Below are positions 1-64,000 of a DNA stretch of 64,000 nucleotides, piece by piece. Made by a program: the position numbers and the translations under genes. This stretch comes from Acetobacteraceae bacterium B3987. Lineage in GTDB: Bacteria > Pseudomonadota > Alphaproteobacteria > Acetobacterales > Acetobacteraceae. The notes under the pieces are model-generated. The model saw only the letters and a program-made list of their open reading frames with translations, searched no databases and was not told the origin of the DNA. Within the stretch, counting starts at the first letter, position 1; every line of letters starts with the position of its first letter. The stretch lies in the NCBI GenBank assembly GCA_026537415.1, contig JAFNMF010000029.1, positions 62,001-126,000 on the forward strand. The letters are read 5' to 3'.

Positions 1-1
1 C

Positions 2-1627
2 ACAGCCGCAGCCCCTGCACTCCCCGAGCTTACCGATGAAGACCGACAGGCAGAGCTGACATTATCCACTGCCCTCACATTCATGCTGCCACGGACGCTG
101 GCACCACACACACCACAAGAACTCTGCCTCTGGGGAATGCAGGCCCTACTAGAAATACCCCAATCCCTGAAAGCAGCGGACCAAGGTCAGACTCCATCAG
201 TCAGTTTCACCTTTACAGTTCAACCGGGAACCATATTCAGCCCAGCCCGTGTGAGCCTGCTATACGACCGTCATCCGTTGCTCTCCACCCTTGCGCCCAA
301 TAAGGATGATGTAGCGGGTTGGAGCCATCTGAGCCTCCAGCTCATTGCTCTTCTGCGACGGGATGTGCCCCAGTTCCAGACCATGAGCGATGAAACCCTC
401 CTGAACCGTTTCCTTAATGGAATGCTGGCCAGACTGGATCCTTACTCCCGCTATCAATCGCCGCCGCCGCCGCCAAGCCGGTCCGACACAGCCACGCATG
501 ATCAGATACCGCCTGAACCTCCTGCAAGCGTTGGTCTAACTCTCCGCAGGACACGAGCCCATTTTCCCATTGTTGCAGCACTCAACCTCAATAGTCCCTT
601 ATGGGATGCTGGCATCACACCGGGCGACAGCCTGACTGGCCTTGACCATCAAAGCACTCGCCAGATGGCACTTCCTGACCTTCAATCTATGCTAACCGGC
701 CCTATTGGCAGTACCGTAACATTGGAGTTTCGCACTCAGGATGGTCATCACCTCATACGGAGCTTCACCCGTGGACGCATGGCCGATGAAAGCGTTTTCC
801 CTGAACAAGCAGGCCGCTACCCCATATTACGGGTCACTCATTTCTCCAGCCGCACGGCAGAAGAAGTCAGCCAGTATCTATCCATTCTTCTGCCAGATAC
901 CCCCCTTGACAGCAGCTCAACCAAATCATCCCCAGCACCGACCTTACCCGGCCTTGTGCTGGACCTACGGGGCAATCACGGTGGCATTCTGCAACAGGCC
1001 GTCATGACGGCAGCCCTTTTCCTCGATCATGGCGTGGTTGCCACAACCGAGGGACGAGCTACAGAGGCTAATCACGTTTGGAGCATTCAGGGAGGAGACC
1101 TGACCAATAATACTCCCCTGGCCCTATTGGTTGATCAAAACACGGGCAGTGCAGCCGAAGTTCTAGCGGCAGCACTGGCCGACCAGCAACGGGCAGTCGT
1201 AGCTGGCAGCAGCACCTTCGGCAAAGGCATGGTACAAGTCTCATCCATCATGCCTAACGGTGGCCACCTCTCCCTGACATGGGCACATATCACAGCCCCT
1301 CAGGGGTGGGCCTTACAAGGGCTTGGCGTGCTACCCCAGCTCTGTACAAATCCGCAAGGACAGTTCTCTCTGCAAGAGCAGTTAACGGCTCTTCGGGATG
1401 GACATTCCCTCATGACCGATGCGCTGCGTCAATCCCGTCACATCCATGCAGATAGTCCCGAGAAAGCACGCCTCGCCCTAAGAGAAGTCTGCCCCCCCGC
1501 ACCTTCTGGTTCGGCTGACCTATCCGCCACACTCGCACTTTTCATCCTGCCTCACGCCTACCACGCAGCTATCCTGCCGCTACCAGACAGTGCCACATCC
1601 CACCTAGTAACGCCGGCTACCCCTTAA
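2..1627 (+). CDS. S41 family C-terminal processing protease, 5' end cut by window edge
   Basis: The reading frame is open to the first bases of the window, so the N-terminus lies outside; the ATG at 83 is probably internal. Residues are numbered from that ATG. A PDZ-like segment (about 150-220, with GITPGDSLTGLD) is followed by the S41 catalytic core. The Ser/Lys dyad of the family is visible: Ser356 in NTGSAAE (codon 1148-1150) and Lys381 in TFGKGMVQ (codon 1223-1225), 25 residues apart as expected. The LDLRGNHGG motif precedes them. The family cleaves C-terminal tails of periplasmic proteins. A proline run (PPPPPSRSD) and a Ser/Pro-rich insert sit between domains. The DUF1491 gene follows after 34 bases, probably in the same transcript. 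Confidence 0.88.
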   Translation, partial: TAAAPALPELTDEDRQAELTLSTALTFMLPRTLAPHTPQELCLWGMQALLEIPQSLKAADQGQTPSVSFTFTVQPGTIFSPARVSLLYDRHPLLSTLAPNKDDVAGWSHLSLQLIALLRRDVPQFQTMSDETLLNRFLNGMLARLDPYSRYQSPPPPPSRSDTATHDQIPPEPPASVGLTLRRTRAHFPIVAALNLNSPLWDAGITPGDSLTGLDHQSTRQMALPDLQSMLTGPIGSTVTLEFRTQDGHHLIRSFTRGRMADESVFPEQAGRYPILRVTHFSSRTAEEVSQYLSILLPDTPLDSSSTKSSPAPTLPGLVLDLRGNHGGILQQAVMTAALFLDHGVVATTEGRATEANHVWSIQGGDLTNNTPLALLVDQNTGSAAEVLAAALADQQRAVVAGSSTFGKGMVQVSSIMPNGGHLSLTWAHITAPQGWALQGLGVLPQLCTNPQGQFSLQEQLTALRDGHSLMTDALRQSRHIHADSPEKARLALREVCPPAPSGSADLSATLALFILPHAYHAAILPLPDSATSHLVTPATP

Positions 1628-1661
1628 CAACGTCTCAATCATCCTCTTAAGGAGCCCCCCT

Positions 1662-2015
1662 ATGGTCTATGGTCTGAAAACAGGATTTTGGGTCCGGGCA
1701 ACTCTCCGACGCCTCAACCAAAATGGTCTAATCGCTGTCATCGCCCATAAAGGCGATGAAGATGCGGGCAGTGTCTTCATCCTCCTAAATGACAGAAAAG
1801 GGAAAGCCGCCATATTACGGGAACAGAGCGCAACATGGCACCGCCAGTCATTTGAGGACACCAATGAAGAAAGTGCCATGATGCAGGCAAATGCCTATCT
1901 GGAGCGACAGAAACGCTACGATCCCGACCTCTGGATCATTGAAATGGATGTTCCTGACAGTGCCCATCCATTAGAAAATGAGATACCAACACGCCATCTC
2001 GGCCATGATGACTGA
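1662..2015 (+). CDS. DUF1491 family protein
   Basis: This 117-residue protein matches the small alphaproteobacterial DUF1491 family: an N-terminal VRATLRRLNQ motif, then HKGDEDAGSVFILLN and a C-terminal YLERQKRYDPDLWIIEMD. It has no signal peptide or membrane segment, so it should be cytoplasmic. AAGGAG at about 1649 gives a clear ribosome binding site before ATG 1662. The molecular function of the family is unknown to me. It lies 34 bases after the protease gene and on the same strand. Confidence 0.85.
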   Translation: MVYGLKTGFWVRATLRRLNQNGLIAVIAHKGDEDAGSVFILLNDRKGKAAILREQSATWHRQSFEDTNEESAMMQANAYLERQKRYDPDLWIIEMDVPDSAHPLENEIPTRHLGHDD

Positions 2016-2106
2016 CCAGCCGGAACGCCCTTCTCCCGCTAAAGCAACCACAAACTGCCACGGCCTTCAATATATGCTTCATTAACCTGTAACCCATAGG
2101 ACACAT

Positions 2107-2127
2107 CTTCCCCTGATTCAGGTGAAG
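2107..2127. promoter_or_regulatory. 21-bp near-perfect palindrome upstream of the OmpA-type gene
   Basis: The arms are CTTC-C-CCTGA and TCAGG-T-GAAG around a single T, so nine of ten pairs match. The single-base centre suits a protein-bound operator better than an RNA hairpin. It ends 88 bases before the ATG at 2216. No regulator is known; this is inference from symmetry and position. Confidence 0.35.
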
Positions 2128-2215
2128 ACGGTATAGGTATTTCCGGGCAATCCATTGCGTTTGTTCCAACTTTCAGTGAAAAGGGTAACCACCTGTCTGG
2201 CTGGAGAGTAATTAC

Positions 2216-3361
2216 ATGATCGCACGCACCTCCATTACATCACTGCTGACCCGCAGCGCTTTTGTCGCTTGCCTGTCAGCCATGGCGTTTGGTGTGGCGA
2301 AAGCGCAGCCTGTCCGTGGCCTTTATGTCGCCGGGGCAGCTGGAGCTAGCTTCAACCAGTCTCAAACCGTTAACCCCCATACAAAGCTCTTCGCCCATGG
2401 GCGTGACGACTTCGCAACGGGTATTACCGGTCTGGGCAGCATCGGTTGGGGGCTGGGAGATGGCTTCCGTGTGGAGCTAGAAGGCAACTACCGCAATAAC
2501 CGCCTGTCCCGCTTCCATTCCCCCGGTTTCAGCAGCACAGCACATGGCCACCAGCAGAAATATGGTGGTATGGCCAATGCCCTGTTCGACATGGATATCG
2601 GCCAGAACTGGATCTACCCTTATTTTGGTGCGGGTATCGGCTACGGCAACCAGTTCACCAATACCCGTATTCAGGGAACCGGAGCCGATAAAGGATATAA
2701 ACAGCGGACACGTGACAGTGCCGGTGGGTTTGCCTATCAGGGAATCTTCGGGCTTTCCTTGCCCGTGCCGTGGGTTGTTGGTCTTTCCACAACGATGGAA
2801 TACCGCTTCTACACCATTACAGGCCGGCACAGACATTACACCGTGGCGTCCTATAATATTGCCAACCCCGAGAGTGGTCCTGTCGGTGGCAAACGGGGAA
2901 GCCGGACAGACTTCAACCATTCTCTGATGCTCGGACTCCGGTATGAGTTCAACCCTGCTCCGCCACCACCGGCACCAAAGCCGACTCTCTCCACCCCTGC
3001 TCCGGCCCCTGTCCGTACCTACCTTGTTTTCTTCGACTGGGATCGTGACAGCTTATCTGACCGGGCACGTGCGATTGTAGAAACAGCCGCCCGTAGCTCT
3101 ACATCAGCTCAATTCACCCGGATCCAGGTCAATGGTCATGCCGATTCCTCCGCTGCTCATCCGGGCAGCAAAAAGGCGCAAGCCTATAACATGGCTCTAT
3201 CTCTCCGCCGTGCGCAGGCCGTCAAAGCTGAGCTAATCCGTGATGGCGTGCCGGCTGGCGTAATTGACGTTCACGGCTTTGGTGATTCAAGACCACTCGT
3301 TGCCACCCGCCCCGGCAAGGCAGAAGCTCAGAATCGCCGGGTGGAGATTGACTTCCAGTAA
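2216..3361 (+). CDS. Outer-membrane beta-barrel protein with C-terminal OmpA peptidoglycan-binding domain
   Basis: The 381-residue protein starts with a signal peptide (residues 1-30, ending AFGVAKAQP). A barrel of about 220 residues follows, rich in Tyr and Gly, with the porin-like GLYVAGAAGASFN and a strand ending MLGLRYEFNP. A proline-rich linker (PAPPPPAPKP) leads to an OmpA-like domain (about 265-381). This has the start VFFDWDRDSLSDRA, NGHADSS and the RRAQAVKAELIRDGV...GFGDSRPL...NRRVEIDF signature. It should anchor the outer membrane to peptidoglycan. The gene stands alone between a palindrome upstream and a strong terminator downstream. GGAGAG at about 2202 supports the start. Confidence 0.92.
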   Translation: MIARTSITSLLTRSAFVACLSAMAFGVAKAQPVRGLYVAGAAGASFNQSQTVNPHTKLFAHGRDDFATGITGLGSIGWGLGDGFRVELEGNYRNNRLSRFHSPGFSSTAHGHQQKYGGMANALFDMDIGQNWIYPYFGAGIGYGNQFTNTRIQGTGADKGYKQRTRDSAGGFAYQGIFGLSLPVPWVVGLSTTMEYRFYTITGRHRHYTVASYNIANPESGPVGGKRGSRTDFNHSLMLGLRYEFNPAPPPPAPKPTLSTPAPAPVRTYLVFFDWDRDSLSDRARAIVETAARSSTSAQFTRIQVNGHADSSAAHPGSKKAQAYNMALSLRRAQAVKAELIRDGVPAGVIDVHGFGDSRPLVATRPGKAEAQNRRVEIDFQ

Positions 3362-3434
3362 CCCGACAGCTTCCGAGGCTGGCCTACTCTCCTGAGTAGC
3401 CAGTCTCCACCGCAGTGATGGAACACCAACAATA

Positions 3435-3474
3435 AAGAAGGGCCAGACACGATGAACAGTGTCTGGCCCTTCTT
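3435..3474. terminator. Bidirectional rho-independent terminator
   Basis: A perfect 16-bp stem (3435-3450 with 3459-3474) closes an 8-base loop. It carries A-rich and T-rich ends on both strands, so it can end both the OmpA-type gene (+) and the convergent lipoprotein gene (-). Confidence 0.9.
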
Positions 3475-3493
3475 TTACAGGGGGTAAAGCTTA

Positions 3494-4099
3494 TTACTTT
3501 GTACTGGTTGCCGCTTTATGCACGCTGGCAGCATGATGCACCGTCCGGGATGCCGTATGATGGACAGTGTGAGTAGCTTTCGTCCCAACAGATTCGACAG
3601 TTTTCTTTTCCGACTCTACCGCCGGTGCCGCTGTAAGAGCAGCCTGCTCGACCTGAACACGGACCTGAAGCTGACGACGAGGTTGGGCGTGAGCGGGAAT
3701 TAACTCCACAGTAAAAGCGTCTGCCCCTTTATAATCCGCAGCGGGAGTGTATTCCACATAAGTGCGGCCATTATAGTTATAAAGGAAGGCTTTTCCATTT
3801 TCAGGAGGCGGTACCAGACCGAAGGAAACATAGCTGCCCCCACCGCCCTTGCTGATGGAAAACGGGCACATGCCACCATCACCCGCACTAACTGTCATAC
3901 TCACACTCATGCGGCCCGTTGCGGCGTCCGTCTGCACAGGCGAGACCTCACAATGAGCAGCCCGCTTCTCATTAGCAAAAGGATTGGGAGAAATCGCAAC
4001 GCCATCCGGCCCTTTTGACTGCTGGCCGACACACCCGCCAAGGGCCAGAAGAGTTGCTCCCACAACCCCAGCCCGCACTAGAAACCTGCTCTGCTGCAC
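3494..4099 (-). CDS. Predicted lipoprotein of unknown function
   Basis: The 201-residue product begins with a lipoprotein signal peptide; the lipobox ALGGC puts the acylated Cys at residue 23. The middle (about 45-150) looks like a beta-rich extracytoplasmic domain (MSVSMTVSAGDGGMCPFSISKGGGGSYVSFGLVPPP...YTPAADYKGADAFTVEL), resembling bacterial Ig-like modules. The C-terminus is a low-complexity Thr/His/Ala tail (HTVHHTASRTVHHAAS). I do not recognise the family. It converges on the OmpA-type gene and shares its terminator. Confidence 0.8.
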   Translation of the reverse strand: MQQSRFLVRAGVVGATLLALGGCVGQQSKGPDGVAISPNPFANEKRAAHCEVSPVQTDAATGRMSVSMTVSAGDGGMCPFSISKGGGGSYVSFGLVPPPENGKAFLYNYNGRTYVEYTPAADYKGADAFTVELIPAHAQPRRQLQVRVQVEQAALTAAPAVESEKKTVESVGTKATHTVHHTASRTVHHAASVHKAATSTK

Positions 4100-4359
4100 A
4101 GTCCACTCCAGAGAAAACTAAAAACAGATGCAAAAGGCATCTCCGGGCTCTACCCGCAATCCGCCAGTTACACGTACGCACGATACGCTTTCAATACCGA
4201 CATGAGAATGAGGTCTTCCATATTTCTTTCTCTACCCATCATGATTAACGCTTCCTTCATCATCCCGCAGCCATACCCACCAAAGAATTGCTCGTGTCAG
4301 GGCAGACTTTTCTAAATGTCCATGATATAGGCAGTGAACCTGTCAGCGGGAGTTTTCAT

Positions 4360-4890
4360 ATGTCTCTTCTGTTTCCCAGCCTGTCCTTTTGCAGAACTGG
4401 GCTGGCTCTTGCCACTGCAACTTTTTTTGCCCTCGCCCCTTCCTCATGGGCGGCAGCTTGCCATTCTTCCGCAGAAGACCACTCAGCCTTCAATCTGGCC
4501 GGTCTGAAATCAGAACTCATGGTAACGGCCCTCTCCTGCCAAACGCAGGACCGCTACAACCATTTCATCGTGCGCTTCCGCCCTATTTTGACAGATTCCG
4601 AGAAGCGACTTGATGCCTACTTCCGTCGTACCTTTGGCCGTCAAGCGCAGAAGAAACATGATGACTACATCACCCAGCTGGCTGATGTGCAGTCTCTGGG
4701 CGGGTTAAAATCCGGTACGGCATTCTGTGCCCAACGCGTACCCATGTATGACGAGATTGAAGCTCTGGACGATTCGAACAACGACCTCGCCCATTATGCC
4801 GAGGCCAAGGATATCGTTCAGCCCTCATCCTACGAAAGCTGCACAGCTCCCCCGCCGCCGCACAGGACCAAGAGCCACCATAAACGCTGA
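4360..4890 (+). CDS. Secreted protein of unknown function
   Basis: The frame is open from ATG 4288, but GGGAG at 4348-4352 and a signal peptide beginning MSLLFPSLSF point to ATG 4360, giving 176 residues. The signal peptide ends SSWAAACH. The mature part has four Cys that could form disulfides (ACHSS, LSCQT, FCAQR, ESCTA) and is largely helical. The C-terminus is proline and basic rich (PPPPHRTKSHHKR). It is likely periplasmic. I recognise no family. parE follows after 47 bases on the same strand. Confidence 0.75.
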   Translation: MSLLFPSLSFCRTGLALATATFFALAPSSWAAACHSSAEDHSAFNLAGLKSELMVTALSCQTQDRYNHFIVRFRPILTDSEKRLDAYFRRTFGRQAQKKHDDYITQLADVQSLGGLKSGTAFCAQRVPMYDEIEALDDSNNDLAHYAEAKDIVQPSSYESCTAPPPPHRTKSHHKR

Positions 4891-4937
4891 GGCTGGCCCT
4901 CCCTTCCCTCCTACGCCCCGACAGACAGGATTACAGT

Positions 4938-6935
4938 ATGGCCGATATGTTCGAGCAGGCTTCAGCACCTGCCCCCTCCCATGTACAGCCAACTGACCAT
5001 TATGACGCCGGGGCTATTGAAGTTCTTGAAGGGCTGGAACCTGTTCGCCGTCGTCCCGGCATGTATATCGGCGGTACAGATGATACCGCCTATCATCATC
5101 TGGCCTCCGAAATCATTGATAACGCCATGGATGAAGCCGTGGCCGGTCATGCAACGACAATCGAAGTCCGGCTGGAAGATGCCTACACCCTGATGGTTCG
5201 TGACAATGGTCGTGGCATCCCGACAGACCCTCATCCCCGCTTTCCCAAGAAGTCGGCTCTTGAGGTCATTTTCACCACGCTTCATGCAGGTGGAAAATTC
5301 TCCGGGAAGTCCTACGCCACTTCGGGCGGTCTGCACGGGGTCGGCAGTTCTGTCGTCAATGCATTGGCCTCCCATCTGGAAGTTGAGGTTTACCGTAACC
5401 GCAAAGGATGGCGGCAGACCTTTTCCCGTGGGCTGCCCACCAGCACGCTAGAAAGCACAAAACCCGCTATTCGACGGGGCACGATGGTTCGTTTCACACC
5501 GGATAGTGAGATATTCGGTAATCTACACTTCTCTCCAGCCCGCCTTTATCGCCAATGCCAGATAAAAGCAGCGTTGTTCCGTGGGGTAAGCATTGCATGG
5601 TCCTGCGCACCGGAGCTTCTGAAGGGGGAGAATGCGCCACCAGCTGAGGCTGTCATCGCCTATCCCAACGGGCTAGAAGACGCACTAACCGCCGATCTCG
5701 GCCCTACTCCAGCCCTCCTCACCCCCCTTTGGGCTGGTGATGCTGAACTGCCCCTCGCAACGGATGGCCAGCCCGGTGGCCGCGTGGAATGGGCTGTCGC
5801 CTTTCTAGACCAAGGCAGCAGTGCCCTCATCTCGTACTGCAACACCATTCCCACACCACAGGGCGGCACGCATGAAAACGGATTGCGGGCTGCATTGGTC
5901 AAAGGATTCCGCAACTGGGGCGAGCAGCGCAAAATCCGCCGTGCCAATGCCATCACAGCTGAAGACGTACTGGGTACCATCAATGCCCGCCTGTCTGTCT
6001 TCATCCGCAATCCACAATTTCAGGGCCAAACCAAGGACAGACTGACCACACAGGAGGCCAGTCGCCTTGTAGAAGGGGCTCTACGGGACCGTATTGACCA
6101 CTGGCTGGGCGGGAACCCTCAGCAGGCCGACAGTCTGGTCGGTTATATCGTTGAACGGGCAGAAGAACGTCTGCGCCGTCGTGAGACTCGTGAAACAACC
6201 CGTAAAACGGCTACGAAACGCCTACGTCTGCCCGGCAAACTGACAGATTGCTCCCGCAGCAATGCCCATGAGACAGAACTCTTCCTCGTGGAAGGTGAAT
6301 CAGCCGGCGGGTCTGCCCGTCAGGCCCGTGACAGAGAAACACAGGCTGTTCTGCCCCTGCGGGGAAAGATTCTCAATGTGGCCTCCGCCACGCAGGAAAA
6401 ACTTCTGGCCAATACGGAGCTAAAGGACCTCATCGAGGCACTCGGCTGCGGCTTTGGTAAGTCTCTAAACCTTGAGAAACTACGCTATGGCCGCATCATC
6501 ATCATGACAGATGCTGACGTGGATGGTGCCCATATCGCCTCCCTCTTGATGACCTTCTTCTTCCGGGAAATGCCAGACCTCGTTCGGCAAGGGCATCTCT
6601 ATCTGGCACAACCACCGCTCTATCGGCTCACCCACGGCAGCAAAACTGTGTACGCCATGGATGATCTCGACCGTGATCGCCGTCTGAAAACAGACTTTAA
6701 ACCCAATGCCAAGGTCGAGATTTCACGCTTCAAAGGGCTGGGAGAAATGCCGGTTTCCGACCTCAAGGAAACCACCATGTCCCCCGCACGTCGCACGTTG
6801 CTGCGTGTAACGGTCCCAGCAGAAGATAACCTGCTGACTCGCAGACGCATCGAAAGCCTCATGGGCCGCAAGCCAGAACTGCGCTACCAGTTCATTCAAG
6901 AGCAGGCCCGTTCAGTCGATTTGCTCGACATCTGA
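4938..6935 (+). CDS. parE: DNA topoisomerase IV subunit B
   Basis: The 665-residue protein has the GHKL ATPase domain first: EGLEPVRRRPGMYIGG, EIIDNAMDEA with the ATP-binding Asn, and DNGRGIP. A transducer domain follows. The TOPRIM domain has LFLVEGESAGGSA and MTDADVDGAHI with the metal-binding acidic residues. The length suits ParE rather than GyrB, which is usually near 800 residues. With ParC it decatenates daughter chromosomes. ParC is not in the window. A strong terminator follows within 25 bases. Confidence 0.95.
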   Translation: MADMFEQASAPAPSHVQPTDHYDAGAIEVLEGLEPVRRRPGMYIGGTDDTAYHHLASEIIDNAMDEAVAGHATTIEVRLEDAYTLMVRDNGRGIPTDPHPRFPKKSALEVIFTTLHAGGKFSGKSYATSGGLHGVGSSVVNALASHLEVEVYRNRKGWRQTFSRGLPTSTLESTKPAIRRGTMVRFTPDSEIFGNLHFSPARLYRQCQIKAALFRGVSIAWSCAPELLKGENAPPAEAVIAYPNGLEDALTADLGPTPALLTPLWAGDAELPLATDGQPGGRVEWAVAFLDQGSSALISYCNTIPTPQGGTHENGLRAALVKGFRNWGEQRKIRRANAITAEDVLGTINARLSVFIRNPQFQGQTKDRLTTQEASRLVEGALRDRIDHWLGGNPQQADSLVGYIVERAEERLRRRETRETTRKTATKRLRLPGKLTDCSRSNAHETELFLVEGESAGGSARQARDRETQAVLPLRGKILNVASATQEKLLANTELKDLIEALGCGFGKSLNLEKLRYGRIIIMTDADVDGAHIASLLMTFFFREMPDLVRQGHLYLAQPPLYRLTHGSKTVYAMDDLDRDRRLKTDFKPNAKVEISRFKGLGEMPVSDLKETTMSPARRTLLRVTVPAEDNLLTRRRIESLMGRKPELRYQFIQEQARSVDLLDI

Positions 6936-6959
6936 TATTTTCTGAGTACCGAATTCATG

Positions 6960-6995
6960 AAAGGCGCATCCCATCAGGTAGGATGCGCCTTTTTA
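6960..6995 (+). terminator. Rho-independent terminator after parE
   Basis: A 12-bp perfect stem (6960-6971 with 6981-6992) and a 9-base loop are followed by a T run. The complementary strand also carries AAA before the stem, so it may act for the convergent reductase gene as well. Confidence 0.9.
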
Positions 6996-6997
6996 CG

Positions 6998-7834
6998 TCA
7001 GCCAAAAACTGGATGGGCTGGATTCTCCCCCATACGACCATCCTCACGGTGGAGCGTAGCGATAGCGTCCATCTCCTGTTGTGGCAGGACAAAATCAAAC
7101 AAGTCCAGATTCTCGGCCATACGCTCCCGATGAACCGATTTAGGAATCACGATCACACCATTCTGAAGATGCCAGCGTAAAATCACCTGAGCCGGACTTT
7201 TACCGTGCCGTTTGGCAATCTCACCAATAAGCTCATTTTTCAGCACAGTCCCCTTACCCAGTGGCCGCCATGCCTCGGTCTGGATTCCCACACTTTTATG
7301 AAAAGCCCTCAACTCCTGTTGCTGGAAGAAAGGGTGAATCTCAATCTGATTAATTGCAGGGACAACCCCTGTCTCATCTATGATTCTTTGAAGGTGATCC
7401 TTCTCGAAGTTCGACACACCGATGGACCGGGCACGCCCCTGCTTCTGCAACTCAATCAAGGCCTTCCATGTCTCTACATAAAGTCCCTGCTGGGGCATGG
7501 CCCAATGAATGAGGTAGAGGTCCACAACATCACGCTGCAATAGGCGGGCACTGTCATCAAATGCCTTCAAGGTGGAATCGTAGCCCTGCTCATCATTCCA
7601 GACCTTGGTTGTGACGAACATAGCAGGATGACCCTTCAGACCTTCTCCGACTCCTGCCTCATTACGGTACAATCGGGCCGTATCGACAGCCCTGTAGCCG
7701 AGTTCGATAGCAGTTCTGACAACATTGGCCGTCTCATCTGGCGGTGTTTCCCAGACGCCAAGCCCAATCCACGGCATGGCATGACCATCATTCAGCTGTA
7801 CGCACGATGCTGCATCTTTGGGAAAATCACTCAT
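6998..7834 (-). CDS. Aldo/keto reductase, 2,5-diketo-D-gluconate reductase-like
   Basis: This is a classic (alpha/beta)8 NADPH-dependent reductase of AKR type. Seen, numbered from MSDFPK: GLGVWE, catalytic Asp51 and Tyr56 in VDTARLY, the catalytic Lys in TTKVWN and His in YLIHW, then GVSNF, NQIEIHP and the cofactor motif IPKSV. The frame extends to 7846, but GGAG six bases before ATG 7834 supports the shorter start (278 residues). Close relatives reduce diketogluconates or other keto sugars and aldehydes, plausible in an oxidative sugar fermenter, but the substrate cannot be told. It converges on parE. Confidence 0.9.
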   Translation of the reverse strand: MSDFPKDAASCVQLNDGHAMPWIGLGVWETPPDETANVVRTAIELGYRAVDTARLYRNEAGVGEGLKGHPAMFVTTKVWNDEQGYDSTLKAFDDSARLLQRDVVDLYLIHWAMPQQGLYVETWKALIELQKQGRARSIGVSNFEKDHLQRIIDETGVVPAINQIEIHPFFQQQELRAFHKSVGIQTEAWRPLGKGTVLKNELIGEIAKRHGKSPAQVILRWHLQNGVIVIPKSVHRERMAENLDLFDFVLPQQEMDAIATLHREDGRMGENPAHPVFG

Positions 7835-7958
7835 ATCCCTCTCCATATTTCAGAACGACACGGCCTTACTGCCTAGCCGGTGACATTCTCTTTCATCCTG
7901 TCCCTTCTCGAAGAAACAGGCAAGCTGTTCCCCATGAAATCCTGAGAGGGCAGACCGT

Positions 7959-9053
7959 CTATTCAAACAGACCCATCTGTACGGGCAAGGTGCAGTCATC
8001 ATAAGGAACCAATGAAGAAATAGTCAGCCCCAGCAAGCGCACAGGCCTGTCTAACGGGAAAAAACTGCGTAACAGTTCCAGTGCCATAGAGAGCAAAACC
8101 CCCTCCTCAACCGTAGGAAAAGCAGCTGAGCGCGCCCGTGTTACCGTATGGAATCCAGCATAACGCAGCTTGAGTGTTACAGTCCGCCCCGCAATACGCT
8201 TCTGCACACAACCAGCAGCTAATTTCTGGACAATGTCTTTCAGAATGGCAGCCAGCCTGTCCCATTCAGCAACATCATGTGTAAACGTCGTTTCTGTTCC
8301 CAGCGACTTTCTCGGCCTGTTGGCCTCCACGGGCCGGTGATCCTCCCCTCTGGCGATATCATGATAAAATTGTGCAGAACTGCCAAAATGCCGCTTCAAC
8401 TCCGGGACTGTCCATGTCTTGAGATCAGCCCCTGTCCGAATCCCCAGAGCGTGCATCCGCTTCGTGGTTGCTGGCCCTACCCCATGGAACTTTTCCACAG
8501 GCAAATCAGCTACAAACGCCGCACCTTGCCGGGGAGAAATCACAAAAAGCCCATCAGGCTTACGCTGCCCTGAAGCCAACTTGGCCAGAAAGCGATTGTA
8601 GGAGACTCCAGCAGAGGCCGTTAAACCTGTCTGCTGCCTGATATCCCGCCGGATAGATTCAGCAATAGCTGTTGCGGACCCATAAGAACGCCACTGCTCC
8701 GTCACATCCAAATAGGCTTCATCCAACGCAAGTGGTTGAATGACCTCCGTATAACGCCGAAAAATAGCGTGAATCTGTGCCGAAACAGTACGGTAGACCT
8801 CAAAACGAGGCGGCACAAAAATCAGCTCTGGACAGCGTTCCAATGCCCTATGTGATGGCAGAGCAGACCGTACACCAAAGACACGGGCCTCATAACTGGC
8901 TGCGGCGACCACACCCCGGCCCGCCCGCCGCCCTACAGCTACGGGTTTACCCTTTAATGCGGGATTGTCCCGCTGCTCGATAGACGCATAAAACGCATCC
9001 ATATCCACATGCAGAATCCGTCTTACAGAATCGTCAGCTCGGCTTTCTGTCAC
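7959..9053 (-). CDS. dinB: DNA polymerase IV (Y-family translesion polymerase)
   Basis: The 364-residue protein carries the Y-family signatures: HVDMDAFYAS with metal-binding Asp17, and ALDEAYLDV with Asp111 and Glu112. GVSYNRFLAKLAS, the helix-hairpin-helix segment (FHGVGPATTKRMHALGI) and a little-finger domain follow. The start is GTG 9053, with GGGA eight bases upstream. It performs error-prone bypass synthesis. The S24-type repressor gene ends 43 bases upstream in the same direction, so the two may be co-transcribed. I saw no GAAC-N7-GTTC type LexA box directly upstream. Confidence 0.95.
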   Translation of the reverse strand: MTESRADDSVRRILHVDMDAFYASIEQRDNPALKGKPVAVGRRAGRGVVAAASYEARVFGVRSALPSHRALERCPELIFVPPRFEVYRTVSAQIHAIFRRYTEVIQPLALDEAYLDVTEQWRSYGSATAIAESIRRDIRQQTGLTASAGVSYNRFLAKLASGQRKPDGLFVISPRQGAAFVADLPVEKFHGVGPATTKRMHALGIRTGADLKTWTVPELKRHFGSSAQFYHDIARGEDHRPVEANRPRKSLGTETTFTHDVAEWDRLAAILKDIVQKLAAGCVQKRIAGRTVTLKLRYAGFHTVTRARSAAFPTVEEGVLLSMALELLRSFFPLDRPVRLLGLTISSLVPYDDCTLPVQMGLFE

Positions 9054-9096
9054 GATTCAATCCCGCTTCATTATGGGATAACGCTCTCAAAACCCG

Positions 9097-9861
9097 TCAT
9101 CGCCCCTGAAAAGACGCACGCGGCATCGGCATATAACTGCCAACAACCAGCGCAAGAATCGTCACATCCGGGCTTTCAGCGGCACTATGACAGACCGTAT
9201 CGTCTGGTGCAGGCAGAATAATCGGCGATTGGAACTCCGGCTCAGTACTCTGAGGCCAAAGAACCATCTGCCCGCTTTCCTTAATCTGAACGGCCTTTAT
9301 GGTTGCCTCGAAACTATCCGAGACTCTGGAACGCTGCATCGCAACGACATAGTCCCCATTACGAGGCAAACGTCCTAACTCGGCAAAATTGATGACAATC
9401 ACCACTGAACCATCCTGAAAGACCCGGTTCATGGACTGTCCCTTTACTGTCAACCCATACCGCTTCAGACCGGGATAGGAAGCATCATAAGGGATGGTAA
9501 TCTCGTACTGATCTGAAACAGGCCATTCTTGAGCTTCTTTCCAAACACCTGCCTGTACTTCCCCGCAAACCTGCACTTGCGATACGGGCAGGCTGACTGA
9601 TGCATTAGCCTGTTCTTCTGCCTTTTCATTGTCAGAGCTGCTAATTTCGGCCACCAACGTAGCAACCGGAACACCTAGCACCTGCGCTAGAGCTGCCAAC
9701 TTATCCGTACGAGGAAGGTGTTTACGTCTGCGCATGTCTCGCAAAAAATCGACCCCTACAGCGGGGTTGATCTCTCGCGCTTTCAGACAGGCCCGTCTAT
9801 CAGACAGGTTCCGAGCCTCCAGCAAGGAATCCAGACGCAGCAACAACGATTCAATAGACAT
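9097..9861 (-). CDS. Prophage repressor, helix-turn-helix plus S24 (LexA/CI-like) peptidase
   Basis: The 254-residue protein has an N-terminal DNA-binding region (about 1-70) and a C-terminal S24 domain. Seen: the cleavage site Ala104-Gly105 in EVQAGVW, the catalytic Ser143 in VKGQSMNRVF, and Lys189 in EATIKAVQ as the general base. Proteins of this kind cleave themselves when activated RecA is present, which would tie prophage induction to DNA damage. A candidate operator lies five bases before the start codon, suggesting autoregulation. It is divergent from the early gene at 10102 and co-directional with dinB. It could alternatively regulate dinB. Confidence 0.9.
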   Translation of the reverse strand: MSIESLLLRLDSLLEARNLSDRRACLKAREINPAVGVDFLRDMRRRKHLPRTDKLAALAQVLGVPVATLVAEISSSDNEKAEEQANASVSLPVSQVQVCGEVQAGVWKEAQEWPVSDQYEITIPYDASYPGLKRYGLTVKGQSMNRVFQDGSVVIVINFAELGRLPRNGDYVVAMQRSRVSDSFEATIKAVQIKESGQMVLWPQSTEPEFQSPIILPAPDDTVCHSAAESPDVTILALVVGSYMPMPRASFQGR

Positions 9862-9865
9862 ATAC

Positions 9866-9878
9866 GGGGATTATCCCT
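9866..9878. promoter_or_regulatory. Candidate repressor operator O1
   Basis: Read on the minus strand this 13-mer is AGGGATAATCCCC, with a perfect GGGAT/ATCCC palindrome in its core. It lies just upstream of the repressor start codon and shares the form AGGG-N5-CCCC with the site at 9940-9952. Confidence 0.5.
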
Positions 9879-9930
9879 CTCAACTCTCTGTTGTCCAGAG
9901 TAAATCCTATCAATCTTGTGTTAATTTTTC

Positions 9931-9959
9931 TTGACAGTAAGGGTATTTCCCCGCATTTT
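9931..9959 (+). promoter_or_regulatory. Candidate rightward early promoter
   Basis: A consensus -35 TTGACA at 9931-9936 is followed after 17 bases by a weak -10, CATTTT (9954-9959). Operator candidate O2 fills the spacer, where a bound repressor would block it. It would drive the gene at 10102. Confidence 0.5.
9940..9952. promoter_or_regulatory. Candidate repressor operator O2
   Basis: The 13-mer AGGGTATTTCCCC lies inside the spacer of the candidate early promoter. It matches O1 in the outer AGGG and CCCC. Confidence 0.5.
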
Positions 9960-10002
9960 TGGGAAGCTTCCTTAGAAAGGCTCTCCGACACTTATCTATC
10001 TA

Positions 10003-10015
10003 GGAAGAATACCCT
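10003..10015. promoter_or_regulatory. Candidate repressor operator O3, weaker
   Basis: The minus strand reads AGGGTATTCTTCC, sharing AGGGTATT with O2 but not the full CCCC arm. It is a weak third site, inferred by similarity only. Confidence 0.3.
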
Positions 10016-10101
10016 CACTGCTGCCATCCTCTCCATAAGACTTATTGCCATGGGGCTAGTTCCCATCACGGACTATCACGCAGTTTTTCGGGAGATTTCC
10101 T

Positions 10102-10749
10102 TTGTCTCGTATCACCCACATCACGACCTCCCCCACACGGGAACGCACCCGCAAGGCCGACTATGAAGCCATTGGTCGCAAACGCCGCCGTGCCAATACA
10201 CTCGGTGCCTTAGCTTCACGCTTGAAAGCCGATGTCATTTCTGAGGCGGAACAGTGGATCAAGGACTGGATGCTCGCTGAGCATGGCTATCTCGACATCA
10301 TGAAAAATGGTGGAGCACCAGCATTGGCAGGGAATGTCTTCACCTTTAACGCCTTACAGGGCAAGGCTTGGGGACGACTGAATGCTTTCCGCCGTCACGC
10401 AGGGCGGGCACGGCATCAGCTTCTGGTCAACATGCTGGGACTAGGATGGTCTTTCACCTCTCTTGGCTCCAAGCTCTATCCTGACCTTCATCCTGACAAT
10501 GCCCGTAAAAAAGCCTCGGAAGACTGCGCCGCTACATTGGAAATGCTAGCTGCCTTCTGGCAAGAACAAAGACGTAAAAAAGCCCGACAGGCCGTTTCCA
10601 TCGCACGTCAGCATCGTAGCGGCATAGACGTAGCCACATTATCAAAACGCTACAACATCGCTCATGATGGCCTTGATAAGATCATAAAACATGGCGAAAA
10701 CATCTTAAACAAGCCACAAAAACTCACATCTGTGGAGTTCCGTATCTGA
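10102..10749 (+). CDS. Phage early protein of unknown function
   Basis: The 215-residue product starts at TTG 10102, with GGGAG seven bases upstream. The N-terminal 35 residues are very basic (RERTRKADYEAIGRKRRRAN). The C-terminal part (about 165-200) reads like a helix-turn-helix (SGIDVATLSKRYNIAHDGLDKIIKHG), so DNA binding is plausible. There is no membrane segment. It is the only rightward gene between the repressor and the terminase region and has its own strong terminator. This makes it a candidate late-gene activator or antirepressor; that role is inference. I do not recognise the family. Confidence 0.7.
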   Translation: MSRITHITTSPTRERTRKADYEAIGRKRRRANTLGALASRLKADVISEAEQWIKDWMLAEHGYLDIMKNGGAPALAGNVFTFNALQGKAWGRLNAFRRHAGRARHQLLVNMLGLGWSFTSLGSKLYPDLHPDNARKKASEDCAATLEMLAAFWQEQRRKKARQAVSIARQHRSGIDVATLSKRYNIAHDGLDKIIKHGENILNKPQKLTSVEFRI

Positions 10750-10821
10750 CTGACCCACTCCTCCCATCATTTTACTGTTGACAATCCACCCGCCTTATTA
10801 TACAAAAAGTACATCATCACG

Positions 10822-10854
10822 AGCCGTATGCCCAAAGGGGTGTACGGCTTTTTT
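10822..10854 (+). terminator. Rho-independent terminator after the early gene
   Basis: A 12-bp stem with two G-U pairs (10822-10833 with 10838-10849), loop AAAG and a run of six T. It separates the early gene from the late operon. Confidence 0.88.
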
Positions 10855-11032
10855 GATGGCTTCCCCAATGAGGCCACACCCTATTTTCTGCATTATGGAT
10901 CAACCCCAGCCTAGCGTTAGGCCTATGGTCCGCAGCTTCTCCGCCGTCTCTGTCATCCCTACCTAGAATTCACGGCATATCGCCATGACTGACACACGGC
11001 TCTCGTTTCAATAAGAAAACGGACATCATTCC

Positions 11033-11437
11033 ATGGCTTACACGCCTTCTCCCACAGTCGAGCCGTCGCTCGGATGCGGTCGCATTGTCATGACCAAACG
11101 TGGCCTTTGTACTATCCTTGCTGAAAAAGATAACTGTCTTGTCCTATGCCCCATCTACGAAGCTCCCAACCTAACACATAGGGCTGATATTCCCCTCAGT
11201 TGGCGGGATGAACTCATTCTGGGATTGAAACATAATGCCGTGGTGCGGGCCGTTCCCTTCCTGAAGCAGCGCAAGGCTGTCACACCACAACAGGCAAGCC
11301 TTTCCGCTTTTACTCTCACGCAGCTCCGTTTACGAACAAACCGGGAATTACAAAACACTGCTTTGGAAAATACCCGGCTGCCTTTCTTCTCCGGCCGACA
11401 TGCCAGCAGCAACCTCTATCATAGCCATGCCCCATAA
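11033..11437 (+). CDS. Phage protein of unknown function upstream of terminase
   Basis: The 134-residue frame starts at ATG 11033 and overlaps the terminase small subunit frame. It has no signal peptide or clear membrane span. Part of it (IVMTKRGLCTILAEKDNCLVLCPIYEAPNLTHRADIPLSWRDELILGLKHNAVVRAVP) looks like a small beta-rich globular domain. I recognise no family. Position and direction make it the first gene of the late operon. The 283 bases before it hold only the early terminator. Confidence 0.6.
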   Translation: MAYTPSPTVEPSLGCGRIVMTKRGLCTILAEKDNCLVLCPIYEAPNLTHRADIPLSWRDELILGLKHNAVVRAVPFLKQRKAVTPQQASLSAFTLTQLRLRTNRELQNTALENTRLPFFSGRHASSNLYHSHAP

Positions 11438-11882
11438 TAGAGACCGCAAAAGACCCATCACTTTCTCACAGAAACTCTTTGATGAAATGATGGAAGACCT
11501 CATGCTGGGCCGTCCCCTGCATGACATCTGCTCTGGCACACAACGTCCAACCCTACGCAGCTTCTACCGCTGGCTCCATAAGAACCCAGACCTGCTTCCC
11601 CGTTACCTTCAAGCACGAGACCTCTCTGCTGACAGTCTGGAGAGCACCATCCTCTCCCACATCACGGCCATGCCTGACAAAGCCGATACGGCAACGGTCA
11701 ATCTCTTCAAACTGCGCTTCGACATGTTGCGCTGGGTCATGGCCCGCCGTGCCCCGAAACGCTATGGCGAACGCCAGACCGTGGAACATACCGGGCAGGA
11801 TGGCGGCCCTGTTCATACCATCCAGCGTCTCATCATAGACCCTGCCGCTCCGGGCACGACACAGCCAGATACACAGACATGA
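11400..11882 (+). CDS. Terminase small subunit-like protein
   Basis: The 160-residue product (or 151 from ATG 11427) has a helix-turn-helix-like start (FSQKLFDEMMEDLMLGRPLHDICSGTQRPTLRSFYRWLHKNPDL). The body FKLRFDMLRWVMARRAPKRYGERQTVEHTG is typical of phage small terminase subunits, in particular the KYGDK/RYGER-VEH signature. It recognises the phage packaging site and delivers DNA to the large subunit, encoded 21 bases downstream. No strong ribosome binding site decides between the two starts. Confidence 0.82.
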   Translation: MPAATSIIAMPHNRDRKRPITFSQKLFDEMMEDLMLGRPLHDICSGTQRPTLRSFYRWLHKNPDLLPRYLQARDLSADSLESTILSHITAMPDKADTATVNLFKLRFDMLRWVMARRAPKRYGERQTVEHTGQDGGPVHTIQRLIIDPAAPGTTQPDTQT

Positions 11883-11903
11883 GTAATCAGACACAGGCAC
11901 GTC

Positions 11904-13133
11904 ATGACCAAAAAACAGCTGACCATCATGACGCCCCGTGCTTTTGCGCCTCTTCTCCAACCTGCCCGTTATAAAGGCCTCTGGGGTGGACGTGGCTCCG
12001 GGAAATCGCATTTCTTTGCCGGCCTACTGATCGAACAGGCCACGCTGCGCCCCGGTCTACGGGCTGTCTGCATCCGGGAAATCCAGAAATCCCTGACCGT
12101 TTCCGTTCATCAGCTGCTACGGGACACCATTACCCGCCTGAATCTAGCCCATCTCTTCACGGTTCTGGATAAAGAAATCCGCACACCCGGCGGAGGTGTC
12201 ATCCTGTTTCAGGGGATGCAGGCCCATAACGCAGAAACCATCAAATCTCTGGAAGGCATGGACATCGCCTGGGTGGAAGAAGCTCAGTCCCTCTCGGCAA
12301 CATCCCTAAAGCTCCTACGCCCGACCATCCGCAAGCCTCATTCCGAAATATGGTTCAGTTGGAACCCTAACCATCCCTCCGACCCTGTAGATGCCTTTAT
12401 GCGGGGAACTAACACAGCAGATGACCCTTCCTTCATGACCATTTGCGCCAACTGGTCAGATAATCCGTGGTTTCCAGACGTTTTGAATCAGGAACGAAAG
12501 CGAGACCAGAAACTAAGGCCACAAGATTATGACCATATCTGGGAGGGTGGCTATCAACAGCATCATGACGCTCTCATCTTCCCCGACCGCATTACGGTTG
12601 AAGAGTTCTCTACTCCAGAAAACAGCCGCTTCTATTTTGGTGTGGACTGGGGCTTCTCACGGGACCCTACGGCCATCATACGCTGCTTCATCCATGATGA
12701 TGTCCTCCATATCGATCATGAAGCAGGAGGGACCCATATCCCACTAGACACCCTGCCCGCCCTGTTCGACAGGATACCCGCCATCCGCCGCTGGCCCATC
12801 CGGGCCGACAGTGCCCGACCGGAAACCATCAATTATCTGAAAACCCGCCATCATTTCCGCATCACAGCCGCACGCAAATGGCCCGGAAGCGTACAGGATG
12901 GGATTGAACGGCTCCGCTCATTCCGTGCCATCCGCATTCATTCACGCTGCATAGAGACAGCCCGTGAGTTCCGTCTCTACCGCTATAAATCCGACCCGCT
13001 CACAGGCGATATCCTCCCGCAGATAGAAGATGCCAACAATCATTACATTGATGCCCTGCGTTACGCGCTGGATGGCCTCATCACCAACCGTTCCTCCCTG
13101 CCGGACTTCTCACGCTTTGCTCCACCGACCTGA
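11904..13133 (+). CDS. Terminase large subunit (packaging ATPase and nuclease)
   Basis: The 409-residue protein has Walker A GGRGSGKS at residues 28-35, Walker B IAWVEE at 121-126, and the coupling region SWNPNHPSDPVDAF. The C-terminal RNase H-like nuclease shows the acidic residues in FGVDWGFSRDPTAI, RADSARPETI and DANNHYIDALRYAL. It belongs to the PBSX-type large terminases. It pumps DNA into the prohead and cuts concatemers. The intact motifs argue that packaging is still functional. Confidence 0.93.
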   Translation: MTKKQLTIMTPRAFAPLLQPARYKGLWGGRGSGKSHFFAGLLIEQATLRPGLRAVCIREIQKSLTVSVHQLLRDTITRLNLAHLFTVLDKEIRTPGGGVILFQGMQAHNAETIKSLEGMDIAWVEEAQSLSATSLKLLRPTIRKPHSEIWFSWNPNHPSDPVDAFMRGTNTADDPSFMTICANWSDNPWFPDVLNQERKRDQKLRPQDYDHIWEGGYQQHHDALIFPDRITVEEFSTPENSRFYFGVDWGFSRDPTAIIRCFIHDDVLHIDHEAGGTHIPLDTLPALFDRIPAIRRWPIRADSARPETINYLKTRHHFRITAARKWPGSVQDGIERLRSFRAIRIHSRCIETAREFRLYRYKSDPLTGDILPQIEDANNHYIDALRYALDGLITNRSSLPDFSRFAPPT

Positions 13134-13143
13134 TGCGACGTGA

Positions 13144-13278
13144 TTATCCGGGATGACACAACGCCCAGAGCAACCAGAACCCCACAATCCCGCCCAATAT
13201 ACCCCCACTCAACAGAGCCAGCAGAAACAGCCGTCCGGCAATACGCTGCGATGAGGCTTTCCAGTCAATCCATCCCAT
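13144..13278 (-). CDS. Small minus-strand membrane protein inside the head operon
   Basis: This 44-residue ORF lies antisense in the gap between terminase and portal genes. It starts MGWIDWKASSQRIAGR and then has a single hydrophobic span, FLLALLSGGILGGIVGFWLLWAL, ending HPG. AGGA nine bases before ATG 13278 is a fair ribosome binding site. It probably inserts in the inner membrane. It resembles in style, not in sequence, the minus-strand membrane gene at 18316-18507. Function unknown. Confidence 0.6.
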   Translation of the reverse strand: MGWIDWKASSQRIAGRLFLLALLSGGILGGIVGFWLLWALCHPG

Positions 13279-13314
13279 GAATCATTTCCTTTTCGTTACA
13301 GATAGGCCCTTCCT

Positions 13315-14763
13315 ATGTCCGGTTTTTCTCTCTCACGCCTGTTTGAAGGGCAACACGCTGCGACCTCACGCCCTCGGCAAGAACCTACTGCTCCACGTCA
13401 CACCAGTTCAAACAAGAAGACCAACCCTCACTGGCTGACCCGCCTATGGCGGGCCGCCGCACACGACCCACCTGTTACTCACGACGGACCTGCCACAGCC
13501 TTCACTCCCTATCAACCACCGCCAGGTGTCGTGCCGGAAGGGTACGAACGCCCCGCCCCTCTCGGCATAGATTCCGCCTCCACGGGCATGGCTGATATCG
13601 CCAGCTGGGCCATGACGCAGACAGCCTCCCAGCCTTCATGGATGGCGGATGGTCTCGGTTTTCTGGGCTATCCGACTCTTGCCCAGATGGCCCAGCGGGC
13701 AGAATTCCGCAAGCCATGCGATGTCATCGCACGGGAAGCCACACGAGAATGGATCAGCCTCAGCACCCATAACCCCACAGGCCATACCCCCACATCCATA
13801 CCGTCCGATCCCAAAGCCCGCCTCCATGCGCTGGAAGTGGAAATGAAACGGCTGAATGTCCGTGAACTGCTCCACCAGCAGATTCTGGACAGTCTGCTCT
13901 ACGGCATTGGCCATATCTGGCTCAACATGGCCGATACACCCCGCACGACCTACGGGCAGACACTCCCGCTGCCCCTTACCTCCAACGGGGTCCGTAAAGG
14001 AACACTGGCCGGACTGAAAACCATTGAGCCGGTCTGGACCACACCCAACGCCTATAACGCTGACTCCCCCTTGCAGGATGACTATTACCGGCCCCGCAAC
14101 TGGTGGGTGCAGGGCTGCCTTGTCCATCGGGACAGGCTCATCAGCATGGTGCCTTATGGTGTCTCCGATCTTTTCAAGCCGTCATTCAATTTTGGTGGCA
14201 TGAGCCTGACACAGCAGCTGCGCCCTTATGTCCACAACTTCCTGCGGACACGCAACAGCATCAGCAACATCACGGCCAACTTCTCCAGACTTGTTCTAAA
14301 GACCGACATGGGCGGTCTCATGGCTACCGGCACGGGCGATGAGGCGGACCCGACCACCTCCATCACAGGCCGTGCCTCCTTCATGCAGAAGATTTCTGAA
14401 GGACAGGACATCATCGTGGCTGACCATCAGAATGAAGATGTGTCCGTCGTGGCAACCCCCCTGACAGGACTTGCCGACCTTCAGGCCCAGGCCATGGAGG
14501 CAATGGCTTCCATCCCTGGCATCCCGCTCGTCAAGCTCTTCGGCATCACACCGAACGGGCTGAATGCCTCTTCTGCCGGGGAAATACGGGTCTTCTACGA
14601 TGAAATCGCCGCCTTTCAGGAAGCACACATGCGGCCGGTCCTGAACCGCCTGCTCACCCTGATCCAGCTCAACCTCTGGGGTGAGACCGACCCTGCGCTG
14701 GAGATCACCTTCAATCCCCTCTGGCAGCAGACCACATCCCCACAGTCCTCCGAGGCCCCATGA
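13315..14763 (+). CDS. Phage portal protein, DUF1073 type
   Basis: The 482-residue protein fits the DUF1073 portal family: YPTLAQMAQRAEFRKPCDVIAREATREWISL, then LHQQILDSLLYGIGHIWLNM, LVHRDRLISMVPYGVSDLFKPSFNFGGMS and the C-terminal IPLVKLFGITPNGLNASSAGEIRVFYDEI. The portal forms the dodecameric ring at the head vertex through which DNA is packaged. The first 60 residues are a low-complexity basic region. It overlaps the next gene by four bases (ATGA), showing translational coupling. Confidence 0.88.
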   Translation: MSGFSLSRLFEGQHAATSRPRQEPTAPRHTSSNKKTNPHWLTRLWRAAAHDPPVTHDGPATAFTPYQPPPGVVPEGYERPAPLGIDSASTGMADIASWAMTQTASQPSWMADGLGFLGYPTLAQMAQRAEFRKPCDVIAREATREWISLSTHNPTGHTPTSIPSDPKARLHALEVEMKRLNVRELLHQQILDSLLYGIGHIWLNMADTPRTTYGQTLPLPLTSNGVRKGTLAGLKTIEPVWTTPNAYNADSPLQDDYYRPRNWWVQGCLVHRDRLISMVPYGVSDLFKPSFNFGGMSLTQQLRPYVHNFLRTRNSISNITANFSRLVLKTDMGGLMATGTGDEADPTTSITGRASFMQKISEGQDIIVADHQNEDVSVVATPLTGLADLQAQAMEAMASIPGIPLVKLFGITPNGLNASSAGEIRVFYDEIAAFQEAHMRPVLNRLLTLIQLNLWGETDPALEITFNPLWQQTTSPQSSEAP

Positions 14764-15692
14764 CCATTCTTGCCTATGACCGTACCGGCTCCGTCCGCAG
14801 TTTTGATGATAACGGACGGCTCCGGGTTGAGCGGACGCCCATCAGCAAGGCCAACATCTGCATCTATCAGGGCCGGGAAATCCCCGACCATGTCCGGCTC
14901 GGCCTGAAACCGGACCAGCCCTACCGCCTCCTGCGGGACCCAAAAGAACTGGAAAAGGCGGCAGACAGTTTCAACTCCCTGCCTGTTCTGGAGGAACACG
15001 TCCCCACCAGTGCGAACGCTCACCCACGGGAGCTGACGGTTGGCTCCACCATGGATAATGCCCGTTTTGAAAGCCCCTATCTGACAGTCGGCATGGTTAT
15101 TTTCGATGGCCCTGCCATCAGCCGCATCCAGTCCGGCGATCAGAAAGAGCTTTCCTGCGGCTATGCCTACGACGCCGACATGACACCGGGAACCCATGAC
15201 GGTCAGCCTTATGACGGACGCATGATCAATATCCGGGGTAACCATATTGCCCTCGTAACAAAGGGACGGGCCGGCCCTGATGTGCTGGTCCATGATTCTT
15301 CAACAGACAACGGGACATCCACCACCATGACACAGACAGCCGAAACACCCACGACCAGAACACCCGACCATGAAAACGCAGAAGCCGCTCTGAACGACGC
15401 CATCCAGAAGGCCCTCTCTGCCGATCGTGCCCTGCGTCAGGCTACAGAAGATGCCCGCCGCCTTGTCCGCCCGCTGGTCGGAGATGTTCACGGCATGGAC
15501 AGTGCCGAGGCCGTCTATCGCTATGCGCTCCAGCACAGCGGTATGGCGGCAGACAGCCTTGCCGACATCAATCAGGCCGGGCTGCGAGCACTGGTCCAGA
15601 CCCGTCTGACCTCCATGACCTCACCGGCTCCACACCCGCTGGCCGCTGACGGTGCAAGCACCCCCTCCTACACGGCCCCTCGCCGCTACTGA
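14760..15692 (+). CDS. DUF2213 protein, probable prohead maturation protein
   Basis: The 310-residue product begins YDRTGSVRSFDDNGRLRVERTPISKANICIY, a DUF2213 opening. It continues with LPVLEEHVPT, VGSTMDN, KELSCGYAYDADMTPG and IRGNHIALVTKGRAGPDV. The N-terminal 180 residues resemble a prohead protease fold; the C-terminal 130 are helical and could be a scaffold. The gene order portal - DUF2213 - cement - capsid supports a role in head assembly. Catalytic residues cannot be assigned with confidence by eye. Confidence 0.82.
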   Translation: MTILAYDRTGSVRSFDDNGRLRVERTPISKANICIYQGREIPDHVRLGLKPDQPYRLLRDPKELEKAADSFNSLPVLEEHVPTSANAHPRELTVGSTMDNARFESPYLTVGMVIFDGPAISRIQSGDQKELSCGYAYDADMTPGTHDGQPYDGRMINIRGNHIALVTKGRAGPDVLVHDSSTDNGTSTTMTQTAETPTTRTPDHENAEAALNDAIQKALSADRALRQATEDARRLVRPLVGDVHGMDSAEAVYRYALQHSGMAADSLADINQAGLRALVQTRLTSMTSPAPHPLAADGASTPSYTAPRRY

Positions 15693-15730
15693 TCTGCCAT
15701 CACAGTTCCAGCCTTACAGAAAGCATCTCC

Positions 15731-16231
15731 ATGTCCGATTTCCAGCAGAACGTCTCTTACACATGGCCACAGGGCTTTCCCGGTGCCCCGGCCAGTGCCA
15801 ATCCCATCCGCACGGCCATTGCTCCGGAAGGGGGCTTCATCGCCGGAACAGGCGGCCTGACCATTGCCCACTTCGTCTGGTGCAATGAGGACGGGCTGAG
15901 CCTGAGCAATACAGGGTCCACCACTCCAGCAGGGTTCCTCTACCGCACGCAGCAGGGACTGACGACACAGTATCTCCAGTCCGCCACCATGACCCTTCCA
16001 CAGGGCTTCATGGCCAGCATTGCGGAAGGTGGGGACTTCTGGGCCATCGCCTCCACAGCGGCCAGTGCAGGACAGGCCGTCTATGCCACCACAACCGATG
16101 GCAGCCTTCAGACAGCACCGGCAGGCAACGCTCCACAGGGAACAGTCGCTACTGGCTGGACCGTTGCCCGTGGCGGCAATGCGGGAGAACCGATCATCAT
16201 TTCCGGCCCCATGCACCCCATGACGGCCTGA
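15731..16231 (+). CDS. Probable capsid cement/decoration protein
   Basis: The 166-residue protein is rich in Gly, Ala and Thr and all-beta in character (GGLTIAHFVWCNEDGLSLSNTGSTTPAGFLYRTQQG). It resembles head-stabilising proteins of the gp24/cement kind encoded just upstream of DUF2184 capsid proteins. No catalytic motif is seen. The call rests mainly on size, composition and position. Confidence 0.65.
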   Translation: MSDFQQNVSYTWPQGFPGAPASANPIRTAIAPEGGFIAGTGGLTIAHFVWCNEDGLSLSNTGSTTPAGFLYRTQQGLTTQYLQSATMTLPQGFMASIAEGGDFWAIASTAASAGQAVYATTTDGSLQTAPAGNAPQGTVATGWTVARGGNAGEPIIISGPMHPMTA

Positions 16232-16290
16232 TGCACGCCCCATTACAGGCCCTGCCCTTCTCTGCCCCAGACCATCCATAAGGTATCACC

Positions 16291-17316
16291 ATGCCCCATT
16301 CCATTTCCTCCGCCATGCTGAAACGTGACTTCGGCATTCATGGCGTGATCGACCACACCATGGCTTTTGACGGTGCCGTGACATCTCCCAATTCCGGCAT
16401 TCCGTCCATTTTCTCCACCTATACCGACCCACGCACCATCAGGGCACTCATCACGCCCATCCGGGCAGAAGCCATTTATGGTCAGGGCCAGAAAGGTGAC
16501 TGGCTGACGGATACGGCACAGTTCCCCTTTGTCGAACTCTCCGGCCAGACAGCCTCCTATGGCGATTATGACAGCTCCGGGGACAGTGACGTCAACGCCA
16601 ACTGGGTGCAGCGTCAGTCCTTCCACTTCCAGACATGGACACGCTGGGGTGAGCGGGAAGCCGAGCGCATGGGGACGGCCCGTCTGGACTGGGTTTCCCG
16701 CAAGAATGAAGCCTCCATCTCCATCCTGAACAAGACGAGCAACCGCATCAGCCTGTTCGGGATGGAAGGGCTTCAGCTGCGTGGTGCCCTCAATGACACG
16801 GCCCTCCCGCCAGCCATCCAGCCCACACCCAAGATTGCCCCTTCCGGAGCGGCAACAGGCAGCAGTGACTGGCTGAGCATTACTGACCCGGTGCAGGTCT
16901 ATGCCGATATCCTCAAGGCCTTCCAGCAGCTTTCCGAACAGATGGGTGGTAATGTCACGCTGGAAAGCCCGCTGACTCTCGTCATTCCGACAGAGCGGCA
17001 GCAGTGCCTGCTCTATACCAACCAGTTCCGCACGTCCCTGCGGGACCTGCTGCGGGAAAACCTGCCCAATCTGAAAATCGAAACCCTGCCGGAAGCAGGC
17101 AGCACGCTTTCTGGCGGCCTCAGCAAGGTCACTCAGATGCAGCTCTTCCTGCGGGAAGTGGACGGGCAGGAAAGTGTCACGACCGCCTTCACCGAGAAGC
17201 TGCGTGCCCATGCCGTGGAGCGTTACAGCTCCTATATCCGCCAGAAGAAGTCCCAGGGCACATGGGGGACCATCTGGTTCTACCCGGTGGCCTGCGTCAC
17301 CATGACAGGAATCTGA
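16291..17316 (+). CDS. Major capsid protein, DUF2184 family
   Basis: The 341-residue protein has the family features: SSAMLKRDFGIHGVIDHTMAFDG near the start, DTAQFPFVELSGQTASYGDYDSSG and WGEREAERMGTARLDWVSRKNEASISILN. The C-terminal region is beta-rich (YIRQKKSQGTWGTIWFYPVACVTMTGI). It forms the HK97-fold icosahedral shell. An AAGG sequence precedes ATG 16291. A 511-codon antisense frame overlies it and is taken as a codon-bias shadow. Confidence 0.88.
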   Translation: MPHSISSAMLKRDFGIHGVIDHTMAFDGAVTSPNSGIPSIFSTYTDPRTIRALITPIRAEAIYGQGQKGDWLTDTAQFPFVELSGQTASYGDYDSSGDSDVNANWVQRQSFHFQTWTRWGEREAERMGTARLDWVSRKNEASISILNKTSNRISLFGMEGLQLRGALNDTALPPAIQPTPKIAPSGAATGSSDWLSITDPVQVYADILKAFQQLSEQMGGNVTLESPLTLVIPTERQQCLLYTNQFRTSLRDLLRENLPNLKIETLPEAGSTLSGGLSKVTQMQLFLREVDGQESVTTAFTEKLRAHAVERYSSYIRQKKSQGTWGTIWFYPVACVTMTGI

Positions 17317-17319
17317 CAC

Positions 17320-17733
17320 ATGGCCGATACCGTTACTGTCCTCTGCCGCCTGCCCTCCGGCATCCGGCTCGATCTGCATGACCTCTCCAGCCTGAGCGAA
17401 CGGACGCAGGCCACAGCCCCCATCATGGCCCCTCCACAGGCCCGGTCCTCCATCCTGCTGAACGGCATCCGGCAGGACACGCTCTATCACCCGGCAGAAA
17501 ACCGCCTGCTTGGCCGGGCCGGGCGTACCACCGTGCCAACGGACTTCTGGAAGGCCTGGCTGGAACAGAACAGGCAGAGCGACCTCATCACCCGGAAGAT
17601 CATCTTTGCCGAAAACACACCCGCCCGTGCCGATAACGCCATGACTGAGCTGGCTAAAGAACGCACAGGGCTGGAAGGAACCGACCCCACCACCCTGACG
17701 GACGGGGTCACCCCCATGCAGAAAACGGCGTGA
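17320..17733 (+). CDS. Phage head protein of unknown function
   Basis: A 137-residue product starts three bases after the capsid stop codon, so it is translationally linked. A short beta-rich N-terminus ([19 protein letters not shown]) leads to an amphipathic region ([31 protein letters not shown]). The motif of a bound plus '[14 protein letters not shown]' is typical of small conserved proteins between capsid and neck genes in this phage type. Function unknown. Confidence 0.7.
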
Positions 17734-17799
17734 TCGCCTGCCCGTGCCGCCCGGCACATGCCGGAATGGTACGGGCATACCAACCGGGAGGAAATGCCC

Positions 17800-18267
17800 A
17801 TGACAGACTCTCCCCCACCTTCAGGGCAGGTCCCTTTTTCCTATCAGAACTGGCTTGCGGCCTATCCGGCCTTTGCAGGGCGTGTCAGTGTGGAACAGGC
17901 AGAAGGCTTCTTCCAGCTGGCTGAACTCATCCTCAACAACACAGGCAGTTCCCCTGTCCGGGACATGACCAGACGCAGGACACTGCTCTGGCTGCTCGTG
18001 GCCCATCAGGCACAGCTCTTCGCCACAGATGGCACGGTACAGTCTGGCAGTTCCGCTACAGGTTCACCGGCGGCTCCGCCTGTCGGGCGGATATCCTCTG
18101 CCACACAGGGAGCTGTCTCCATCACGCTGGATGGCAGCGCCCTGCCCCGTCAGGCCGGGTGGTTCAGCCAGACGCAATACGGGCTGATATTCTGGCAGGC
18201 CACGGCCCCTTACCGTCAGATGCGCTTCCTGCCCGGCCAGTCTCATCCTGCCCGTCTCTGGCCCTGA
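17800..18267 (+). CDS. DUF4054-type head-tail adaptor
   Basis: The frame is open from 17758, but GGAGG eight bases before ATG 17800 marks the start, giving 155 residues. The opening [41 protein letters not shown] and [17 protein letters not shown] are the DUF4054 signature. Gly/Ser-rich and beta segments follow ([14 protein letters not shown]...[14 protein letters not shown]). Such proteins join the portal to the neck. A hairpin lies just after the stop codon. Confidence 0.85.
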
Positions 18268-18274
18268 TATGGAA

Positions 18275-18298
18275 AAGCCCGCTCCAGAGAGCGGGCTT
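18275..18298 (-). terminator. Rho-independent terminator, minus-strand reading
   Basis: A 10-bp perfect stem (18275-18284 with 18289-18298) and 4-base loop. On the minus strand it is followed by TTTT, so it ends the membrane-protein gene at 18316. On the plus strand there is no T run, which would let the late operon read through. Confidence 0.75.
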
Positions 18299-18315
18299 CC
18301 ATCACCTCGGCAGCA

Positions 18316-18507
18316 TCAATGCCAAAGCAGCCACCAGACAACATAGGCAAAGAGGAACGGCACCACGAGGCGGATCAACGTCCCGAACGTGAAGCCTTCC
18401 CCATCGCTTGCCCGCATCATCAGGAAAATGGTCCGTGTCAGAGAGAGCAGACACAGAATCAGCACCACAGCAAAAAGCACGACTTTGCCGGTTACAGCAC
18501 CATACAT
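18316..18507 (-). CDS. Small two-span membrane protein, antisense within the late operon
   Basis: The 63-residue product has two hydrophobic spans: VVLFAVVLILCLLSLTRTIFLMM and LIRLVVPFLFAYVVWWLLW, with a short polar loop (RASDGEGFTFG). AGGAG nine bases before ATG 18507 is an excellent ribosome binding site, and a terminator follows the gene. This is therefore a self-contained transcription unit opposite to the late operon, as expected for a gene expressed in the lysogen. Function unknown; superinfection exclusion is one possibility. Confidence 0.7.
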   Translation of the reverse strand: MYGAVTGKVVLFAVVLILCLLSLTRTIFLMMRASDGEGFTFGTLIRLVVPFLFAYVVWWLLWH

Positions 18508-18643
18508 ACGATCTTACTCCTGTCTCACAGGCTGAACATGCATCCGCAACCAGCCAGAGTTGACCGTAAAGTGGCGCAGTCATGCCCTTTCGTCAATCGG
18601 TCATTCCTGACCCTTTATCTCCGCCTGTTAGGTGCCTGACACC

Positions 18644-19033
18644 ATGAATCTCTTCTCTCTCGCCAGTACCATAACATCCGTCATCAGCCCGCTTCAGCCT
18701 GCCATCCTCCGCCGCATGACAGGCACAGAACTGGCAGCCGATTACAGCACGACCCCACTTTATGAAGACATCCCGGTGATGATCGACATACAGCCTGCGC
18801 CTGCTGCTCTTCTCCAGTTCACGGGCGACATCACCCAGCAGGGAGAAAGCCGGACCGTCTTCATGCAGGGCAGCGCCCATACACTCAACCGCCCGTTACA
18901 GACAGGCGGCGATGCGCTCCTTTTTGAAGGGTCGGAATGGCTGGTCACGAAAATTCTTGAACAATGGGGAGCCAATGAATGGTGCCGCCTGATCGTCACA
19001 CGCCAGACACCCAGCCAGCAGAGTACCAGCTGA
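18644..19033 (+). CDS. Phage neck/head completion protein of unknown family
   Basis: The frame opens at GTG 18632, but AGGTG nine bases before ATG 18644 favours the latter (129 residues). The C-terminal half (GSAHTLNRPLQTGGDALLFEGSEWLVTKILEQWGANEWCRLIVTRQ) resembles head-tail joining proteins of about this size. Position between the DUF4054 adaptor and the neck terminator supports this. No residue-level proof is available. Confidence 0.65.
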   Translation: MNLFSLASTITSVISPLQPAILRRMTGTELAADYSTTPLYEDIPVMIDIQPAPAALLQFTGDITQQGESRTVFMQGSAHTLNRPLQTGGDALLFEGSEWLVTKILEQWGANEWCRLIVTRQTPSQQSTS

Positions 19034-19053
19034 CACCCACGACGGGCACCATC

Positions 19054-19560
19054 ATGCAGATGCTGGGAGACTGGCTGAAAGCCACCATCCTGCCCACCAA
19101 CTGGGGCCTGTTTCAAGGGCAGCAGAACCGTCTGCCACTCCCCCAGACAGGCTATCTGATCATGCAGGTGACATCACGCCGCCCGCTGGCCACAAACAGC
19201 CACGATTATGACACAGCCCGTGTCACCATTTCCCAGCCTGTGGAAATGTCCATCCAGCTTACCGCCCGTGGGCCTGATGCCCTGACGGTGCTGGGAAGCG
19301 TCAGTACGCTCTGGCGGGACAGAGAGACCGTACACTGGTTCCGGCAGCGGCGGAATGACATGGCTCCCAGCAATACCGGCCCCCTCACGCAGCAGGACTT
19401 CACCGGTGCCGAGCAGCAGTATGAAACATCCGCCACGCTGACACTGAATCTCGTCCTGATGACCTCCATCCGCCGCCCTGTCGAAACCGCCACCGCCCTC
19501 AGCCTGGCCTCCATGACGGAAGCCACACTGACCACACCCCTTCGCCCCTCCGACCACTGA
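19054..19560 (+). CDS. Neck/tail terminator protein, gp12-like
   Basis: From ATG 19054 the product has 168 residues; an upstream ATG at 18979 would overlap the previous gene by 55 bases. The sequence shows the family pattern: an N-terminal helix, then GLFQGQQNRLPLPQTGYLIMQV, DYDTARVTISQPVEMSIQLTARGPDAL and TLWRDRETVHWF. Such proteins cap the tail tube and join it to the head. No strong ribosome binding site is seen. Confidence 0.78.
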   Translation: MQMLGDWLKATILPTNWGLFQGQQNRLPLPQTGYLIMQVTSRRPLATNSHDYDTARVTISQPVEMSIQLTARGPDALTVLGSVSTLWRDRETVHWFRQRRNDMAPSNTGPLTQQDFTGAEQQYETSATLTLNLVLMTSIRRPVETATALSLASMTEATLTTPLRPSDH

Positions 19561-19596
19561 CCTTCCCCTGTTCTCTACAGACAAGGATATTCTTTC

Positions 19597-20766
19597 ATGG
19601 CCTCCCTGACCGGCACCATCCCCCTTTCCCAGACAGTTAGCATCAATCCCGTCACGCTTGGCACGGCGAACACCGTACCATTCATGAACGGACTGCTCAT
19701 CACGACCCCTTCCGATGCAGCAGCCCTGAATACGGGCCAGCTGAAACGGTATGAATCACTGGCAGATGTCACCAGAGATTTCCCTGCCAGCAGTCTGGAA
19801 GCCCGCATGGCCGCTGTCTATTTCACCAGCCATGAAGATGCGGCCCAGACACCGTCCACCCTGCTGATCCATATGGCCGATCCCACCCATCAAGCGGACC
19901 CGGCCAGCCTGATGGACCTCATCACAAGCCAGGATCAGGAGTTCACCGGTTTCACCACCACATGGGAACCGACACTGACACAGAAGCAGGCCTTCGCTAC
20001 ATGGGTGGCTGATCAGTCAGACCGCTACTGGTATGTTCCGTGGGACACGGATGAGCAGGCCCTCAACAGCCAGAACAGCACCAGCTTTGGCACTTGGCTG
20101 AAAAACCAGAACATCGACGGCACGACGCTGCTCTATCACGACCCTCTGGCCGCTGTCTTCTGTCTAGGGTGGATGGCCTCGCTTGATTTCAGCGCAACAT
20201 CCGGACGCACGACACTCTGCTTCCGCCGCAGCGGGCTGCTGATCCCCAGCGTGACCGATGCCACCACAGCCGCCACGCTCCGCAGCAACGGCTATAATTT
20301 CTACGGGGCCTATGCCAACGGGCTTGGCCGCTTCCAGTGGCTAGAAGACGGGCATGTTTCCGGGGCATTTCTCTGGGCGGACAGTTACATCAACCAGATA
20401 TGGCTCAATGCGTCCTTCCAGTCTGCCCTGACGACGCTTCTGCTCCAGTCCGGGCAGATTCCTTATGACAGCATCGGAGACGGGCTGATTTCAGCCAGCG
20501 TGCAGGACACCATCAATCAGGCCCTGCGCTTCGGGGCCATCCGTCCCGGCATCCAGCTCACCTCCCTTCAGAAGCAGCAGATCGACCAGAGTGCCGGAAC
20601 CACCATCAGCGACACGGTGCAGAGCCGTGGCTGGTACTTCCAGCCCAACGCCTCCACCGCAGCAGCGGACATCCGGGCGGCCCGGAAGAGTCCTCCCTGC
20701 CGCTTCTGGTACACGGATGGTCAGTCCGTCCAGTCCATTCATCTCTCATCCATCGAGGTCCAGTAA
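19597..20766 (+). CDS. Contractile tail sheath protein, DUF3383 family
   Basis: The 389-residue protein follows the DUF3383 pattern: SQTVSINPVTLGTANTVPFMNGLLIT, RYESLADVTRDFPASSLE, a central DYSxYW-like strand (SDRYWYVPWDT), and GRTTLCFRRSGLLIPSVTDATTAATLRSNGYNFYGAYA. The C-terminal part (PPCRFWYTDGQSVQSIHLSSIEVQ) supplies the strand that links neighbouring subunits. AAGGA ten bases upstream supports ATG 19597. It shows the virion has a contractile tail. Confidence 0.9.
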   Translation: MASLTGTIPLSQTVSINPVTLGTANTVPFMNGLLITTPSDAAALNTGQLKRYESLADVTRDFPASSLEARMAAVYFTSHEDAAQTPSTLLIHMADPTHQADPASLMDLITSQDQEFTGFTTTWEPTLTQKQAFATWVADQSDRYWYVPWDTDEQALNSQNSTSFGTWLKNQNIDGTTLLYHDPLAAVFCLGWMASLDFSATSGRTTLCFRRSGLLIPSVTDATTAATLRSNGYNFYGAYANGLGRFQWLEDGHVSGAFLWADSYINQIWLNASFQSALTTLLLQSGQIPYDSIGDGLISASVQDTINQALRFGAIRPGIQLTSLQKQQIDQSAGTTISDTVQSRGWYFQPNASTAAADIRAARKSPPCRFWYTDGQSVQSIHLSSIEVQ

Positions 20767-20769
20767 GTC

Positions 20770-21213
20770 ATGTCCGGCAATGCACTCATCACCTCGGCTG
20801 ACGCCGTTTTCACCCTCACGGTCAAAACCCTCTTCAACGCCCCCATCACACTGGAAAACTGGGCAACTGATCATGGCTGGAATGGCTCCCAGAAGCTGAA
20901 ACTGGCCACGACAAGCCTGTCCATTGATGGCCGCCTCAATAAAGGCTTTGTCCCCTCCGCCTATCACATGGCCCTGCATTTTTCGGCGGCCTCCCGGTCC
21001 CTGCCTGTTTTTGATGCCATCGCCACGGCCTCCCGTCAGGCCCGGACGGTGTATGAACTGAATGGAGAACTGCTCCTGCACGGGCTGGGGCAGCGTTTCA
21101 CCTTCACCAATGGCTGCCTGACAGATTATGACCCCGTTCCGGCAGGGGACACCACACTGGGCAACCGGACGGTGAACATCACATGGGAAAATGTCCTCCC
21201 GGCTGGGCTGTAA
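20770..21213 (+). CDS. Tail tube protein
   Basis: A 147-residue beta-rich protein begins three bases after the sheath stop codon. It has the expected size and position for a myovirus tube subunit. Conserved-looking segments are MALHFSAASRSLPVFDAIATASRQARTVYELNGELLL and a C-terminal RTVNITWENV. It should form the inner tube through which DNA passes. Confidence 0.8.
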   Translation: MSGNALITSADAVFTLTVKTLFNAPITLENWATDHGWNGSQKLKLATTSLSIDGRLNKGFVPSAYHMALHFSAASRSLPVFDAIATASRQARTVYELNGELLLHGLGQRFTFTNGCLTDYDPVPAGDTTLGNRTVNITWENVLPAGL

Positions 21214-21225
21214 GGCAGACCCACC

Positions 21226-21690
21226 ATGAAAACCATTGAATGGACCCCTCATGACGGCCCTGATGCAGGCAAATGCTTCGTCATCACCCGCATGTCGGCC
21301 TTCACGGCAGACCGCTGGGCGCGGCATGTCGTCCGTGCCCTGGCCCGTGCCGGAGCCAACACCCCAAGGGAAGCCCTGCAGAGCGGCATTGCCGGTCTCT
21401 CCGGCCAGAGCATGGCCCTGTTTGGTCATATGAGCGATGAAGACTGTGATGCAGCTTTCCAGGGGCTTCTGGACTGCGTGACAATCCGCCGTGACCCCGG
21501 CAACCGGGCCATTGACCCTGCTCCCCTCATTGAAGCGGATATCACGGACCCCAACACGTTACCTGCCCTACGGGCGGAGGCCTTCCGGCTGAACGTGGAT
21601 TTTTTCAGGGCCGCAATTTACCAGATATACCCCCTCATCGCCATTCTGAGGGAGACGCAGCCAGACGGGGCCCACCTGCCCACTGCGTGA
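21226..21690 (+). CDS. Tail assembly chaperone, upstream part
   Basis: The 154-residue product lies between the tube and the tape-measure candidate, where the chaperone pair is always found. It is mostly helical (SAFTADRWARHVVRALARAG...LRAEAFRLNVDFFRAAIYQIYPL). A T TTT TTC heptamer at 21600-21606 lies in the zero frame (GAT TTT TTC), and the -1 frame is open from there through the small ORF at 21705-21827. Slippage would yield a longer fusion protein, as in phage P2 gpE/E'. Confidence 0.78.
   Translation: MKTIEWTPHDGPDAGKCFVITRMSAFTADRWARHVVRALARAGANTPREALQSGIAGLSGQSMALFGHMSDEDCDAAFQGLLDCVTIRRDPGNRAIDPAPLIEADITDPNTLPALRAEAFRLNVDFFRAAIYQIYPLIAILRETQPDGAHLPTA
21600..21606 (+). promoter_or_regulatory. 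Candidate -1 ribosomal frameshift site
   Basis: The heptamer T TTT TTC fits X XXY YYZ in the reading frame of the chaperone gene. The -1 frame stays open to the stop at 21825-21827. It is the only conventional slippery site I saw before the chaperone stop codon. Confidence 0.5.
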
Positions 21691-21704
21691 ATCTCTCCAG
21701 CCCG

Positions 21705-21827
21705 ATGGCGTTTGTCATCGGTGCAGGACTGGCCACACTGCACGAGCTGAAAACCCTCTATGACAGCGAGGACATGTGGCTTCTCTGGGAAATTGCGGCT
21801 GTGGAGCGCATGAATGACCATTCTTGA
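21705..21827 (+). CDS. Tail assembly chaperone, downstream partner (small ORF)
   Basis: This 40-residue ORF lies in the -1 frame relative to the chaperone gene. Its sequence (MAFVIGAGLATLHELKT, then YDSEDMWLLWEIAAVE) is typical of the short second chaperone ORF upstream of tape-measure genes. No good ribosome binding site precedes ATG 21705, so it may be made only as a frameshift product. It overlaps the next gene by 14 bases. Confidence 0.65.
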   Translation: MAFVIGAGLATLHELKTLYDSEDMWLLWEIAAVERMNDHS

Positions 21828-22797
21828 TACACTCATTGCCCAATCGGAACAGTTCAACCCTCCCTCTCAACCTTACCCGGAACGGAATACAGCCACCTTC
21901 CGGCAGGAAGTCATGGGGGCACTGGCCCTTTTCACGGGGGGACGCTCTCTTGCCAATCCGAGACAAGAACACACGGACGGACTTGACCTTCATGGTGCAG
22001 ACAATCCCGCACCATCCCTGACCCCGGCACCAGACCCACCAGCCATGCGTGAGAACACGGGCTCTACAGGACAGAAACATTCCCCACAAGAGGCTGCTGC
22101 CCCGACGACACGGGCCTCACAGGACTGGTCCACCCTTCTCGCACGATCTGACCATACAACCCGACAGGCCCTGAACGAGGTGGAACCGACCCTGCATAAT
22201 GCCGAACAGTCCCTGACCCGTTTTACCCATCTTCAGACACGACTGACCGATGATGGAAAGACCGGAGCAGACCCCGCTACCATCCTAAAGGGCCTCTCCG
22301 CCTCCATGACTGCCCGCAGCATTCTGAACCTTCATACACCGACAGGCCTGCTACCCGATACTGCAATCCAGCAGGCATCCGCCATCCCTCATCAGCCAGC
22401 CACGGCCCGCCCTGCCCTTTCCTCATCACCCGTCAGGACCGTGCCACATGATGTACGGATGGGACCAGCACAGACGGACGACCGGCTGAAACGCCTGTCC
22501 CAAACCCTTTCCCGAACAGAACAGGTCATCGCCCGGATGATGCCTGTCTCAGCCCCACCTTTTGCTTCTACTCTCCCAGACAGAACCGCCTCCGGTCAGT
22601 CCCTTTCCCAGCTTGTCAGACATGTTGAAGCAGCGTCCCCGCCACGACAGGTGACGACCCACAATACAACTACCCACAGCCCAACCATTCACATCACGAT
22701 GGAAGCAGGTCACGGCAGACCGCAGGATATTGCCCGTGCAGTAGAGGCCAGCACCATCAACGCCCTCACCCGTCAGACACTCGCCCAGGCCGGATAA
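21814..22797 (+). CDS. Tape-measure protein candidate, unusually short
   Basis: The 327-residue product sits exactly where the tape measure should be, between chaperones and the Dit-like gene. It is Pro/Thr/Ala/Gln-rich with helical stretches (LARSDHTTRQALNEVEPTLHNAEQSLTRFTHLQTRL and DDRLKRLSQTLSRTEQVIARMM). It ends in a conserved-looking tail (IHITMEAGHGRPQDIARAVEAS). There is no transmembrane stretch, which longer tape measures usually have. If it is the tape measure, the tail is very short. It could instead be a remnant or a different tail protein. Confidence 0.55.
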   Translation: MTILDTLIAQSEQFNPPSQPYPERNTATFRQEVMGALALFTGGRSLANPRQEHTDGLDLHGADNPAPSLTPAPDPPAMRENTGSTGQKHSPQEAAAPTTRASQDWSTLLARSDHTTRQALNEVEPTLHNAEQSLTRFTHLQTRLTDDGKTGADPATILKGLSASMTARSILNLHTPTGLLPDTAIQQASAIPHQPATARPALSSSPVRTVPHDVRMGPAQTDDRLKRLSQTLSRTEQVIARMMPVSAPPFASTLPDRTASGQSLSQLVRHVEAASPPRQVTTHNTTTHSPTIHITMEAGHGRPQDIARAVEASTINALTRQTLAQAG

Positions 22798-22815
22798 TTT
22801 TCCCAAGGAATCCCC

Positions 22816-23514
22816 ATGTCCACCCTAACATCTCTCCGGGCTTCAGCCTCCGCCTTTGGTGGCGAAGCGTTGCAAAACTGGGCCGTGCAACGGGCTGCCC
22901 GTCAATGGGGTATCTTCCGCCGTCCAACAGCAGACCAATCCAGCAGCACCACAGCATCAAGTTTCAATCTATCTTCCGATGAACCATTCAGTACCCTTTT
23001 TGGTCAGGCTCCCAAACGCATTCTCTCCGCCGCCCATGTTGAATCCCTGCGGATGGATGAACAGTCCGACATCTGCACTGCCCCACAAGAGAACGGTACC
23101 TTCACGAGCTATAACAAGGTGTTCCTGCCCTACAGGGCCATGATCCGCATGGTTTGTGACGGGTCGGAAACCGGCTCATTAGGGGAAAACCTGCTGCCGG
23201 GTTTCGTACGCAGTGCCATCGGTCTAGGACCTGATACGGTTCGAAAGGACTTTCTAGAAACACTCTCACGGCTAGTAAAAGACACGAACCTTTACTTTGT
23301 TGCTACACCGGAAGGAATCTACCGCAACGCCAACATCACCGGCTACAGCTTTACCCGCACGGCGGAGAATGGTGTGGATGTCATCACAGCCAATATCACC
23401 ATTCAAGAAGTCCGACAGAGCAACACGTCCCGCTGGGCTGGGAGCCGATACCCTCAGGGCGCACAGACCCGCAATGCTGGCCCTGTCTCGCTACAGCCAA
23501 AAGGGCAGCTATGA
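22816..23514 (+). CDS. Dit-like distal tail/baseplate protein
   Basis: The 232-residue protein has a Ser-rich linker after an N-terminal helical region. Its core domain (FTSYNKVFLPYRAMIRMVCDG...FLETLSRLVKDTNLYFVATPEGIYRNANITGYSFTRTAENGVDVITANITIQEVR) matches the Dit-like N-terminal domain family found in small myovirus baseplates. It should form the ring that starts the baseplate on the tube. It overlaps the next gene by four bases. Confidence 0.82.
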   Translation: MSTLTSLRASASAFGGEALQNWAVQRAARQWGIFRRPTADQSSSTTASSFNLSSDEPFSTLFGQAPKRILSAAHVESLRMDEQSDICTAPQENGTFTSYNKVFLPYRAMIRMVCDGSETGSLGENLLPGFVRSAIGLGPDTVRKDFLETLSRLVKDTNLYFVATPEGIYRNANITGYSFTRTAENGVDVITANITIQEVRQSNTSRWAGSRYPQGAQTRNAGPVSLQPKGQL

Positions 23515-23810
23515 TCTACACCATCCCCCTCCAGCCTACTGCTGCCCAAAGCATGAGCTGCCCAATCGCTGGGTTACAATGCCAAATATGGCTCCGACAG
23601 CTTGCTACAGGGCTGTATCTGGACCTGACAGCCAGCACCACACCCCTTCTGCGTGGCATACTCTGCCAGAACGAGACCGACCTCATCCGTAATCCCGCCT
23701 GCCTCTTACCTGGCCGCCTGTATTTCACCGATACACAAGGCCATGATGACCCCATTTTCTCCGGGCTTGGGTCCCGTTTTCTGCTTCATTATGAAGATGA
23801 TACATCATGA
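23511..23810 (+). CDS. Baseplate plug protein
   Basis: A 99-residue beta-rich protein: IYTIPLQPTAAQSMSCPIAGLQCQIWLRQLATGLYLDL, then RGILCQNETDLIRN and GRLYFTDTQGHDDPIFSGLGSRFLLHYE. This is the pattern of the small baseplate plug proteins seen in simple baseplates such as that of cyanophage Pam3. Overlaps of four bases on both sides tie it into the baseplate operon. Confidence 0.82.
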   Translation: MIYTIPLQPTAAQSMSCPIAGLQCQIWLRQLATGLYLDLTASTTPLLRGILCQNETDLIRNPACLLPGRLYFTDTQGHDDPIFSGLGSRFLLHYEDDTS

Positions 23811-24856
23811 TAGCCACCACATACCCTCATATCACTGCGACACAGGACTTTACCCGCAAGCAGATTGCTATCACCTTCTTTGTCCCCAAAGCGGATGGTT
23901 CTTTCGACAGTTTCACGGTGGGTCAGGGACACGCCATACAGGCCATCATAAAACATGCAGGCTTCACCACAGGCTCCGAGGCAGAAGTCAGCATCAAGGG
24001 ACTTTCCCATAAAGACAGGGACAGTCTCTCCATCATTCCCGACCATCCCACATTGGATAATCTAAATACGACAACGGCAGGCCAGACCGTTATCACCATT
24101 CAAGCCGGTGATGAAGGCACCCCTCTGACTCACCTGTTCACAGGCACGATCGACAGGGCTTATACAGATTATGACGATCTGGATATTCCCTTTCATGTTC
24201 ATGCCATGACAAGCACCATTCTGGCCTCCATTCTGCCACAAGCAAAAGGCTATGATGGGCCTCAGAATGTCACCACATTACTGGCAGATATATGCCGGGA
24301 AGCGGGATTCCAACTTCTGGACCACGGAGGATGGGAACGTCATACAAGCCTGACAAATCATTACAGATGGGGAACGGCTCTGGACCAGATACAGACCATC
24401 CTAAAAGCTACGAAAGGAATCTTCAGTTTTTCACCTTTTATTCCTGTCAAAGGCGAAAATGAAAGAACCACAATAGCCAGTAATCAGAAGGCCATTCCTT
24501 ATAAAGGCCTTCTTGAAATATGGGGACCGACCTTCACCGGCCTTCCACAAGACGGGCAAGAACAAACAGTCCCTGTCATATCCGCTGAAACCGGCATGAT
24601 CGGCTATCCCCGGTACAGTAATTCCGGTATTTCCCTGACCACACTTCTACAACCAGACATCACCTTCTGGCATCCTCTGATGCTGGATAGTGCCTACTTA
24701 CCTGTATCCTCATCAGAAACCACCATGACCGGCATTCCACCTTGGAATGGCTTATGGCTGACTACGTTTGTCTGGCACGACATAAGCACCGAGACCCCGC
24801 ACGGTCCCTGGCATACACACATGGACTGCATCCGCACGACCCTTGGCCGACGATAA
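23807..24856 (+). CDS. Baseplate hub protein, gpD/gp27-like
   Basis: The 349-residue protein shows the hub-type pattern: a beta domain with DSFTVGQGHAIQAIIKHAGF, VSIKGLSHKDRDSLS and HLFTGTIDRAYTDYDDLDIPFHVHAMTS. A LysM-like or insertion segment follows (VTTLLADICREAGFQLLDHGGW...TALDQIQTILKATKGIFSF). It should form the trimer that carries the spike. Position between plug and spike supports the call. Confidence 0.8.
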   Translation: MIATTYPHITATQDFTRKQIAITFFVPKADGSFDSFTVGQGHAIQAIIKHAGFTTGSEAEVSIKGLSHKDRDSLSIIPDHPTLDNLNTTTAGQTVITIQAGDEGTPLTHLFTGTIDRAYTDYDDLDIPFHVHAMTSTILASILPQAKGYDGPQNVTTLLADICREAGFQLLDHGGWERHTSLTNHYRWGTALDQIQTILKATKGIFSFSPFIPVKGENERTTIASNQKAIPYKGLLEIWGPTFTGLPQDGQEQTVPVISAETGMIGYPRYSNSGISLTTLLQPDITFWHPLMLDSAYLPVSSSETTMTGIPPWNGLWLTTFVWHDISTETPHGPWHTHMDCIRTTLGRR

Positions 24857-24907
24857 CGGTGCCCTCCCACAACCACGCCTGAACAAGCCCCATAGGGAAA
24901 GCCCTTC

Positions 24908-25561
24908 ATGCCCGCTACAGCCACACCGTATCTCCTACGCTCCAACACAGGCAAAAACAGCCTAAAAGATGCGCTAGATTCACTGATTGCCAGCCACATC
25001 AACCAGCTCGGCCCTTCTATGCTGGTTCAGGTAGAGGCCGTAACTGCCGATGCAGCATCCCTTACGGGCAAGGTCACTGTGCGCCCCATGGTACAGCAAC
25101 AGGATGCACTCTCCCGCTCCATGCCACACGACCTCATCCATAATGTGCCTTATCTACGCATACAGGGTGGAAGCTCAGCTCTCATCATCGACCCAAAACC
25201 GGGAGATATCGGTTTCATCATCATATCAGGGCGAGACCATACTCATGCCGTCACAACCCGTAAGCCTGCCCCGCCTGCCTCATTCCGGCAATTTTCCATG
25301 CAAGATTGCGTATATGTGGGAGGGTTCCTCAATAACGGCCCGGATCAGTTTATTCAGGCTACGGATCAAGGCTGGCGAATTGTGACACCGGGGGCCATCA
25401 CCATAGAAGCGCAAGGTCCCCTCACCCTGAAGGCCAGCCACATTGAAGCCAACTGCGACATCACCACGTCTGGCGATGTACGTGCAGATGGCATCTCATT
25501 AAAGCAGCACATACATGGCGGGGTTCAAGCTGGGGCTGGAACCAGCGCACCCCCGCAATGA
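24908..25561 (+). CDS. Membrane-puncturing tail spike (gpV/gp138 type)
   Basis: The 217-residue protein begins with a helix and an OB-like domain (SLTGKVTVRPMVQQQDALSRSMPHDLIHNVPYLRIQGGSSALIIDPKPGDIGFIIISGRD). A beta-helical needle follows (GAITIEAQGPLTLKASHIEANCDITTSGDVRADG). The tip has the HxH pair His201/His203 in KQHIHGG, which in spike proteins binds a metal ion at the apex. The gene is followed directly by the minus-strand block. A second copy of the tip coding sequence survives as a relic at 27818-27904. Confidence 0.9.
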   Translation: MPATATPYLLRSNTGKNSLKDALDSLIASHINQLGPSMLVQVEAVTADAASLTGKVTVRPMVQQQDALSRSMPHDLIHNVPYLRIQGGSSALIIDPKPGDIGFIIISGRDHTHAVTTRKPAPPASFRQFSMQDCVYVGGFLNNGPDQFIQATDQGWRIVTPGAITIEAQGPLTLKASHIEANCDITTSGDVRADGISLKQHIHGGVQAGAGTSAPPQ

Positions 25562-25565
25562 AACA

Positions 25566-26138
25566 TCATTTCGGGAATGGCATATGCCCACGCCCGGCCG
25601 TCTGTTCCAGCTCCTGCACAAACTCGCCACCACGGTCGAAATCGACATGAGCATCCCCTCCCGTCCATGACATGGACACGGAAGAACTGGCTGCCAGAGC
25701 ATCAAACAAGGCACGGCCATCCGCCTCAGAGATATAGCCTCCCCACTGCGTGCCACGATTGATGATGCCGGTATAATGGAAGCCCTTCACCTCATGCCCG
25801 TTGGAGAAACGGATGGCCAGGGCCGGCTGAGAGACTTCATGCCCCTTGAGAACGAACATGACGAACACGTCCCCACCACGGCGTGGTGAGACGGAAAACA
25901 GAACATCTTTCTCCGCTAGCAGGGCCGTCAGCGTATGGTCCAGTTCCAACATCTGCCATTTACCGGTCTGCCCCAGCCTCTGGCCACCATTAGGAGAAAC
26001 ACCAACCGCCGCCACGCCGCTGGTTGTCACCGTTCCATCCTGTGCCACTTCTAACGGAGCCTGTGCCCATGCTGAGGTCAACCCACCACCCAGCAGCATC
26101 AGGCTGAGGCCCGTCATGCATAATGTCTTCCGCATCAT
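25566..26138 (-). CDS. Secreted protein of unknown function, first of the antisense block
   Basis: The frame is open to 26273, but AGGA upstream and a signal peptide beginning MMRKTLCMTGLSLMLLGG point to ATG 26138, giving 190 residues. The signal ends TSAWAQAP. The mature part has no Cys and is rich in beta strands (DVLFSVSPRRGGDVFVMFVLKGHEV...FHYTGIINRGTQWGGYISEADGRALFDAL). I recognise no family. Its stop codon lies four bases beyond the convergent spike stop codon. Confidence 0.72.
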   Translation of the reverse strand: MMRKTLCMTGLSLMLLGGGLTSAWAQAPLEVAQDGTVTTSGVAAVGVSPNGGQRLGQTGKWQMLELDHTLTALLAEKDVLFSVSPRRGGDVFVMFVLKGHEVSQPALAIRFSNGHEVKGFHYTGIINRGTQWGGYISEADGRALFDALAASSSVSMSWTGGDAHVDFDRGGEFVQELEQTAGRGHMPFPK

Positions 26139-26220
26139 CACTTTCCTTTCCCTCAATACTGCCAGAATAAGGAGACAGGGTAACTGGCCATACCTACCGG
26201 GTAAAGCCGGAGGTCTGGTC

Positions 26221-26589
26221 TTACCGTTCACAGATTCCAGAATTTTCAACATAGACAACCAGCCGTTGGTCACTCTGCATCAGAGCAGCTGAATTCCCCT
26301 TCGCATCTGCTGTCAACTGGCGAATATACTGGGCACAAGGGGAGTGAGGACGATGCGCAACGGCCCACAAACCAGCCTTTACCGTTTCGTCAGAAAGCCC
26401 GATGCGGTGCAGATTCTCTTCATCGGTCAGCCGCTCCTGATGACTTTGTGGCTGGTGGCTCTCCACTCTGGCACTATGCAGGGCCTGGGATAAAGTTCCT
26501 TTAACTTCAGGCATATGGCTCAGCTCATCGGCATGAGCCACTCCACCCCATACAGCTAAGGCTGCAACTACAAAAAGAACATGTTTCAT
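26221..26589 (-). CDS. Small secreted two-Cys protein, paralogue of the 27908 gene
   Basis: From ATG 26589 the product has 122 residues with a signal peptide (KHVLFVVAALAVWGGVAHADE). The mature part has RIGLSDETVKAGLWAVAHRPHSPCAQ and ends YVENSGICER. This aligns with RAGLTPDTAQKAVWALNHKPQSSCA and the ending ERNHLCDR of the gene at 27908-28300. Two Cys in matching places suggest one disulfide. The two genes come from a duplication or from repeated acquisition. Function unknown. Confidence 0.7.
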   Translation of the reverse strand: MKHVLFVVAALAVWGGVAHADELSHMPEVKGTLSQALHSARVESHQPQSHQERLTDEENLHRIGLSDETVKAGLWAVAHRPHSPCAQYIRQLTADAKGNSAALMQSDQRLVVYVENSGICER

Positions 26590-26711
26590 AAAGCAAGATT
26601 CCCGCATTATGCCTTATAAGACGGAAACGGTAGCGTATACCGCCTCTCTCTCCAATCCAGCTCCAGCATGTAGAGCTGACAGCCTGACAATTTTGTGGCT
26701 GAGTACTCCCC

Positions 26712-27047
26712 TCAGGGCATTTTCATCCCTTCCGGATGCTCGGTGACCGCCTCATCACTGGCCAAATCCGGCTTATAGCAATATTTCGGCACGTTGCCCG
26801 GCCCATCATCAAAATATCTCAGAAGGTGAATAACTGCATCGTAGCAATTACCGCGTCTTTTATTGATCAACACGTCATAAGCGTTATCGGCAATCCGCTT
26901 ATTGGAATAAGCCTTATGCAGGAACTCGTCGGCTTTTGAGGGATCAACCGTAAAAGACCCATCTTCATTCCTCAGATAGACAGCCTCAGCCCGTGCTATG
27001 CTGGAAAAAGCCAATGCCAGAACGACAAACAGCACCAGATGTTTCAT
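26712..27047 (-). CDS. Small secreted protein of unknown function
   Basis: The 111-residue product has a signal peptide (KHLVLFVVLALAFSSIARAEA), so the mature form is about 90 residues and periplasmic or exported. Two Cys (GNCYDA and KYCYKP) could pair. The rest is polar and Asp/Lys-rich. It shares the opening KH-x-LFVV style of signal peptide with its neighbour at 26221 but no clear homology in the mature part. The 216 bases upstream hold no gene I can support. Confidence 0.68.
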   Translation of the reverse strand: MKHLVLFVVLALAFSSIARAEAVYLRNEDGSFTVDPSKADEFLHKAYSNKRIADNAYDVLINKRRGNCYDAVIHLLRYFDDGPGNVPKYCYKPDLASDEAVTEHPEGMKMP

Positions 27048-27263
27048 GTCCCTTATTCCTTTATGGAAAATAACAGCTCCCGCCTCTTTGAAAGCGATTA
27101 CCGAATCTAACAGCTGAACCCTGCGCCATCAGGCTCCATAATGAAAACCACACTCTACAAGCCTGCGGAAGAGCCTATCTCTCCTACTACCTCCTTTCAG
27201 CAATAGGCGTTGCGCAATTATCTCTATGTCCGGCAGCGACAATGAAGAGAAACTGTTTCATGG

Positions 27264-27665
27264 TCACCGAGAGAAAAACTGATTCAGAACCTTCAATAGG
27301 CCCTCTGCTGTCATAACATCACAATGAGATGCTGCACTGCCCCCGCCTTGCCCTCCTCCCTCTTCATAAGAGATTTCAACAGTATCGCTCATAGCTTTCT
27401 GATAAGCCATCCAGGCGACAATAGCCTTCTTAAGTGCCGCTCTCGCTTGAGGACCTTCTACCCTAACAATTTCTGCAACTCTGTTGCTGAGAGCACGGTT
27501 AATCTGGCTCGTTTGGCGGGCATTGATATCATGCTCTTGTTGATCTGTAGCCTGCATCGCCTGCATAAGACGTTCGATCTGATCGTTAACCTCATCAGCT
27601 TGCGCAGCAAAAGGCACACCTGACAACCCAAGTATCAAACTTAGCGTTATCCCTGTTTTCGTCAT
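27264..27665 (-). CDS. Secreted LprI-like (DUF1311-like) protein
   Basis: GAGG six bases before ATG 27665 and a signal peptide (TKTGITLSLILGLSGVPFAAQADE) set the start, giving 133 residues. The mature part is helical and acidic. Its second half, RAALKKAIVAWMAYQKAMSDTVEISYEEGGGQGGG and then HCDVMTAEGLLKVLNQFF, recalls the DUF1311/LprI fold, in which a helix with KxAQxAWxxYRD precedes a Gly-rich loop. LprI proteins have been described as lysozyme inhibitors. The match is by eye and moderate; the usual second Cys is missing. Confidence 0.6.
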   Translation of the reverse strand: MTKTGITLSLILGLSGVPFAAQADEVNDQIERLMQAMQATDQQEHDINARQTSQINRALSNRVAEIVRVEGPQARAALKKAIVAWMAYQKAMSDTVEISYEEGGGQGGGSAASHCDVMTAEGLLKVLNQFFSR

Positions 27666-27804
27666 GATAAGCCTCACTGTATCTTCTCCTTTTTCCCCCC
27701 CCCTAAAAAGGGTTCCACATACAGACGAGGATGAAGCGGGGCACGGTTTTTCACAACACGTGTTCCCCACTTAGCGGGTACCTTTTAAAAAATAACACCA
27801 TAAT

Positions 27805-27822
27805 ACGGTAGTATAATACCGT
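27805..27822. repeat. Inverted repeat at the left edge of the spike relic
   Basis: ACGGTA (27805-27810) and TACCGT (27817-27822) are perfect 6-bp arms around six bases. It overlaps the point where homology to the spike tip begins, so it may mark an old recombination junction or an operator/promoter. Confidence 0.35.
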
Positions 27823-27904
27823 GAAGGCAGGCAGCATCTCGCTCAAGCAACACACGCATGGAGGGGTGCAGTCTGGTGGCAGCAATACCTCTCCGCCAAG
27901 GTAA
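27818..27904 (+). pseudogene. Relic of a second spike tip coding sequence
   Basis: In frame to the stop at 27902-27904 this stretch encodes a peptide beginning TVKAGSISLKQHTHGGVQ and ending SPPR. From the ISLKQH motif on, 14 of 23 residues equal the C-terminus of the spike (25561 end), including the HxH metal-binding pair. An in-frame TAG at 27809 precedes it and there is no start codon of note. The base sequence differs at many third positions, so this is a diverged allele, not a recent copy. Confidence 0.75.
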
Positions 27905-27907
27905 CAC

Positions 27908-28300
27908 TTACCTGTCCAGCATGTTCCTGTCGCACAGATGGTTCCGCTCAATCAGGATGACGTCCGTATCCGGGCTGTAGGCTGTTGCCGGATTGTCTGG
28001 GGCGGCCCGTGCCATCTGAGTAAGGTTCACGATATCGCCCGCTTTTATGGCGCAACTGGACTGCGGCTTGTGGTTCAAGGCCCATACGGCCTTCTGGGCG
28101 GTATCGGGCGTCAGGCCAGCACGGCGCAGGGTGACGAGAGACTCATCGTTTTCCTCGTCCTGAAGCATCTGTGCCTGCTCTTTGCTCATTACTTCGTGGT
28201 ACTCGCCCCTAGCTTTCATGAAGGTGACAAACTCATCTTCCGCCCAAGCCGTCCCTGCCAGCCCGAACATAGCGGCGGCGGTGAGTAGTAGTTTCCTCAT
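27908..28300 (-). CDS. Small secreted two-Cys protein, paralogue of the 26221 gene
   Basis: GGAGG eight bases before ATG 28300 and a signal peptide (RKLLLTAAAMFGLAGTAWAED) define a 130-residue product. The mature part shares RAGLTPDTAQKAVWALNHKPQSSCA and the C-terminal LCDRN with the 26221 gene. Both have exactly two Cys in corresponding positions. The gene lies between the spike relic and gp25 and is transcribed against the late operon. Function unknown. Confidence 0.72.
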   Translation of the reverse strand: MRKLLLTAAAMFGLAGTAWAEDEFVTFMKARGEYHEVMSKEQAQMLQDEENDESLVTLRRAGLTPDTAQKAVWALNHKPQSSCAIKAGDIVNLTQMARAAPDNPATAYSPDTDVILIERNHLCDRNMLDR

Positions 28301-28346
28301 CTCATATTCCTCCCATCCACAGCACGCTACTCCAGAGGATGCCTCC

Positions 28347-28697
28347 ATGAAAACCCTCTCCCTTACCGCCGACTGGGATCTCACAGTAGACAGCACGGGC
28401 AATCTCGTCGTGCTGAGCGACAAGGCCGCCATGCTTCAGGATGTGTGTTCCGCTGCCCGCACATGGCTGGGCGAGGTCATCTACGACACTGGGCAGGGCA
28501 TCCCCTACGACACGGACATTCTCCGCTCGAATGTGGACCTCTCCTTCTATGCCTCGGAGATCGAAGATGCGGCCATGTCCGTGCCGGGTATCGCAGCGGC
28601 GACCTGCCACCTCGCCAATCCCACCAAAGACCGCCAGCTGACCGGCGTCATTCTCGTAACCTTCAGCGATGGAAGCACGGACTATGCCCAGTTCTGA
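28347..28697 (+). CDS. Baseplate wedge protein, gp25/gpW-like
   Basis: AGAGGA seven bases before ATG 28347 sets the start, giving 116 residues; the frame itself is open from 28182. The pattern TADWDLTVDSTGNLVVLSDKAAMLQDVCSAARTWLGEVIYDTGQGIPYDTDIL is that of gp25-like wedge proteins. In related phages this gene directly follows the spike gene; here 2.8 kb of minus-strand genes separates them. It overlaps the next gene. Confidence 0.85.
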   Translation: MKTLSLTADWDLTVDSTGNLVVLSDKAAMLQDVCSAARTWLGEVIYDTGQGIPYDTDILRSNVDLSFYASEIEDAAMSVPGIAAATCHLANPTKDRQLTGVILVTFSDGSTDYAQF

Positions 28698-29910
28698 CGC
28701 CACAACCAATGTCCCGGCTCCCTCCCTTACCGAGGCAGGCTTTGTAGCCCCTTCGGAGCAAGACATCCTTTCCGGCGTTCTGGCCGACATGAACGCTGCC
28801 CTAGGTGGGGGTGCCAACACGGCCCTTTCCACACCACAGGGGCAGATCGCCCTTTCTGAAACTGCCATTCTGGGTGACTTTCTGGGGGCGATGATTGCCG
28901 TCTTCAATGGCGTGGACCCCGCCTCTTCCTCTGGCCGGATGCAAGATGCCATCGGGCGCATCTACTTCATGGAACGCAGGGCCGCCACAGCAACGACCGT
29001 CACGGTGCAGGCCAGCGTGAACGCTCCCGGCCAGACCATCGCAGCGGGAACAGTCGTAGCGCAGGGCAGTGATGGGAACCTCTACATAGCCCCGCAGGCC
29101 GTCACGCTTCCCCAAGCCAGCACGGCCAACTTTGACCTTGCCTGTCAGACAACGGGGGCCATCACATGCCCTGCCAACAGCCTGACGCTCTATCAGGCCG
29201 GGTTAGGGCTGGCCTCACTCGCCAATGCTGCCCCCGGAGCCACAGGGGCCGAAGCCGAAAACCGCACCGACTTTGAAGCACGGCGACAGGCTAGCGTGGC
29301 GGCCAACAGCATCGGGCAGAATGCTTCCCTCATGGGGGCTTTGCTGGAGCTGCCCGGTGTGACTGATGCCTTTGTGACGGACAACCCATCCCCAGCCGAT
29401 GTTGTGCAGCAGGGCGTCACCATCCCGGCATACAGCCAGTATGTCCTTGTCGAAGGGGGCGACCCAGAAGCCATCGGGCAGGCCATCCTTCATAAGAAGC
29501 CACCCGGCATCCCAACCACAGGGGCGCAGAGCATCACCGTGCAGGATACCAACCCCGTCTATGCCGGGAACCAGCCATCCTACAGCTTCAATTATGACCG
29601 ACCGACGCCTGTGGCGGTGCATGTGGTCATGGAGATTGCAGCCTTGGACACGGTGCCATCCAATGCGGCACAGCTCATCCAGCAGGCCATTGTCTCTTAC
29701 CTGACAACCGGGGAAAACCGCATCCGGCTAGGCAAGACCATCTATGCCTCCCGCTTATCCGCCGTGGTGGATGGTCTGGGTGATTGGGCCGAGGTGCTGA
29801 CACTGACCATCGGCACGGATAGCAGCGCAGGACAGAACCGGCTTACCTTGCCGATCAACCAGCTTCCCACCGTGACGCCCGATACAGTCAACGTGAAAGT
29901 GGTTCTATGA
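28669..29910 (+). CDS. Baseplate J/gp47-like wedge protein
   Basis: The 413-residue protein has the J-family layout. The N-terminal helix region includes TPQGQIALSETAILGDFLGAMIAVFNGVDPASSSGRMQDAIGRIYFMERR. The beta domain VNAPGQTIAAGTVVAQGSDGNLYIA and the block ENRTDFEARRQASVAANSIGQNASLMGALLELPGVTDAFVTDN follow. A start at ATG 28684 is also possible. It builds the wedges that hold the fibres. It overlaps the next gene by four bases. Confidence 0.88.
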   Translation: MEARTMPSSDATTNVPAPSLTEAGFVAPSEQDILSGVLADMNAALGGGANTALSTPQGQIALSETAILGDFLGAMIAVFNGVDPASSSGRMQDAIGRIYFMERRAATATTVTVQASVNAPGQTIAAGTVVAQGSDGNLYIAPQAVTLPQASTANFDLACQTTGAITCPANSLTLYQAGLGLASLANAAPGATGAEAENRTDFEARRQASVAANSIGQNASLMGALLELPGVTDAFVTDNPSPADVVQQGVTIPAYSQYVLVEGGDPEAIGQAILHKKPPGIPTTGAQSITVQDTNPVYAGNQPSYSFNYDRPTPVAVHVVMEIAALDTVPSNAAQLIQQAIVSYLTTGENRIRLGKTIYASRLSAVVDGLGDWAEVLTLTIGTDSSAGQNRLTLPINQLPTVTPDTVNVKVVL

Positions 29911-30503
29911 TCGACATTCGGGAAACCATCCTTGCCCAATATGCCAACAGCCCTGCCCTGACCGGCATTATCGAGCGGTTCAATGCAGCGGCGGACCCTC
30001 GCCGAATCATTGATCTATTTCTGCATGATGTCTGGAATCCCCTCACCGCTACCGGATGGGGTCTGGATGTATGGGGCCGGATTGTCGGGGCCGGGCGTGT
30101 CCTGAAGATCGACACCGTTGGTTATTGGGGTTTCTCACAGGGCTACCCTTCATCCCGCACCTTCGGGGAAGGCATCTGGTATTCCGGGCAGGCCGCTGCC
30201 AGCAACTACGCTTTGAGCGATGAAGCCTACCGGCAACTCATCTTCGCCAAGGCGGCGGCCAATATTTCCGATGGCTCCATCGCCGACATCAACCGGATTC
30301 TCATGATCCTGTTTGGCAATAAGGGCCGCTGCTACGTCGCTAATACGAGCGACCATACCATGATGATCGTCTTCTCCTTCCAGCCTACGCCAGTGGATGT
30401 TGCCCTCATCGCCTCCGGCGTTCTGCCTCGCCCTTCCGGGGTGAAGTATCGCTACGCCTTCATCCCTCCCACGGAAAATGATTTCGAGAATGACATCCTA
30501 TGA
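29907..30503 (+). CDS. DUF2612 baseplate protein
   Basis: The 198-residue protein shows the DUF2612 pattern: ILAQYANSPALTGIIERFNAAADPRRIIDLFLHDVWNPLTATGWGLDVWGRIVGAGR, then ALSDEAYRQLIFAKAAANISDGSIADINRILMILFGNKGRCYV. It fills the place of gpI, the wedge-tip protein to which the fibre attaches. Four-base overlaps on both sides tie it to J and the first fibre gene. Confidence 0.87.
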   Translation: MIDIRETILAQYANSPALTGIIERFNAAADPRRIIDLFLHDVWNPLTATGWGLDVWGRIVGAGRVLKIDTVGYWGFSQGYPSSRTFGEGIWYSGQAAASNYALSDEAYRQLIFAKAAANISDGSIADINRILMILFGNKGRCYVANTSDHTMMIVFSFQPTPVDVALIASGVLPRPSGVKYRYAFIPPTENDFENDIL

Positions 30504-31456
30504 AGAGTTCTGATCTCCCCACAAAGATCGCCGTCCCCTTCGCCCAGAATGCAGGCTTGTCCTACCGGCGGGACGTTCCCCTGCAAAGCAGCGATGCCGG
30601 GGCAGCCTCTTTCATGCTGGGCTTCCCGCCGCTGACCTTCCAGCCCACAGGGGCGGGCGGCTCGCCCGTGGATGGGCGGGACATGAATGGCATCCTGTAT
30701 GCGCTTTCCTCCATTGCCCGGTCATGGTGTGCAGGCACTACACTGACCTTCGATCAGAGTTTCGCTCAGGCCGTTGGCGGCTACCCTTTGGGGGCCGTCC
30801 TGCGTTCTGCCACAGATCCAACCATTCTTCTCATCAGCCAGCGGGACGCCAACCAGACAGACCCGGCAGATGATGCAGAAGAAGCCCTCTGGAAGCCCAT
30901 CGGGGCCGGGACCCTTACCTCTGTGGCGCAGTCCCTCGCTGGCAAGGTAAGCCGGACAGGCGACACCATGACGGGCAGCCTGTTCATGACAGGCACCTAC
31001 AGCCTCAATGGCGGCCTTGCGACCGTTCCCATTGGGGCACAGATGGACCAGACACAGATCTATCTCCAGCTGGCAAAAGGGACCGATAATACGATCTCGG
31101 GTACCCTGACCTTCCGGGACAGCAGCGGCGGCTACCATGACGTTCTGACCGTCACCCCTCGGGGCAACATCCTGTCCGTAAGGGGAAACCCCTTCCTTGA
31201 AGTCGGCTCGAACAGCGACCAACCCATGCGGATGGAGGCTTTCACAGCCATTGCCGATAGCGGGCAGCGTGTGACCTTTCCGAAAGGGTTTTCTGGAACA
31301 CCCGTTAGCATCATCGTCAATGCGCTTGAAGCTAACTGGAGCTGTGCGGCGGCTGAAGGCACATGGGCCGCTGATGGCTTCACCATAACCAGCTATGCCA
31401 CCAACACAGCAGGCAGACCCCAAAAGATTTCCGTCATGGCCGTGGGGCCTGTGTGA
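30500..31456 (+). CDS. Tail fibre protein with lectin-like C-terminal tip
   Basis: The 318-residue protein begins with a baseplate-attachment region (DLPTKIAVPFAQNAGLSYRRDVPLQSSDAGAASFMLGFPPLTFQPTGAGGSPVDGRDMNGILYALSSIARSW), common at the N-terminus of such fibres. A shaft with SRTGDTMTGSLFMTG repeats follows. The tip MRMEAFTAIADSGQRVTFPKGFSGTPVSIIVNALEAN is the same kind as in the genes at 31464 and 35465. It likely binds the cell surface first. Confidence 0.8.
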   Translation: MKSSDLPTKIAVPFAQNAGLSYRRDVPLQSSDAGAASFMLGFPPLTFQPTGAGGSPVDGRDMNGILYALSSIARSWCAGTTLTFDQSFAQAVGGYPLGAVLRSATDPTILLISQRDANQTDPADDAEEALWKPIGAGTLTSVAQSLAGKVSRTGDTMTGSLFMTGTYSLNGGLATVPIGAQMDQTQIYLQLAKGTDNTISGTLTFRDSSGGYHDVLTVTPRGNILSVRGNPFLEVGSNSDQPMRMEAFTAIADSGQRVTFPKGFSGTPVSIIVNALEANWSCAAAEGTWAADGFTITSYATNTAGRPQKISVMAVGPV

Positions 31457-31463
31457 GGACAAG

Positions 31464-33470
31464 ATGACAGCCCAAAACACAACGCCTAATTGGCGTTCCT
31501 ACACCACCACCGGCAACCCGGTTGATATTGTTCCGTCCCCTACCGTGGCGAAGGCCATCGGACAAAAGGTTGATGCTCAGAACGGGCAGGCCGAAGGGTT
31601 GGCTCTGGATGGCACCACGACCCTCTCCGGCCTGACAGTGGACCGGGTATTAGGCAGGTTTTCGACCCTGCCTGTAACGGATTTCGGCGTTGTGGATGAC
31701 CCGGACGGCCAGCATGTCGACGACAATACAGCCGCCTACCAGACCGCCCTTGATGCCTGTGCGGGGCAGCATCAGCTTCTGCATCCGGCGGGTCTTTCCG
31801 TTGTGCTGCACAATATCCAGATCACCAAATCGGACACGATCCTGATTCTGGATGGCAGCCTCACCCTTGCCCCCAACAGCAACACGAACTGTCTGGACAT
31901 TTACGCCCCCGGCAAAACGCTTGAGCGCATCTCCATCACGGGGCGGGGTGTCATTGATGGCAATGGCTCCAACCAGCAGGGGGGCCAGACAGCCGTAGCG
32001 GGCGGCATCTGTGCCAACACGCTCAGCCATACAGGCAACACACCGGATGATCCGGCTTCCCCGACACTCATCGACAGCCTTCTGATCTCAGGTATTACGA
32101 TCAGAGACACCTTCAACTGGCCGATTTCGCTAGGTCATATCAGCAACAGCCTTGTTTCCGGGGTAACGCTACTGAATGGCGGGAACTCCCCACAATTCAT
32201 CTGGTCCGCTGATAATTGCTGGTTCAATGATAGCGTATCGGCTGGCCATACGGATGGCGGCTTTGTCTTCTACATGGGATGCCGAAAATGCGGGGCATCC
32301 GGCAATAGTGTCTATGGCAACCATGACGGGATCGGGGTTTATTCCGACGCCTCCAGCCAGCCGGCTAATGATGGAATCATCATTTCCGGCAACCACGTCC
32401 ACGATAACCGAGATAACGGCATCGGCATTACCACAATGGTGCAGACTTCCGCCGCCATCACGCAGCGAAACATTCTGGTTACCGGCAATACCCTGACCAA
32501 CAACAACACGGGTGGCCGCAATGGTGGTGGGTCCATCGGCATTGTAGCTGCCTATGGGGTCAGGGTTTCAGGGAATAGGGTTACGCAGGACGGGTCAACC
32601 ACAACCAGCGGGCAGCCCGTTTACTCGCTCTATGTGTCGGATAGCTGCCAGAACATCGTTATAACGGATAACAGCTTCGAAAATGTAGGAAGCCAGACGA
32701 ACCCCGGAACGGCCATTTACATTAACAAGGCATCTGGCTGTTCCATCCAGAACAACACGATTGCCGATAGTGGTGGGGCTTCTGGTGTAACACGGGCAGG
32801 CATTGGTGGTATCCTCGGGCCACGCTGCATTATGGGTGGGAACATCGCATTAACGCCACTGAGCGGCTCTCTTCTATCCCTGCAATGGCCTGATGATGCG
32901 GTATTTCTGGGACAGCCGGACGGCAATGGCGGGCAGAGAAATAACCTGTCCCTCCTCACCCAGCTTACAGTGGGTGGCGAATACACCTACAACAACCAGA
33001 CCCTTAGTCAGCCGGTTGCAGCTTCAGCATCTGACGGGCTGTTTTCCTTTCAGGCAGTGCGAGGCAGCACGGACGCCCTGACAGGGGGCCGCTTCGTGCT
33101 TCAGACCAAGGCGGGCCTGTACCGGCAGTTTGTCATGTCCGGCGATGGGGCACTGTCAAGCCCGGTTGGCACATTGCTGGCAGGCGACAGAGGGGCCAAC
33201 GGGCTTCCGCTCTATGCCCAGCGGTTCACAGTCCGGGCGGGGCACGGGGACTTTGTGGCCTTCCCACGGGCCTTTGCTACGAACGACGTGTCAGTGTTCG
33301 TGGCTCCGTCCTTTGATGGAACCAACATGCAGCTTGCCGGTTCCTCGACGGTCTCACCCCCTACTCAGTCTGGATTCACGCTTGGGAAATATTGGGTTGG
33401 CGGCGGCGGGGCTAATGTAGCACCGGCTGGGAAAGTAACCATCCTGGCCATAGGCGAGATCTCACCCTGA
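31464..33470 (+). CDS. Tailspike with right-handed parallel beta-helix
   Basis: GAGG five bases before ATG 31464 gives 668 residues. After an N-terminal head, VTDFGVVDDPDGQHVDDNTAAYQTALDAC opens a pectin-lyase-like beta-helix. Its coils include VIDGNGSNQQGG, ISGITIRDTFNWPISLGHISNSLVSGVTLLNGG, ISGNHVHDNRDNGIGI and VTGNTLTNNNTGG. The C-terminal tip (QRFTVRAGHGDFVAFPRAFATNDVSVFVAPSFDGTN) matches that of the 35465 gene. Such spikes usually cut or bind surface polysaccharide. The catalytic residues are not identifiable by eye. Confidence 0.85.
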   Translation: MTAQNTTPNWRSYTTTGNPVDIVPSPTVAKAIGQKVDAQNGQAEGLALDGTTTLSGLTVDRVLGRFSTLPVTDFGVVDDPDGQHVDDNTAAYQTALDACAGQHQLLHPAGLSVVLHNIQITKSDTILILDGSLTLAPNSNTNCLDIYAPGKTLERISITGRGVIDGNGSNQQGGQTAVAGGICANTLSHTGNTPDDPASPTLIDSLLISGITIRDTFNWPISLGHISNSLVSGVTLLNGGNSPQFIWSADNCWFNDSVSAGHTDGGFVFYMGCRKCGASGNSVYGNHDGIGVYSDASSQPANDGIIISGNHVHDNRDNGIGITTMVQTSAAITQRNILVTGNTLTNNNTGGRNGGGSIGIVAAYGVRVSGNRVTQDGSTTTSGQPVYSLYVSDSCQNIVITDNSFENVGSQTNPGTAIYINKASGCSIQNNTIADSGGASGVTRAGIGGILGPRCIMGGNIALTPLSGSLLSLQWPDDAVFLGQPDGNGGQRNNLSLLTQLTVGGEYTYNNQTLSQPVAASASDGLFSFQAVRGSTDALTGGRFVLQTKAGLYRQFVMSGDGALSSPVGTLLAGDRGANGLPLYAQRFTVRAGHGDFVAFPRAFATNDVSVFVAPSFDGTNMQLAGSSTVSPPTQSGFTLGKYWVGGGGANVAPAGKVTILAIGEISP

Positions 33471-33493
33471 CATTATCTGGCTCTCTAACCTTG

Positions 33494-33523
33494 AAACCCT
33501 CCCCCGATCGGGAGGGTTTTTTA
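33494..33523 (+). terminator. Rho-independent terminator after the tailspike
   Basis: A 10-bp perfect stem (33494-33503 with 33510-33519), 6-base loop and T run. It separates the tailspike from the GH32 gene group. Confidence 0.88.
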
Positions 33524-33576
33524 TGGCCACAACCCTCCTCCGTGAGGGGCAAACCACTCCTCACAGGGGAAGGCTG

Positions 33577-33882
33577 ATGCCTTCCATTCTCCAACAATAC
33601 CGAGAGATTTTTGTGACTGACACCATACCAACCGCTCTGGCCTCGCTGAACGGGGCCGGAGGCGTGCGGGCTGGGGACCTTGTGCAGGTTTCTGCACTGA
33701 ATGCCCCCCTGCCCGACAGTGAGGTTACGGGCATCGTGCGTGTGGACGTGTTCGAAACTGACTGGAGCGACTACGGTCGCGCCTGCCAGATGATGCGTCT
33801 ATCCGCTCTGTCCCAGACATTACGCAACTGGGCACGCGAGGCACAACGTGCGTCCCATCAAGCTGCAGGAGTACCATCATGA
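33577..33882 (+). CDS. Small phage protein upstream of the GH32 gene
   Basis: The frame is open from 33523, but a GGGGA sequence before ATG 33577 favours a 101-residue product starting MPSILQQYREIF. The N-terminal half is compact (TALASLNGAGGVRAGDLVQVSALNAPLPDSEVTGIVRVDVFETDWSDYG); the C-terminal half is a basic amphipathic helix. No family recognised. It overlaps the GH32 gene by four bases, so the two are coupled and it may be a chaperone or an adaptor for that enzyme; this is inference. Confidence 0.65.
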   Translation: MPSILQQYREIFVTDTIPTALASLNGAGGVRAGDLVQVSALNAPLPDSEVTGIVRVDVFETDWSDYGRACQMMRLSALSQTLRNWAREAQRASHQAAGVPS

Positions 33883-35456
33883 CGCCTGCACAAGTCCTTA
33901 GTGAAGCCAACACATTAGAGCGTGTCCTGCCTACAACACGCTATTACCCGCTCCGCCATATGGCGCCCTACCCGGTGAAGGGAGGAACCAGCTGGCAGAA
34001 TGATGGGCAAAATTTTGTATTTGACCCTTATTCTGGCCTATGGCGCACCTGGGCCCTAGGCAATCCTGATTGGAAGCCAGCTGACGGGTTTCCACAAACA
34101 AGCTGGATTGAATATGCCGGCCCGGCCCTCGACCAGATGGTACCCTTAGGGGTCCGGCTGGACAGAGCAGACTATTCAGCTGACATTTATACATCTGGTT
34201 CTGTCTTTGTGGATTGGCACAACAAGCTAGGGCGAGGCCACGGAGCCGCTTGGTACTTTGTTGCTACCCTCTCTGCCGAGCATTTACAGGCACTCATGCT
34301 GCTAACGGCTCCAGCCCTTGGCACAACTCCACATGTACAAGGTATCGTCATTCCCAATGATGCCGTTCCGCCAGACCAGCGAGGGCCGGGACTGGATCTG
34401 CGTGATTGCCGGGTATTCTGGGACGATGCACATGACCAGCTAGTGCTCTCGGCCACCTGCGGGGCAAAATTCATATTTTTCGCCTCAACGGACGGCTTCA
34501 ACTGGCGGTATCTCTCCACATTGGCCGGCCCCGGCCCACTAGTGGAATGTCCGAACATGCTGCAAGTGCCATTGCACGATGCTAACGGTTCACCCACCGG
34601 GAAAACACGCTGGGTGATTCTGGGTGCCGTGCAGGGGACCTGGTCAGGTGCCACGGACAGTTTTGAATGTTGTGCTGTCTGGGTCGGTAACTGGGATGGT
34701 ACTACCTTCACCCCGGATGCAGGATATCCATTGCCTGTTGATTACGGGCCGGACAGCTATGCCAGCACGACCGGCACGGACCATCTTGGCCGACCCTTCA
34801 TGGGATATTGGCTGGGCAACTGGGAATATTGCACCAGGGTAATGCCTTTTGAAGGCTTCCAGAACATTCAGGGCCTACCACGCCAGTGCTGGTTACAGCC
34901 TGATTCCTCCGGCGTTGTGCGGCTCTTTTCTGCACCTCTGGAGACCGATCTGGATGCTTATAGCACCAGCTACGCAGGCAGTCACCAGACTCTGGACAGC
35001 ACAACGGCGTATGCATGGCCAAACCAGGCCATCCCAACTGGGAAATGCGCCCGGGTGGATATCACTCTGGAGCGGATTGGCGAAAGCTGGCCAGAAACCA
35101 TCACGTTGCAACTGCGTGCAGGAACGGTCAACGGACAGTCCTTCCATACCGACTTAACCGTAAATGGAACGACGGGAACGGTCATTCTGGACCGCTCCAA
35201 AGCTGGCTCTGAAGGACCTGCTGCACCTGTGCCTGCCTCTTGGACACGCCCTTACACCATGCCAGCCAGTCTGGGCGTAACGAGCGGCAAAACCATTACC
35301 TTGAGCGTGCTGCTGGATAGCTGCTCGGTCGAGGCATTCATCAATGGGGGACTAGGCAGCATGGCTGCGCTGATCTTCCCCCCTGACACCTGCCAGGGTC
35401 TCTCCCTGACAGCGAGCGGAACGGTTTCTGCCACCGCAACAATCCATCATTATTGA
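33879..35456 (+). CDS. GH32 family fructan hydrolase (levanase/invertase type), tail-associated candidate
   Basis: The 525-residue protein has the three GH32 catalytic motifs in order and with normal spacing. They are WQND with nucleophile Asp42, RDC with the transition-state Asp176, and ECP with acid/base Glu223. SGSVFVDW around residue 106 matches the family block SGSAVVD. A C-terminal beta-sandwich (LSVLLDSCSVEAFINGG) is also typical of GH32. There is no signal peptide. GH32 enzymes cleave beta-fructoside bonds in sucrose, levan or inulin. The gene lies between the tailspike and a fibre gene, so it is probably a virion or lysis-released depolymerase. The exact substrate is unknown. Confidence 0.9.
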   Translation: MTPAQVLSEANTLERVLPTTRYYPLRHMAPYPVKGGTSWQNDGQNFVFDPYSGLWRTWALGNPDWKPADGFPQTSWIEYAGPALDQMVPLGVRLDRADYSADIYTSGSVFVDWHNKLGRGHGAAWYFVATLSAEHLQALMLLTAPALGTTPHVQGIVIPNDAVPPDQRGPGLDLRDCRVFWDDAHDQLVLSATCGAKFIFFASTDGFNWRYLSTLAGPGPLVECPNMLQVPLHDANGSPTGKTRWVILGAVQGTWSGATDSFECCAVWVGNWDGTTFTPDAGYPLPVDYGPDSYASTTGTDHLGRPFMGYWLGNWEYCTRVMPFEGFQNIQGLPRQCWLQPDSSGVVRLFSAPLETDLDAYSTSYAGSHQTLDSTTAYAWPNQAIPTGKCARVDITLERIGESWPETITLQLRAGTVNGQSFHTDLTVNGTTGTVILDRSKAGSEGPAAPVPASWTRPYTMPASLGVTSGKTITLSVLLDSCSVEAFINGGLGSMAALIFPPDTCQGLSLTASGTVSATATIHHY

Positions 35457-35464
35457 GGTTTATT

Positions 35465-36115
35465 ATGAGCGACTTTACGCCTGGCCTTCCCACCAAGAAA
35501 ACACTCGTCTTTGTGGATAATAACGGCAACCGTTTTTCTACAGACATTGAAGTCAATCCCGGTGCCCCCGGCGCAGGAGGGACTGGTGGTGGTATCTCCC
35601 CGAATGGCGGAACAATCTCCGGAAACCTGGTCCTGGACGCTGGCAACGATGCCACGCCCTGGAGCGTTACCCCGCAAAACATCCTGCGCGTCGGCGACCA
35701 CGAGGCGCATATTTCCGGCCAGATGACTGGCGAAGGAGACCTGCAGGTCCTGCTCGGGGTGGACAATTACGCCCCATGGGTATTCCGCCCGGGCAAGCAT
35801 CTCATTTTCACCCCGACCGGGAATACTGTGGTTGAGGCGAACGATTCCGCCACAGCCCCGGTCCTGATCCAGCGTTTCAGTGTTACGGCAAAGAACGGGG
35901 ATTATGTAGCATTCCCCAAAGCCTTCAGCAGCGACACCGTGCGAGTGATTGTGCCCTCCTATTTTGACGGCACGAGCTTTGTTCTCGGTGGGACAGACCG
36001 CCAGAAACCGACTGACCGCAACGGCTTTACGCTAAGCAAATGGAGTGCTGGCCCGAACCCGGGCTGGAACAATTACGCCGATACAATGGACATTATTGCC
36101 ATCGGAGCTGGCTAA
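35465..36115 (+). CDS. Tail fibre tip protein
   Basis: GAGG seven bases before ATG 35465 sets a 216-residue product. The N-terminus (DFTPGLPTKKTLVFVDNNGNRFSTDIEVNPGAPGAGGTGGG) ends in a Gly-rich linker. The C-terminal domain (PVLIQRFSVTAKNGDYVAFPKAFSSDTVRVIVPSYFDGTS) is closely like the tip of the tailspike at 33470. It may bind receptor or sugar and may work with the GH32 enzyme encoded nine bases upstream. Confidence 0.75.
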   Translation: MSDFTPGLPTKKTLVFVDNNGNRFSTDIEVNPGAPGAGGTGGGISPNGGTISGNLVLDAGNDATPWSVTPQNILRVGDHEAHISGQMTGEGDLQVLLGVDNYAPWVFRPGKHLIFTPTGNTVVEANDSATAPVLIQRFSVTAKNGDYVAFPKAFSSDTVRVIVPSYFDGTSFVLGGTDRQKPTDRNGFTLSKWSAGPNPGWNNYADTMDIIAIGAG

Positions 36116-36144
36116 TCTATCAGTGCCTCAACCGAGGCAGTGGC

Positions 36145-36172
36145 TGGCCCTGCCACTGAACAGGCAGGGCCA
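36145..36172 (+). terminator. Hairpin after the fibre tip gene, weak terminator candidate
   Basis: A perfect 10-bp stem (36145-36154 with 36163-36172) and 8-base loop. It is followed by TATCTCTT rather than a T run, so termination may be partial. Confidence 0.5.
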
Positions 36173-36205
36173 TATCTCTTACCCCTCTATGATAAAGAAC
36201 CCATC

Positions 36206-36439
36206 ATGAACCTGTACTTCGCAGGCGGTATCCTGCTCTCCGTACTGGGGTTCCTCGGCGGTCTGGTCTGGTTCTCCAACCAGGCCGGACGCCATAGTGC
36301 CGAGGTCACCACCAGCGAGCGGGATACTGCCAACGCCAATGCCACGGCCTGCGCCACTCACGCCATGCTGGAGGCCCGCACAAACGGCGTGCGTAATATT
36401 GCTGGGCTGACGGGAGAGCTGGACCGAGGGACGTTCTGA
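36206..36439 (+). CDS. Inner-membrane spanin (Rz-like) candidate
   Basis: The 77-residue product starts MNLYFAGGILLSVLGFLGGLVWFSN, one N-terminal membrane anchor. A polar region with charged helix (RHSAEVTTSERDTANANATACATHAMLEARTNG) follows. This is short for Rz, but the next gene starts within its stop codon and encodes a clear Rz1-like lipoprotein, as in spanin pairs. The weak ribosome binding site and the short periplasmic part leave some doubt. Confidence 0.6.
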   Translation: MNLYFAGGILLSVLGFLGGLVWFSNQAGRHSAEVTTSERDTANANATACATHAMLEARTNGVRNIAGLTGELDRGTF

Positions 36440-36678
36440 TGCACGGCCTCTCCTCCCCCACGCTAGCCTTTGCCGGGGTAATGCTGGCTGCTCTGCTTTC
36501 CGGCTGCTCCTCTGCCACACTTAGACCCGTTTGCCCACCGCTGGTAACATATAACCGACAAGAGCAAGCCGCTCTCGCTGGAGAAATACGAACCCATCCC
36601 GACCTTACCGAGATGCCGCTCTTCCTCGCCGATTACGCTAATGAACGCAACGAGTTGCGAGCCGCCTGTAAACCATGA
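36439..36678 (+). CDS. Outer-membrane spanin lipoprotein (Rz1-like)
   Basis: The 79-residue product has a lipobox LLSGC with acylated Cys23. It continues CPPLVTYNRQEQAALAGEI, the signature of Rz1/LysC-type o-spanins. It would fuse outer and inner membranes at the last step of lysis. It overlaps the preceding gene by one base and is followed by a terminator. Rz and Rz1 here are end-to-end rather than nested. Confidence 0.82.
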   Translation: MHGLSSPTLAFAGVMLAALLSGCSSATLRPVCPPLVTYNRQEQAALAGEIRTHPDLTEMPLFLADYANERNELRAACKP

Positions 36679-36700
36679 CCCTCACCAAAGCCTGACCACT

Positions 36701-36725
36701 AACCGCCCTTTGAGGCGGTTTTTTT
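36701..36725 (+). terminator. Rho-independent terminator after the spanin genes
   Basis: A 7-bp GC-rich stem (36701-36707 with 36714-36720), 6-base loop and a run of seven T. Confidence 0.85.
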
Positions 36726-36741
36726 GTGACCAGAGAATTCA

Positions 36742-37044
36742 ATGACTGACCAATTCCCAACCCCTCCGCCCTTCACACCACTGAATGAGCGCATTGCAGC
36801 GTTGGAGGCCGTGCAGGCCCGTCATGATGACGACATCACGAAGCTTTCCGACAAAATCGACAATCTCGCCCGAGAGCAACGTGCTGGATTGGAGGCATTA
36901 AGCGATCAGATTGCTTCAACCATCTCCACCCGCTCCCAACTCATTACCGCTGCCATTACCGGCAGTGCAGCTTTTGGGGGCGGTGTCGCAGTGGGGCTGT
37001 ATCAACTCCTCCACACACTTAACCCCCATCTATTCGGAAGCTGA
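36742..37044 (+). CDS. Coiled-coil membrane protein, lysis region
   Basis: The 100-residue protein has a proline-rich start (TDQFPTPPPFTP) and a coiled coil (LNERIAALEAVQARHDDDITKLSDKIDNLAREQRAGLEALSDQIAS). One hydrophobic span follows near the C-terminus (LITAAITGSAAFGGGVAVGLYQLL). This plan is common beside endolysin genes and may be a holin accessory or a hemolysin-XhlA-like protein. It ends one base before the endolysin start. Function is inferred from position only. Confidence 0.65.
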   Translation: MTDQFPTPPPFTPLNERIAALEAVQARHDDDITKLSDKIDNLAREQRAGLEALSDQIASTISTRSQLITAAITGSAAFGGGVAVGLYQLLHTLNPHLFGS

Positions 37045-37045
37045 T

Positions 37046-37468
37046 ATGACACCCCGAGGCATCCGCAATAACAATCCGGGGAACTTGAACTTCGTCCATC
37101 AACCCTGCGCTGTTCTGGAACCCGGACCCAATGCCCGCTTTGCCCGTTTCTCCACGCCGGAAGACGGGCTTGCCGCCCTGCGTGACCAGCTTTGCCGCTA
37201 CATCCTAAAGGATGGCATCGACACGGTAATGAGCATCATCAGCAAATGGGCACCACCAACCGAGAATGATACTGCCGCCTATGTCCGGGGCGTAGCGCAC
37301 TCTCTGAATGTCGAACCGGATGCACAACTAGGCCAGCCTACACCCCATCTCATTGGCGGCCTGATGAACGCCATCATCCGCTTTGAGAACGGCCAGAACC
37401 CCTATGGGAGGCTAGTTGAACAGGTGGCGGCATCTTCTCCCTCATCTCACCATGATGCGACAGCCTGA
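37046..37468 (+). CDS. Endolysin, PRD1 P5-like/lysozyme-like
   Basis: GGAAG six bases before ATG 37046 sets a 140-residue product; the frame is open from 36911. It begins TPRGIRNNNPGNL, then ARFARFSTPEDGLAALRDQLCRYI, IISKWAPPTENDTAAYVRGVA and IIRFENGQNPY. This is the phage family often annotated as structural protein or lysozyme-like, with a soluble-lytic fold. It degrades peptidoglycan at lysis. It is encoded between the coiled-coil membrane gene and the holin candidate. Confidence 0.85.
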   Translation: MTPRGIRNNNPGNLNFVHQPCAVLEPGPNARFARFSTPEDGLAALRDQLCRYILKDGIDTVMSIISKWAPPTENDTAAYVRGVAHSLNVEPDAQLGQPTPHLIGGLMNAIIRFENGQNPYGRLVEQVAASSPSSHHDATA

Positions 37469-37551
37469 CCCCCTACCAGCCTCATACCTTACGATTCACC
37501 TTACTATGGCCGCCTTACTGGTGGCTCTTTCCACATCTGGAGATACCATTC

Positions 37552-37782
37552 ATGGACATCACCTCTTTCCTCACGTCTCTCCCAACCAGCATCCAGACCT
37601 ACGTCGCTTCTGTCATCATTATCTGCAATCTGATGACCGTCTTTATTCGCCCACCTGCTGCCGGGTCACGGTGGATACTACCCTATCGGCTCATCTCCAT
37701 ACTGGCACTCAATATCGGCTGGGCCAAAAACCATCTCCAGCCGGGACACCCAGAAAATGAGACATCCCATACATCTTCCTGA
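37552..37782 (+). CDS. Holin candidate, last prophage gene
   Basis: The 76-residue product has two hydrophobic stretches: [19 protein letters not shown] and [13 protein letters not shown], ending NHLQPGHP. This is the pattern of small membrane proteins encoded beside endolysins in acetic acid bacterial prophages. GGAG precedes ATG 37552. It could be the holin that controls lysis timing; the call rests on size and place. Confidence 0.65.
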
Positions 37783-37889
37783 ACAGAAAATTGCCGCCTT
37801 TACCCCGGGCGGCCCTCTCCCGTACCTTCTTATTTTTTACAATCTCCTGCTATAGCCAGGCTGAACTTACCATATCAGGTCATCCCGCC

Positions 37890-38231
37890 ATGCAGCCTCT
37901 TCTGGCCTCCTGCCTTCTGTACAGCCTCGCAGCCCTTGCCGAAATTGCAGGCTGTTTTTCCGCCTGGGCCTGGTTACGGCTAGGCAGGACACCGCTCTGG
38001 CTATTACCGGGCAGCCTCTGCCTTGGTCTGTTCGCCATCCTTCTGACCTTCAGCCCGGCTGACCATGCCGGGCGGGCTTATGCCCTTTATGGGGGAATCT
38101 ATATTGCCATCAGCCTGTTATGGGGCTGGCTCATAGAAGGAACAATTCCAGATATCTGGGACATAGCCGGAGCAGCTTTATGCCTGAGTGGGGCTATGCT
38201 CATCCTTCTAGCACCTCACGGCCGGAACTGA
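37890..38231 (+). CDS. ynfA: YnfA family inner-membrane protein
   Basis: From ATG 37890 the product has 113 residues, near the usual 108 of YnfA. Four hydrophobic spans are visible, with family blocks [44 protein letters not shown] and [16 protein letters not shown]. YnfA is related to small multidrug resistance transporters; its substrate is unclear. It is the first host gene right of the prophage and may have been picked up near the junction. Confidence 0.88.
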
Positions 38232-38240
38232 CCCGCCCTA

Positions 38241-38858
38241 TTAAGACCGATAGCTGAAGCGTGGCAACGTCCAGTTATACCGAATGGAAAGCAGGCGGAA
38301 GCTGATGCCAAAGACCATAGAGACAATCAGCTCTATGGTGCTGTTATCCACGATGTGGGAGCAGCACAGAAACACAACGCCCGTACTGACAGAGACCGTG
38401 CCATATAGCTCGGACCGGAACAGCAAGGGAATATCGTTGCAAAGTATGTCCCGCAGCACCCCGCCCATGCACCCTGTAATCATGCCAGAAATGATGACAC
38501 AGACCACGGACAGATGTTCCGTCATGGCGACCTGACAGCCCATCACGGTAAAAACGACCAGCCCAATGGCATCCAAAAACAGAAACAACTTGCGCAGCCT
38601 GTGCATGTGCTGGGCCACCATAATGGTGGCCAGCGCAGCAAACCCGGTAATCAGCGGATAGCTGGGATGCTTCACCCAAGAGAGAGGATAATGGTTAAGC
38701 AGCACGTCACGAATGGACCCGCCACCCAGAGCCGTAATCCACCCCAGCAGAAACACCCCGACAAGGTCCATCTCCAGCTTTCCGGCCAGTAGAGCAGCGG
38801 TCATAGCTTCGGCAATGATGGCAATAATATACAGCGTGGTATAAAGATCGAAATTCAT
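38241..38858 (-). CDS. Trimeric intracellular cation (TRIC) channel family protein
   Basis: The 205-residue protein has seven hydrophobic segments in two repeats. Each repeat carries the GGGxxRD motif: ALGGGSIRDVLLNHYPLSWV and GCMGGVLRDILCNDIPLLF. This is the bacterial TRIC/UPF0126 (YicG-like) pattern; members conduct K+ or Na+ in other bacteria. It converges on ynfA with a 9-base gap. Confidence 0.9.
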   Translation of the reverse strand: MNFDLYTTLYIIAIIAEAMTAALLAGKLEMDLVGVFLLGWITALGGGSIRDVLLNHYPLSWVKHPSYPLITGFAALATIMVAQHMHRLRKLFLFLDAIGLVVFTVMGCQVAMTEHLSVVCVIISGMITGCMGGVLRDILCNDIPLLFRSELYGTVSVSTGVVFLCCSHIVDNSTIELIVSMVFGISFRLLSIRYNWTLPRFSYRS

Positions 38859-38910
38859 GCCGATTTACCTGCCATACGCCACTCTACCAGAAAATAATGT
38901 GTTCTTGTGG

Positions 38911-39351
38911 TTAACGAACAACCAGCCGCTTATAATTAGCGAACAGAACATGCGCATCATCCTCCCCAAAGGGGGTACCTTTCTTCAGGCAAAGGATGAA
39001 GCGGTTCATAAACCGCATAGAAGCCAGTGTATCATTGGCCGCATCACCGTTAAACTTCACCATCAAGCGATTGAAGTCGCCATCAACCGCATAATACCGT
39101 TCGGAAGAGAAACACTCACAGAGGGCATGAAACTCCTTCTCCATTGAGCTAACCATCTGCCGATAAAACTGGTGAGATGCCTCAATCTCACTGTAAAACG
39201 CCTCATGCCGCGGCTCCACCCGTGGATGAGCGGTAGGAAATGGTGTCAAATCCTGCGAGAAGAGTTCATGCTTGGAAAGCCGCCCGATCTTCTTCCCCAA
39301 CTGGCGCACTTCCGCCTCATAGCCGAGCAGACTGTAAACTGAATCAACCAT
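38911..39351 (-). CDS. Protein of unknown function
   Basis: The 146-residue protein is soluble, has no signal peptide and is rich in charged helices (EAEVRQLGKKIGRLSKHELF...HEAFYSEIEASHQFYRQMVSSMEKEFHALCECFSSERYYAVDGDFNRLMVKFNGD). It ends VLFANYKRLVVR. I recognise no family. It follows the TRIC gene upstream on the same strand but 52 bases apart. The 141 bases before it hold no gene. Confidence 0.7.
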   Translation of the reverse strand: MVDSVYSLLGYEAEVRQLGKKIGRLSKHELFSQDLTPFPTAHPRVEPRHEAFYSEIEASHQFYRQMVSSMEKEFHALCECFSSERYYAVDGDFNRLMVKFNGDAANDTLASMRFMNRFILCLKKGTPFGEDDAHVLFANYKRLVVR

Positions 39352-39492
39352 AAAGATAGCTTTCCTTCTGAGCCGTCATAGCGTCCCATCGACCGGCGGA
39401 TATGACGTAACAGATATTATGATAGTGCAGAATAAGTAACATATCTGCCTACCTGACAGAATGACTTTCCCACATCAGCATGATGCCCTGCA

Positions 39493-39846
39493 TCAGTCAG
39501 GGTGGTTCAGCGACCAACAACGGGATGTCACCACATTCTGATCCGTTTCCGGATCTGGCATCGTCAAGGCACAAAGGACCGTGCTACCAGCTGCGGCGTT
39601 CTTCCCTTCACGGGAAAGGACCAACACTTCCTCACCCCCTGCCTGATGCGCCGTAATGACGTGGTAATGCTGGTTCAGTAGAGTCTCCAGAGAGTCCACG
39701 AGCGGTGCCATACGGGTCGGCACAGCCAAAGGGCTATAAGGAGCCTTGACCCCCGAAGCAGGCAGAACCAGATCAGCCGCTCCGGCTCCAACTGGAGCCA
39801 CCAAGCAGACTAACCATACCGCCCCAGATTTCCTGAACCAGCGCAT
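39493..39846 (-). CDS. Small secreted protein of unknown function
   Basis: The 117-residue product has a signal peptide (GAVWLVCLVAPVGAGAADL). The mature part contains LVDSLETLLNQHYHVITAHQAGGEEVLVLSREG and two Cys (VLCALTMPD, SRCWSLNHPD) that may pair. I recognise no family. It lies 24 bases after the secreted protein gene at 39871 on the same strand, so the two form an operon. Confidence 0.72.
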   Translation of the reverse strand: MRWFRKSGAVWLVCLVAPVGAGAADLVLPASGVKAPYSPLAVPTRMAPLVDSLETLLNQHYHVITAHQAGGEEVLVLSREGKNAAAGSTVLCALTMPDPETDQNVVTSRCWSLNHPD

Positions 39847-39870
39847 ACCCCGCTTTCCTTCCTCCTGACT

Positions 39871-40362
39871 TCAGAAAAGCTTCGCCGCAATGGCGTTGAT
39901 CTGTACCGTACCCGTAAAATAGCGGTTGGCAGGCAAGACCCCTGATGCCTGACCATCACGCATTTTTAGAACACCCCGCACCCTTGTGAAGATGGATGCT
40001 GTATGGTCGTGCGACATCCGGCTCAAACTGGCAGAAATCACGTAGCTCAGCGTGCCGTTATCATATCCACCACCATTGCCGTGGGACAGGCGCACTCTCA
40101 TGCGATACTGGCTGAGCTTATAACCGCCCTGCCCGATTGAAACCGTCTTCTGCTCCTGTTTCTGCCGGATATTCGGGCCAAGTTGTGTTTTCAACACATC
40201 CGTTGTCGAGCCATTGCCCGCCACAAGAGCTGTCGGAGACAGCTGCGCCTGTACCTCATACACACGGTCCAGCCCTTCTGCCTGAGCAACACCAGCCATT
40301 GCGCTCATAGCCAAAGCCATCATCCCGCCATACAGGCCAGCTTTCCCATATCGTGCCATCAT
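39871..40362 (-). CDS. Secreted protein of unknown function
   Basis: The frame is open to 40413, but a signal peptide (MMARYGKAGLYGG to MAGVAQAEG) and an AGGA site favour ATG 40362, giving 163 residues. The mature part is beta-rich: VYEVQAQLSPTALVAGNGS, SIGQGGYKLSQYRMRVRLSHGNGGGYDNGTLSYVISASLSRMS and FTRVRGVLKMRDGQASGVL. It is periplasmic or outer-surface. No family recognised. Co-directional with the 39493 gene. Confidence 0.72.
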   Translation of the reverse strand: MMARYGKAGLYGGMMALAMSAMAGVAQAEGLDRVYEVQAQLSPTALVAGNGSTTDVLKTQLGPNIRQKQEQKTVSIGQGGYKLSQYRMRVRLSHGNGGGYDNGTLSYVISASLSRMSHDHTASIFTRVRGVLKMRDGQASGVLPANRYFTGTVQINAIAAKLF

Positions 40363-40579
40363 CAGTCTCAAATCCTCCACATCCTTCCCGATTACCAGAC
40401 CAGCGCAAGGCATAACGCCATGGTGCTACGCTAACGGCTCTCGCTGCCAGAGAAAGAACGGCATGTCTGCCATGCTCCCTACATGAGCATCCGTAATTTT
40501 GTTTCTTACCCGAAACAGGAATCCACATTCGCACATCATGCCGTTCATGCAAATCAGGATTCTGAGAGAATGTGGCGAA

Positions 40580-41098
40580 TCATTCCGGGCTAGAACGATT
40601 ATCCAACAAAATCTGCATGAAGGTCAGATCCAACCAACGTCCGAACTTGCATCCGACCTGCTTGCACTGCCCAGCAACCGAAAAACCCAACCGTTCATGA
40701 AGGCGAATAGATCCAGAATTGCCCGATTCAATCCCAGCCACCATAGCATGATACCCTCGCTGACGGGCTTCCTCCAACAAAGCGACCATTAGAGTTCGCC
40801 CAATCCCAGCACGCTGTCTGTCCTTATGGACATAGACAGAATGTTCCACTGTATGACGATAGCCGTCCCATGCACGCCATGGCCCGAAAGTGGCATAACC
40901 GGTCACTTGGTCCTCATCATCAACAGCCACCAACACAGGCAGATTGGCCTCCTCATGAGCCTTCAGCCACGCAGCACGGTCAGAAACATCTACAACCCGT
41001 TCATTCCATATGGCCGTCGTGGTGCTGACAGCATGGTTATATATTTCAGTGATAACAGCGAGGTCCCTCTCCGCTGCTGGCCGAATTTTCATCATCAC
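40580..41098 (-). CDS. GNAT family N-acetyltransferase
   Basis: The 172-residue protein begins IRPAAERDLAVITEIYNHAVSTTTAIWNE, a pattern of phosphinothricin/methionine-derivative acetyltransferases. The acetyl-CoA motif is SVYVHKDRQRAGIGRTLMVALLEEA and the GNAT motif B is SGNSGSIRLHERLGFSVAGQCKQVGCKFGRWLDLTFMQ. It may acetylate a toxic amino acid analogue. The substrate cannot be named. The 217 bases between it and the 40362 gene start hold no gene I can support. Confidence 0.88.
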   Translation of the reverse strand: MMMKIRPAAERDLAVITEIYNHAVSTTTAIWNERVVDVSDRAAWLKAHEEANLPVLVAVDDEDQVTGYATFGPWRAWDGYRHTVEHSVYVHKDRQRAGIGRTLMVALLEEARQRGYHAMVAGIESGNSGSIRLHERLGFSVAGQCKQVGCKFGRWLDLTFMQILLDNRSSPE

Positions 41099-41290
41099 AC
41101 TCTCTTTTCCTTACCTCGGCCACTATTCAGGTACATTTAGAATGGGTGTCTTCTTCCAGTACTGGCGGCCAATGCGGCACTCTTCATATTTTTCACAGAG
41201 ACCCCGAAAAAACCATTCCTTTATTACGAAAAATTAATTACTCCTCGTCGAAAATGAACGTCTCGTTACCCCGCCTTGGAGAACAGAATC

Positions 41291-41410
41291 ATGTCGTCCT
41301 CCTGCCACTTTCTTTTCCAGCTTGCCATTACAGCCGCCCTGCTCATCGGCTTTGCAGCAGCGGGGCTGCTTAGTAGCTTGCGTAAACGCCACCCATTTCG
41401 GCGGCAGTAA
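41291..41410 (+). CDS. Short membrane peptide of 39 residues
   Basis: ATG 41291 has GGAG eight bases upstream. The product has one hydrophobic span (FLFQLAITAALLIGFAAAGLLSSL) and a basic end (RKRHPFRRQ). It precedes the PepSY membrane cluster on the same strand by about 190 bases. It may be a real short membrane protein, but there is no homology I can recognise. Confidence 0.45.
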   Translation: MSSSCHFLFQLAITAALLIGFAAAGLLSSLRKRHPFRRQ

Positions 41411-41465
41411 ATGCGGCCTGACAGAACACTAAAATAAAGCGGTTCATCAGGCCCTCCTATATCCT

Positions 41466-41478
41466 GTATAAATTATAC
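41466..41478. promoter_or_regulatory. 13-bp perfect palindrome upstream of the PepSY cluster
   Basis: GTATAA and TTATAC are separated by one A. The site lies 125 bases before the gene at 41603. It may be a regulator-binding site; iron control is plausible for PepSY clusters but is inference. Confidence 0.4.
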
Positions 41479-41602
41479 ATGTTTGACGCTTCGTTAATGC
41501 TTCCCGTAAAATCCAACCTGTAATTGAGGTCATCCGGTAACCATCTGTCTCTCCCATCGAAAGGGAATCAGCGGACCGGATGCAAGCAAAACAGGGGGGA
41601 GT

Positions 41603-41902
41603 ATGAGACCGGAGGCTGTAACAGAGCCCGTCTTCTTCTGGAGTGGATTGCTGGTCGGGGCCGTGTGGGCCGTTCTTCTGTGGATGCAGCTCCCAGGTCA
41701 AACTCCTCGCCCTGAAAAGCTGAGCCGTTCAACAGCTATAGCCGGCCTCGTTCTGTCCGGTGGATTAGCATGGATGCTGTGGGCCCATGTCTTCGGCGTC
41801 ATCCCGGCTTTCTTTTGCCTTGGGGGGTGGAGCATGGCTCTGCTGTGCATCGTCCCTATCCTTTGGGCCGTGCTGGTGTCCGGTCATTCCCATATATCCT
41901 GA
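41603..41902 (+). CDS. Small membrane protein paired with PepSY protein
   Basis: A 99-residue product with three hydrophobic spans: FFWSGLLVGAVWAVLLWMQL, TAIAGLVLSGGLAWMLWAHVFGVIPAFFCLGG and LLCIVPILWAVLVSG. GGGGG upstream of ATG 41603 gives ribosome binding. Its stop codon overlaps the start of the PepSY gene, so the two are translationally coupled. Small membrane partners are common beside PepSY-TM proteins in iron-siderophore loci. Exact family not assigned. Confidence 0.72.
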   Translation: MRPEAVTEPVFFWSGLLVGAVWAVLLWMQLPGQTPRPEKLSRSTAIAGLVLSGGLAWMLWAHVFGVIPAFFCLGGWSMALLCIVPILWAVLVSGHSHIS

Positions 41903-43821
41903 TGCGCAACCGCCCAGACAGAACAGGCCAGCCCTCTTCCCCTCCACGCCCTCACTCTCTCACCACGCTCTGGCTGCGATTACTTATAGGCAGTGCTGTG
42001 GCAGCCCTTTTCGTCGTGGCATCGTGCTGGGCGGATAGAAAATTTGCCTGTTTTCAGGCTGTTGGCGTAACGGGGCTTTACCTACTGATAACAGGTGCCT
42101 GCCTCGCAGGAATTACGGGTCTGACCCTGTCTGTCGGCATTGGGGATAGTCCCAAACTCCAGCATCTGGCTATCCGCTACCGCTCCCTGCATGGCTGGAT
42201 TGGTATTTTGACGGGCAGTCTACTTTCCATAAGTTTTCTGGCAGGCACGCTGACCCTGTTTGCAGCACCACTTCAACAATGGAGCCAGCCGTCCCTCCCG
42301 GCACATAGTACCATTCCACTGACGGATATACCCGTCGTACTTGATGAACTGCTTGGAACAGAACACGGTAGAACTGCTGCCCCCTCCGCTGGCCTCCATT
42401 ATAGGCTGATACTCAGGACGCCAGATACTGCCAGCCTCAGCTTCCCTATGGGGCCAGACCTTCCCCTCGGCCTGCCCGCTCCCCACATTCTCGTCAGCCG
42501 GACAGGCCCCCAAGAAACCTCACTTTATCAGCTCACCCCCTCGCCGGTGCCCACATTCATCGGGGGGCTACATCGCCGCCTGGGCCTTCCTCTGCCAGAA
42601 AATCAGGCCATGCCTTTTGTCGGCATCATCTGTTTCCTCTATGGGCTGGCCCTGTTCTCTGGCGTTATTCTGCTTCTACCGGGCATGTGGCGGACACTCA
42701 TGACCGTTCGCCTACAAGGCCATGCTCGCCGCCTCTGGCTTGACCTGCATAGTCTGCTTGGCCTCTGCTCTCTGCCGTTTCATCTCATCATCGCCCTAAC
42801 AACGGCTCTCTTTGCCTTCTCCCCGCTTCTGCATTCCTTTTCCACGGGCATGGGGTCTGATGCCATAACGCATCGGGGTATCCAAACAACACCCCCCATA
42901 TCGCCTCTCCTACCACCAGACAGAGCCCTGATGTACCTCCATGAGATGGCTCCAGAGTTTCATCCCCTCATGCTGGATTATGTCCTCTCTCCCCACGCCA
43001 CAGACAGCCATGCTGAACGCCTCTCTCTCCATGCCCCACTTTACAACGCCAATGGAGACCAGAGCCTGCCCCCGACAGCACAACCTTACCTACTGGCAGA
43101 GGGAACAGACCCTCACAACCCGCTCATCGGTCGCGATCGAGGAGCTGTCCTACTGGACCCTCACACAGGCAGCCTGATCGATAACCAGAATCTTCCCAGC
43201 CAGCAAACACCGGCCCGCCGTACCCTGACATGGTTTCTTGCTCTCCATTTTGGCAGTTTTGGCGGTGAATTCGTTCGCTGGCTTTATGTTGCTCTAGGTC
43301 TGTGTGGAGTTAGTTTTTTCCATACAGCCAATCAACTCTGGCTCAATACCCATCGCCGTAAAAGCCCGGGGCAAACAGCCTCCATCGATACACCAGCTAC
43401 CCTATGGCTCGGCCGTCTAAGCGAAGGAACACTTCTAGGATGCCTATTGGGCATTTGCGGCCTCATAGCCGTCAGCCCCCTCATGACGGACCTGATACCT
43501 GTTACCCATCTTTCCGGCCTCACACCACCGGATATGGAGCGCACCTATCAGTATATCAGCATCTCATATTACGGAATCATGGCGTTGACGCTTATCAGCT
43601 ACTGCCTGTTCCCTCGACAACTCTGCCGAGGGACGACTCTGACTCTAGCGGCCCTCTGCCTTTCCGGGGCAGTCACCATCGTAGCCCTGCGCCACACGGC
43701 ATTACAGTCTTCTCTTTCGGCAGCACTGACCATCGCCTTCAGCATCGCCAGTCTAGCTCTATGGGCAGTGGCCTTACATACATTTCGATTCTGGAAGCGT
43801 GAGGGCCTCGACAGCAGATAA
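41902..43821 (+). CDS. PepSY-associated transmembrane (PiuB-like) protein
   Basis: From ATG 41902, which overlaps the previous stop, the product has 639 residues. Several membrane spans are visible, with the family His motifs RSLHGWIGI, DLHSLLGLCSLPFHLII and ALHFGSFGG. Large periplasmic loops lie between spans. The C-terminus adds four more spans. Such proteins act in ferric-siderophore use, possibly as inner-membrane reductases. A longer in-frame start at 41770 is unlikely. No TonB receptor is in the window. Confidence 0.85.
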   Translation: MRNRPDRTGQPSSPPRPHSLTTLWLRLLIGSAVAALFVVASCWADRKFACFQAVGVTGLYLLITGACLAGITGLTLSVGIGDSPKLQHLAIRYRSLHGWIGILTGSLLSISFLAGTLTLFAAPLQQWSQPSLPAHSTIPLTDIPVVLDELLGTEHGRTAAPSAGLHYRLILRTPDTASLSFPMGPDLPLGLPAPHILVSRTGPQETSLYQLTPSPVPTFIGGLHRRLGLPLPENQAMPFVGIICFLYGLALFSGVILLLPGMWRTLMTVRLQGHARRLWLDLHSLLGLCSLPFHLIIALTTALFAFSPLLHSFSTGMGSDAITHRGIQTTPPISPLLPPDRALMYLHEMAPEFHPLMLDYVLSPHATDSHAERLSLHAPLYNANGDQSLPPTAQPYLLAEGTDPHNPLIGRDRGAVLLDPHTGSLIDNQNLPSQQTPARRTLTWFLALHFGSFGGEFVRWLYVALGLCGVSFFHTANQLWLNTHRRKSPGQTASIDTPATLWLGRLSEGTLLGCLLGICGLIAVSPLMTDLIPVTHLSGLTPPDMERTYQYISISYYGIMALTLISYCLFPRQLCRGTTLTLAALCLSGAVTIVALRHTALQSSLSAALTIAFSIASLALWAVALHTFRFWKREGLDSR

Positions 43822-43867
43822 AACCTGCCGACAAGGCCACCCGTTCCAGTATCCCTTACTCTCCAGA

Positions 43868-44992
43868 TTACTCAGTGCCAGCTCCCGATTTTTCTTCCTC
43901 TTCAGAGGGCACACCAACCCATTCCCTAATCATCGTTTCAGTCAGATAAAGAAGAGTCGGGCCAATAAAGACACCTGCGAACCCAAATGTCGCCAGTCCA
44001 CCAAAGGCTCCCACCATAATGACGATGACAGAAATCCGCACATAGCGGCGAATGATGAGCGGCTGAAGAAAATTATCCCCAGCTACCGCCACCAAAGCAA
44101 ACAGAAGCATGATGACAGCGTGCGTCAAAGGTGCCGTGAAATACAACCACACAGTACTAAGCAGCAATACCCACGCACCACCAAACTGTAGCACGCAGGA
44201 AATGAACATGACGGCGGCTATAACGCTCCCCATCGGCATACCGGCGGCCATCAGCCCAACCCAACCGAACAGCGATTCAATAATGGCCGTAAGCGTAACA
44301 CCCAGTGCGACACCCCGTGTCGTGATTTCAGCCTGTTTTAGAAAGGAACGCCCTCTCTCACCTCCCAGCTGACCACCGATCTTCTTCAGAAGGACAATGA
44401 TACCCTCTGCACGGCTCAGAAGAAGCACCATGACAACCAATGTCAGGGCGAACTCCAACAAAAGAGACCCAAAACTGCCGGCTGAAGACAAAAGGACATG
44501 CAGTATCTTCTCCGGCGGAGGAATAACATGTTGCAACAGACTTGGTAGGCTATTATCCCGCAAATGATCCCAGAACGGAATAATCCTGCCCCCTACGTAA
44601 GGGATACGCTCTACCCACACCGGGGCTGCTGGGAGCCGTAGGGACGGCAAGATCGTAATGAAATGCGATACGGCATCCACATGCTGTGCGAAAATGACGA
44701 TCACCAACACAGCGGGAAGGAAGAAAATAATCATGGCCGCCAGAATGGTGAAAAACACAGCGGCGGACCTACTGCCAAAGCACACAGCCTGCAAACGCAG
44801 AACCAACGGCCAGAGCGTAACAGAAATCGTAGCACCCCAGATGATCGGGGGTAAGAAAGGATGAATGATCCATACTGCCGCCAAAAGCAGTAGCCCCACA
44901 GCTAAAGCCGTAAGGACCGGCCTCACCGGGCTAACAGCAGCCCTTGTCGTAGCCTCAGCTGAAGCAAACAAATTCCTGAAACGTGTTATCAT
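43868..44992 (-). CDS. AI-2E family transporter
   Basis: From ATG 44992 the product has 374 residues and about eight membrane spans. Family features are VWIIHPFLPPIIWGATISVTLWPLVLRL near the start, GVALGVTLTAIIESLFGWVGLMAAGMP, and the end AVAGDNFLQPLIIRRYVRISVIVIMVGAFGGLATFGFAGVFIGPTLLYL. The family was named for autoinducer-2 export, but many members do other things, for example Na+/H+ exchange. It converges on the PepSY gene. Confidence 0.88.
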   Translation of the reverse strand: MITRFRNLFASAEATTRAAVSPVRPVLTALAVGLLLLAAVWIIHPFLPPIIWGATISVTLWPLVLRLQAVCFGSRSAAVFFTILAAMIIFFLPAVLVIVIFAQHVDAVSHFITILPSLRLPAAPVWVERIPYVGGRIIPFWDHLRDNSLPSLLQHVIPPPEKILHVLLSSAGSFGSLLLEFALTLVVMVLLLSRAEGIIVLLKKIGGQLGGERGRSFLKQAEITTRGVALGVTLTAIIESLFGWVGLMAAGMPMGSVIAAVMFISCVLQFGGAWVLLLSTVWLYFTAPLTHAVIMLLFALVAVAGDNFLQPLIIRRYVRISVIVIMVGAFGGLATFGFAGVFIGPTLLYLTETMIREWVGVPSEEEEKSGAGTE

Positions 44993-45129
44993 GACCTGTC
45001 CTGAACAAGAGTGCTGCCTATTGGCTCCCTTACGGGAGAGACAGCCGAAATTCACATAAAAAATCTTCAAAAACCACAAAAAGTCTCTCCATAATCTGCC
45101 GGTGTCTCAGCATAAAAGAAGATATGAAA

Positions 45130-45146
45130 TATTCGACAGCCGAATA
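45130..45146. repeat. Inverted repeat TATTCG-N5-CGAATA
   Basis: Perfect 6-bp arms lie in the 232-base gap between the AI-2E gene and the small ORF at 45225. It may be an operator for either gene. Nothing else is seen in this gap. Confidence 0.35.
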
Positions 45147-45224
45147 GGATAATTCCGATCTTTTCATTCATACCTCGTGACCTTCATATCCAAAGACTGC
45201 TAAAAGCTTACAGGAGATGCCAGC

Positions 45225-45440
45225 ATGGTACCCCATCCGGCATTGCCACTTCATTCCATGGAAGGATTTACCTGCATGCCTCAGACAGATAACAACATCG
45301 CCCGCAGCATGACCCGCGAGGACCTGATCTTCGCTCTGGTGCAGGACGTGGTTCGCATTGAAGGCCCGAATACCAAGATCGATCGCGCCTACCTGCTTAA
45401 ACTTGTGGCAGAAATTGCCCGCTCTGTTGACGGCAAGTAA
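45225..45440 (+). CDS. Small protein of unknown function
   Basis: AGGAG eight bases before ATG 45225 supports a 71-residue product; internal starts at 45258 and 45276 are possible. The C-terminal 45 residues look like a compact helical domain (IARSMTREDLIFALVQDVVRIEGPNTKIDRAYLLKLVAEIARSV). No signal peptide or membrane span is present in the core. It is followed by a strong terminator. Family unknown to me. Confidence 0.7.
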   Translation: MVPHPALPLHSMEGFTCMPQTDNNIARSMTREDLIFALVQDVVRIEGPNTKIDRAYLLKLVAEIARSVDGK

Positions 45441-45463
45441 AATCAACCCGCAAAGGCGGTATA

Positions 45464-45498
45464 ATAAAGGCCAGAGTGATCGTCGCTCTGGCCTTTAT
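45464..45498. terminator. Bidirectional rho-independent terminator
   Basis: A 13-bp perfect stem (45464-45476 with 45486-45498) closes a 9-base loop, between the + gene at 45225 and the convergent - gene at 45511. Confidence 0.85.
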
Positions 45499-45510
45499 CA
45501 TGCCTAAAAT

Positions 45511-47955
45511 TTAGGACGCATCATCAGGCGAAGCCGTCAGTGTCACCCGCGGTACCGTGAGGCTGATTCCCTCCTGACTGAACTTGTTCAGCAGCTCAGA
45601 GACAACCGCCGTACGGGCAGCATCGCTGTTGGTGCTGCGAGATATATAGACCGCCAGTGTCGCTGCCACCGTCTCCCCTATACTGTCACCCAACCAGATC
45701 TGCGGTGCTGGGTCACGCAGAACATCCGGTTGGTCGGCGGCAACAAGCATGAAGAGTGCCTTCACTTTCTCCACGTTCACATTCGTCGGTACAGAGAAGA
45801 CAAGCCTCATCTTCAATGGGTTATAGCCTGCGCTATAATTCTGCACATTCGCCGTGATGAACTGAGAATTCGGTACGATCAGCGTTGTTCCATCACTCAA
45901 CCGAATATCGGTTGCACGGACATTCACACGTTGGATCACACCCGTATTACCACCAATGGTAATCTTATCACCTGCCTGTGCTGGCCGCTCAGCAAGCAGG
46001 ATAAGACCAGAAATAAAGTCCTTGACGATGGACTGTAAACCAAAACCGACACCAACAGACAGGGCACTGACAACCCATGTCAGATTTTGGACGGAAATGC
46101 CGATCATAGCCAACAGCTTCAGTCCAGCAGCAATCCACAGCATATAGGTCAGAATGCTGATGATGGATGTCTGCGCTCCATTATCCAATGATGTGACTGG
46201 AAACAGACGTGTCTGCAACCACTGCTGCAAAAAGCGTATAGCGTAATACACACCTACAAGCAGCAGAGCCGCCCCCACTATCGTACGGGGTGAGAACGGC
46301 ACACCAAAGAAAATCCCGCCTCCAAAGATATGCTGCAACTGCCGCCATGTCCCAATAAAAGAGACACCATTCCGCCCCTGCAACAGAGCAATGAACACCA
46401 TGACAAGACTAAGGCCAACCAGTGCCGTTGTAATAACCTCCAGCTGTGCAAGACGGCGGGCACTCAACTCAAGTTCAGTCCACAACCTGCCAAGGCGGCT
46501 CTGGGACGAAAAAAGAAACCGGGAAAAATCCCTCCATGCCTGCATGAGCAACATAACAGCACCAAAGGCATAGAGCAGCGTCAGCACCCAGTCATTCATC
46601 AAAAAGGCAAAAGAAATATACCCGCTTAGAACTGTAACAACCGTTACACCGAGCAGCAGGGCAGACACACCATGCAAAGGTATATGCTGGATCAACACGG
46701 CACCAATATCCTGCCCCGTGCCACTGCCACCCCCGACATCGCCTAGAGCAGCACCATCCTGCTGCTCACGTTTGCTGGAACGACATGTCAGGTACAACAA
46801 AACAGCCGTGGACAGAGCAAAAGCCCCTTCCAACACGGCATCGGTACCCGGGCTAACATCACGACTGACTTCTGCCGTCCGCAACGCACCATAAAACAGA
46901 ATTCCCCCGCCCAGAAGCAGACTGCACGGCAGGCACGTCCTTCCTAGAAGCCAACGCTTGAGCGAAACACCAGCTCCAATAATAAAGCCACACACGGGCA
47001 GAGCCTGTGTCAGGTACTGGCCTTGTGCAACGGGCACTCCCTCACCGCCAAAAGCTACGAGCTGCCAGCCCTGCCAGAGCAATTCCGCCAACAAACCGCA
47101 CAGCACACCCGCCAGCACACTGCCCAATGCCTGCTGGCTACAGAGGCCTCTTCCCCAACTCGCCTGCCCCCGAGCTGAGGTAAGAATACGCACTGCCAGC
47201 TGCCTCAGCCCAAAGCCAAACAGCAGGACCAGACATCCAATACCCAAAACACCAATCAGGACATTCAGTTCAGCCCGGCCTATATCCCGGAAAGTGGCAT
47301 AGCCATCAGACAAAGCACGCCGCCAGAACCCAACACTGAGCGGGGACTCAACATGCCGGGCCAAAGCCCCCTGCTGCACTCTACGGCGCAAATCATCCAG
47401 CTGCCCCTCAAGCTGACGGGTCTGGAGGTCACAAACACGCATACGCACCTGTAGGGCAGCAATCCCCATAGATGTCTTGCGAGCCATGACACGCTGTCGG
47501 GTTATGGACGCATCCTCTCCTTCTTCCGCCTTGTCACCTAGAACCTTCAGCAAAGAACTGATGGAACTATCATAGGCCTGAATCTGTGCCATTCCGCTCG
47601 TCACATGCTGACGAACTGTCATCACCTGCTGCGTGTAGGAATCCAACAGCCGCCCAACCGGCAATCCCTTCAAGGTACCTAACGCAGAGCCGACACTTCG
47701 TAATGTGGCCTGATCCTGATCCAGCTGCGTTCGCAGCGCAGTTGCTACCCCTGCCCAACCAAAATCACCCTCCGGTTGTCCCAGAACAAGAGGTGCCGGT
47801 GTACTACCTGCTGGTACCCCTCCAGAATCCGCCTTCTCAGCTTTTGGGGCAGTATCAGAGGCTGCAAGGCCCTGCACAGGGGCCGCCAACAGGATAGCCA
47901 GCCCTATGCCAGCTCCCACACCAGCCATGATCCGACGCACAGAATAACACTTCAT
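45511..47955 (-). CDS. Large MscS-family mechanosensitive channel with DUF3772 N-terminus
   Basis: The 814-residue protein has a signal peptide (ending PVQGLAASD), a periplasmic helical DUF3772-type domain (about 70-215), then about ten membrane spans. The pore helix and MscS beta domain are clear: SVGVGFGLQSIVKDFISGLILLAERPAQAGDKITIGGNTGVIQRVNVRATDIRLSDGTTLIVPNSQFI. A C-terminal cytoplasmic cage follows. It should open under membrane tension during hypo-osmotic shock, useful in sugar-rich habitats. Confidence 0.92.
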   Translation of the reverse strand: MKCYSVRRIMAGVGAGIGLAILLAAPVQGLAASDTAPKAEKADSGGVPAGSTPAPLVLGQPEGDFGWAGVATALRTQLDQDQATLRSVGSALGTLKGLPVGRLLDSYTQQVMTVRQHVTSGMAQIQAYDSSISSLLKVLGDKAEEGEDASITRQRVMARKTSMGIAALQVRMRVCDLQTRQLEGQLDDLRRRVQQGALARHVESPLSVGFWRRALSDGYATFRDIGRAELNVLIGVLGIGCLVLLFGFGLRQLAVRILTSARGQASWGRGLCSQQALGSVLAGVLCGLLAELLWQGWQLVAFGGEGVPVAQGQYLTQALPVCGFIIGAGVSLKRWLLGRTCLPCSLLLGGGILFYGALRTAEVSRDVSPGTDAVLEGAFALSTAVLLYLTCRSSKREQQDGAALGDVGGGSGTGQDIGAVLIQHIPLHGVSALLLGVTVVTVLSGYISFAFLMNDWVLTLLYAFGAVMLLMQAWRDFSRFLFSSQSRLGRLWTELELSARRLAQLEVITTALVGLSLVMVFIALLQGRNGVSFIGTWRQLQHIFGGGIFFGVPFSPRTIVGAALLLVGVYYAIRFLQQWLQTRLFPVTSLDNGAQTSIISILTYMLWIAAGLKLLAMIGISVQNLTWVVSALSVGVGFGLQSIVKDFISGLILLAERPAQAGDKITIGGNTGVIQRVNVRATDIRLSDGTTLIVPNSQFITANVQNYSAGYNPLKMRLVFSVPTNVNVEKVKALFMLVAADQPDVLRDPAPQIWLGDSIGETVAATLAVYISRSTNSDAARTAVVSELLNKFSQEGISLTVPRVTLTASPDDAS

Positions 47956-48036
47956 AAAACCTACTTAGTTCCAATAACTGGATATTTATCTGCCGGGTTA
48001 CGTAAACACGAGAATATGGTGGAGTTATGTTACCTT

Positions 48037-49200
48037 TCAAGGCCGGTCCGTCAGCTTCCGTCCCATCTCAATCCCCATCCGTATAACAGCAGCAACATTC
48101 TCCGATGTTCGGCGAATATTTTCACGAGCCTGCGCCAGAACATCCGGCAACGCTTCAGGACGGGGCACAGTATCAAAAAATGCCCCTATCCCGACCTGAT
48201 GCATCTTGTCCACACCTACCCCTGTAGAGCCAACGATGGCGATGACTGGCAGCCCATGAGCTTTAGCAACTTGGGCAACACCCATAGGAGCCTTACCCTG
48301 TGCGCTCTGCCCATCCATTCGACCCTCCCCGGTAATGACGAGGTCTACATCCCTAAAACGGGTATCCAACCGGAGCTGATCTGACACAATCTCCACACCG
48401 GGTCGCAACCGAGCATCCGCAAAAGCCAGAAGACCAGCACCCAGCCCGCCTGCCGCACCAGCACCGGGCACCGCCGCCACATCCTTTCCGCACCGCTTCA
48501 ACAGAATACGGGCATAATGCGCCAGTGCTTCATCCAAACAGGTCACATCCGCTGGACTGGCCCCTTTCTGGGGACCAAAAACATAAGAAGCACCCTGTGG
48601 CCCCGTCAAAGGACTAATTACGTCACAGGCACCTTCCAACGTCACGCCAGACAACCGCTTATCTATGCTAGAGAGGTCCACATCTGCCAAACGGGCCAAG
48701 GCAGCACCGCCGGGTGGCAACTCCTGACCATTCTGGTCTAGAAACCGTGCCCCCAAGGCTTGAGCAAAGCCCGCCCCCCCATCATTGGTCGCACTGCCAC
48801 CCAAACCAAGAATGATATGCGTGCAGCCTCTATCCAGAGCGGCACGGACAAGCTCTCCAACGCCATATGTCGTTGTTCGTAACGGATTGTACTCTTCGGG
48901 CTTCAGCAATGGGAGACCAGCCGCAGCCGCCATCTCGATAATGGCCGTCTTCCCATTGCCACTAATCCCGAAAAAGGCTGGAACCGGTGTCCCCAAAGGC
49001 CCCGTAACGGAACAATGTACAAGCTCGCCATCCGTACCTTGTACGAGAGCCTCCACAGTGCCTTCCCCGCCATCAGCCATAGGCAGACAGAGATAGTCAG
49101 CTTCGGGGAACACACGGGAAAAACCCGCTTTTATCTCTTCAGCCACATCCAGCGGGGCCAGACTCCCTTTGAAAGAGTCACAGACAATAGCAATTTTCAT
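48037..49200 (-). CDS. Glycerate kinase
   Basis: The 387-residue protein matches the GlxK/GarK family: IVCDSFKGSLAPLDVAEEIKAGF, MADGGEGTVEALV, LGLGGSATNDGGAGFAQALGARF, FGPQKGAS and LVITGEGRMDGQSAQGKAPMGVA. It phosphorylates D-glycerate with ATP, feeding glycolysis. QueH follows upstream (start side) with a 43-base gap on the same strand. Which glycerate carbon is phosphorylated cannot be told by eye. Confidence 0.93.
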   Translation of the reverse strand: MKIAIVCDSFKGSLAPLDVAEEIKAGFSRVFPEADYLCLPMADGGEGTVEALVQGTDGELVHCSVTGPLGTPVPAFFGISGNGKTAIIEMAAAAGLPLLKPEEYNPLRTTTYGVGELVRAALDRGCTHIILGLGGSATNDGGAGFAQALGARFLDQNGQELPPGGAALARLADVDLSSIDKRLSGVTLEGACDVISPLTGPQGASYVFGPQKGASPADVTCLDEALAHYARILLKRCGKDVAAVPGAGAAGGLGAGLLAFADARLRPGVEIVSDQLRLDTRFRDVDLVITGEGRMDGQSAQGKAPMGVAQVAKAHGLPVIAIVGSTGVGVDKMHQVGIGAFFDTVPRPEALPDVLAQARENIRRTSENVAAVIRMGIEMGRKLTDRP

Positions 49201-49243
49201 GCTGTCCTCCTCCCGGCAGGATGCGCTGCGGGCAAGAAAACGT

Positions 49244-50035
49244 CTAGTCTTCCTCGCCGTAAAACTCCTCGCCTAGCACAATGGCTGGTCGCCCTTTGGA
49301 GCGGCGAAAGTTGTTCGTATCCCGCAAGGAATAGGCACAACCACAATATTCCTGCTTATAGAACCGTTCACGCTTGCTGATTTCAATCATACGGGCAGAG
49401 CCGCCGCCCTTGCGCCAGTTGAAGTCCCAGTAAGCCAGCCCTTCATAAGGGGCGACAGCACGGGCCCCGCAATCATTAATCTGGGCCATGTTCTTCCAAC
49501 GAGAAATACCCAGAGAGCTGGTCATGACGGGAAAGCCATGCTCATGCGCATACAGGGCCGTACGCTCAAAGCGCATATCAAAGCACATCGTGCAGCGTAT
49601 GCCCCGTTCTGGCTCCCACTCCATGCCCTTCGCCCGTGCGAACCAATCATCCTTATCATAATCAGCATCCACAAAAGGAATATTGTTCGCTTCAGCAAAA
49701 CGGACATTCTCTTCCTTACGCAGAAGATATTCCCGCTCTGGATGAATGTTCGGATTGTAGAAAAAAATGGTGTAGTCGATGCCAGATTCCGTCATCGCTT
49801 CCATCACCTCACCAGAGCAAGGGGCACAGCAGGAATGGAGCAAAACCTTCTTCTGCCCCCCCGGTGGTTCAAGAAACGCTCTGCCAGAGGGAGTCAGCTG
49901 CGCTGCCTTGCGGCGTTTCTTACGGGCTGCATAGCCCCGCTCCCTGCCAGAAGACTCCTCCGCTACAGGGCGTTGCGCCTCATCACAGGCCGAATCATGA
50001 AGGGCTCCCTGCTGGTCTGTCCGCTCATGGCTCAT
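49244..50035 (-). CDS. queH: Epoxyqueuosine reductase QueH
   Basis: AGAGG nine bases before ATG 50035 favours this start (263 residues) over 50101. After a basic N-terminal tail of about 60 residues comes [17 protein letters not shown], then [44 protein letters not shown] and [16 protein letters not shown]. These Cys-rich motifs bind the iron-sulfur centre and metal of QueH, which does the last step of queuosine synthesis on tRNA. The basic N-terminal extension is unusual and may be lineage-specific. Confidence 0.93.
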
Positions 50036-50160
50036 TAGTGGTTTCCTCTGTCCGATCATCAGCGCAAAACCGACACTCCGGTCGGAATATCTGCCCGCCA
50101 TACAGGGGAGATGAAGGCCTGTCGAGCAGAAGTACCATCCTAATTATCTCTCACACCGCA

Positions 50161-51342
50161 TTAGAGCGTTTTCACCAGATATCTCAACCAGCACCACCCA
50201 CAAATGGCGGCAATGAGAGACCCTGTGAGAATACCAATCTTACTGGACACCAACAGAATAGAAGCAGGAAAGGCTAGTGACGCCATAAAAAGGCTAACCG
50301 TAAAACCCAGCCCACAGAGCAGACAGAGACCAAACAGCATCTGCCATGATGTCCCTACGGGAAGAACAGCCAGACGACACCGTATAGCAAGCCACGTCAT
50401 GCCGAATATGCCGCTTGTCTTGCCAAGCACCAACCCGGCAGCAACGGCATAAATCAAACGCTGATTAAAGGCCGTAGTAGGGACATCAATCAGCGGTATT
50501 CCTACCGTGACAAAACCGAATAACGGAAGAATCAGCCATGTAACCCATGATGAAATGCCCTGTTCCACACGGTCCAACGGCGAAAGACCCGTTGAGTCGC
50601 CTTTCGAGCAAACTGTCGGCAAGCAAAGTCCAACCGCAACCCCTGCTAATGTGGGATGCAGCCCTGCCCCCATCATGCAACCCCACAGCAGACATCCTCC
50701 AACACCATAAAGCCAAAGACACTCTACTCCCCACCATCCGGCAAGTGCCATAGCCCCCATAAGCACAAAACTGCACAGAAGAGGCATGACATGCAGAGGC
50801 CCACCATAGAAAAGAGCGATGATAAGGATTCCCAGCACATCATCAAAAATGGCCAGAGCCATCAGCCAGACTCTTCCCCCTTCCGACACACGCCGCCCCA
50901 ATGCCAGAATGACCGGCAATGTGAAGGCCGCATCAGTCGCAACAGGAATGGCCCACCCAGCCCGCAAAGCGGGATCAGGTGCGGCAATCAGCGTATAAAG
51001 GCAGGCAGGAACAACCACACCTCCTAGAGCCGAAAGACAGGGAAGAAGGGCCTGCCGGAAACTTGCAAGATGCCCTGCAATTAATTCCTTTTTCAGTTCA
51101 AGCGTGATGCCGAGAAAAAACAGCGTCATCGGACCAATGGTGACCATCTCTGCAAAACTAGGCAAGCTGATCTCGGGCATACCGGCTACCAAAGCATACC
51201 TTCCCAAAGGGTGTTCCAGCAGCGCATACAAAGAACGCCACGGCGAATTAGCCACAACAAAACCAATAATCGCCATGAACAGAAGGAGACAGGGGCCAGC
51301 TATTTCCGGAGATAAAAGTCCGTTCCTACTTTTTATCGTCAT
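50161..51342 (-). CDS. nhaA: Na+/H+ antiporter NhaA
   Basis: The 393-residue protein has about twelve spans. Key motifs are TLFFLGITLELKKELIAGHL, VATDAAFTLPVILALGRRV with the transport Asp, and AIFDDVLGILIIALFYGG with the paired Asp. The C-terminal GLGFTVSLFMASLAF follows. It exports Na+ in exchange for protons. The usual second motif reads AIFDDV rather than AIIDDL. It stands alone; 125 bases separate it from queH. Confidence 0.93.
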   Translation of the reverse strand: MTIKSRNGLLSPEIAGPCLLLFMAIIGFVVANSPWRSLYALLEHPLGRYALVAGMPEISLPSFAEMVTIGPMTLFFLGITLELKKELIAGHLASFRQALLPCLSALGGVVVPACLYTLIAAPDPALRAGWAIPVATDAAFTLPVILALGRRVSEGGRVWLMALAIFDDVLGILIIALFYGGPLHVMPLLCSFVLMGAMALAGWWGVECLWLYGVGGCLLWGCMMGAGLHPTLAGVAVGLCLPTVCSKGDSTGLSPLDRVEQGISSWVTWLILPLFGFVTVGIPLIDVPTTAFNQRLIYAVAAGLVLGKTSGIFGMTWLAIRCRLAVLPVGTSWQMLFGLCLLCGLGFTVSLFMASLAFPASILLVSSKIGILTGSLIAAICGWCWLRYLVKTL

Positions 51343-51415
51343 CCTTATCCCGTTCTCCGACTATCCACACCATGTCCCCGCAAGGCGGCAAAAGCCCCCA
51401 CAACCGGACGGACCG

Positions 51416-52336
51416 TCAGTAATGGGAAAACAAGGCTCCATCAAACAGGTAAACCAGCTTGAAATAATAGGCATTGGTCTCCGGAATGTAACGCCCATCC
51501 ACTGAATGCGCATAGCGGGCCGTGATATCCAGTTTGGAACTGATTCTCCACATCAACCCCACACCGAGCGTCACCTCACGGCTGCTGCTGTCTGCTATGT
51601 AACGGCCCAGCGTATTGTCACGCCATCCGGCATTATTCTGCCAATCCATGGCGAAAAAAGGCTCCCACATGCGGCTTGCCTTCCAGCTAAACCGCAAATT
51701 GCTATGGAAGGCTGTCCCCGGATGATAGGAATGCTCCCCCCGGACATGCTTGGTAGAGGCCACCACAGCCCCGAGATCACCATCGAAGCTGAAATGCTTC
51801 CACTCATAATCAAACATGAAGCTGGAAAGATTGGACCAATATTGCGGATTTAGGTCTCTCCGAGTGGCACTTGGCGTCTGCATGAAGGTCTGGATACCGA
51901 AGGTACTATGTTTATTAGGCTTAAACCACACAGCAGGCCCCGTGATGGTTGGGCCTAACCCCCCGTAATTTGTCCCATTTGCCAGACGACAACTTTCTGA
52001 CTGAATGACCTCATAAGCAAAACCAACATGAGGGATGGAGTCAAACGTCCAGAAATGAACGTACTTGCTCAAACCGGACCATGTGTGGCTCCCGCCTTCT
52101 GGCTTCCGGGAACCTTGTCCATTGTAAGAACTGCCAGCTGCATTACCGACCCCGTATTGAACAAACACATTGAAAGGTTTGAAATCCACCGGCAGGTCAT
52201 ATTCATGAGGGCCGATAACAGCGAATGTAATATCGGAAGCCACCGCACATGAAGAAGATAACAGCCAGAACAGGGCCGCCCCTCCTACACTCGGCAACAG
52301 CACACCCGGTGATCGCACTCTCCTCAGGCACAGCAT
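51416..52336 (-). CDS. Outer-membrane beta-barrel protein, MetA-pathway-like
   Basis: AAGG before ATG 52336 supports a 306-residue product. A signal peptide (LLPSVGGAALFWLLSSSCAVASD) is followed by amphipathic strands typical of a barrel (FNVFVQYGVGN, FTWSGLSKYVHFWTFDS-like segments, DYEWKHFSFDGDLGAVV, EVTLGVGLMWRISSKLDITARYAHSVDGRYIPETNAYYFKLVYLF). This resembles the transporter/phenol MetA barrel family. Its cargo is unknown. It is upstream-adjacent to no partner on this strand within 200 bases. Confidence 0.78.
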   Translation of the reverse strand: MLCLRRVRSPGVLLPSVGGAALFWLLSSSCAVASDITFAVIGPHEYDLPVDFKPFNVFVQYGVGNAAGSSYNGQGSRKPEGGSHTWSGLSKYVHFWTFDSIPHVGFAYEVIQSESCRLANGTNYGGLGPTITGPAVWFKPNKHSTFGIQTFMQTPSATRRDLNPQYWSNLSSFMFDYEWKHFSFDGDLGAVVASTKHVRGEHSYHPGTAFHSNLRFSWKASRMWEPFFAMDWQNNAGWRDNTLGRYIADSSSREVTLGVGLMWRISSKLDITARYAHSVDGRYIPETNAYYFKLVYLFDGALFSHY

Positions 52337-52502
52337 GTAAAGCCTTCCCCACAGAGCCAGACGCAATGCAAAACCCGACCGTCACTGGGGGCGCATCACA
52401 TTCGCTGCCATCCAACACAGGATGGCCAGTCAAAAGACGGCTTCTCTCTGTATAGAAGGGGACGCTCTACTTTAACAAGTCAGATCGATTATAAATATAA
52501 TG

Positions 52503-52517
52503 GTACTCTATAAGTAC
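52503..52517. repeat. Short inverted repeat GTACT-N5-AGTAC
   Basis: Perfect 5-bp arms in the 230-base gap between the NCS1 permease gene and the barrel protein gene. A possible regulatory site upstream of the barrel gene. Confidence 0.25.
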
Positions 52518-52566
52518 AGTTTTCTTTGCCTCTACTCGGACTTACCCTATATCGCAGAGGGGAAAG

Positions 52567-53925
52567 TTATCCCCCCACCCGCTCGCACCGCTTTGCCCAG
52601 ACATAATAGACCACACCCGTCACCAGCAGGCTGACAACCCAAGAAATATCTACACCATGCAAGGAAGAAACGAGCGGCCCTGTATAAGGACCTGTCTTCA
52701 TGAAAGGCAGCTCTACCAGAACGCCTATGAAATAAATCAGCACAACCGGTGTATTAAAACGCCCATACGGCCCGCCATCAGCCCTGAAGAACGCCATGAC
52801 GTCATACTCACCATGCCGCAGCAGGTAATAATCGCACAGATTAATCGCCGTCCACGGCACGAGTACGGCCATAAGAATATCCAGAAACGACGTGTAAGCC
52901 TTCAGGAAGTCTCCCACCATGCCGAGACTCATCACAAGGGCAGCCCCCAGAAGCAGCACCGTCATAACAAGCCGCCCCCACAGGCCGGACCGCCACGAAG
53001 GGTAGAAAGTCTGCACCAATGTCAGACTGCACAATGCCCCGCAATAAACACTCATGGCATTAGCCAGCGGAATAGCCAGTGCCAGCACCAGCAGGACAAT
53101 GTCCCCCATACGTCCGCCTGTTAAGGAAAGCGCACCAGCCAGTGGTAGAGATGGATAGCTCAGTGCCAGAAGGCTACCCAGCACCATCGGCAGCACAGCC
53201 CCGATGACTGTCCCTCCGTAGGTCGCCCAGAAAGCCTGACGGCCAGAGCCTGCCTCATCTGGCAAATACCGGGAAGAGTCAGAAACATAAGGAGCATAAG
53301 CGATCTGCCAAAGAGCCGAAACCGAGAAGGCTCCGAAAAAACCAGCCACAGTGCCGTGCATATCCGCCAGCAATGTGCGGGAGAACCCACCCAGCCCACA
53401 ACCAATGGCATAAATGACCGCCACAATAGACACCCAGCTGGCCACACGGGAACAAACATGAATGGCTTTATACCCCATCATGCAGGGCAGGAGTGTCAGC
53501 ACAGCGATGAGCCAGACTCCCCTACTGCCTTGGAATACAGGCAGGACATGGGCTAGGGCCTCTCCCCCCACAACGCAGTTGGAAGCCGCAAAGCCGATAT
53601 ACATGAGTACAACAAGAAGGATGATCGGTACCGACCCATAAACACCAAACTGCCCCCGGCTCTGCACCATCTGAGGCACACCAAGGCGAGGCCCCTGTGC
53701 GGCATGAAGGGCCATGAAAATCGCCCCGACTACATTGCCCAACACCAAGGCCAGAACAGACCAGATGAAAGACAAGCCAAACACAGCCGGCCCCAAAGCA
53801 CCGGTGACAACTGTCAGCAATGTCATATTGGCACTGAACCAGACCGAGAACAGATCGGCTACACGCCCGTGGCGATGCGCCTGCGGGACGGGATGGATGG
53901 TATGGGTTTCCATATGGGTACTCAT
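52567..53925 (-). CDS. NCS1 family nucleobase permease (cytosine permease-like)
   Basis: The 452-residue protein has twelve spans and the NCS1/CodB pattern: DLFSVWFSANMTLLTVVTGALGPAVFGLSFIWSVLALVLGNVVGAIFMALHAAQGPRLGVPQMVQSRGQFGVYGSVPI, SDSSRYLPDEAGSGRQAFWATYGGT and WTAINLCDYYLLRHGEYDV. It imports cytosine, purines or a related compound by proton or sodium symport. No nucleobase enzyme gene lies nearby. The substrate is unknown. Confidence 0.9.
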   Translation of the reverse strand: MSTHMETHTIHPVPQAHRHGRVADLFSVWFSANMTLLTVVTGALGPAVFGLSFIWSVLALVLGNVVGAIFMALHAAQGPRLGVPQMVQSRGQFGVYGSVPIILLVVLMYIGFAASNCVVGGEALAHVLPVFQGSRGVWLIAVLTLLPCMMGYKAIHVCSRVASWVSIVAVIYAIGCGLGGFSRTLLADMHGTVAGFFGAFSVSALWQIAYAPYVSDSSRYLPDEAGSGRQAFWATYGGTVIGAVLPMVLGSLLALSYPSLPLAGALSLTGGRMGDIVLLVLALAIPLANAMSVYCGALCSLTLVQTFYPSWRSGLWGRLVMTVLLLGAALVMSLGMVGDFLKAYTSFLDILMAVLVPWTAINLCDYYLLRHGEYDVMAFFRADGGPYGRFNTPVVLIYFIGVLVELPFMKTGPYTGPLVSSLHGVDISWVVSLLVTGVVYYVWAKRCERVGG

Positions 53926-54134
53926 GGTCCCGCTTTTCCCACACTCCCAAAGGCGTGAAAAGAGATTACTTCGTGTTAATCATCTCAAGGTGACAAGTCG
54001 GTTTGAAAAATACCCATGGCCCAAAGATAGACTTTGAAGTTCCCTCCAAAATTCTTTAACAGATTCGTCAATATCGTCTCATTGTGGGAAAATACCGCAC
54101 CATCAGGGTTCTTTTTAAAGAAATGGGGAACATA

Positions 54135-55679
54135 ATGCCTGCTCTTTCATCCCACCCCATTCAGAAAAAAAAATCCCTAGTTCTGAAATTCTTTCTCTAT
54201 TGTCTTTCTAATCCTTTCAAAAAATTGACCAAAAACTGGTTCAATATACTTCCCATAATCTTTTTCTTCTTCTCCATACCCCTCGCACAGGCACAGGTAC
54301 TTGACGAAATTATCGGGAACGAACCTCTGCTCCGGGTCGATACCCCCCTGCCCGCCCATGGCGGCTACACAACATCCGTTCCACCTTTTGATAGACCCGA
54401 AGCCCTCTTTCCTCATGGCTTCGGCATGACAGACTGGCTACGCCAACGGGGAATCGCCTTCCTACTCGACAATACGAACGAGTTTGCCGGTGCCATCACG
54501 CCCCCCACAAAGAATTACCCCAACTCCCAACATTTCGCTCCATACAAGCAAGGTGCCAGTAATGCTGGACAATATGCAGCTTCGCTCAACATCAACTGGG
54601 AGCAACTCATTGGGTTACGTGGCTTCTCCACCCATAGCATCATTGTTGGCCGTTACGGGACAACAGCCAACCGCATGTTTGGTGACTGGTTAAACCACGC
54701 TTCGGAGGATTATGGCGGCGGTGGTAATGTGGTTGTGCATCTAGTCATGGCCTACGGAGAGGAAACACTGTTCGGCGGTCGCCTCTCCATCGCTGCGGGC
54801 CGTATGGCGGAAATGTCGGATTTCCAGAACAGCCCCTTCTTCTGTAACTTCCAGAATGGCAGCATCTGCGGTCGCCCCAAAGCGGCAACGGACAGCAGCT
54901 TCGTCAGCGGTTATCCGGCCTCTGTCTGGGCAGGGCGTATCCGTGTCCGTCCATCGCGTTTACTTTATGTACAGACCGGTCTCTATGCCGGTGAAAATGG
55001 CATTTACAAAAACGAACAGCACCGCACTGGCTTCAAGTTCAACGGCGGTAACATAAATGGGTTCCGCCTGCCTCTGGAAATAGGGTGGGAGCCAATCTTC
55101 GGTAAAAACCATCCCGGGCACTATAAAATCGGTGGGGTGATGATGACCGCCCCCAGCCCCGACAATTATTTCGATGAAGAAGGCCAACCCTATGCTCTCA
55201 CCCAAGGCAGACCTCGCACACGACATGACGGCTATGGTGCATGGTTCATGGCTGACCAGCATATATTGAATCATTATAACAGCAACAAACGCGGCATCAC
55301 GCTGCTGGGAGGCTTCCTCTATAACGATAAACGTATCGCCTTGCGGGAATGGGAAGCCTATGGTGCCCTCATAGATCGTGGCATCTTCCGGTCCCGGCCC
55401 TTTGATACATTTGGTCTTGCCTTCACCTATGAAAAAATTGCTCCCGGTGTGCAGGCAACGGAAACCATGATGCTGGATACCCAGCAATTCAGCCACCTTC
55501 CCAACCGTGCAACCGGCGTACAACGCAACGCTGCCGTGCTGGAGGTTAACTACGCCATCCATGTCTATAGAGGGGTCATCTTCCAGCCTTTGCTAGAATA
55601 TTTTTTCCGCCCCAATGGGCAAGGCAATCTTCGTGATGCTGCCCTACTTGGTTTTAAGAGCCATATTGAGATTTTCTAA
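54135..55679 (+). CDS. Carbohydrate porin, OprB family
   Basis: GGGGA six bases before ATG 54135 sets 514 residues; the frame is open from 54084. A long basic N-region leads to the signal peptide core (ILPIIFFFFSIPLAQAQ). The mature part has DWLRQRGIAFLLDNTNEFAGAITPP, typical of OprB porins, then alternating strands to the end, GVIFQPLLEYFFRPNGQGNLRDAALLGFKSHIEIF. It should let sugars cross the outer membrane. Divergent from the NCS1 gene across a 209-base gap with nothing else recognisable. Confidence 0.88.
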   Translation: MPALSSHPIQKKKSLVLKFFLYCLSNPFKKLTKNWFNILPIIFFFFSIPLAQAQVLDEIIGNEPLLRVDTPLPAHGGYTTSVPPFDRPEALFPHGFGMTDWLRQRGIAFLLDNTNEFAGAITPPTKNYPNSQHFAPYKQGASNAGQYAASLNINWEQLIGLRGFSTHSIIVGRYGTTANRMFGDWLNHASEDYGGGGNVVVHLVMAYGEETLFGGRLSIAAGRMAEMSDFQNSPFFCNFQNGSICGRPKAATDSSFVSGYPASVWAGRIRVRPSRLLYVQTGLYAGENGIYKNEQHRTGFKFNGGNINGFRLPLEIGWEPIFGKNHPGHYKIGGVMMTAPSPDNYFDEEGQPYALTQGRPRTRHDGYGAWFMADQHILNHYNSNKRGITLLGGFLYNDKRIALREWEAYGALIDRGIFRSRPFDTFGLAFTYEKIAPGVQATETMMLDTQQFSHLPNRATGVQRNAAVLEVNYAIHVYRGVIFQPLLEYFFRPNGQGNLRDAALLGFKSHIEIF

Positions 55680-55829
55680 GATAATCTGCCTTGAGTATGA
55701 CGGTTGCACATAGAGTATTTTTAGGCTGTTATCACTATGTTCGGGATGGCCGATGACTCAAGATAGGAACAGCCGCAGGCTACCTGTGTGAAAGCCATCC
55801 TCCATCATATGGCTTAAAAGGATATTCCC

Positions 55830-56558
55830 ATGCGCTTCACGACACTGCACAAGGGCCTTGCCCTCTCCATTTTCGGGCTAGGCGCACTGACTGCACCAGC
55901 TTTCGCCGATGACGCAGCACCGGCTACCCAGAACAAGGCACCTGCCAAAACCAGCAAACATGTAAAAAGCGAACGCAAAAAAGAGCATCGCGCTTTCCAT
56001 CACCTGTCCGAGCATGGCCAGAAGGCCATGACAAGCATCCTGCAGGCCCAGCAGCTCCTTGCCGCAGGACAGAGCGAACAGGCCTTACCGGCACTTAATG
56101 CCGCTCTGGCCCACCTTCAGGCTGCTTCCAAAGCTCGTGAACAGTTCACCGCTGCTGAAGCTGACCTGCACCCTGCTCCGCAGCATCCTGTCTCCAGCTC
56201 CCACACAGCCCAAAACGGCCCGACAGACTGGATTCCAGTTGGTGGTGAAGTCATCGCCACAGACATGCTGGAGCCCAGCAAAAAGAGTGCCGTGGCAACA
56301 GCCAATGCCCAGCTGAAGGCAGGCCAGACCCAGCAGGCCGCCCAGACCCTACAGGTCATCGGGCAGGACATCGACTTCATCATTGCTCTGGCCCCGCTGA
56401 ACCAGCTTCAGGGTTTTGTGAACCGTGCGCTGATTTTTGCACAGGGTCATCATCCTGATGCCGCCAATGTGGCTCTGAATGATGCGTTGAACACACTCGT
56501 TTTCGTCTCTGAAAACGTCATAACCGAAGCCACAGCTGCCGCTCAGCAGCAGAAATAA
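55830..56558 (+). CDS. YfdX family secreted protein
   Basis: The 242-residue product has a signal peptide (ending LTAPAFADDA) and a basic linker. A YfdX-type helical domain follows: HHLSEHGQKAMTSILQAQQLLAAGQSEQALPALNAALAHLQAA, DWIPVGGEVIATDMLEPSKKSAVATANAQLKAGQTQQAAQTLQVI and PLNQLQGFVNRALIFAQGHHPDAANVALNDAL. In enterics yfdX is linked to acid response. AAGGA upstream of ATG 55830 supports the start. A strong terminator follows. Confidence 0.88.
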   Translation: MRFTTLHKGLALSIFGLGALTAPAFADDAAPATQNKAPAKTSKHVKSERKKEHRAFHHLSEHGQKAMTSILQAQQLLAAGQSEQALPALNAALAHLQAASKAREQFTAAEADLHPAPQHPVSSSHTAQNGPTDWIPVGGEVIATDMLEPSKKSAVATANAQLKAGQTQQAAQTLQVIGQDIDFIIALAPLNQLQGFVNRALIFAQGHHPDAANVALNDALNTLVFVSENVITEATAAAQQQK

Positions 56559-56597
56559 AACGGCCTCTCGTCTCCCACAAAAGACGAAGTCCACATA

Positions 56598-56631
56598 AAG
56601 AAAACCGGCATGTCATCGTGCCGGTTTTCTT
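56598..56631 (+). terminator. Rho-independent terminator after the YfdX gene
   Basis: A 13-bp perfect stem (56598-56610 with 56619-56631) with an 8-base loop and T-rich descending arm. Confidence 0.88.
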
Positions 56632-56672
56632 ATATCCACCCAAGTCACCCCAGACAGGATCCATAAAAGTTC

Positions 56673-56777
56673 TGTGGAATCCACCTCTTACGGAGAATGT
56701 GTGGATAATCACTCACACGATAGACTGAAGGTGGCTATTTTCTGCGGCTTAACACCTGTGGAAAACTCTGTGAGTAA
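56673..56777 (+). other. Cluster of DnaA-box-like 9-mers in a 292-base gap
   Basis: Four same-direction 9-mers lie within 105 bases: TGTGGAATC (56673), TGTGGATAA (56700, the exact complement of the DnaA box TTATCCACA), TGTGGAAAA (56757) and TGTGAGTAA (56769). No gene is supported between the YfdX terminator and the efflux gene. It may be a DnaA-binding region or chance enrichment. Origin function is not shown. Confidence 0.4.
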
Positions 56778-56923
56778 TGCCTGCTCCCTATTGACAACGA
56801 TTCCTAGTAGCGAGACCGAGGAGTCGCAGGTTGGCAAGAAGAAAACTGTTCACAGCCCCTCATGAAAGAGAGCCTCGTGCAACCTCTCATGCCCTCACCG
56901 GGACTCCCTCTATGACGACCGAA

Positions 56924-58612
56924 TTACGGCTTAGCCTGCCGTACCGTCTGGCTGACCTGCTCTTCATCAGGCAAAGTCTCCGACCAACCGCCGCCCAGCG
57001 CATTGTAAAGACGGGCCATATCTGTCGCAAAGGCACTGTCACTCGCTGCTAAATCCAGCTGAGCTTCCTGCAATTTCTCCTGCGCCTCCAGAACAGACAG
57101 ATACGTCGCCAACCCTGCCCGGTACTGGCTGGTTGCCAGTGACAAAGCTCGTTTCTCATCATCCACGGTTTTTGCCAGCCCCTCATGATGAATCTGCTCA
57201 TCATGGTAGGCCTGCAAAGCGTTATCCACTTCATTCCACGCCTGAAGAACCGTCTGCCGATACTCCACAGCCGCTGCACGCTGTGCGGCCTTTTTCAACC
57301 GCAACTGCCCGTAAAGCCGTCCCCCCTGAAAAATAGGCAAAGAAATACTGGGGCCAACATTCCACGCACGGGCATTCCAAAAGCCAAGGTCTCGGAAAGA
57401 CAGGGTCTGAAAACCGAAATCCGCCGTCACGGTCACCTTGGGGTAAAAGTCCGCTGTGGCCTCACCCACTTCCGCCACTGTTTCCCTCAGATGCTCCTCA
57501 GCTTCCCGAATGTCCGGGCGGCGATGGGCCAATTCGGAGGGAAGACCAGCCGGAACAAAAGGAGGAACCGTAGGCACGTCTGCTGTCCGGCCAAGCTCCT
57601 CATTCAGGCTCTGCGGCGGCATACCCAGAAGCAGAGCAATGGCGTTCTGCTCCCGTGCCACTGTTTCATCAAGATTGGCCTGCTGCGCCTCAATGCCATG
57701 TAAACGGGCCTTCATGCTATCCACATCCAGCTCCGTCACCAACCCGCTCTTATAACGGCTCTGTGCTAATGACAGCAGATTCTGCACCGTGGCGTGACTA
57801 TCTGCCAGAATATGTTGACGCTTCTGGTCGCCACGCAGCTGAAGATAATCACGGGCCATATCAGCCTGACGGGCAATGAGGATGCTGCGCCGCTCCTCCT
57901 CACTCATCTTCATCAGATATTTGGCAGCCTGATACTGGTACGCCACACGCCCCCAAAGATCGATCTCATAGGTCGCATCAATCTTATCCTGCCACTGATT
58001 CAGCAGCGGAACCTGAGCCTCCTGAGACCCCTGAAGGAAATTGGCCTCCTGTGAGGGCAGGTCAGGGAAGCCCTTCCCCACACGCTTGAAGATTTCCTGA
58101 AGCTGTTTGGAACTATGTTGCGACCTCACATAGGTTCCATAGGCCGACAGATTGGGGAAACGCTCTGCCCCGGCAATAATCATCTGGGCACGGCTCTGCG
58201 CCAGATTCTGCGTGGCCAGCAGGAAAGACAGGTTCTGCGTGGCTACACGCTCTTCTAGAGAGGTCAGTTCCGGGTCATGGAATGTCTTCCACCACGCATC
58301 AGCCATAGGCAGTTCCGTCACGACAGAGGCAGGCGAGGCCTTTTCGTTTGTCTTATCCTCTGGTGCCGCATTGGCCCCATGCGGGCCACGACCATTCCCC
58401 TTCATGACCTCTTTAGAAGCCTGATTGCTACCATTATGCAGATCATAATGTGGTGGGGCCCAATCCTTGGGGGGATGGTATTTCGGGCCGACCATAAGGC
58501 ACCCTCCCAACCCCAGCAGAGCCACCCCACACAGAAGCTGCCGGCTGAAACGGCGTGAAGACAGGGCCACCGCCCCCTTGCGGACGGAATGGAACAAATG
58601 AGCGTCTTTCAC
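56924..58612 (-). CDS. Outer-membrane efflux lipoprotein, OprM/NodT family
   Basis: The 562-residue protein has a lipobox GLGGC with Cys38 and then VGPKYHPP, standard for this family. The alpha-barrel repeats show ADAWWKTFHDPELTSLEERVATQNLSFLLATQNLAQSRAQMIIAGAERFPNLSAYG, DLWGRVAYQYQAAKYL and HRRPDIREAEEHLRETVAEVGEATADFYPKVTVTADFGFQ. It forms the outer-membrane duct of a tripartite pump. The EmrAB-type genes on the same strand, beyond the TetR gene, are the likely partners. The insert after residue 60 (GNGRGPHGANAAPEDK) is unusual. Confidence 0.92.
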   Translation of the reverse strand: MKDAHLFHSVRKGAVALSSRRFSRQLLCGVALLGLGGCLMVGPKYHPPKDWAPPHYDLHNGSNQASKEVMKGNGRGPHGANAAPEDKTNEKASPASVVTELPMADAWWKTFHDPELTSLEERVATQNLSFLLATQNLAQSRAQMIIAGAERFPNLSAYGTYVRSQHSSKQLQEIFKRVGKGFPDLPSQEANFLQGSQEAQVPLLNQWQDKIDATYEIDLWGRVAYQYQAAKYLMKMSEEERRSILIARQADMARDYLQLRGDQKRQHILADSHATVQNLLSLAQSRYKSGLVTELDVDSMKARLHGIEAQQANLDETVAREQNAIALLLGMPPQSLNEELGRTADVPTVPPFVPAGLPSELAHRRPDIREAEEHLRETVAEVGEATADFYPKVTVTADFGFQTLSFRDLGFWNARAWNVGPSISLPIFQGGRLYGQLRLKKAAQRAAAVEYRQTVLQAWNEVDNALQAYHDEQIHHEGLAKTVDDEKRALSLATSQYRAGLATYLSVLEAQEKLQEAQLDLAASDSAFATDMARLYNALGGGWSETLPDEEQVSQTVRQAKP

Positions 58613-58734
58613 AGTGCAGCTCCTGAAGAATAATCAACATAAAACGGGCAAGAAATGATTCGCCCATATGGACCATGCCGCTCTGGCGGCCTATCATGCC
58701 CCTCCATACGCAGGCGCAACCCTTCCACAGGACG

Positions 58735-59379
58735 ATGACCCAGACCGAACAACCGGCCCAACGCCCTTCCCGTAGCGGCAAAGGGGCATCCAGCAAATGT
58801 GAGCAGATCCTCCAGAGTGCAGGGCAGCTTTTCCTTCAACAGGGTTATGAACGGACTTCCATGTCGCAGATCGCCCGTATGGCCGGTGTCTCCAAAGGCT
58901 CGCTCTATAACCATTTCGAGAACAAGGCGGACCTGTTCACGGCCTTTTTCGAGGAACGCAGCCGTACACGTCTCAACACGCTGAAATCCGTCTCTCAAGC
59001 TCCTCAGCCCGACCTGCACACGGCTCTCCGGCAGGCAGCAGCCACCATCATCAAGCTGATGATCGACCCGGAAGCCATAGGCCTCTACCGCATCGTTGTG
59101 GCAGAAGCCAACGAGTTCCCCAATCTGGCGGACACGCTCTGGCATTATGGCGTCTCCCGAACACTGACCGGCCTTGCCGGCTGGTTTGCCGAGAAACATG
59201 CCGCAGGCCAACTCATCATTGAGGATATCGACCTTGCTGCCGAGCAGTTCCTCACGATGTGCCAGACCCGCATCATCCACCGGAGCCGCCTTTCTCTGCC
59301 CGTGGATACCAGTCAGGCCAGCATAGATAGCGTGGCCAGCATGGTAGCGGACAGCTTCCTTCGCATGTACGCTCCCTGA
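58735..59379 (+). CDS. TetR/AcrR family transcriptional regulator
   Basis: From ATG 58735 the product has 214 residues; the frame is open from 58675. The N-terminal helix-turn-helix is clear (CEQILQSAGQLFLQQGYERTSMSQIARMAGVSKGSLYNHFENKADLFTAFFEE), followed by a helical ligand domain. It lies divergent from the outer-membrane factor gene and convergent with emrB. It probably represses the efflux genes by binding the palindrome at 62224-62241; that link is inference. Confidence 0.9.
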   Translation: MTQTEQPAQRPSRSGKGASSKCEQILQSAGQLFLQQGYERTSMSQIARMAGVSKGSLYNHFENKADLFTAFFEERSRTRLNTLKSVSQAPQPDLHTALRQAAATIIKLMIDPEAIGLYRIVVAEANEFPNLADTLWHYGVSRTLTGLAGWFAEKHAAGQLIIEDIDLAAEQFLTMCQTRIIHRSRLSLPVDTSQASIDSVASMVADSFLRMYAP

Positions 59380-59408
59380 AGATATTACCGGGCGATCAGT
59401 CTCAACGC

Positions 59409-60986
59409 TCAATGGCCGCCTCCTCCTTGCCCCCCGCCCTTCATCGGGGACATGAGGAAACAGAATGGCACAACACAGAGGGCCATAATCCCCAGAACAT
59501 TGAAGAGCTGGTTATAGGCCAGCATGGCCACCTGCCGCATGAACTCCTGATACATATGAGCCACCGCAAAAGCATGGGCACGCAGCGGTGCCAGACCATG
59601 CGCTTCCGCCAGCTGCTGGACACGGAAGATATAATCCCGGAACTCCGGCCGAGAGGCGATGGCATGAGCGGATACATCCGTCTGCTGCACCTGCCGCATT
59701 TCCGTCAATGCTGCCGTGGAGAGCGAAATGGCCTGCGACCCGAAATAGTTCCGCACCATGCTGAACAAGGCCGATGCATCACCATTCAACTCTCTCGGCA
59801 AAGTAGCATAAGCGATGGTGGAAATGGGAACAAACAAGAAGGCCAACGGGGCTGTCTGCCGCACACGACAAAGTACCAGATACCAGAAGTCCACATCAGA
59901 ATAGAGCGTAGCCGCAAAGAAGCAGGACAGAGCCAAAAAGGTAAACCCCATCCCGATGAGGTACCGAACCTGCACATACTTCATCAGAATCCCCACAAGA
60001 GGGATCAACACCATCACAGCCATGCCGCCTGGTGCCATGAGCTGCCCGGCAATCGTAGCTGTATAGCCCTGCACCTGCTGAGCAAACTGCGGGACGATCA
60101 CAGCAGAGGCGTAGAGCAGCACCCCCACAGCACCAATCATGAAGGTACCAACAGCAAAATTACGGTCCTTCAGCACGCTCAGCCGCAAAAGAGGGTTTTT
60201 AGCCTTGAGCAGCCAGATGATGGCCCCCAACGTGCAAAGCCCCCCTATGACCGCCATGGTCACGATAAAAGGCGAGCCGAACCAGTCATCATCCTCACCA
60301 CGGTCGGCCATAATCTCAAGGCAGCCAAGGCCCAGTGAAATCAAGCTGATACCGACAACATCCACCCGTTCCCGCACGGCCTTCACCCACGGCGGGTCTT
60401 CCACAAGGGCGATCACGGCCATGACGGTCAGAATACCAAACGGCACATTGACGTAGAAAATCCACCGCCATGAATAGGTATCTGTCAGCCATCCCCCCAC
60501 CAGCGGTCCCAGAACCGGCCCCACCACAATGGCCAGAGCGGTCAGCCCGAAGGCAGCCCCGCGCTTCTCCGGGGGGAAAATATCCAGAATGATGGCCTGC
60601 TGTACCGGTTGCAGTCCGCCACCAAAAAAACCCTGCATAAGGCGGAAAATCACCAGCATCGGCAAAGAGGTGGACAGCCCGCAAAGGAAAGAAGACAGGG
60701 TGAACATCGCCACACAGATGAGGAAATATCGCTTCCGGCCGAACCGCTTGGAAAGCCAACTTGAGATTGTTAGCACGATCCCGTTAGCCACAAGGTAAGA
60801 TGTCAACGCCCATGTGGCGTCATCATAAGAACTGCCAAGCGAGCCAGCGATATGCGGCAGGGCTACATTGACGATGGTGGTATCCAGCACCTCCATGAAG
60901 GCAGCCAGTGTCACCACCACCGCCACAAGCCACGGATTATGACGGGGCCGCCAGTTCTGTTGGTCTTCTACGGATGAATCAGCCAT
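59409..60986 (-). CDS. MFS drug efflux transporter, EmrB/QacA (DHA2) family
   Basis: GTGAGG six bases before ATG 60986 gives 525 residues. Fourteen spans are consistent with DHA2 transporters. Motifs are FMEVLDTTIVNVALPHIAGSLGSSYDDATWALTSYLVANGI, WLSKRFGRKRYF and AIVVGPVLGPLVGGWLTDTYSWRWIFYVNVPFG. It exports hydrophobic drugs by proton antiport. Start and emrA stop nearly touch (8 bases), so the two genes are an operon. Confidence 0.93.
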   Translation of the reverse strand: MADSSVEDQQNWRPRHNPWLVAVVVTLAAFMEVLDTTIVNVALPHIAGSLGSSYDDATWALTSYLVANGIVLTISSWLSKRFGRKRYFLICVAMFTLSSFLCGLSTSLPMLVIFRLMQGFFGGGLQPVQQAIILDIFPPEKRGAAFGLTALAIVVGPVLGPLVGGWLTDTYSWRWIFYVNVPFGILTVMAVIALVEDPPWVKAVRERVDVVGISLISLGLGCLEIMADRGEDDDWFGSPFIVTMAVIGGLCTLGAIIWLLKAKNPLLRLSVLKDRNFAVGTFMIGAVGVLLYASAVIVPQFAQQVQGYTATIAGQLMAPGGMAVMVLIPLVGILMKYVQVRYLIGMGFTFLALSCFFAATLYSDVDFWYLVLCRVRQTAPLAFLFVPISTIAYATLPRELNGDASALFSMVRNYFGSQAISLSTAALTEMRQVQQTDVSAHAIASRPEFRDYIFRVQQLAEAHGLAPLRAHAFAVAHMYQEFMRQVAMLAYNQLFNVLGIMALCVVPFCFLMSPMKGGGQGGGGH

Positions 60987-60994
60987 ATTCGGCC

Positions 60995-62125
60995 TCACTC
61001 ACCCACATGGACGGTTGGCTCGACAGACATGCCCAGTGAAAGGGGCAGCTTGTCATCAAGCCCGCTATCAATCAGGATTTTGACGGGAATACGCTGAACG
61101 GTCTTCACAAAGTTCCCCGTAGCATTCTCCGGCGGGAACGCACTGAAGGACTCACCAGAGCCTCTCTGTATGGTATCCACATGACCCTTTAGATGGAGCT
61201 GAGGATAGGCATCCACCTCAATCTCAGCCTTCTGGCCCGGGCGCATGTCAGAGAGCTGGGTTTCCTTATAATTGGCAACAATCCAGACATCCCGGGCCAC
61301 GATGGAGAACATCTCCTGCCCAACCTGCACGAAATTGCCCTGCTCCACCGTACGCTGTGAAACCCAGCCATCCCGTGGGGCACGGATATCCATCCACTCC
61401 ACATTTTGACGGGCCAATTCCAGCTCGGCCTGTGCTGATTTCAGCGTGGCCTGAGCCTGAGTGTAATGAGCATAGGCATTGCCAATATTCGCCTTGACCG
61501 GCTCCGCCTGTGTCAGCTGGCCCTGCGCCTGCATGACGGATGCCGTCGCTTCATCCAAAGCTGCACGGGCATAATCAATGCTCTGCTGCGTTGTAGCGGC
61601 ACGCTCCACACGATGCTGCCGGACATAATCCGTCTGAGCCCGGAAAAGGCGAGCCTTAGCCTCCTGAAGAGCCCCTTGGGCAGCCATCAACTGGCCAGGA
61701 TAATTCTTCTGCGCCACGGCGTAGGACAAATCGTAAGAGACCATATCCGCCTCGGCCTGCGCTACGGCCGCTTCGGCCCGATGCAGTTGCGCCAGATAAT
61801 CCCGGCCATCAATCTGCACCAGAAGATCACCCTTATGGACAAACTGGTTATCATCCACCAGCAAGCGGGACACATATCCGCTAACATGCGCTGCAATGGA
61901 AATCTTGCGACCCGTCACATAAGCATCATCTGTCTCAACCTTGTTCCGGTTGAAGAAGAAATACAGCCCGATACCCAGTACAACCATAACCAAAATAAGA
62001 ATCAGGATGAGTTTCCTGGCCCCACGGTCCTTGAAGGGCTTTCCTGTCTGGTCCGAGGTGGCCTGCTGCTCCTGTCCACCCGGTGCGGCAGAGTGAGTGT
62101 CAGACTGTGTATCGGACTGTGCCAT
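60995..62125 (-). CDS. Membrane fusion protein, EmrA/HlyD family
   Basis: AGAGG five bases before ATG 62125 gives 376 residues; GTG 62131 is less likely. After a cytoplasmic tail and one membrane anchor (LILILILVMVVLGIGLYFFF) comes NKVETDDAYVTGRKISIAAHVSGYVSRLLVDDNQFVHKGDLLVQID. A long coiled coil and the second lipoyl half (MDIRAPRDGWVSQRTVEQGNFVQVGQEMF) follow. It bridges EmrB to the outer-membrane factor. A palindromic operator lies 98 bases upstream. Confidence 0.93.
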   Translation of the reverse strand: MAQSDTQSDTHSAAPGGQEQQATSDQTGKPFKDRGARKLILILILVMVVLGIGLYFFFNRNKVETDDAYVTGRKISIAAHVSGYVSRLLVDDNQFVHKGDLLVQIDGRDYLAQLHRAEAAVAQAEADMVSYDLSYAVAQKNYPGQLMAAQGALQEAKARLFRAQTDYVRQHRVERAATTQQSIDYARAALDEATASVMQAQGQLTQAEPVKANIGNAYAHYTQAQATLKSAQAELELARQNVEWMDIRAPRDGWVSQRTVEQGNFVQVGQEMFSIVARDVWIVANYKETQLSDMRPGQKAEIEVDAYPQLHLKGHVDTIQRGSGESFSAFPPENATGNFVKTVQRIPVKILIDSGLDDKLPLSLGMSVEPTVHVGE

Positions 62126-62223
62126 GATCACCTCTAGAGTATGAGATTATCCATCCTGCACCCTGTCAGCTTGGCTATGGCCTGCATGGCTGTGACTGGA
62201 CCAGCGATGATCTAAAAAAGAAA

Positions 62224-62241
62224 AATGACCAATCGGTCATT
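62224..62241. promoter_or_regulatory. TetR-type operator upstream of emrA
   Basis: AATGACC and GGTCATT are perfect 7-bp arms around AATC, the kind of symmetry bound by TetR-family repressors. It lies between emrA and folD, close to where the emrAB promoter should be. The regulator encoded at 58735 is the natural candidate. I did not find a second copy before the outer-membrane factor gene. Confidence 0.7.
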
Positions 62242-62386
62242 ATGTGTATGAACAGGAGTTATCCTATTCATATAGAACAATCAAGCACTTGTTCCAGAAT
62301 GGCCATTCTTATGAAGAATTCATGACCATCACGGCTTCTGCCAAATAGCAGAAGCCTGCAACGACAAAACCCAAAAAACGCTTCTC

Positions 62387-63298
62387 TCAGCCCTCTAAAG
62401 AGGCTCTGCGCCGACTCGCTGCCTGAAAGGTATTATACAGCAGGCAGGCAATGGTCATCGGTCCGACACCACCCGGCACTGGCGTAATGTGCCCGGCTAC
62501 CTGGCTGGCTTCCTCAAACACCACATCCCCGACCAGACGGCTCTTGCCCTCCGGAGTCTGCACACGGGTGATGCCGACATCAATGACCGTTGCACCGGGC
62601 TTGATCCAACTCCCCTTCACCAGCCCTGCCTTGCCGGTAGCCACCACGATAATATCAGCCTCCCGAGCCAATGCCTCGATGTTGCGGGTATGAATATGCG
62701 CTATCGTAACGGTGCAGTTAGCCTTAAGCAGAAGCTGTGCCATCGGCTTGCCCACCAAATTGGAGGCTCCGATGACAACGGCCTTCATCCCTGTCATGTC
62801 CGCATGAACGGACTGCAACAACTTGAGGCAACCCAACGGCGTACAGGGGACAATGCCATTCTCCATGCCAAGAGCCAGACGACCAGTATTAACCTCGCCC
62901 AGTCCGTCAACATCCTTATCCGGGTGGATAGCGTTGGTCACGGTAGCGGCGTCAATCTGCGGCGGTAGTGGCAACTGAACCAGAATACCATCCACCTTGG
63001 GGTTGGCATTCAGCTCTTCAATCAGGGCCAGCAGCTCTTCCTGCGAAGTACTTTCTGGCATCATCTGCATGAAGGACTTCATCCCCGCACGATGGGTCTG
63101 GATTGCCTTGTTCTTGACGTACACTTCCGAGGCCGGGTCATTGCCGACAAGCACCACAGCCAGACCGGGCAGCTCATGCCCTTTTTCGACCAGCTGCTCC
63201 ACCTGACTACGGATTTCATCCGTCATTCTGGCCGCCATAGCCTTACCATCAATCAGTTCTGCCTTACCGCCTGCATGTACGGTGGATGATGCTGTCAT
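62387..63298 (-). CDS. folD: Bifunctional methylenetetrahydrofolate dehydrogenase/cyclohydrolase
   Basis: GGAGAG before ATG 63298 favours a 303-residue product over the start at 63358. Motifs are [30 protein letters not shown] with the catalytic Lys, [50 protein letters not shown] and [27 protein letters not shown]. It interconverts methylene- and formyl-tetrahydrofolate with NADP. The gene faces away from the threonine aldolase gene, which also feeds one-carbon units (via glycine). Confidence 0.95.
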
Positions 63299-63438
63299 GA
63301 ACGTACTCTCCGCCAAAACCGGTGTTTCCCGCCTCTCTATGCCCATTGGACAAGACATGACAAGACCTGATCTTTCCGCTAGAGACTGAGAACCAGAAAT
63401 GGACAGCCCCCTCCGGCAAGGATGAAGGAACTCACGTC

Positions 63439-64000
63439 GTGCGTGATGATCTACGCAAGAATTTTGCCAGCGATAACGTAACCCCCGCCTGCCCGACTGT
63501 CATGCAGGCCATCGCTGATGCCAACACCGGTAATGTTCCTTCCTATGGTCATGACGACCTCTCCTTGGCACTAAACCAACGTTTTGGCGAAGTCTTCGAT
63601 GCGGAAGTTGCTGTCTTCCCGGTTGCAACGGGCACGGCGGCTAATTCTCTGGCCCTCTCCGCCATGGTTCCCCCTTATGGGAGCGTATTGTGCGACCAAA
63701 GTGCCCACATCAACAATGAAGAAGGCGGGGCACCGGAATTCTTTACTCAGGGGGCCAAACTAGTCGGTATTCCATCCCCGGAAGGACGGATGGACCCGGC
63801 GGGCCTGCCACCCACCCTTCAGCAGAACCGCTGCAAAGGTGTCCTCGCACCTCCCTTCACGGCCCTCTCCATCACGCAGGCCACGGAATGGGGCACGACC
63901 TATCCCTGCAAAACTGTTGCCGCCCTGTCGGACATCGCCCATGAACACGGGTTGAGCGTCCATATGGACGGTTCCCGTCTGGGTAATGCCATTGCCCATC
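63439..64000 (+). CDS. Low-specificity L-threonine aldolase, 3' end cut by window edge
   Basis: The frame has no ATG; AAGGA nine bases before GTG 63439 supports a GTG start. The sequence reads [78 protein letters not shown] and [13 protein letters not shown], all matching PLP-dependent threonine aldolases. The PLP-binding Lys lies beyond the window. It cleaves L-threonine or allo-threonine to glycine and acetaldehyde. Confidence 0.9.

Follow-up and report, generated by a model that had tools for sequence, protein, structure and literature searches.

The GH32 gene in the tail fibre and spike region of this window (the whole stretch of 64,000 nucleotides analysed here) probably encodes a fructan-cutting enzyme that a contractile phage-type particle carries on its tail; it would be anchored by an adaptor and would clear fructan around the target. 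Judged from the sequences compared, this reading was given a probability of about 0.7. A tail-borne role is likely because cassettes of adaptor, GH32 and tip genes recur, and because other acetobacterial phages encode fusions of GH32 with a gp48-like baseplate protein. The anchor is well supported in relatives; the window adaptor is linked to it only by a pairwise match. For the window GH32, we infer presence in the particle, docking via the adaptor and an N-terminal helix, activity and substrate. The small adaptor encoded just upstream would probably anchor the enzyme to the fibre end, with the tip protein beside it. At cell contact, the propeller would trim a beta-fructofuranosyl polymer, most probably of levan type, that surrounds the target, and the trimmed coat would let spike and fibre reach the cell surface.

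By domains, triad and fold, the product is a complete predicted enzyme. The N-terminal five-bladed propeller domain and the C-terminal sandwich are both present (Pfam, fold), and the catalytic acids were assigned to D42, D176 and E223 in an alignment of 42 sequences; the intact GH32 described in the earlier note was thereby confirmed, as was its lack of a visible signal peptide. Residues adjoining the triad are altered (NDG, RDC). Comparison with levanase and inulinase structures, which the note had proposed, gave a matching two-domain fold. The top fold matches were endo-inulinase, InuAMN8 and LFT, with a mixture of endo-inulinase, LFT and exo enzymes among the matches, and the top sequence match was the endolevanase LevB1 (9h8i). 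In BFVD, a 911-aa protein without a name and two giant-virus GH32s matched best. The two-domain fold and the catalytic acids are shared with GH32 endolevanase, levan fructotransferase and inulinase (9h8i LevB1, 4ffh LFT, 3sc7, BT1760), from which the window GH32 differs by the absence of a visible signal peptide, by a low-confidence N-terminal helical extension and by its location in a tail cluster with adaptor and tip genes. The helix (residues 3-16, pLDDT about 56-71 in the predicted structure) is a possible docking helix. Its separation from the GH32 fold is not clear-cut, because 23 of the 50 VIA rows start before residue 18. The structure alignment comprised the window and 21 of 39 loci, duplicates, overlong and near-identical rows being left out by choice.

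Three GH32 genes are present in the window genome, a Bombella genome of 2.04 Mb: the window copy, a copy in a second phage-type cluster (contig C21) and a copy on contig C28. The last (L003) carries a TAT-type leader by eye and fits the extracellular GH32 invertase that Haerer et al. (2022, PMC9147383) described in every Bombella they analysed. An origin of the window GH32 as an ordinary duplicate of the Bombella invertase was ruled out by the tree and by an identity of about 30%.

Features of the tail cluster in the window (positions in the window; E-values from Pfam or PHROG as indicated)
Feature	Position	Strand	Basis and remarks
Repressor with S24 peptidase domain	9097..9861	-	Left cluster end, adjoins dinB
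Terminase large subunit	11904..13133	+	PHROG 3717, 5.3e-54
Portal	13315..14763	+	PHROG 146, 1.1e-71
Major head protein	16291..17316	+	PHROG 264, 1.2e-56
Contractile tail sheath	19597..20766	+	PHROG 205, 7.6e-70
GpV-like protein with apex motif	24908..25561	+	Pfam Apex, 2.3e-7
Baseplate J-like protein	28669..29910	+	Pfam, 2.2e-14
DUF2612 structural protein	29907..30503	+	Pfam, 4.1e-47; PHROG 587, 5.1e-64
Tail fibre protein, 318 aa	30500..31456	+	PHROG 12796, 5.4e-37
Beta-helix tail spike, 691 aa	31395..33470	+	Pfam Beta_helix, 9.1e-9; PHROG tail spike, 2.5e-4
Terminator-like hairpin followed by T run	33493..33520 (33489-33533)	+	-18.7 kcal/mol, z -3.64; between spike and cassette
Adaptor gene	33577..33882	+	101 aa from ATG after AGGGGA; 119 aa if start at 33523
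GH32 enzyme	33879..35456	+	525 aa, triad D42/D176/E223; no signal peptide visible
Tip-like protein	35465..36115	+	Start TTG 35453 or ATG 35465
Lysis genes	36140..37782	+	Endolysin PHROG 873, 5.1e-43; spanin- and holin-like labels by eye

The cluster extends from 9097 to about 37782 and contains a repressor, terminase subunits, portal, protease, major head protein, sheath, baseplate, fibres and lysis genes. The position of the GH32 between a beta-helix spike and a fibre-tip gene, as previously described, was upheld for the spike by Pfam and PHROG. The tip was recognised by eye, from a C-terminus that looks like the ends of spike and fibre proteins, and gave no significant family match (Pfam, PHROG). 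Adaptor and GH32 genes overlap by 4 bases (ATGA). The hairpin upstream of them is not among the terminators found by pattern scan, and the loci of C21, B. intestini and L027 contain similar stretches of 30-45 bases; it is possibly a shared module-boundary element. No cassette promoter was found; the single sigma-70-like site in 28000-38300 lies 3' of the cassette (shuffles, 4.8). Elsewhere in the cluster, between gpV and gp25, five small proteins are encoded antisense (25566-28432, minus strand), most with signal-like N-termini by eye. They are partly conserved in other Bombella and gave no PHROG match; one had a weak match to LprI (lysozyme inhibitor; E 0.0016, below cut-off).

A GH32 match of any kind was obtained in 14 of 60 relatives, and a match to the cassette alignment (E 1e-10) in 38 of 249 sampled family genomes, of which the strongest loci were inspected. 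The order adaptor, GH32, tip was found in six other phage-type loci: in the second cluster of the window genome (L024), in B. intestini (L022) and B. favorum (L023), on an IMG/VR contig (L027) and in genomes G134 (L114) and G087 (L115). The second cluster of the window genome is itself a phage tail cluster, with a GH32 of its own (14179-15807 of L024) that is 30% identical to the window GH32. In L115 the GH32 (6609-8233, G087:C271) is split by a frameshift, and the adaptor segment is still recognisable. Adaptor and GH32 genes overlapped by 4 bases in five of six pairs measured and by 8 bases in the other. Baseplate or other virion proteins were recognised in L024, L023, L027 and L114; phage evidence for L115 is weaker. 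A tail sheath is present in L024, whereas a scan of six L023 proteins revealed none; the cassette therefore sits on unlike backbones.

The adaptors are divided at a boundary. L024 and L023 share 89% of the last 55 aa of the adaptor and 72% of the GH32, and their N-terminal adaptor parts (30% over 54 forced positions) have no real sequence similarity. The pattern is opposite among L022, L024 and L027, where the N-terminal adaptor part is 83-93% identical, the last 55 aa 33-44% and the GH32 50-55%. The boundary thus parts a backbone segment from an enzyme-linked segment, which is what a docking segment should show. Its profile matched 5 of the 249 family genomes, each time directly 5' of a cassette GH32; four of these are rows of the profile itself, and G087 is the sole independent match. 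The profile did not match the window adaptor, although a match was expected. By pairwise blastp (1e-7), the window adaptor is related to an adaptor in G103 (L116), and the GH32 downstream of the latter is the most similar found outside Bombella (48%). Adaptor, GH32 and tip are all present in L116; no clear phage body was seen in the stretch read, and two neighbouring genes had no PHROG match. In B. mellum (L021), GH32 and tip occur without adaptor among non-phage genes (purF/autotransporter and fumC by eye).

A second arrangement was found downstream of Mu-type baseplate genes in L118, L131 (G163), L130 (G087) and L132 (IMG/VR), where GH32 is part of a fusion protein of 667-668 aa. The baseplate neighbours are gp44/45/46/47-like in L118, gp44/45/46-like in L132 and gp47-like in L130. 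In these three loci, an N-terminal Mu gp48-like region (E 1.5e-6 to 4.6e-5; 28.6, 28.2 and 23.7 bits, under the Pfam gathering score of 37.4) is followed by GH32N (E 6e-50 to 4e-52); the fusion in L131 was assigned by eye from its matching ORF pattern. In a tree of 42 rows, selected out of 97 distinct GH32 ORFs together with the fusion loci and L136 but without the frameshifted L115, cassette GH32s form a group of their own (100/100), together with two proteins of genus g54 and apart from other GH32s. The fusion GH32s group with cellular enzymes of genus g78 (97/89), outside the cassette group (100/100 split), so that GH32 recruitment seems to have occurred at least twice. All three catalytic acids are kept in the eight cassette and three fusion proteins of the tree. 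The dN/dS ratio was 0.067 for the fusion GH32s of L118 and L130 (dS 0.63) and 0.14 for the cassette GH32s of L023 and L024 (dS 1.57), wider pairs being near saturation. The two g54 GH32s (L117 5023-6555, L121 4488-6014) lie among housekeeping genes; in L117 the adjoining gene matches Phage_lysozyme2, and in the g54 copy of G149 the nucleophile Asp is replaced by Glu.

Virus and plasmid collections were searched as well. A single-sequence search of IMG/VR gave no match, nor did a search with the G103 protein. An alignment search gave three loci, among which the GH32s of L025 and L026 are identical to those of L023 and L022, respectively. With a wider alignment, the same three contigs and a metagenomic contig (L136) were obtained; the N-terminus of the L136 GH32 is leader-like, and the protein falls among cellular enzymes in the tree. 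Among plasmids, 86 records matched. Faecal INPHARED records named 'Bacteriophage sp.' were rejected as phage relatives after inspection of three of eight (L126-L128; MT836746, MT836884, MT837307). Their GH32s have leader-like N-termini and stand beside SusC/SusD, sugar transport and fructokinase-like genes by eye; the loci look like fructan-use loci of Bacteroidetes rather than phage and are therefore no evidence for phage GH32.

Several observations count against tail mounting: the hairpin separates the spike from the cassette, the docking profile misses the window adaptor, the gp48 matches score under the Pfam gathering threshold and the fusions are on another branch, the N-terminal helix is of low confidence, the L021 and g54 GH32s lie among non-phage genes, and Bombella is without GH68. 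The enzyme might instead be a soluble levanase of the kind of LevP from Bacillus phage phiNIT1: produced late, kept out of the particle and freed at lysis, it would thin a fructan matrix and help progeny to spread. Bacillus phage GH32s likewise have no signal peptide (PMC4595243), LevP is described as no tail spike and its companion PghP as non-structural in the passages concerned (PMC6966330), and the hairpin could make the cassette an expression unit of its own. However, in neither of the two Bacillus phages inspected do annotated tail genes flank the GH32, whereas acetobacterial GH32 has adaptor and tip partners in seven phage-type loci and is preceded by a gp48-like region in four loci. 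That a soluble enzyme sets progeny free, an option which the earlier note had also considered, fits less well than tail mounting, and this alternative is rather unlikely.

It is quite improbable that the propeller acts as a binding head, with lectin-like receptor binding and little or no turnover. The changed residues beside the triad (NDG, RDC) and the g54 relative with Glu for the nucleophile Asp would agree with such a role, but retention of the three acids in 8/8 cassette and 3/3 fusion proteins and the low dN/dS in pairs with usable dS speak against it. Lysogenic conversion, in which the resident element would give its host extra use of sucrose or fructan, suits the sugar-rich hives that Bombella inhabits; an exported GH32 invertase has been reported in all Bombella analysed (PMC9147383). 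It is very improbable here: the window GH32 has no visible signal peptide, in contrast to the TAT-type leader of the cellular copy, overlaps the adaptor gene and belongs to a separate tree group. A tail-borne, adaptor-anchored enzyme thus remains the preferred reading.

The substrate was approached through GH68 levansucrase, which was found in none of 11 Bombella genomes by a search that detected the Bacillus subtilis control. A levan capsule of Bombella's own making is therefore unlikely. GH68 was present in four of ten further acetobacterial genomes, namely the four of genus g78, and the other six were without it; g78 includes hosts of three fusion loci. Levansucrase-producing isolates have been reported from honey (PMC9068672). 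The target may be the fructan of neighbours or, equally, another fructose-bearing glycan. The earlier proposal that the phage cuts a levan capsule during adsorption is accordingly retained as to a likely tail-borne role, from the recurrent cassettes and baseplate fusions, and weakened as to the levan capsule.

The cluster in which the cassette lies was compared across Bombella. A terminase match was obtained in all 11 genomes, with only partial copies at 65% in G007, and the repressor end adjoins dinB in ten of the 11, G007 being the exception. On the right side, all six long stretches inspected (L077-L082) continue into one common set of host genes. Variation of the site between strains or species, which is expected of an ordinary temperate prophage, was not found. 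Nearly all core genes are near full length in the six other genomes compared (left side), and the major head protein is 88-97% identical. For repressor, terminase, portal, head and sheath, dN/dS was 0.025-0.134 where computable, some at saturated dS; the core particle genes in six other Bombella are under purifying selection. Eight stop flags were noted in the compared elements. Three were located, within the last few codons; five were without location (u22816 in G002, gp25 in G008, spanin- and endolysin-like in G009, small exported protein in G004), so that certain species may have disrupted copies. Element dS resembles that of the flanking parE and dinB in G001 and G002 and is lower in G008 and G004 for several head genes; some exchange between species is therefore likely as well. 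When the ORFs of 9097-37782, very short ones excepted, were scanned with Pfam and PHROG, no integrase, transposase or replication gene was recognised.

Adaptor and GH32 were absent from the six elements with fibre end read (G001, G002, G003 right side, G004, G008 and G009), and few parts of the element are less conserved than this end. These observations fit an old particle cluster that has been kept and passed on largely vertically, whose fibre end varies and which received the GH32 cassette in this species. Of the prophage tail cluster previously described, the contractile-tail cluster was thus borne out; its nature as an ordinary prophage is made doubtful by the fixed site and largely vertical inheritance. 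Vertical inheritance at a fixed site together with functional constraint on particle genes, as in gene transfer agents or PBSX-like elements, makes 9097-37782 a candidate domesticated particle. PBSX-like defective phages and gene transfer agents share the genus-wide fixed site, the constrained head, tail and lysis genes, the repressor and the lack of a recognised integrase with the window cluster. A wider scenario is put forward tentatively, as possible rather than probable: the genus would keep a domesticated, repressor-controlled (perhaps SOS-inducible) contractile particle whose swappable fibre-end slot here holds a propeller against the fructan coats of neighbours, and acetobacterial phages would have recruited tail GH32 at least twice, via a docking adaptor and via baseplate fusion. 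The fructan target is placed on other bacteria (levan-making neighbours) because Bombella makes no GH68 levan.

Phage GH32 as such is already known from Bacillus; what appears to be new here is a tail-cluster GH32 in phage-type loci of acetic acid bacteria. The levanase of a Bacillus phage that the earlier note had mentioned is indeed published: Maaroufi and Levesque (2015, PMC4595243) reported GH32 in phages of B. subtilis. Those of SP10, phiNIT1 (LevP) and SPG24 are likewise phage-encoded, have no signal peptide and keep the triad, but are about 23-25% identical to the window GH32, fall outside the cassette tree group and, in two phages inspected, are not beside annotated tail genes. LevP and Goe9 GH32s are separated from the cassette group by a 100/100 split, so the window GH32 is not of the LevP sequence group. 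In Goe9 (L076 14051-18488), phosphodiester glycosidase, pectin-lyase-like and chaperone-domain genes were seen 3' of the levanase; the latter two, about 5-8 kb downstream, are possibly spike-type. The SP10 levanase is listed among virion-associated or adsorption depolymerases in two reviews (PMC5380687, PMC10975011), in passages that contain no virion data, and this prior listing counts against full novelty. A separate GH25 glycoside hydrolase has been described as a virion part that binds the baseplate (PMC4870245). In the open-access literature, no print report was found of GH32 in phages of acetic acid bacteria or of GH32 shown on a tail.

Known capsule tailspikes are for the most part trimeric beta-helices, and the phage depolymerases known so far are chiefly beta-helix tailspikes directed at capsules. 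With virion-borne depolymerases (tailspikes and branched receptor-binding protein systems), the loci described here share the location at the spike or fibre end, modular swapping and the division into anchor and enzyme segments; unlike in capsule tailspikes, a GH32 propeller would be carried on a separate small adaptor. If this is true, the use of a GH32 propeller on a reusable docking module by phages of several acetobacterial genera would broaden the range of phage surface enzymes, and it would suggest that fructan matrices in sugar-rich insect habitats are a genuine obstacle to phages. Whether phage-derived particles of bee-associated Bombella act in gene transfer or warfare becomes testable with a particle cluster that occurs throughout the genus.
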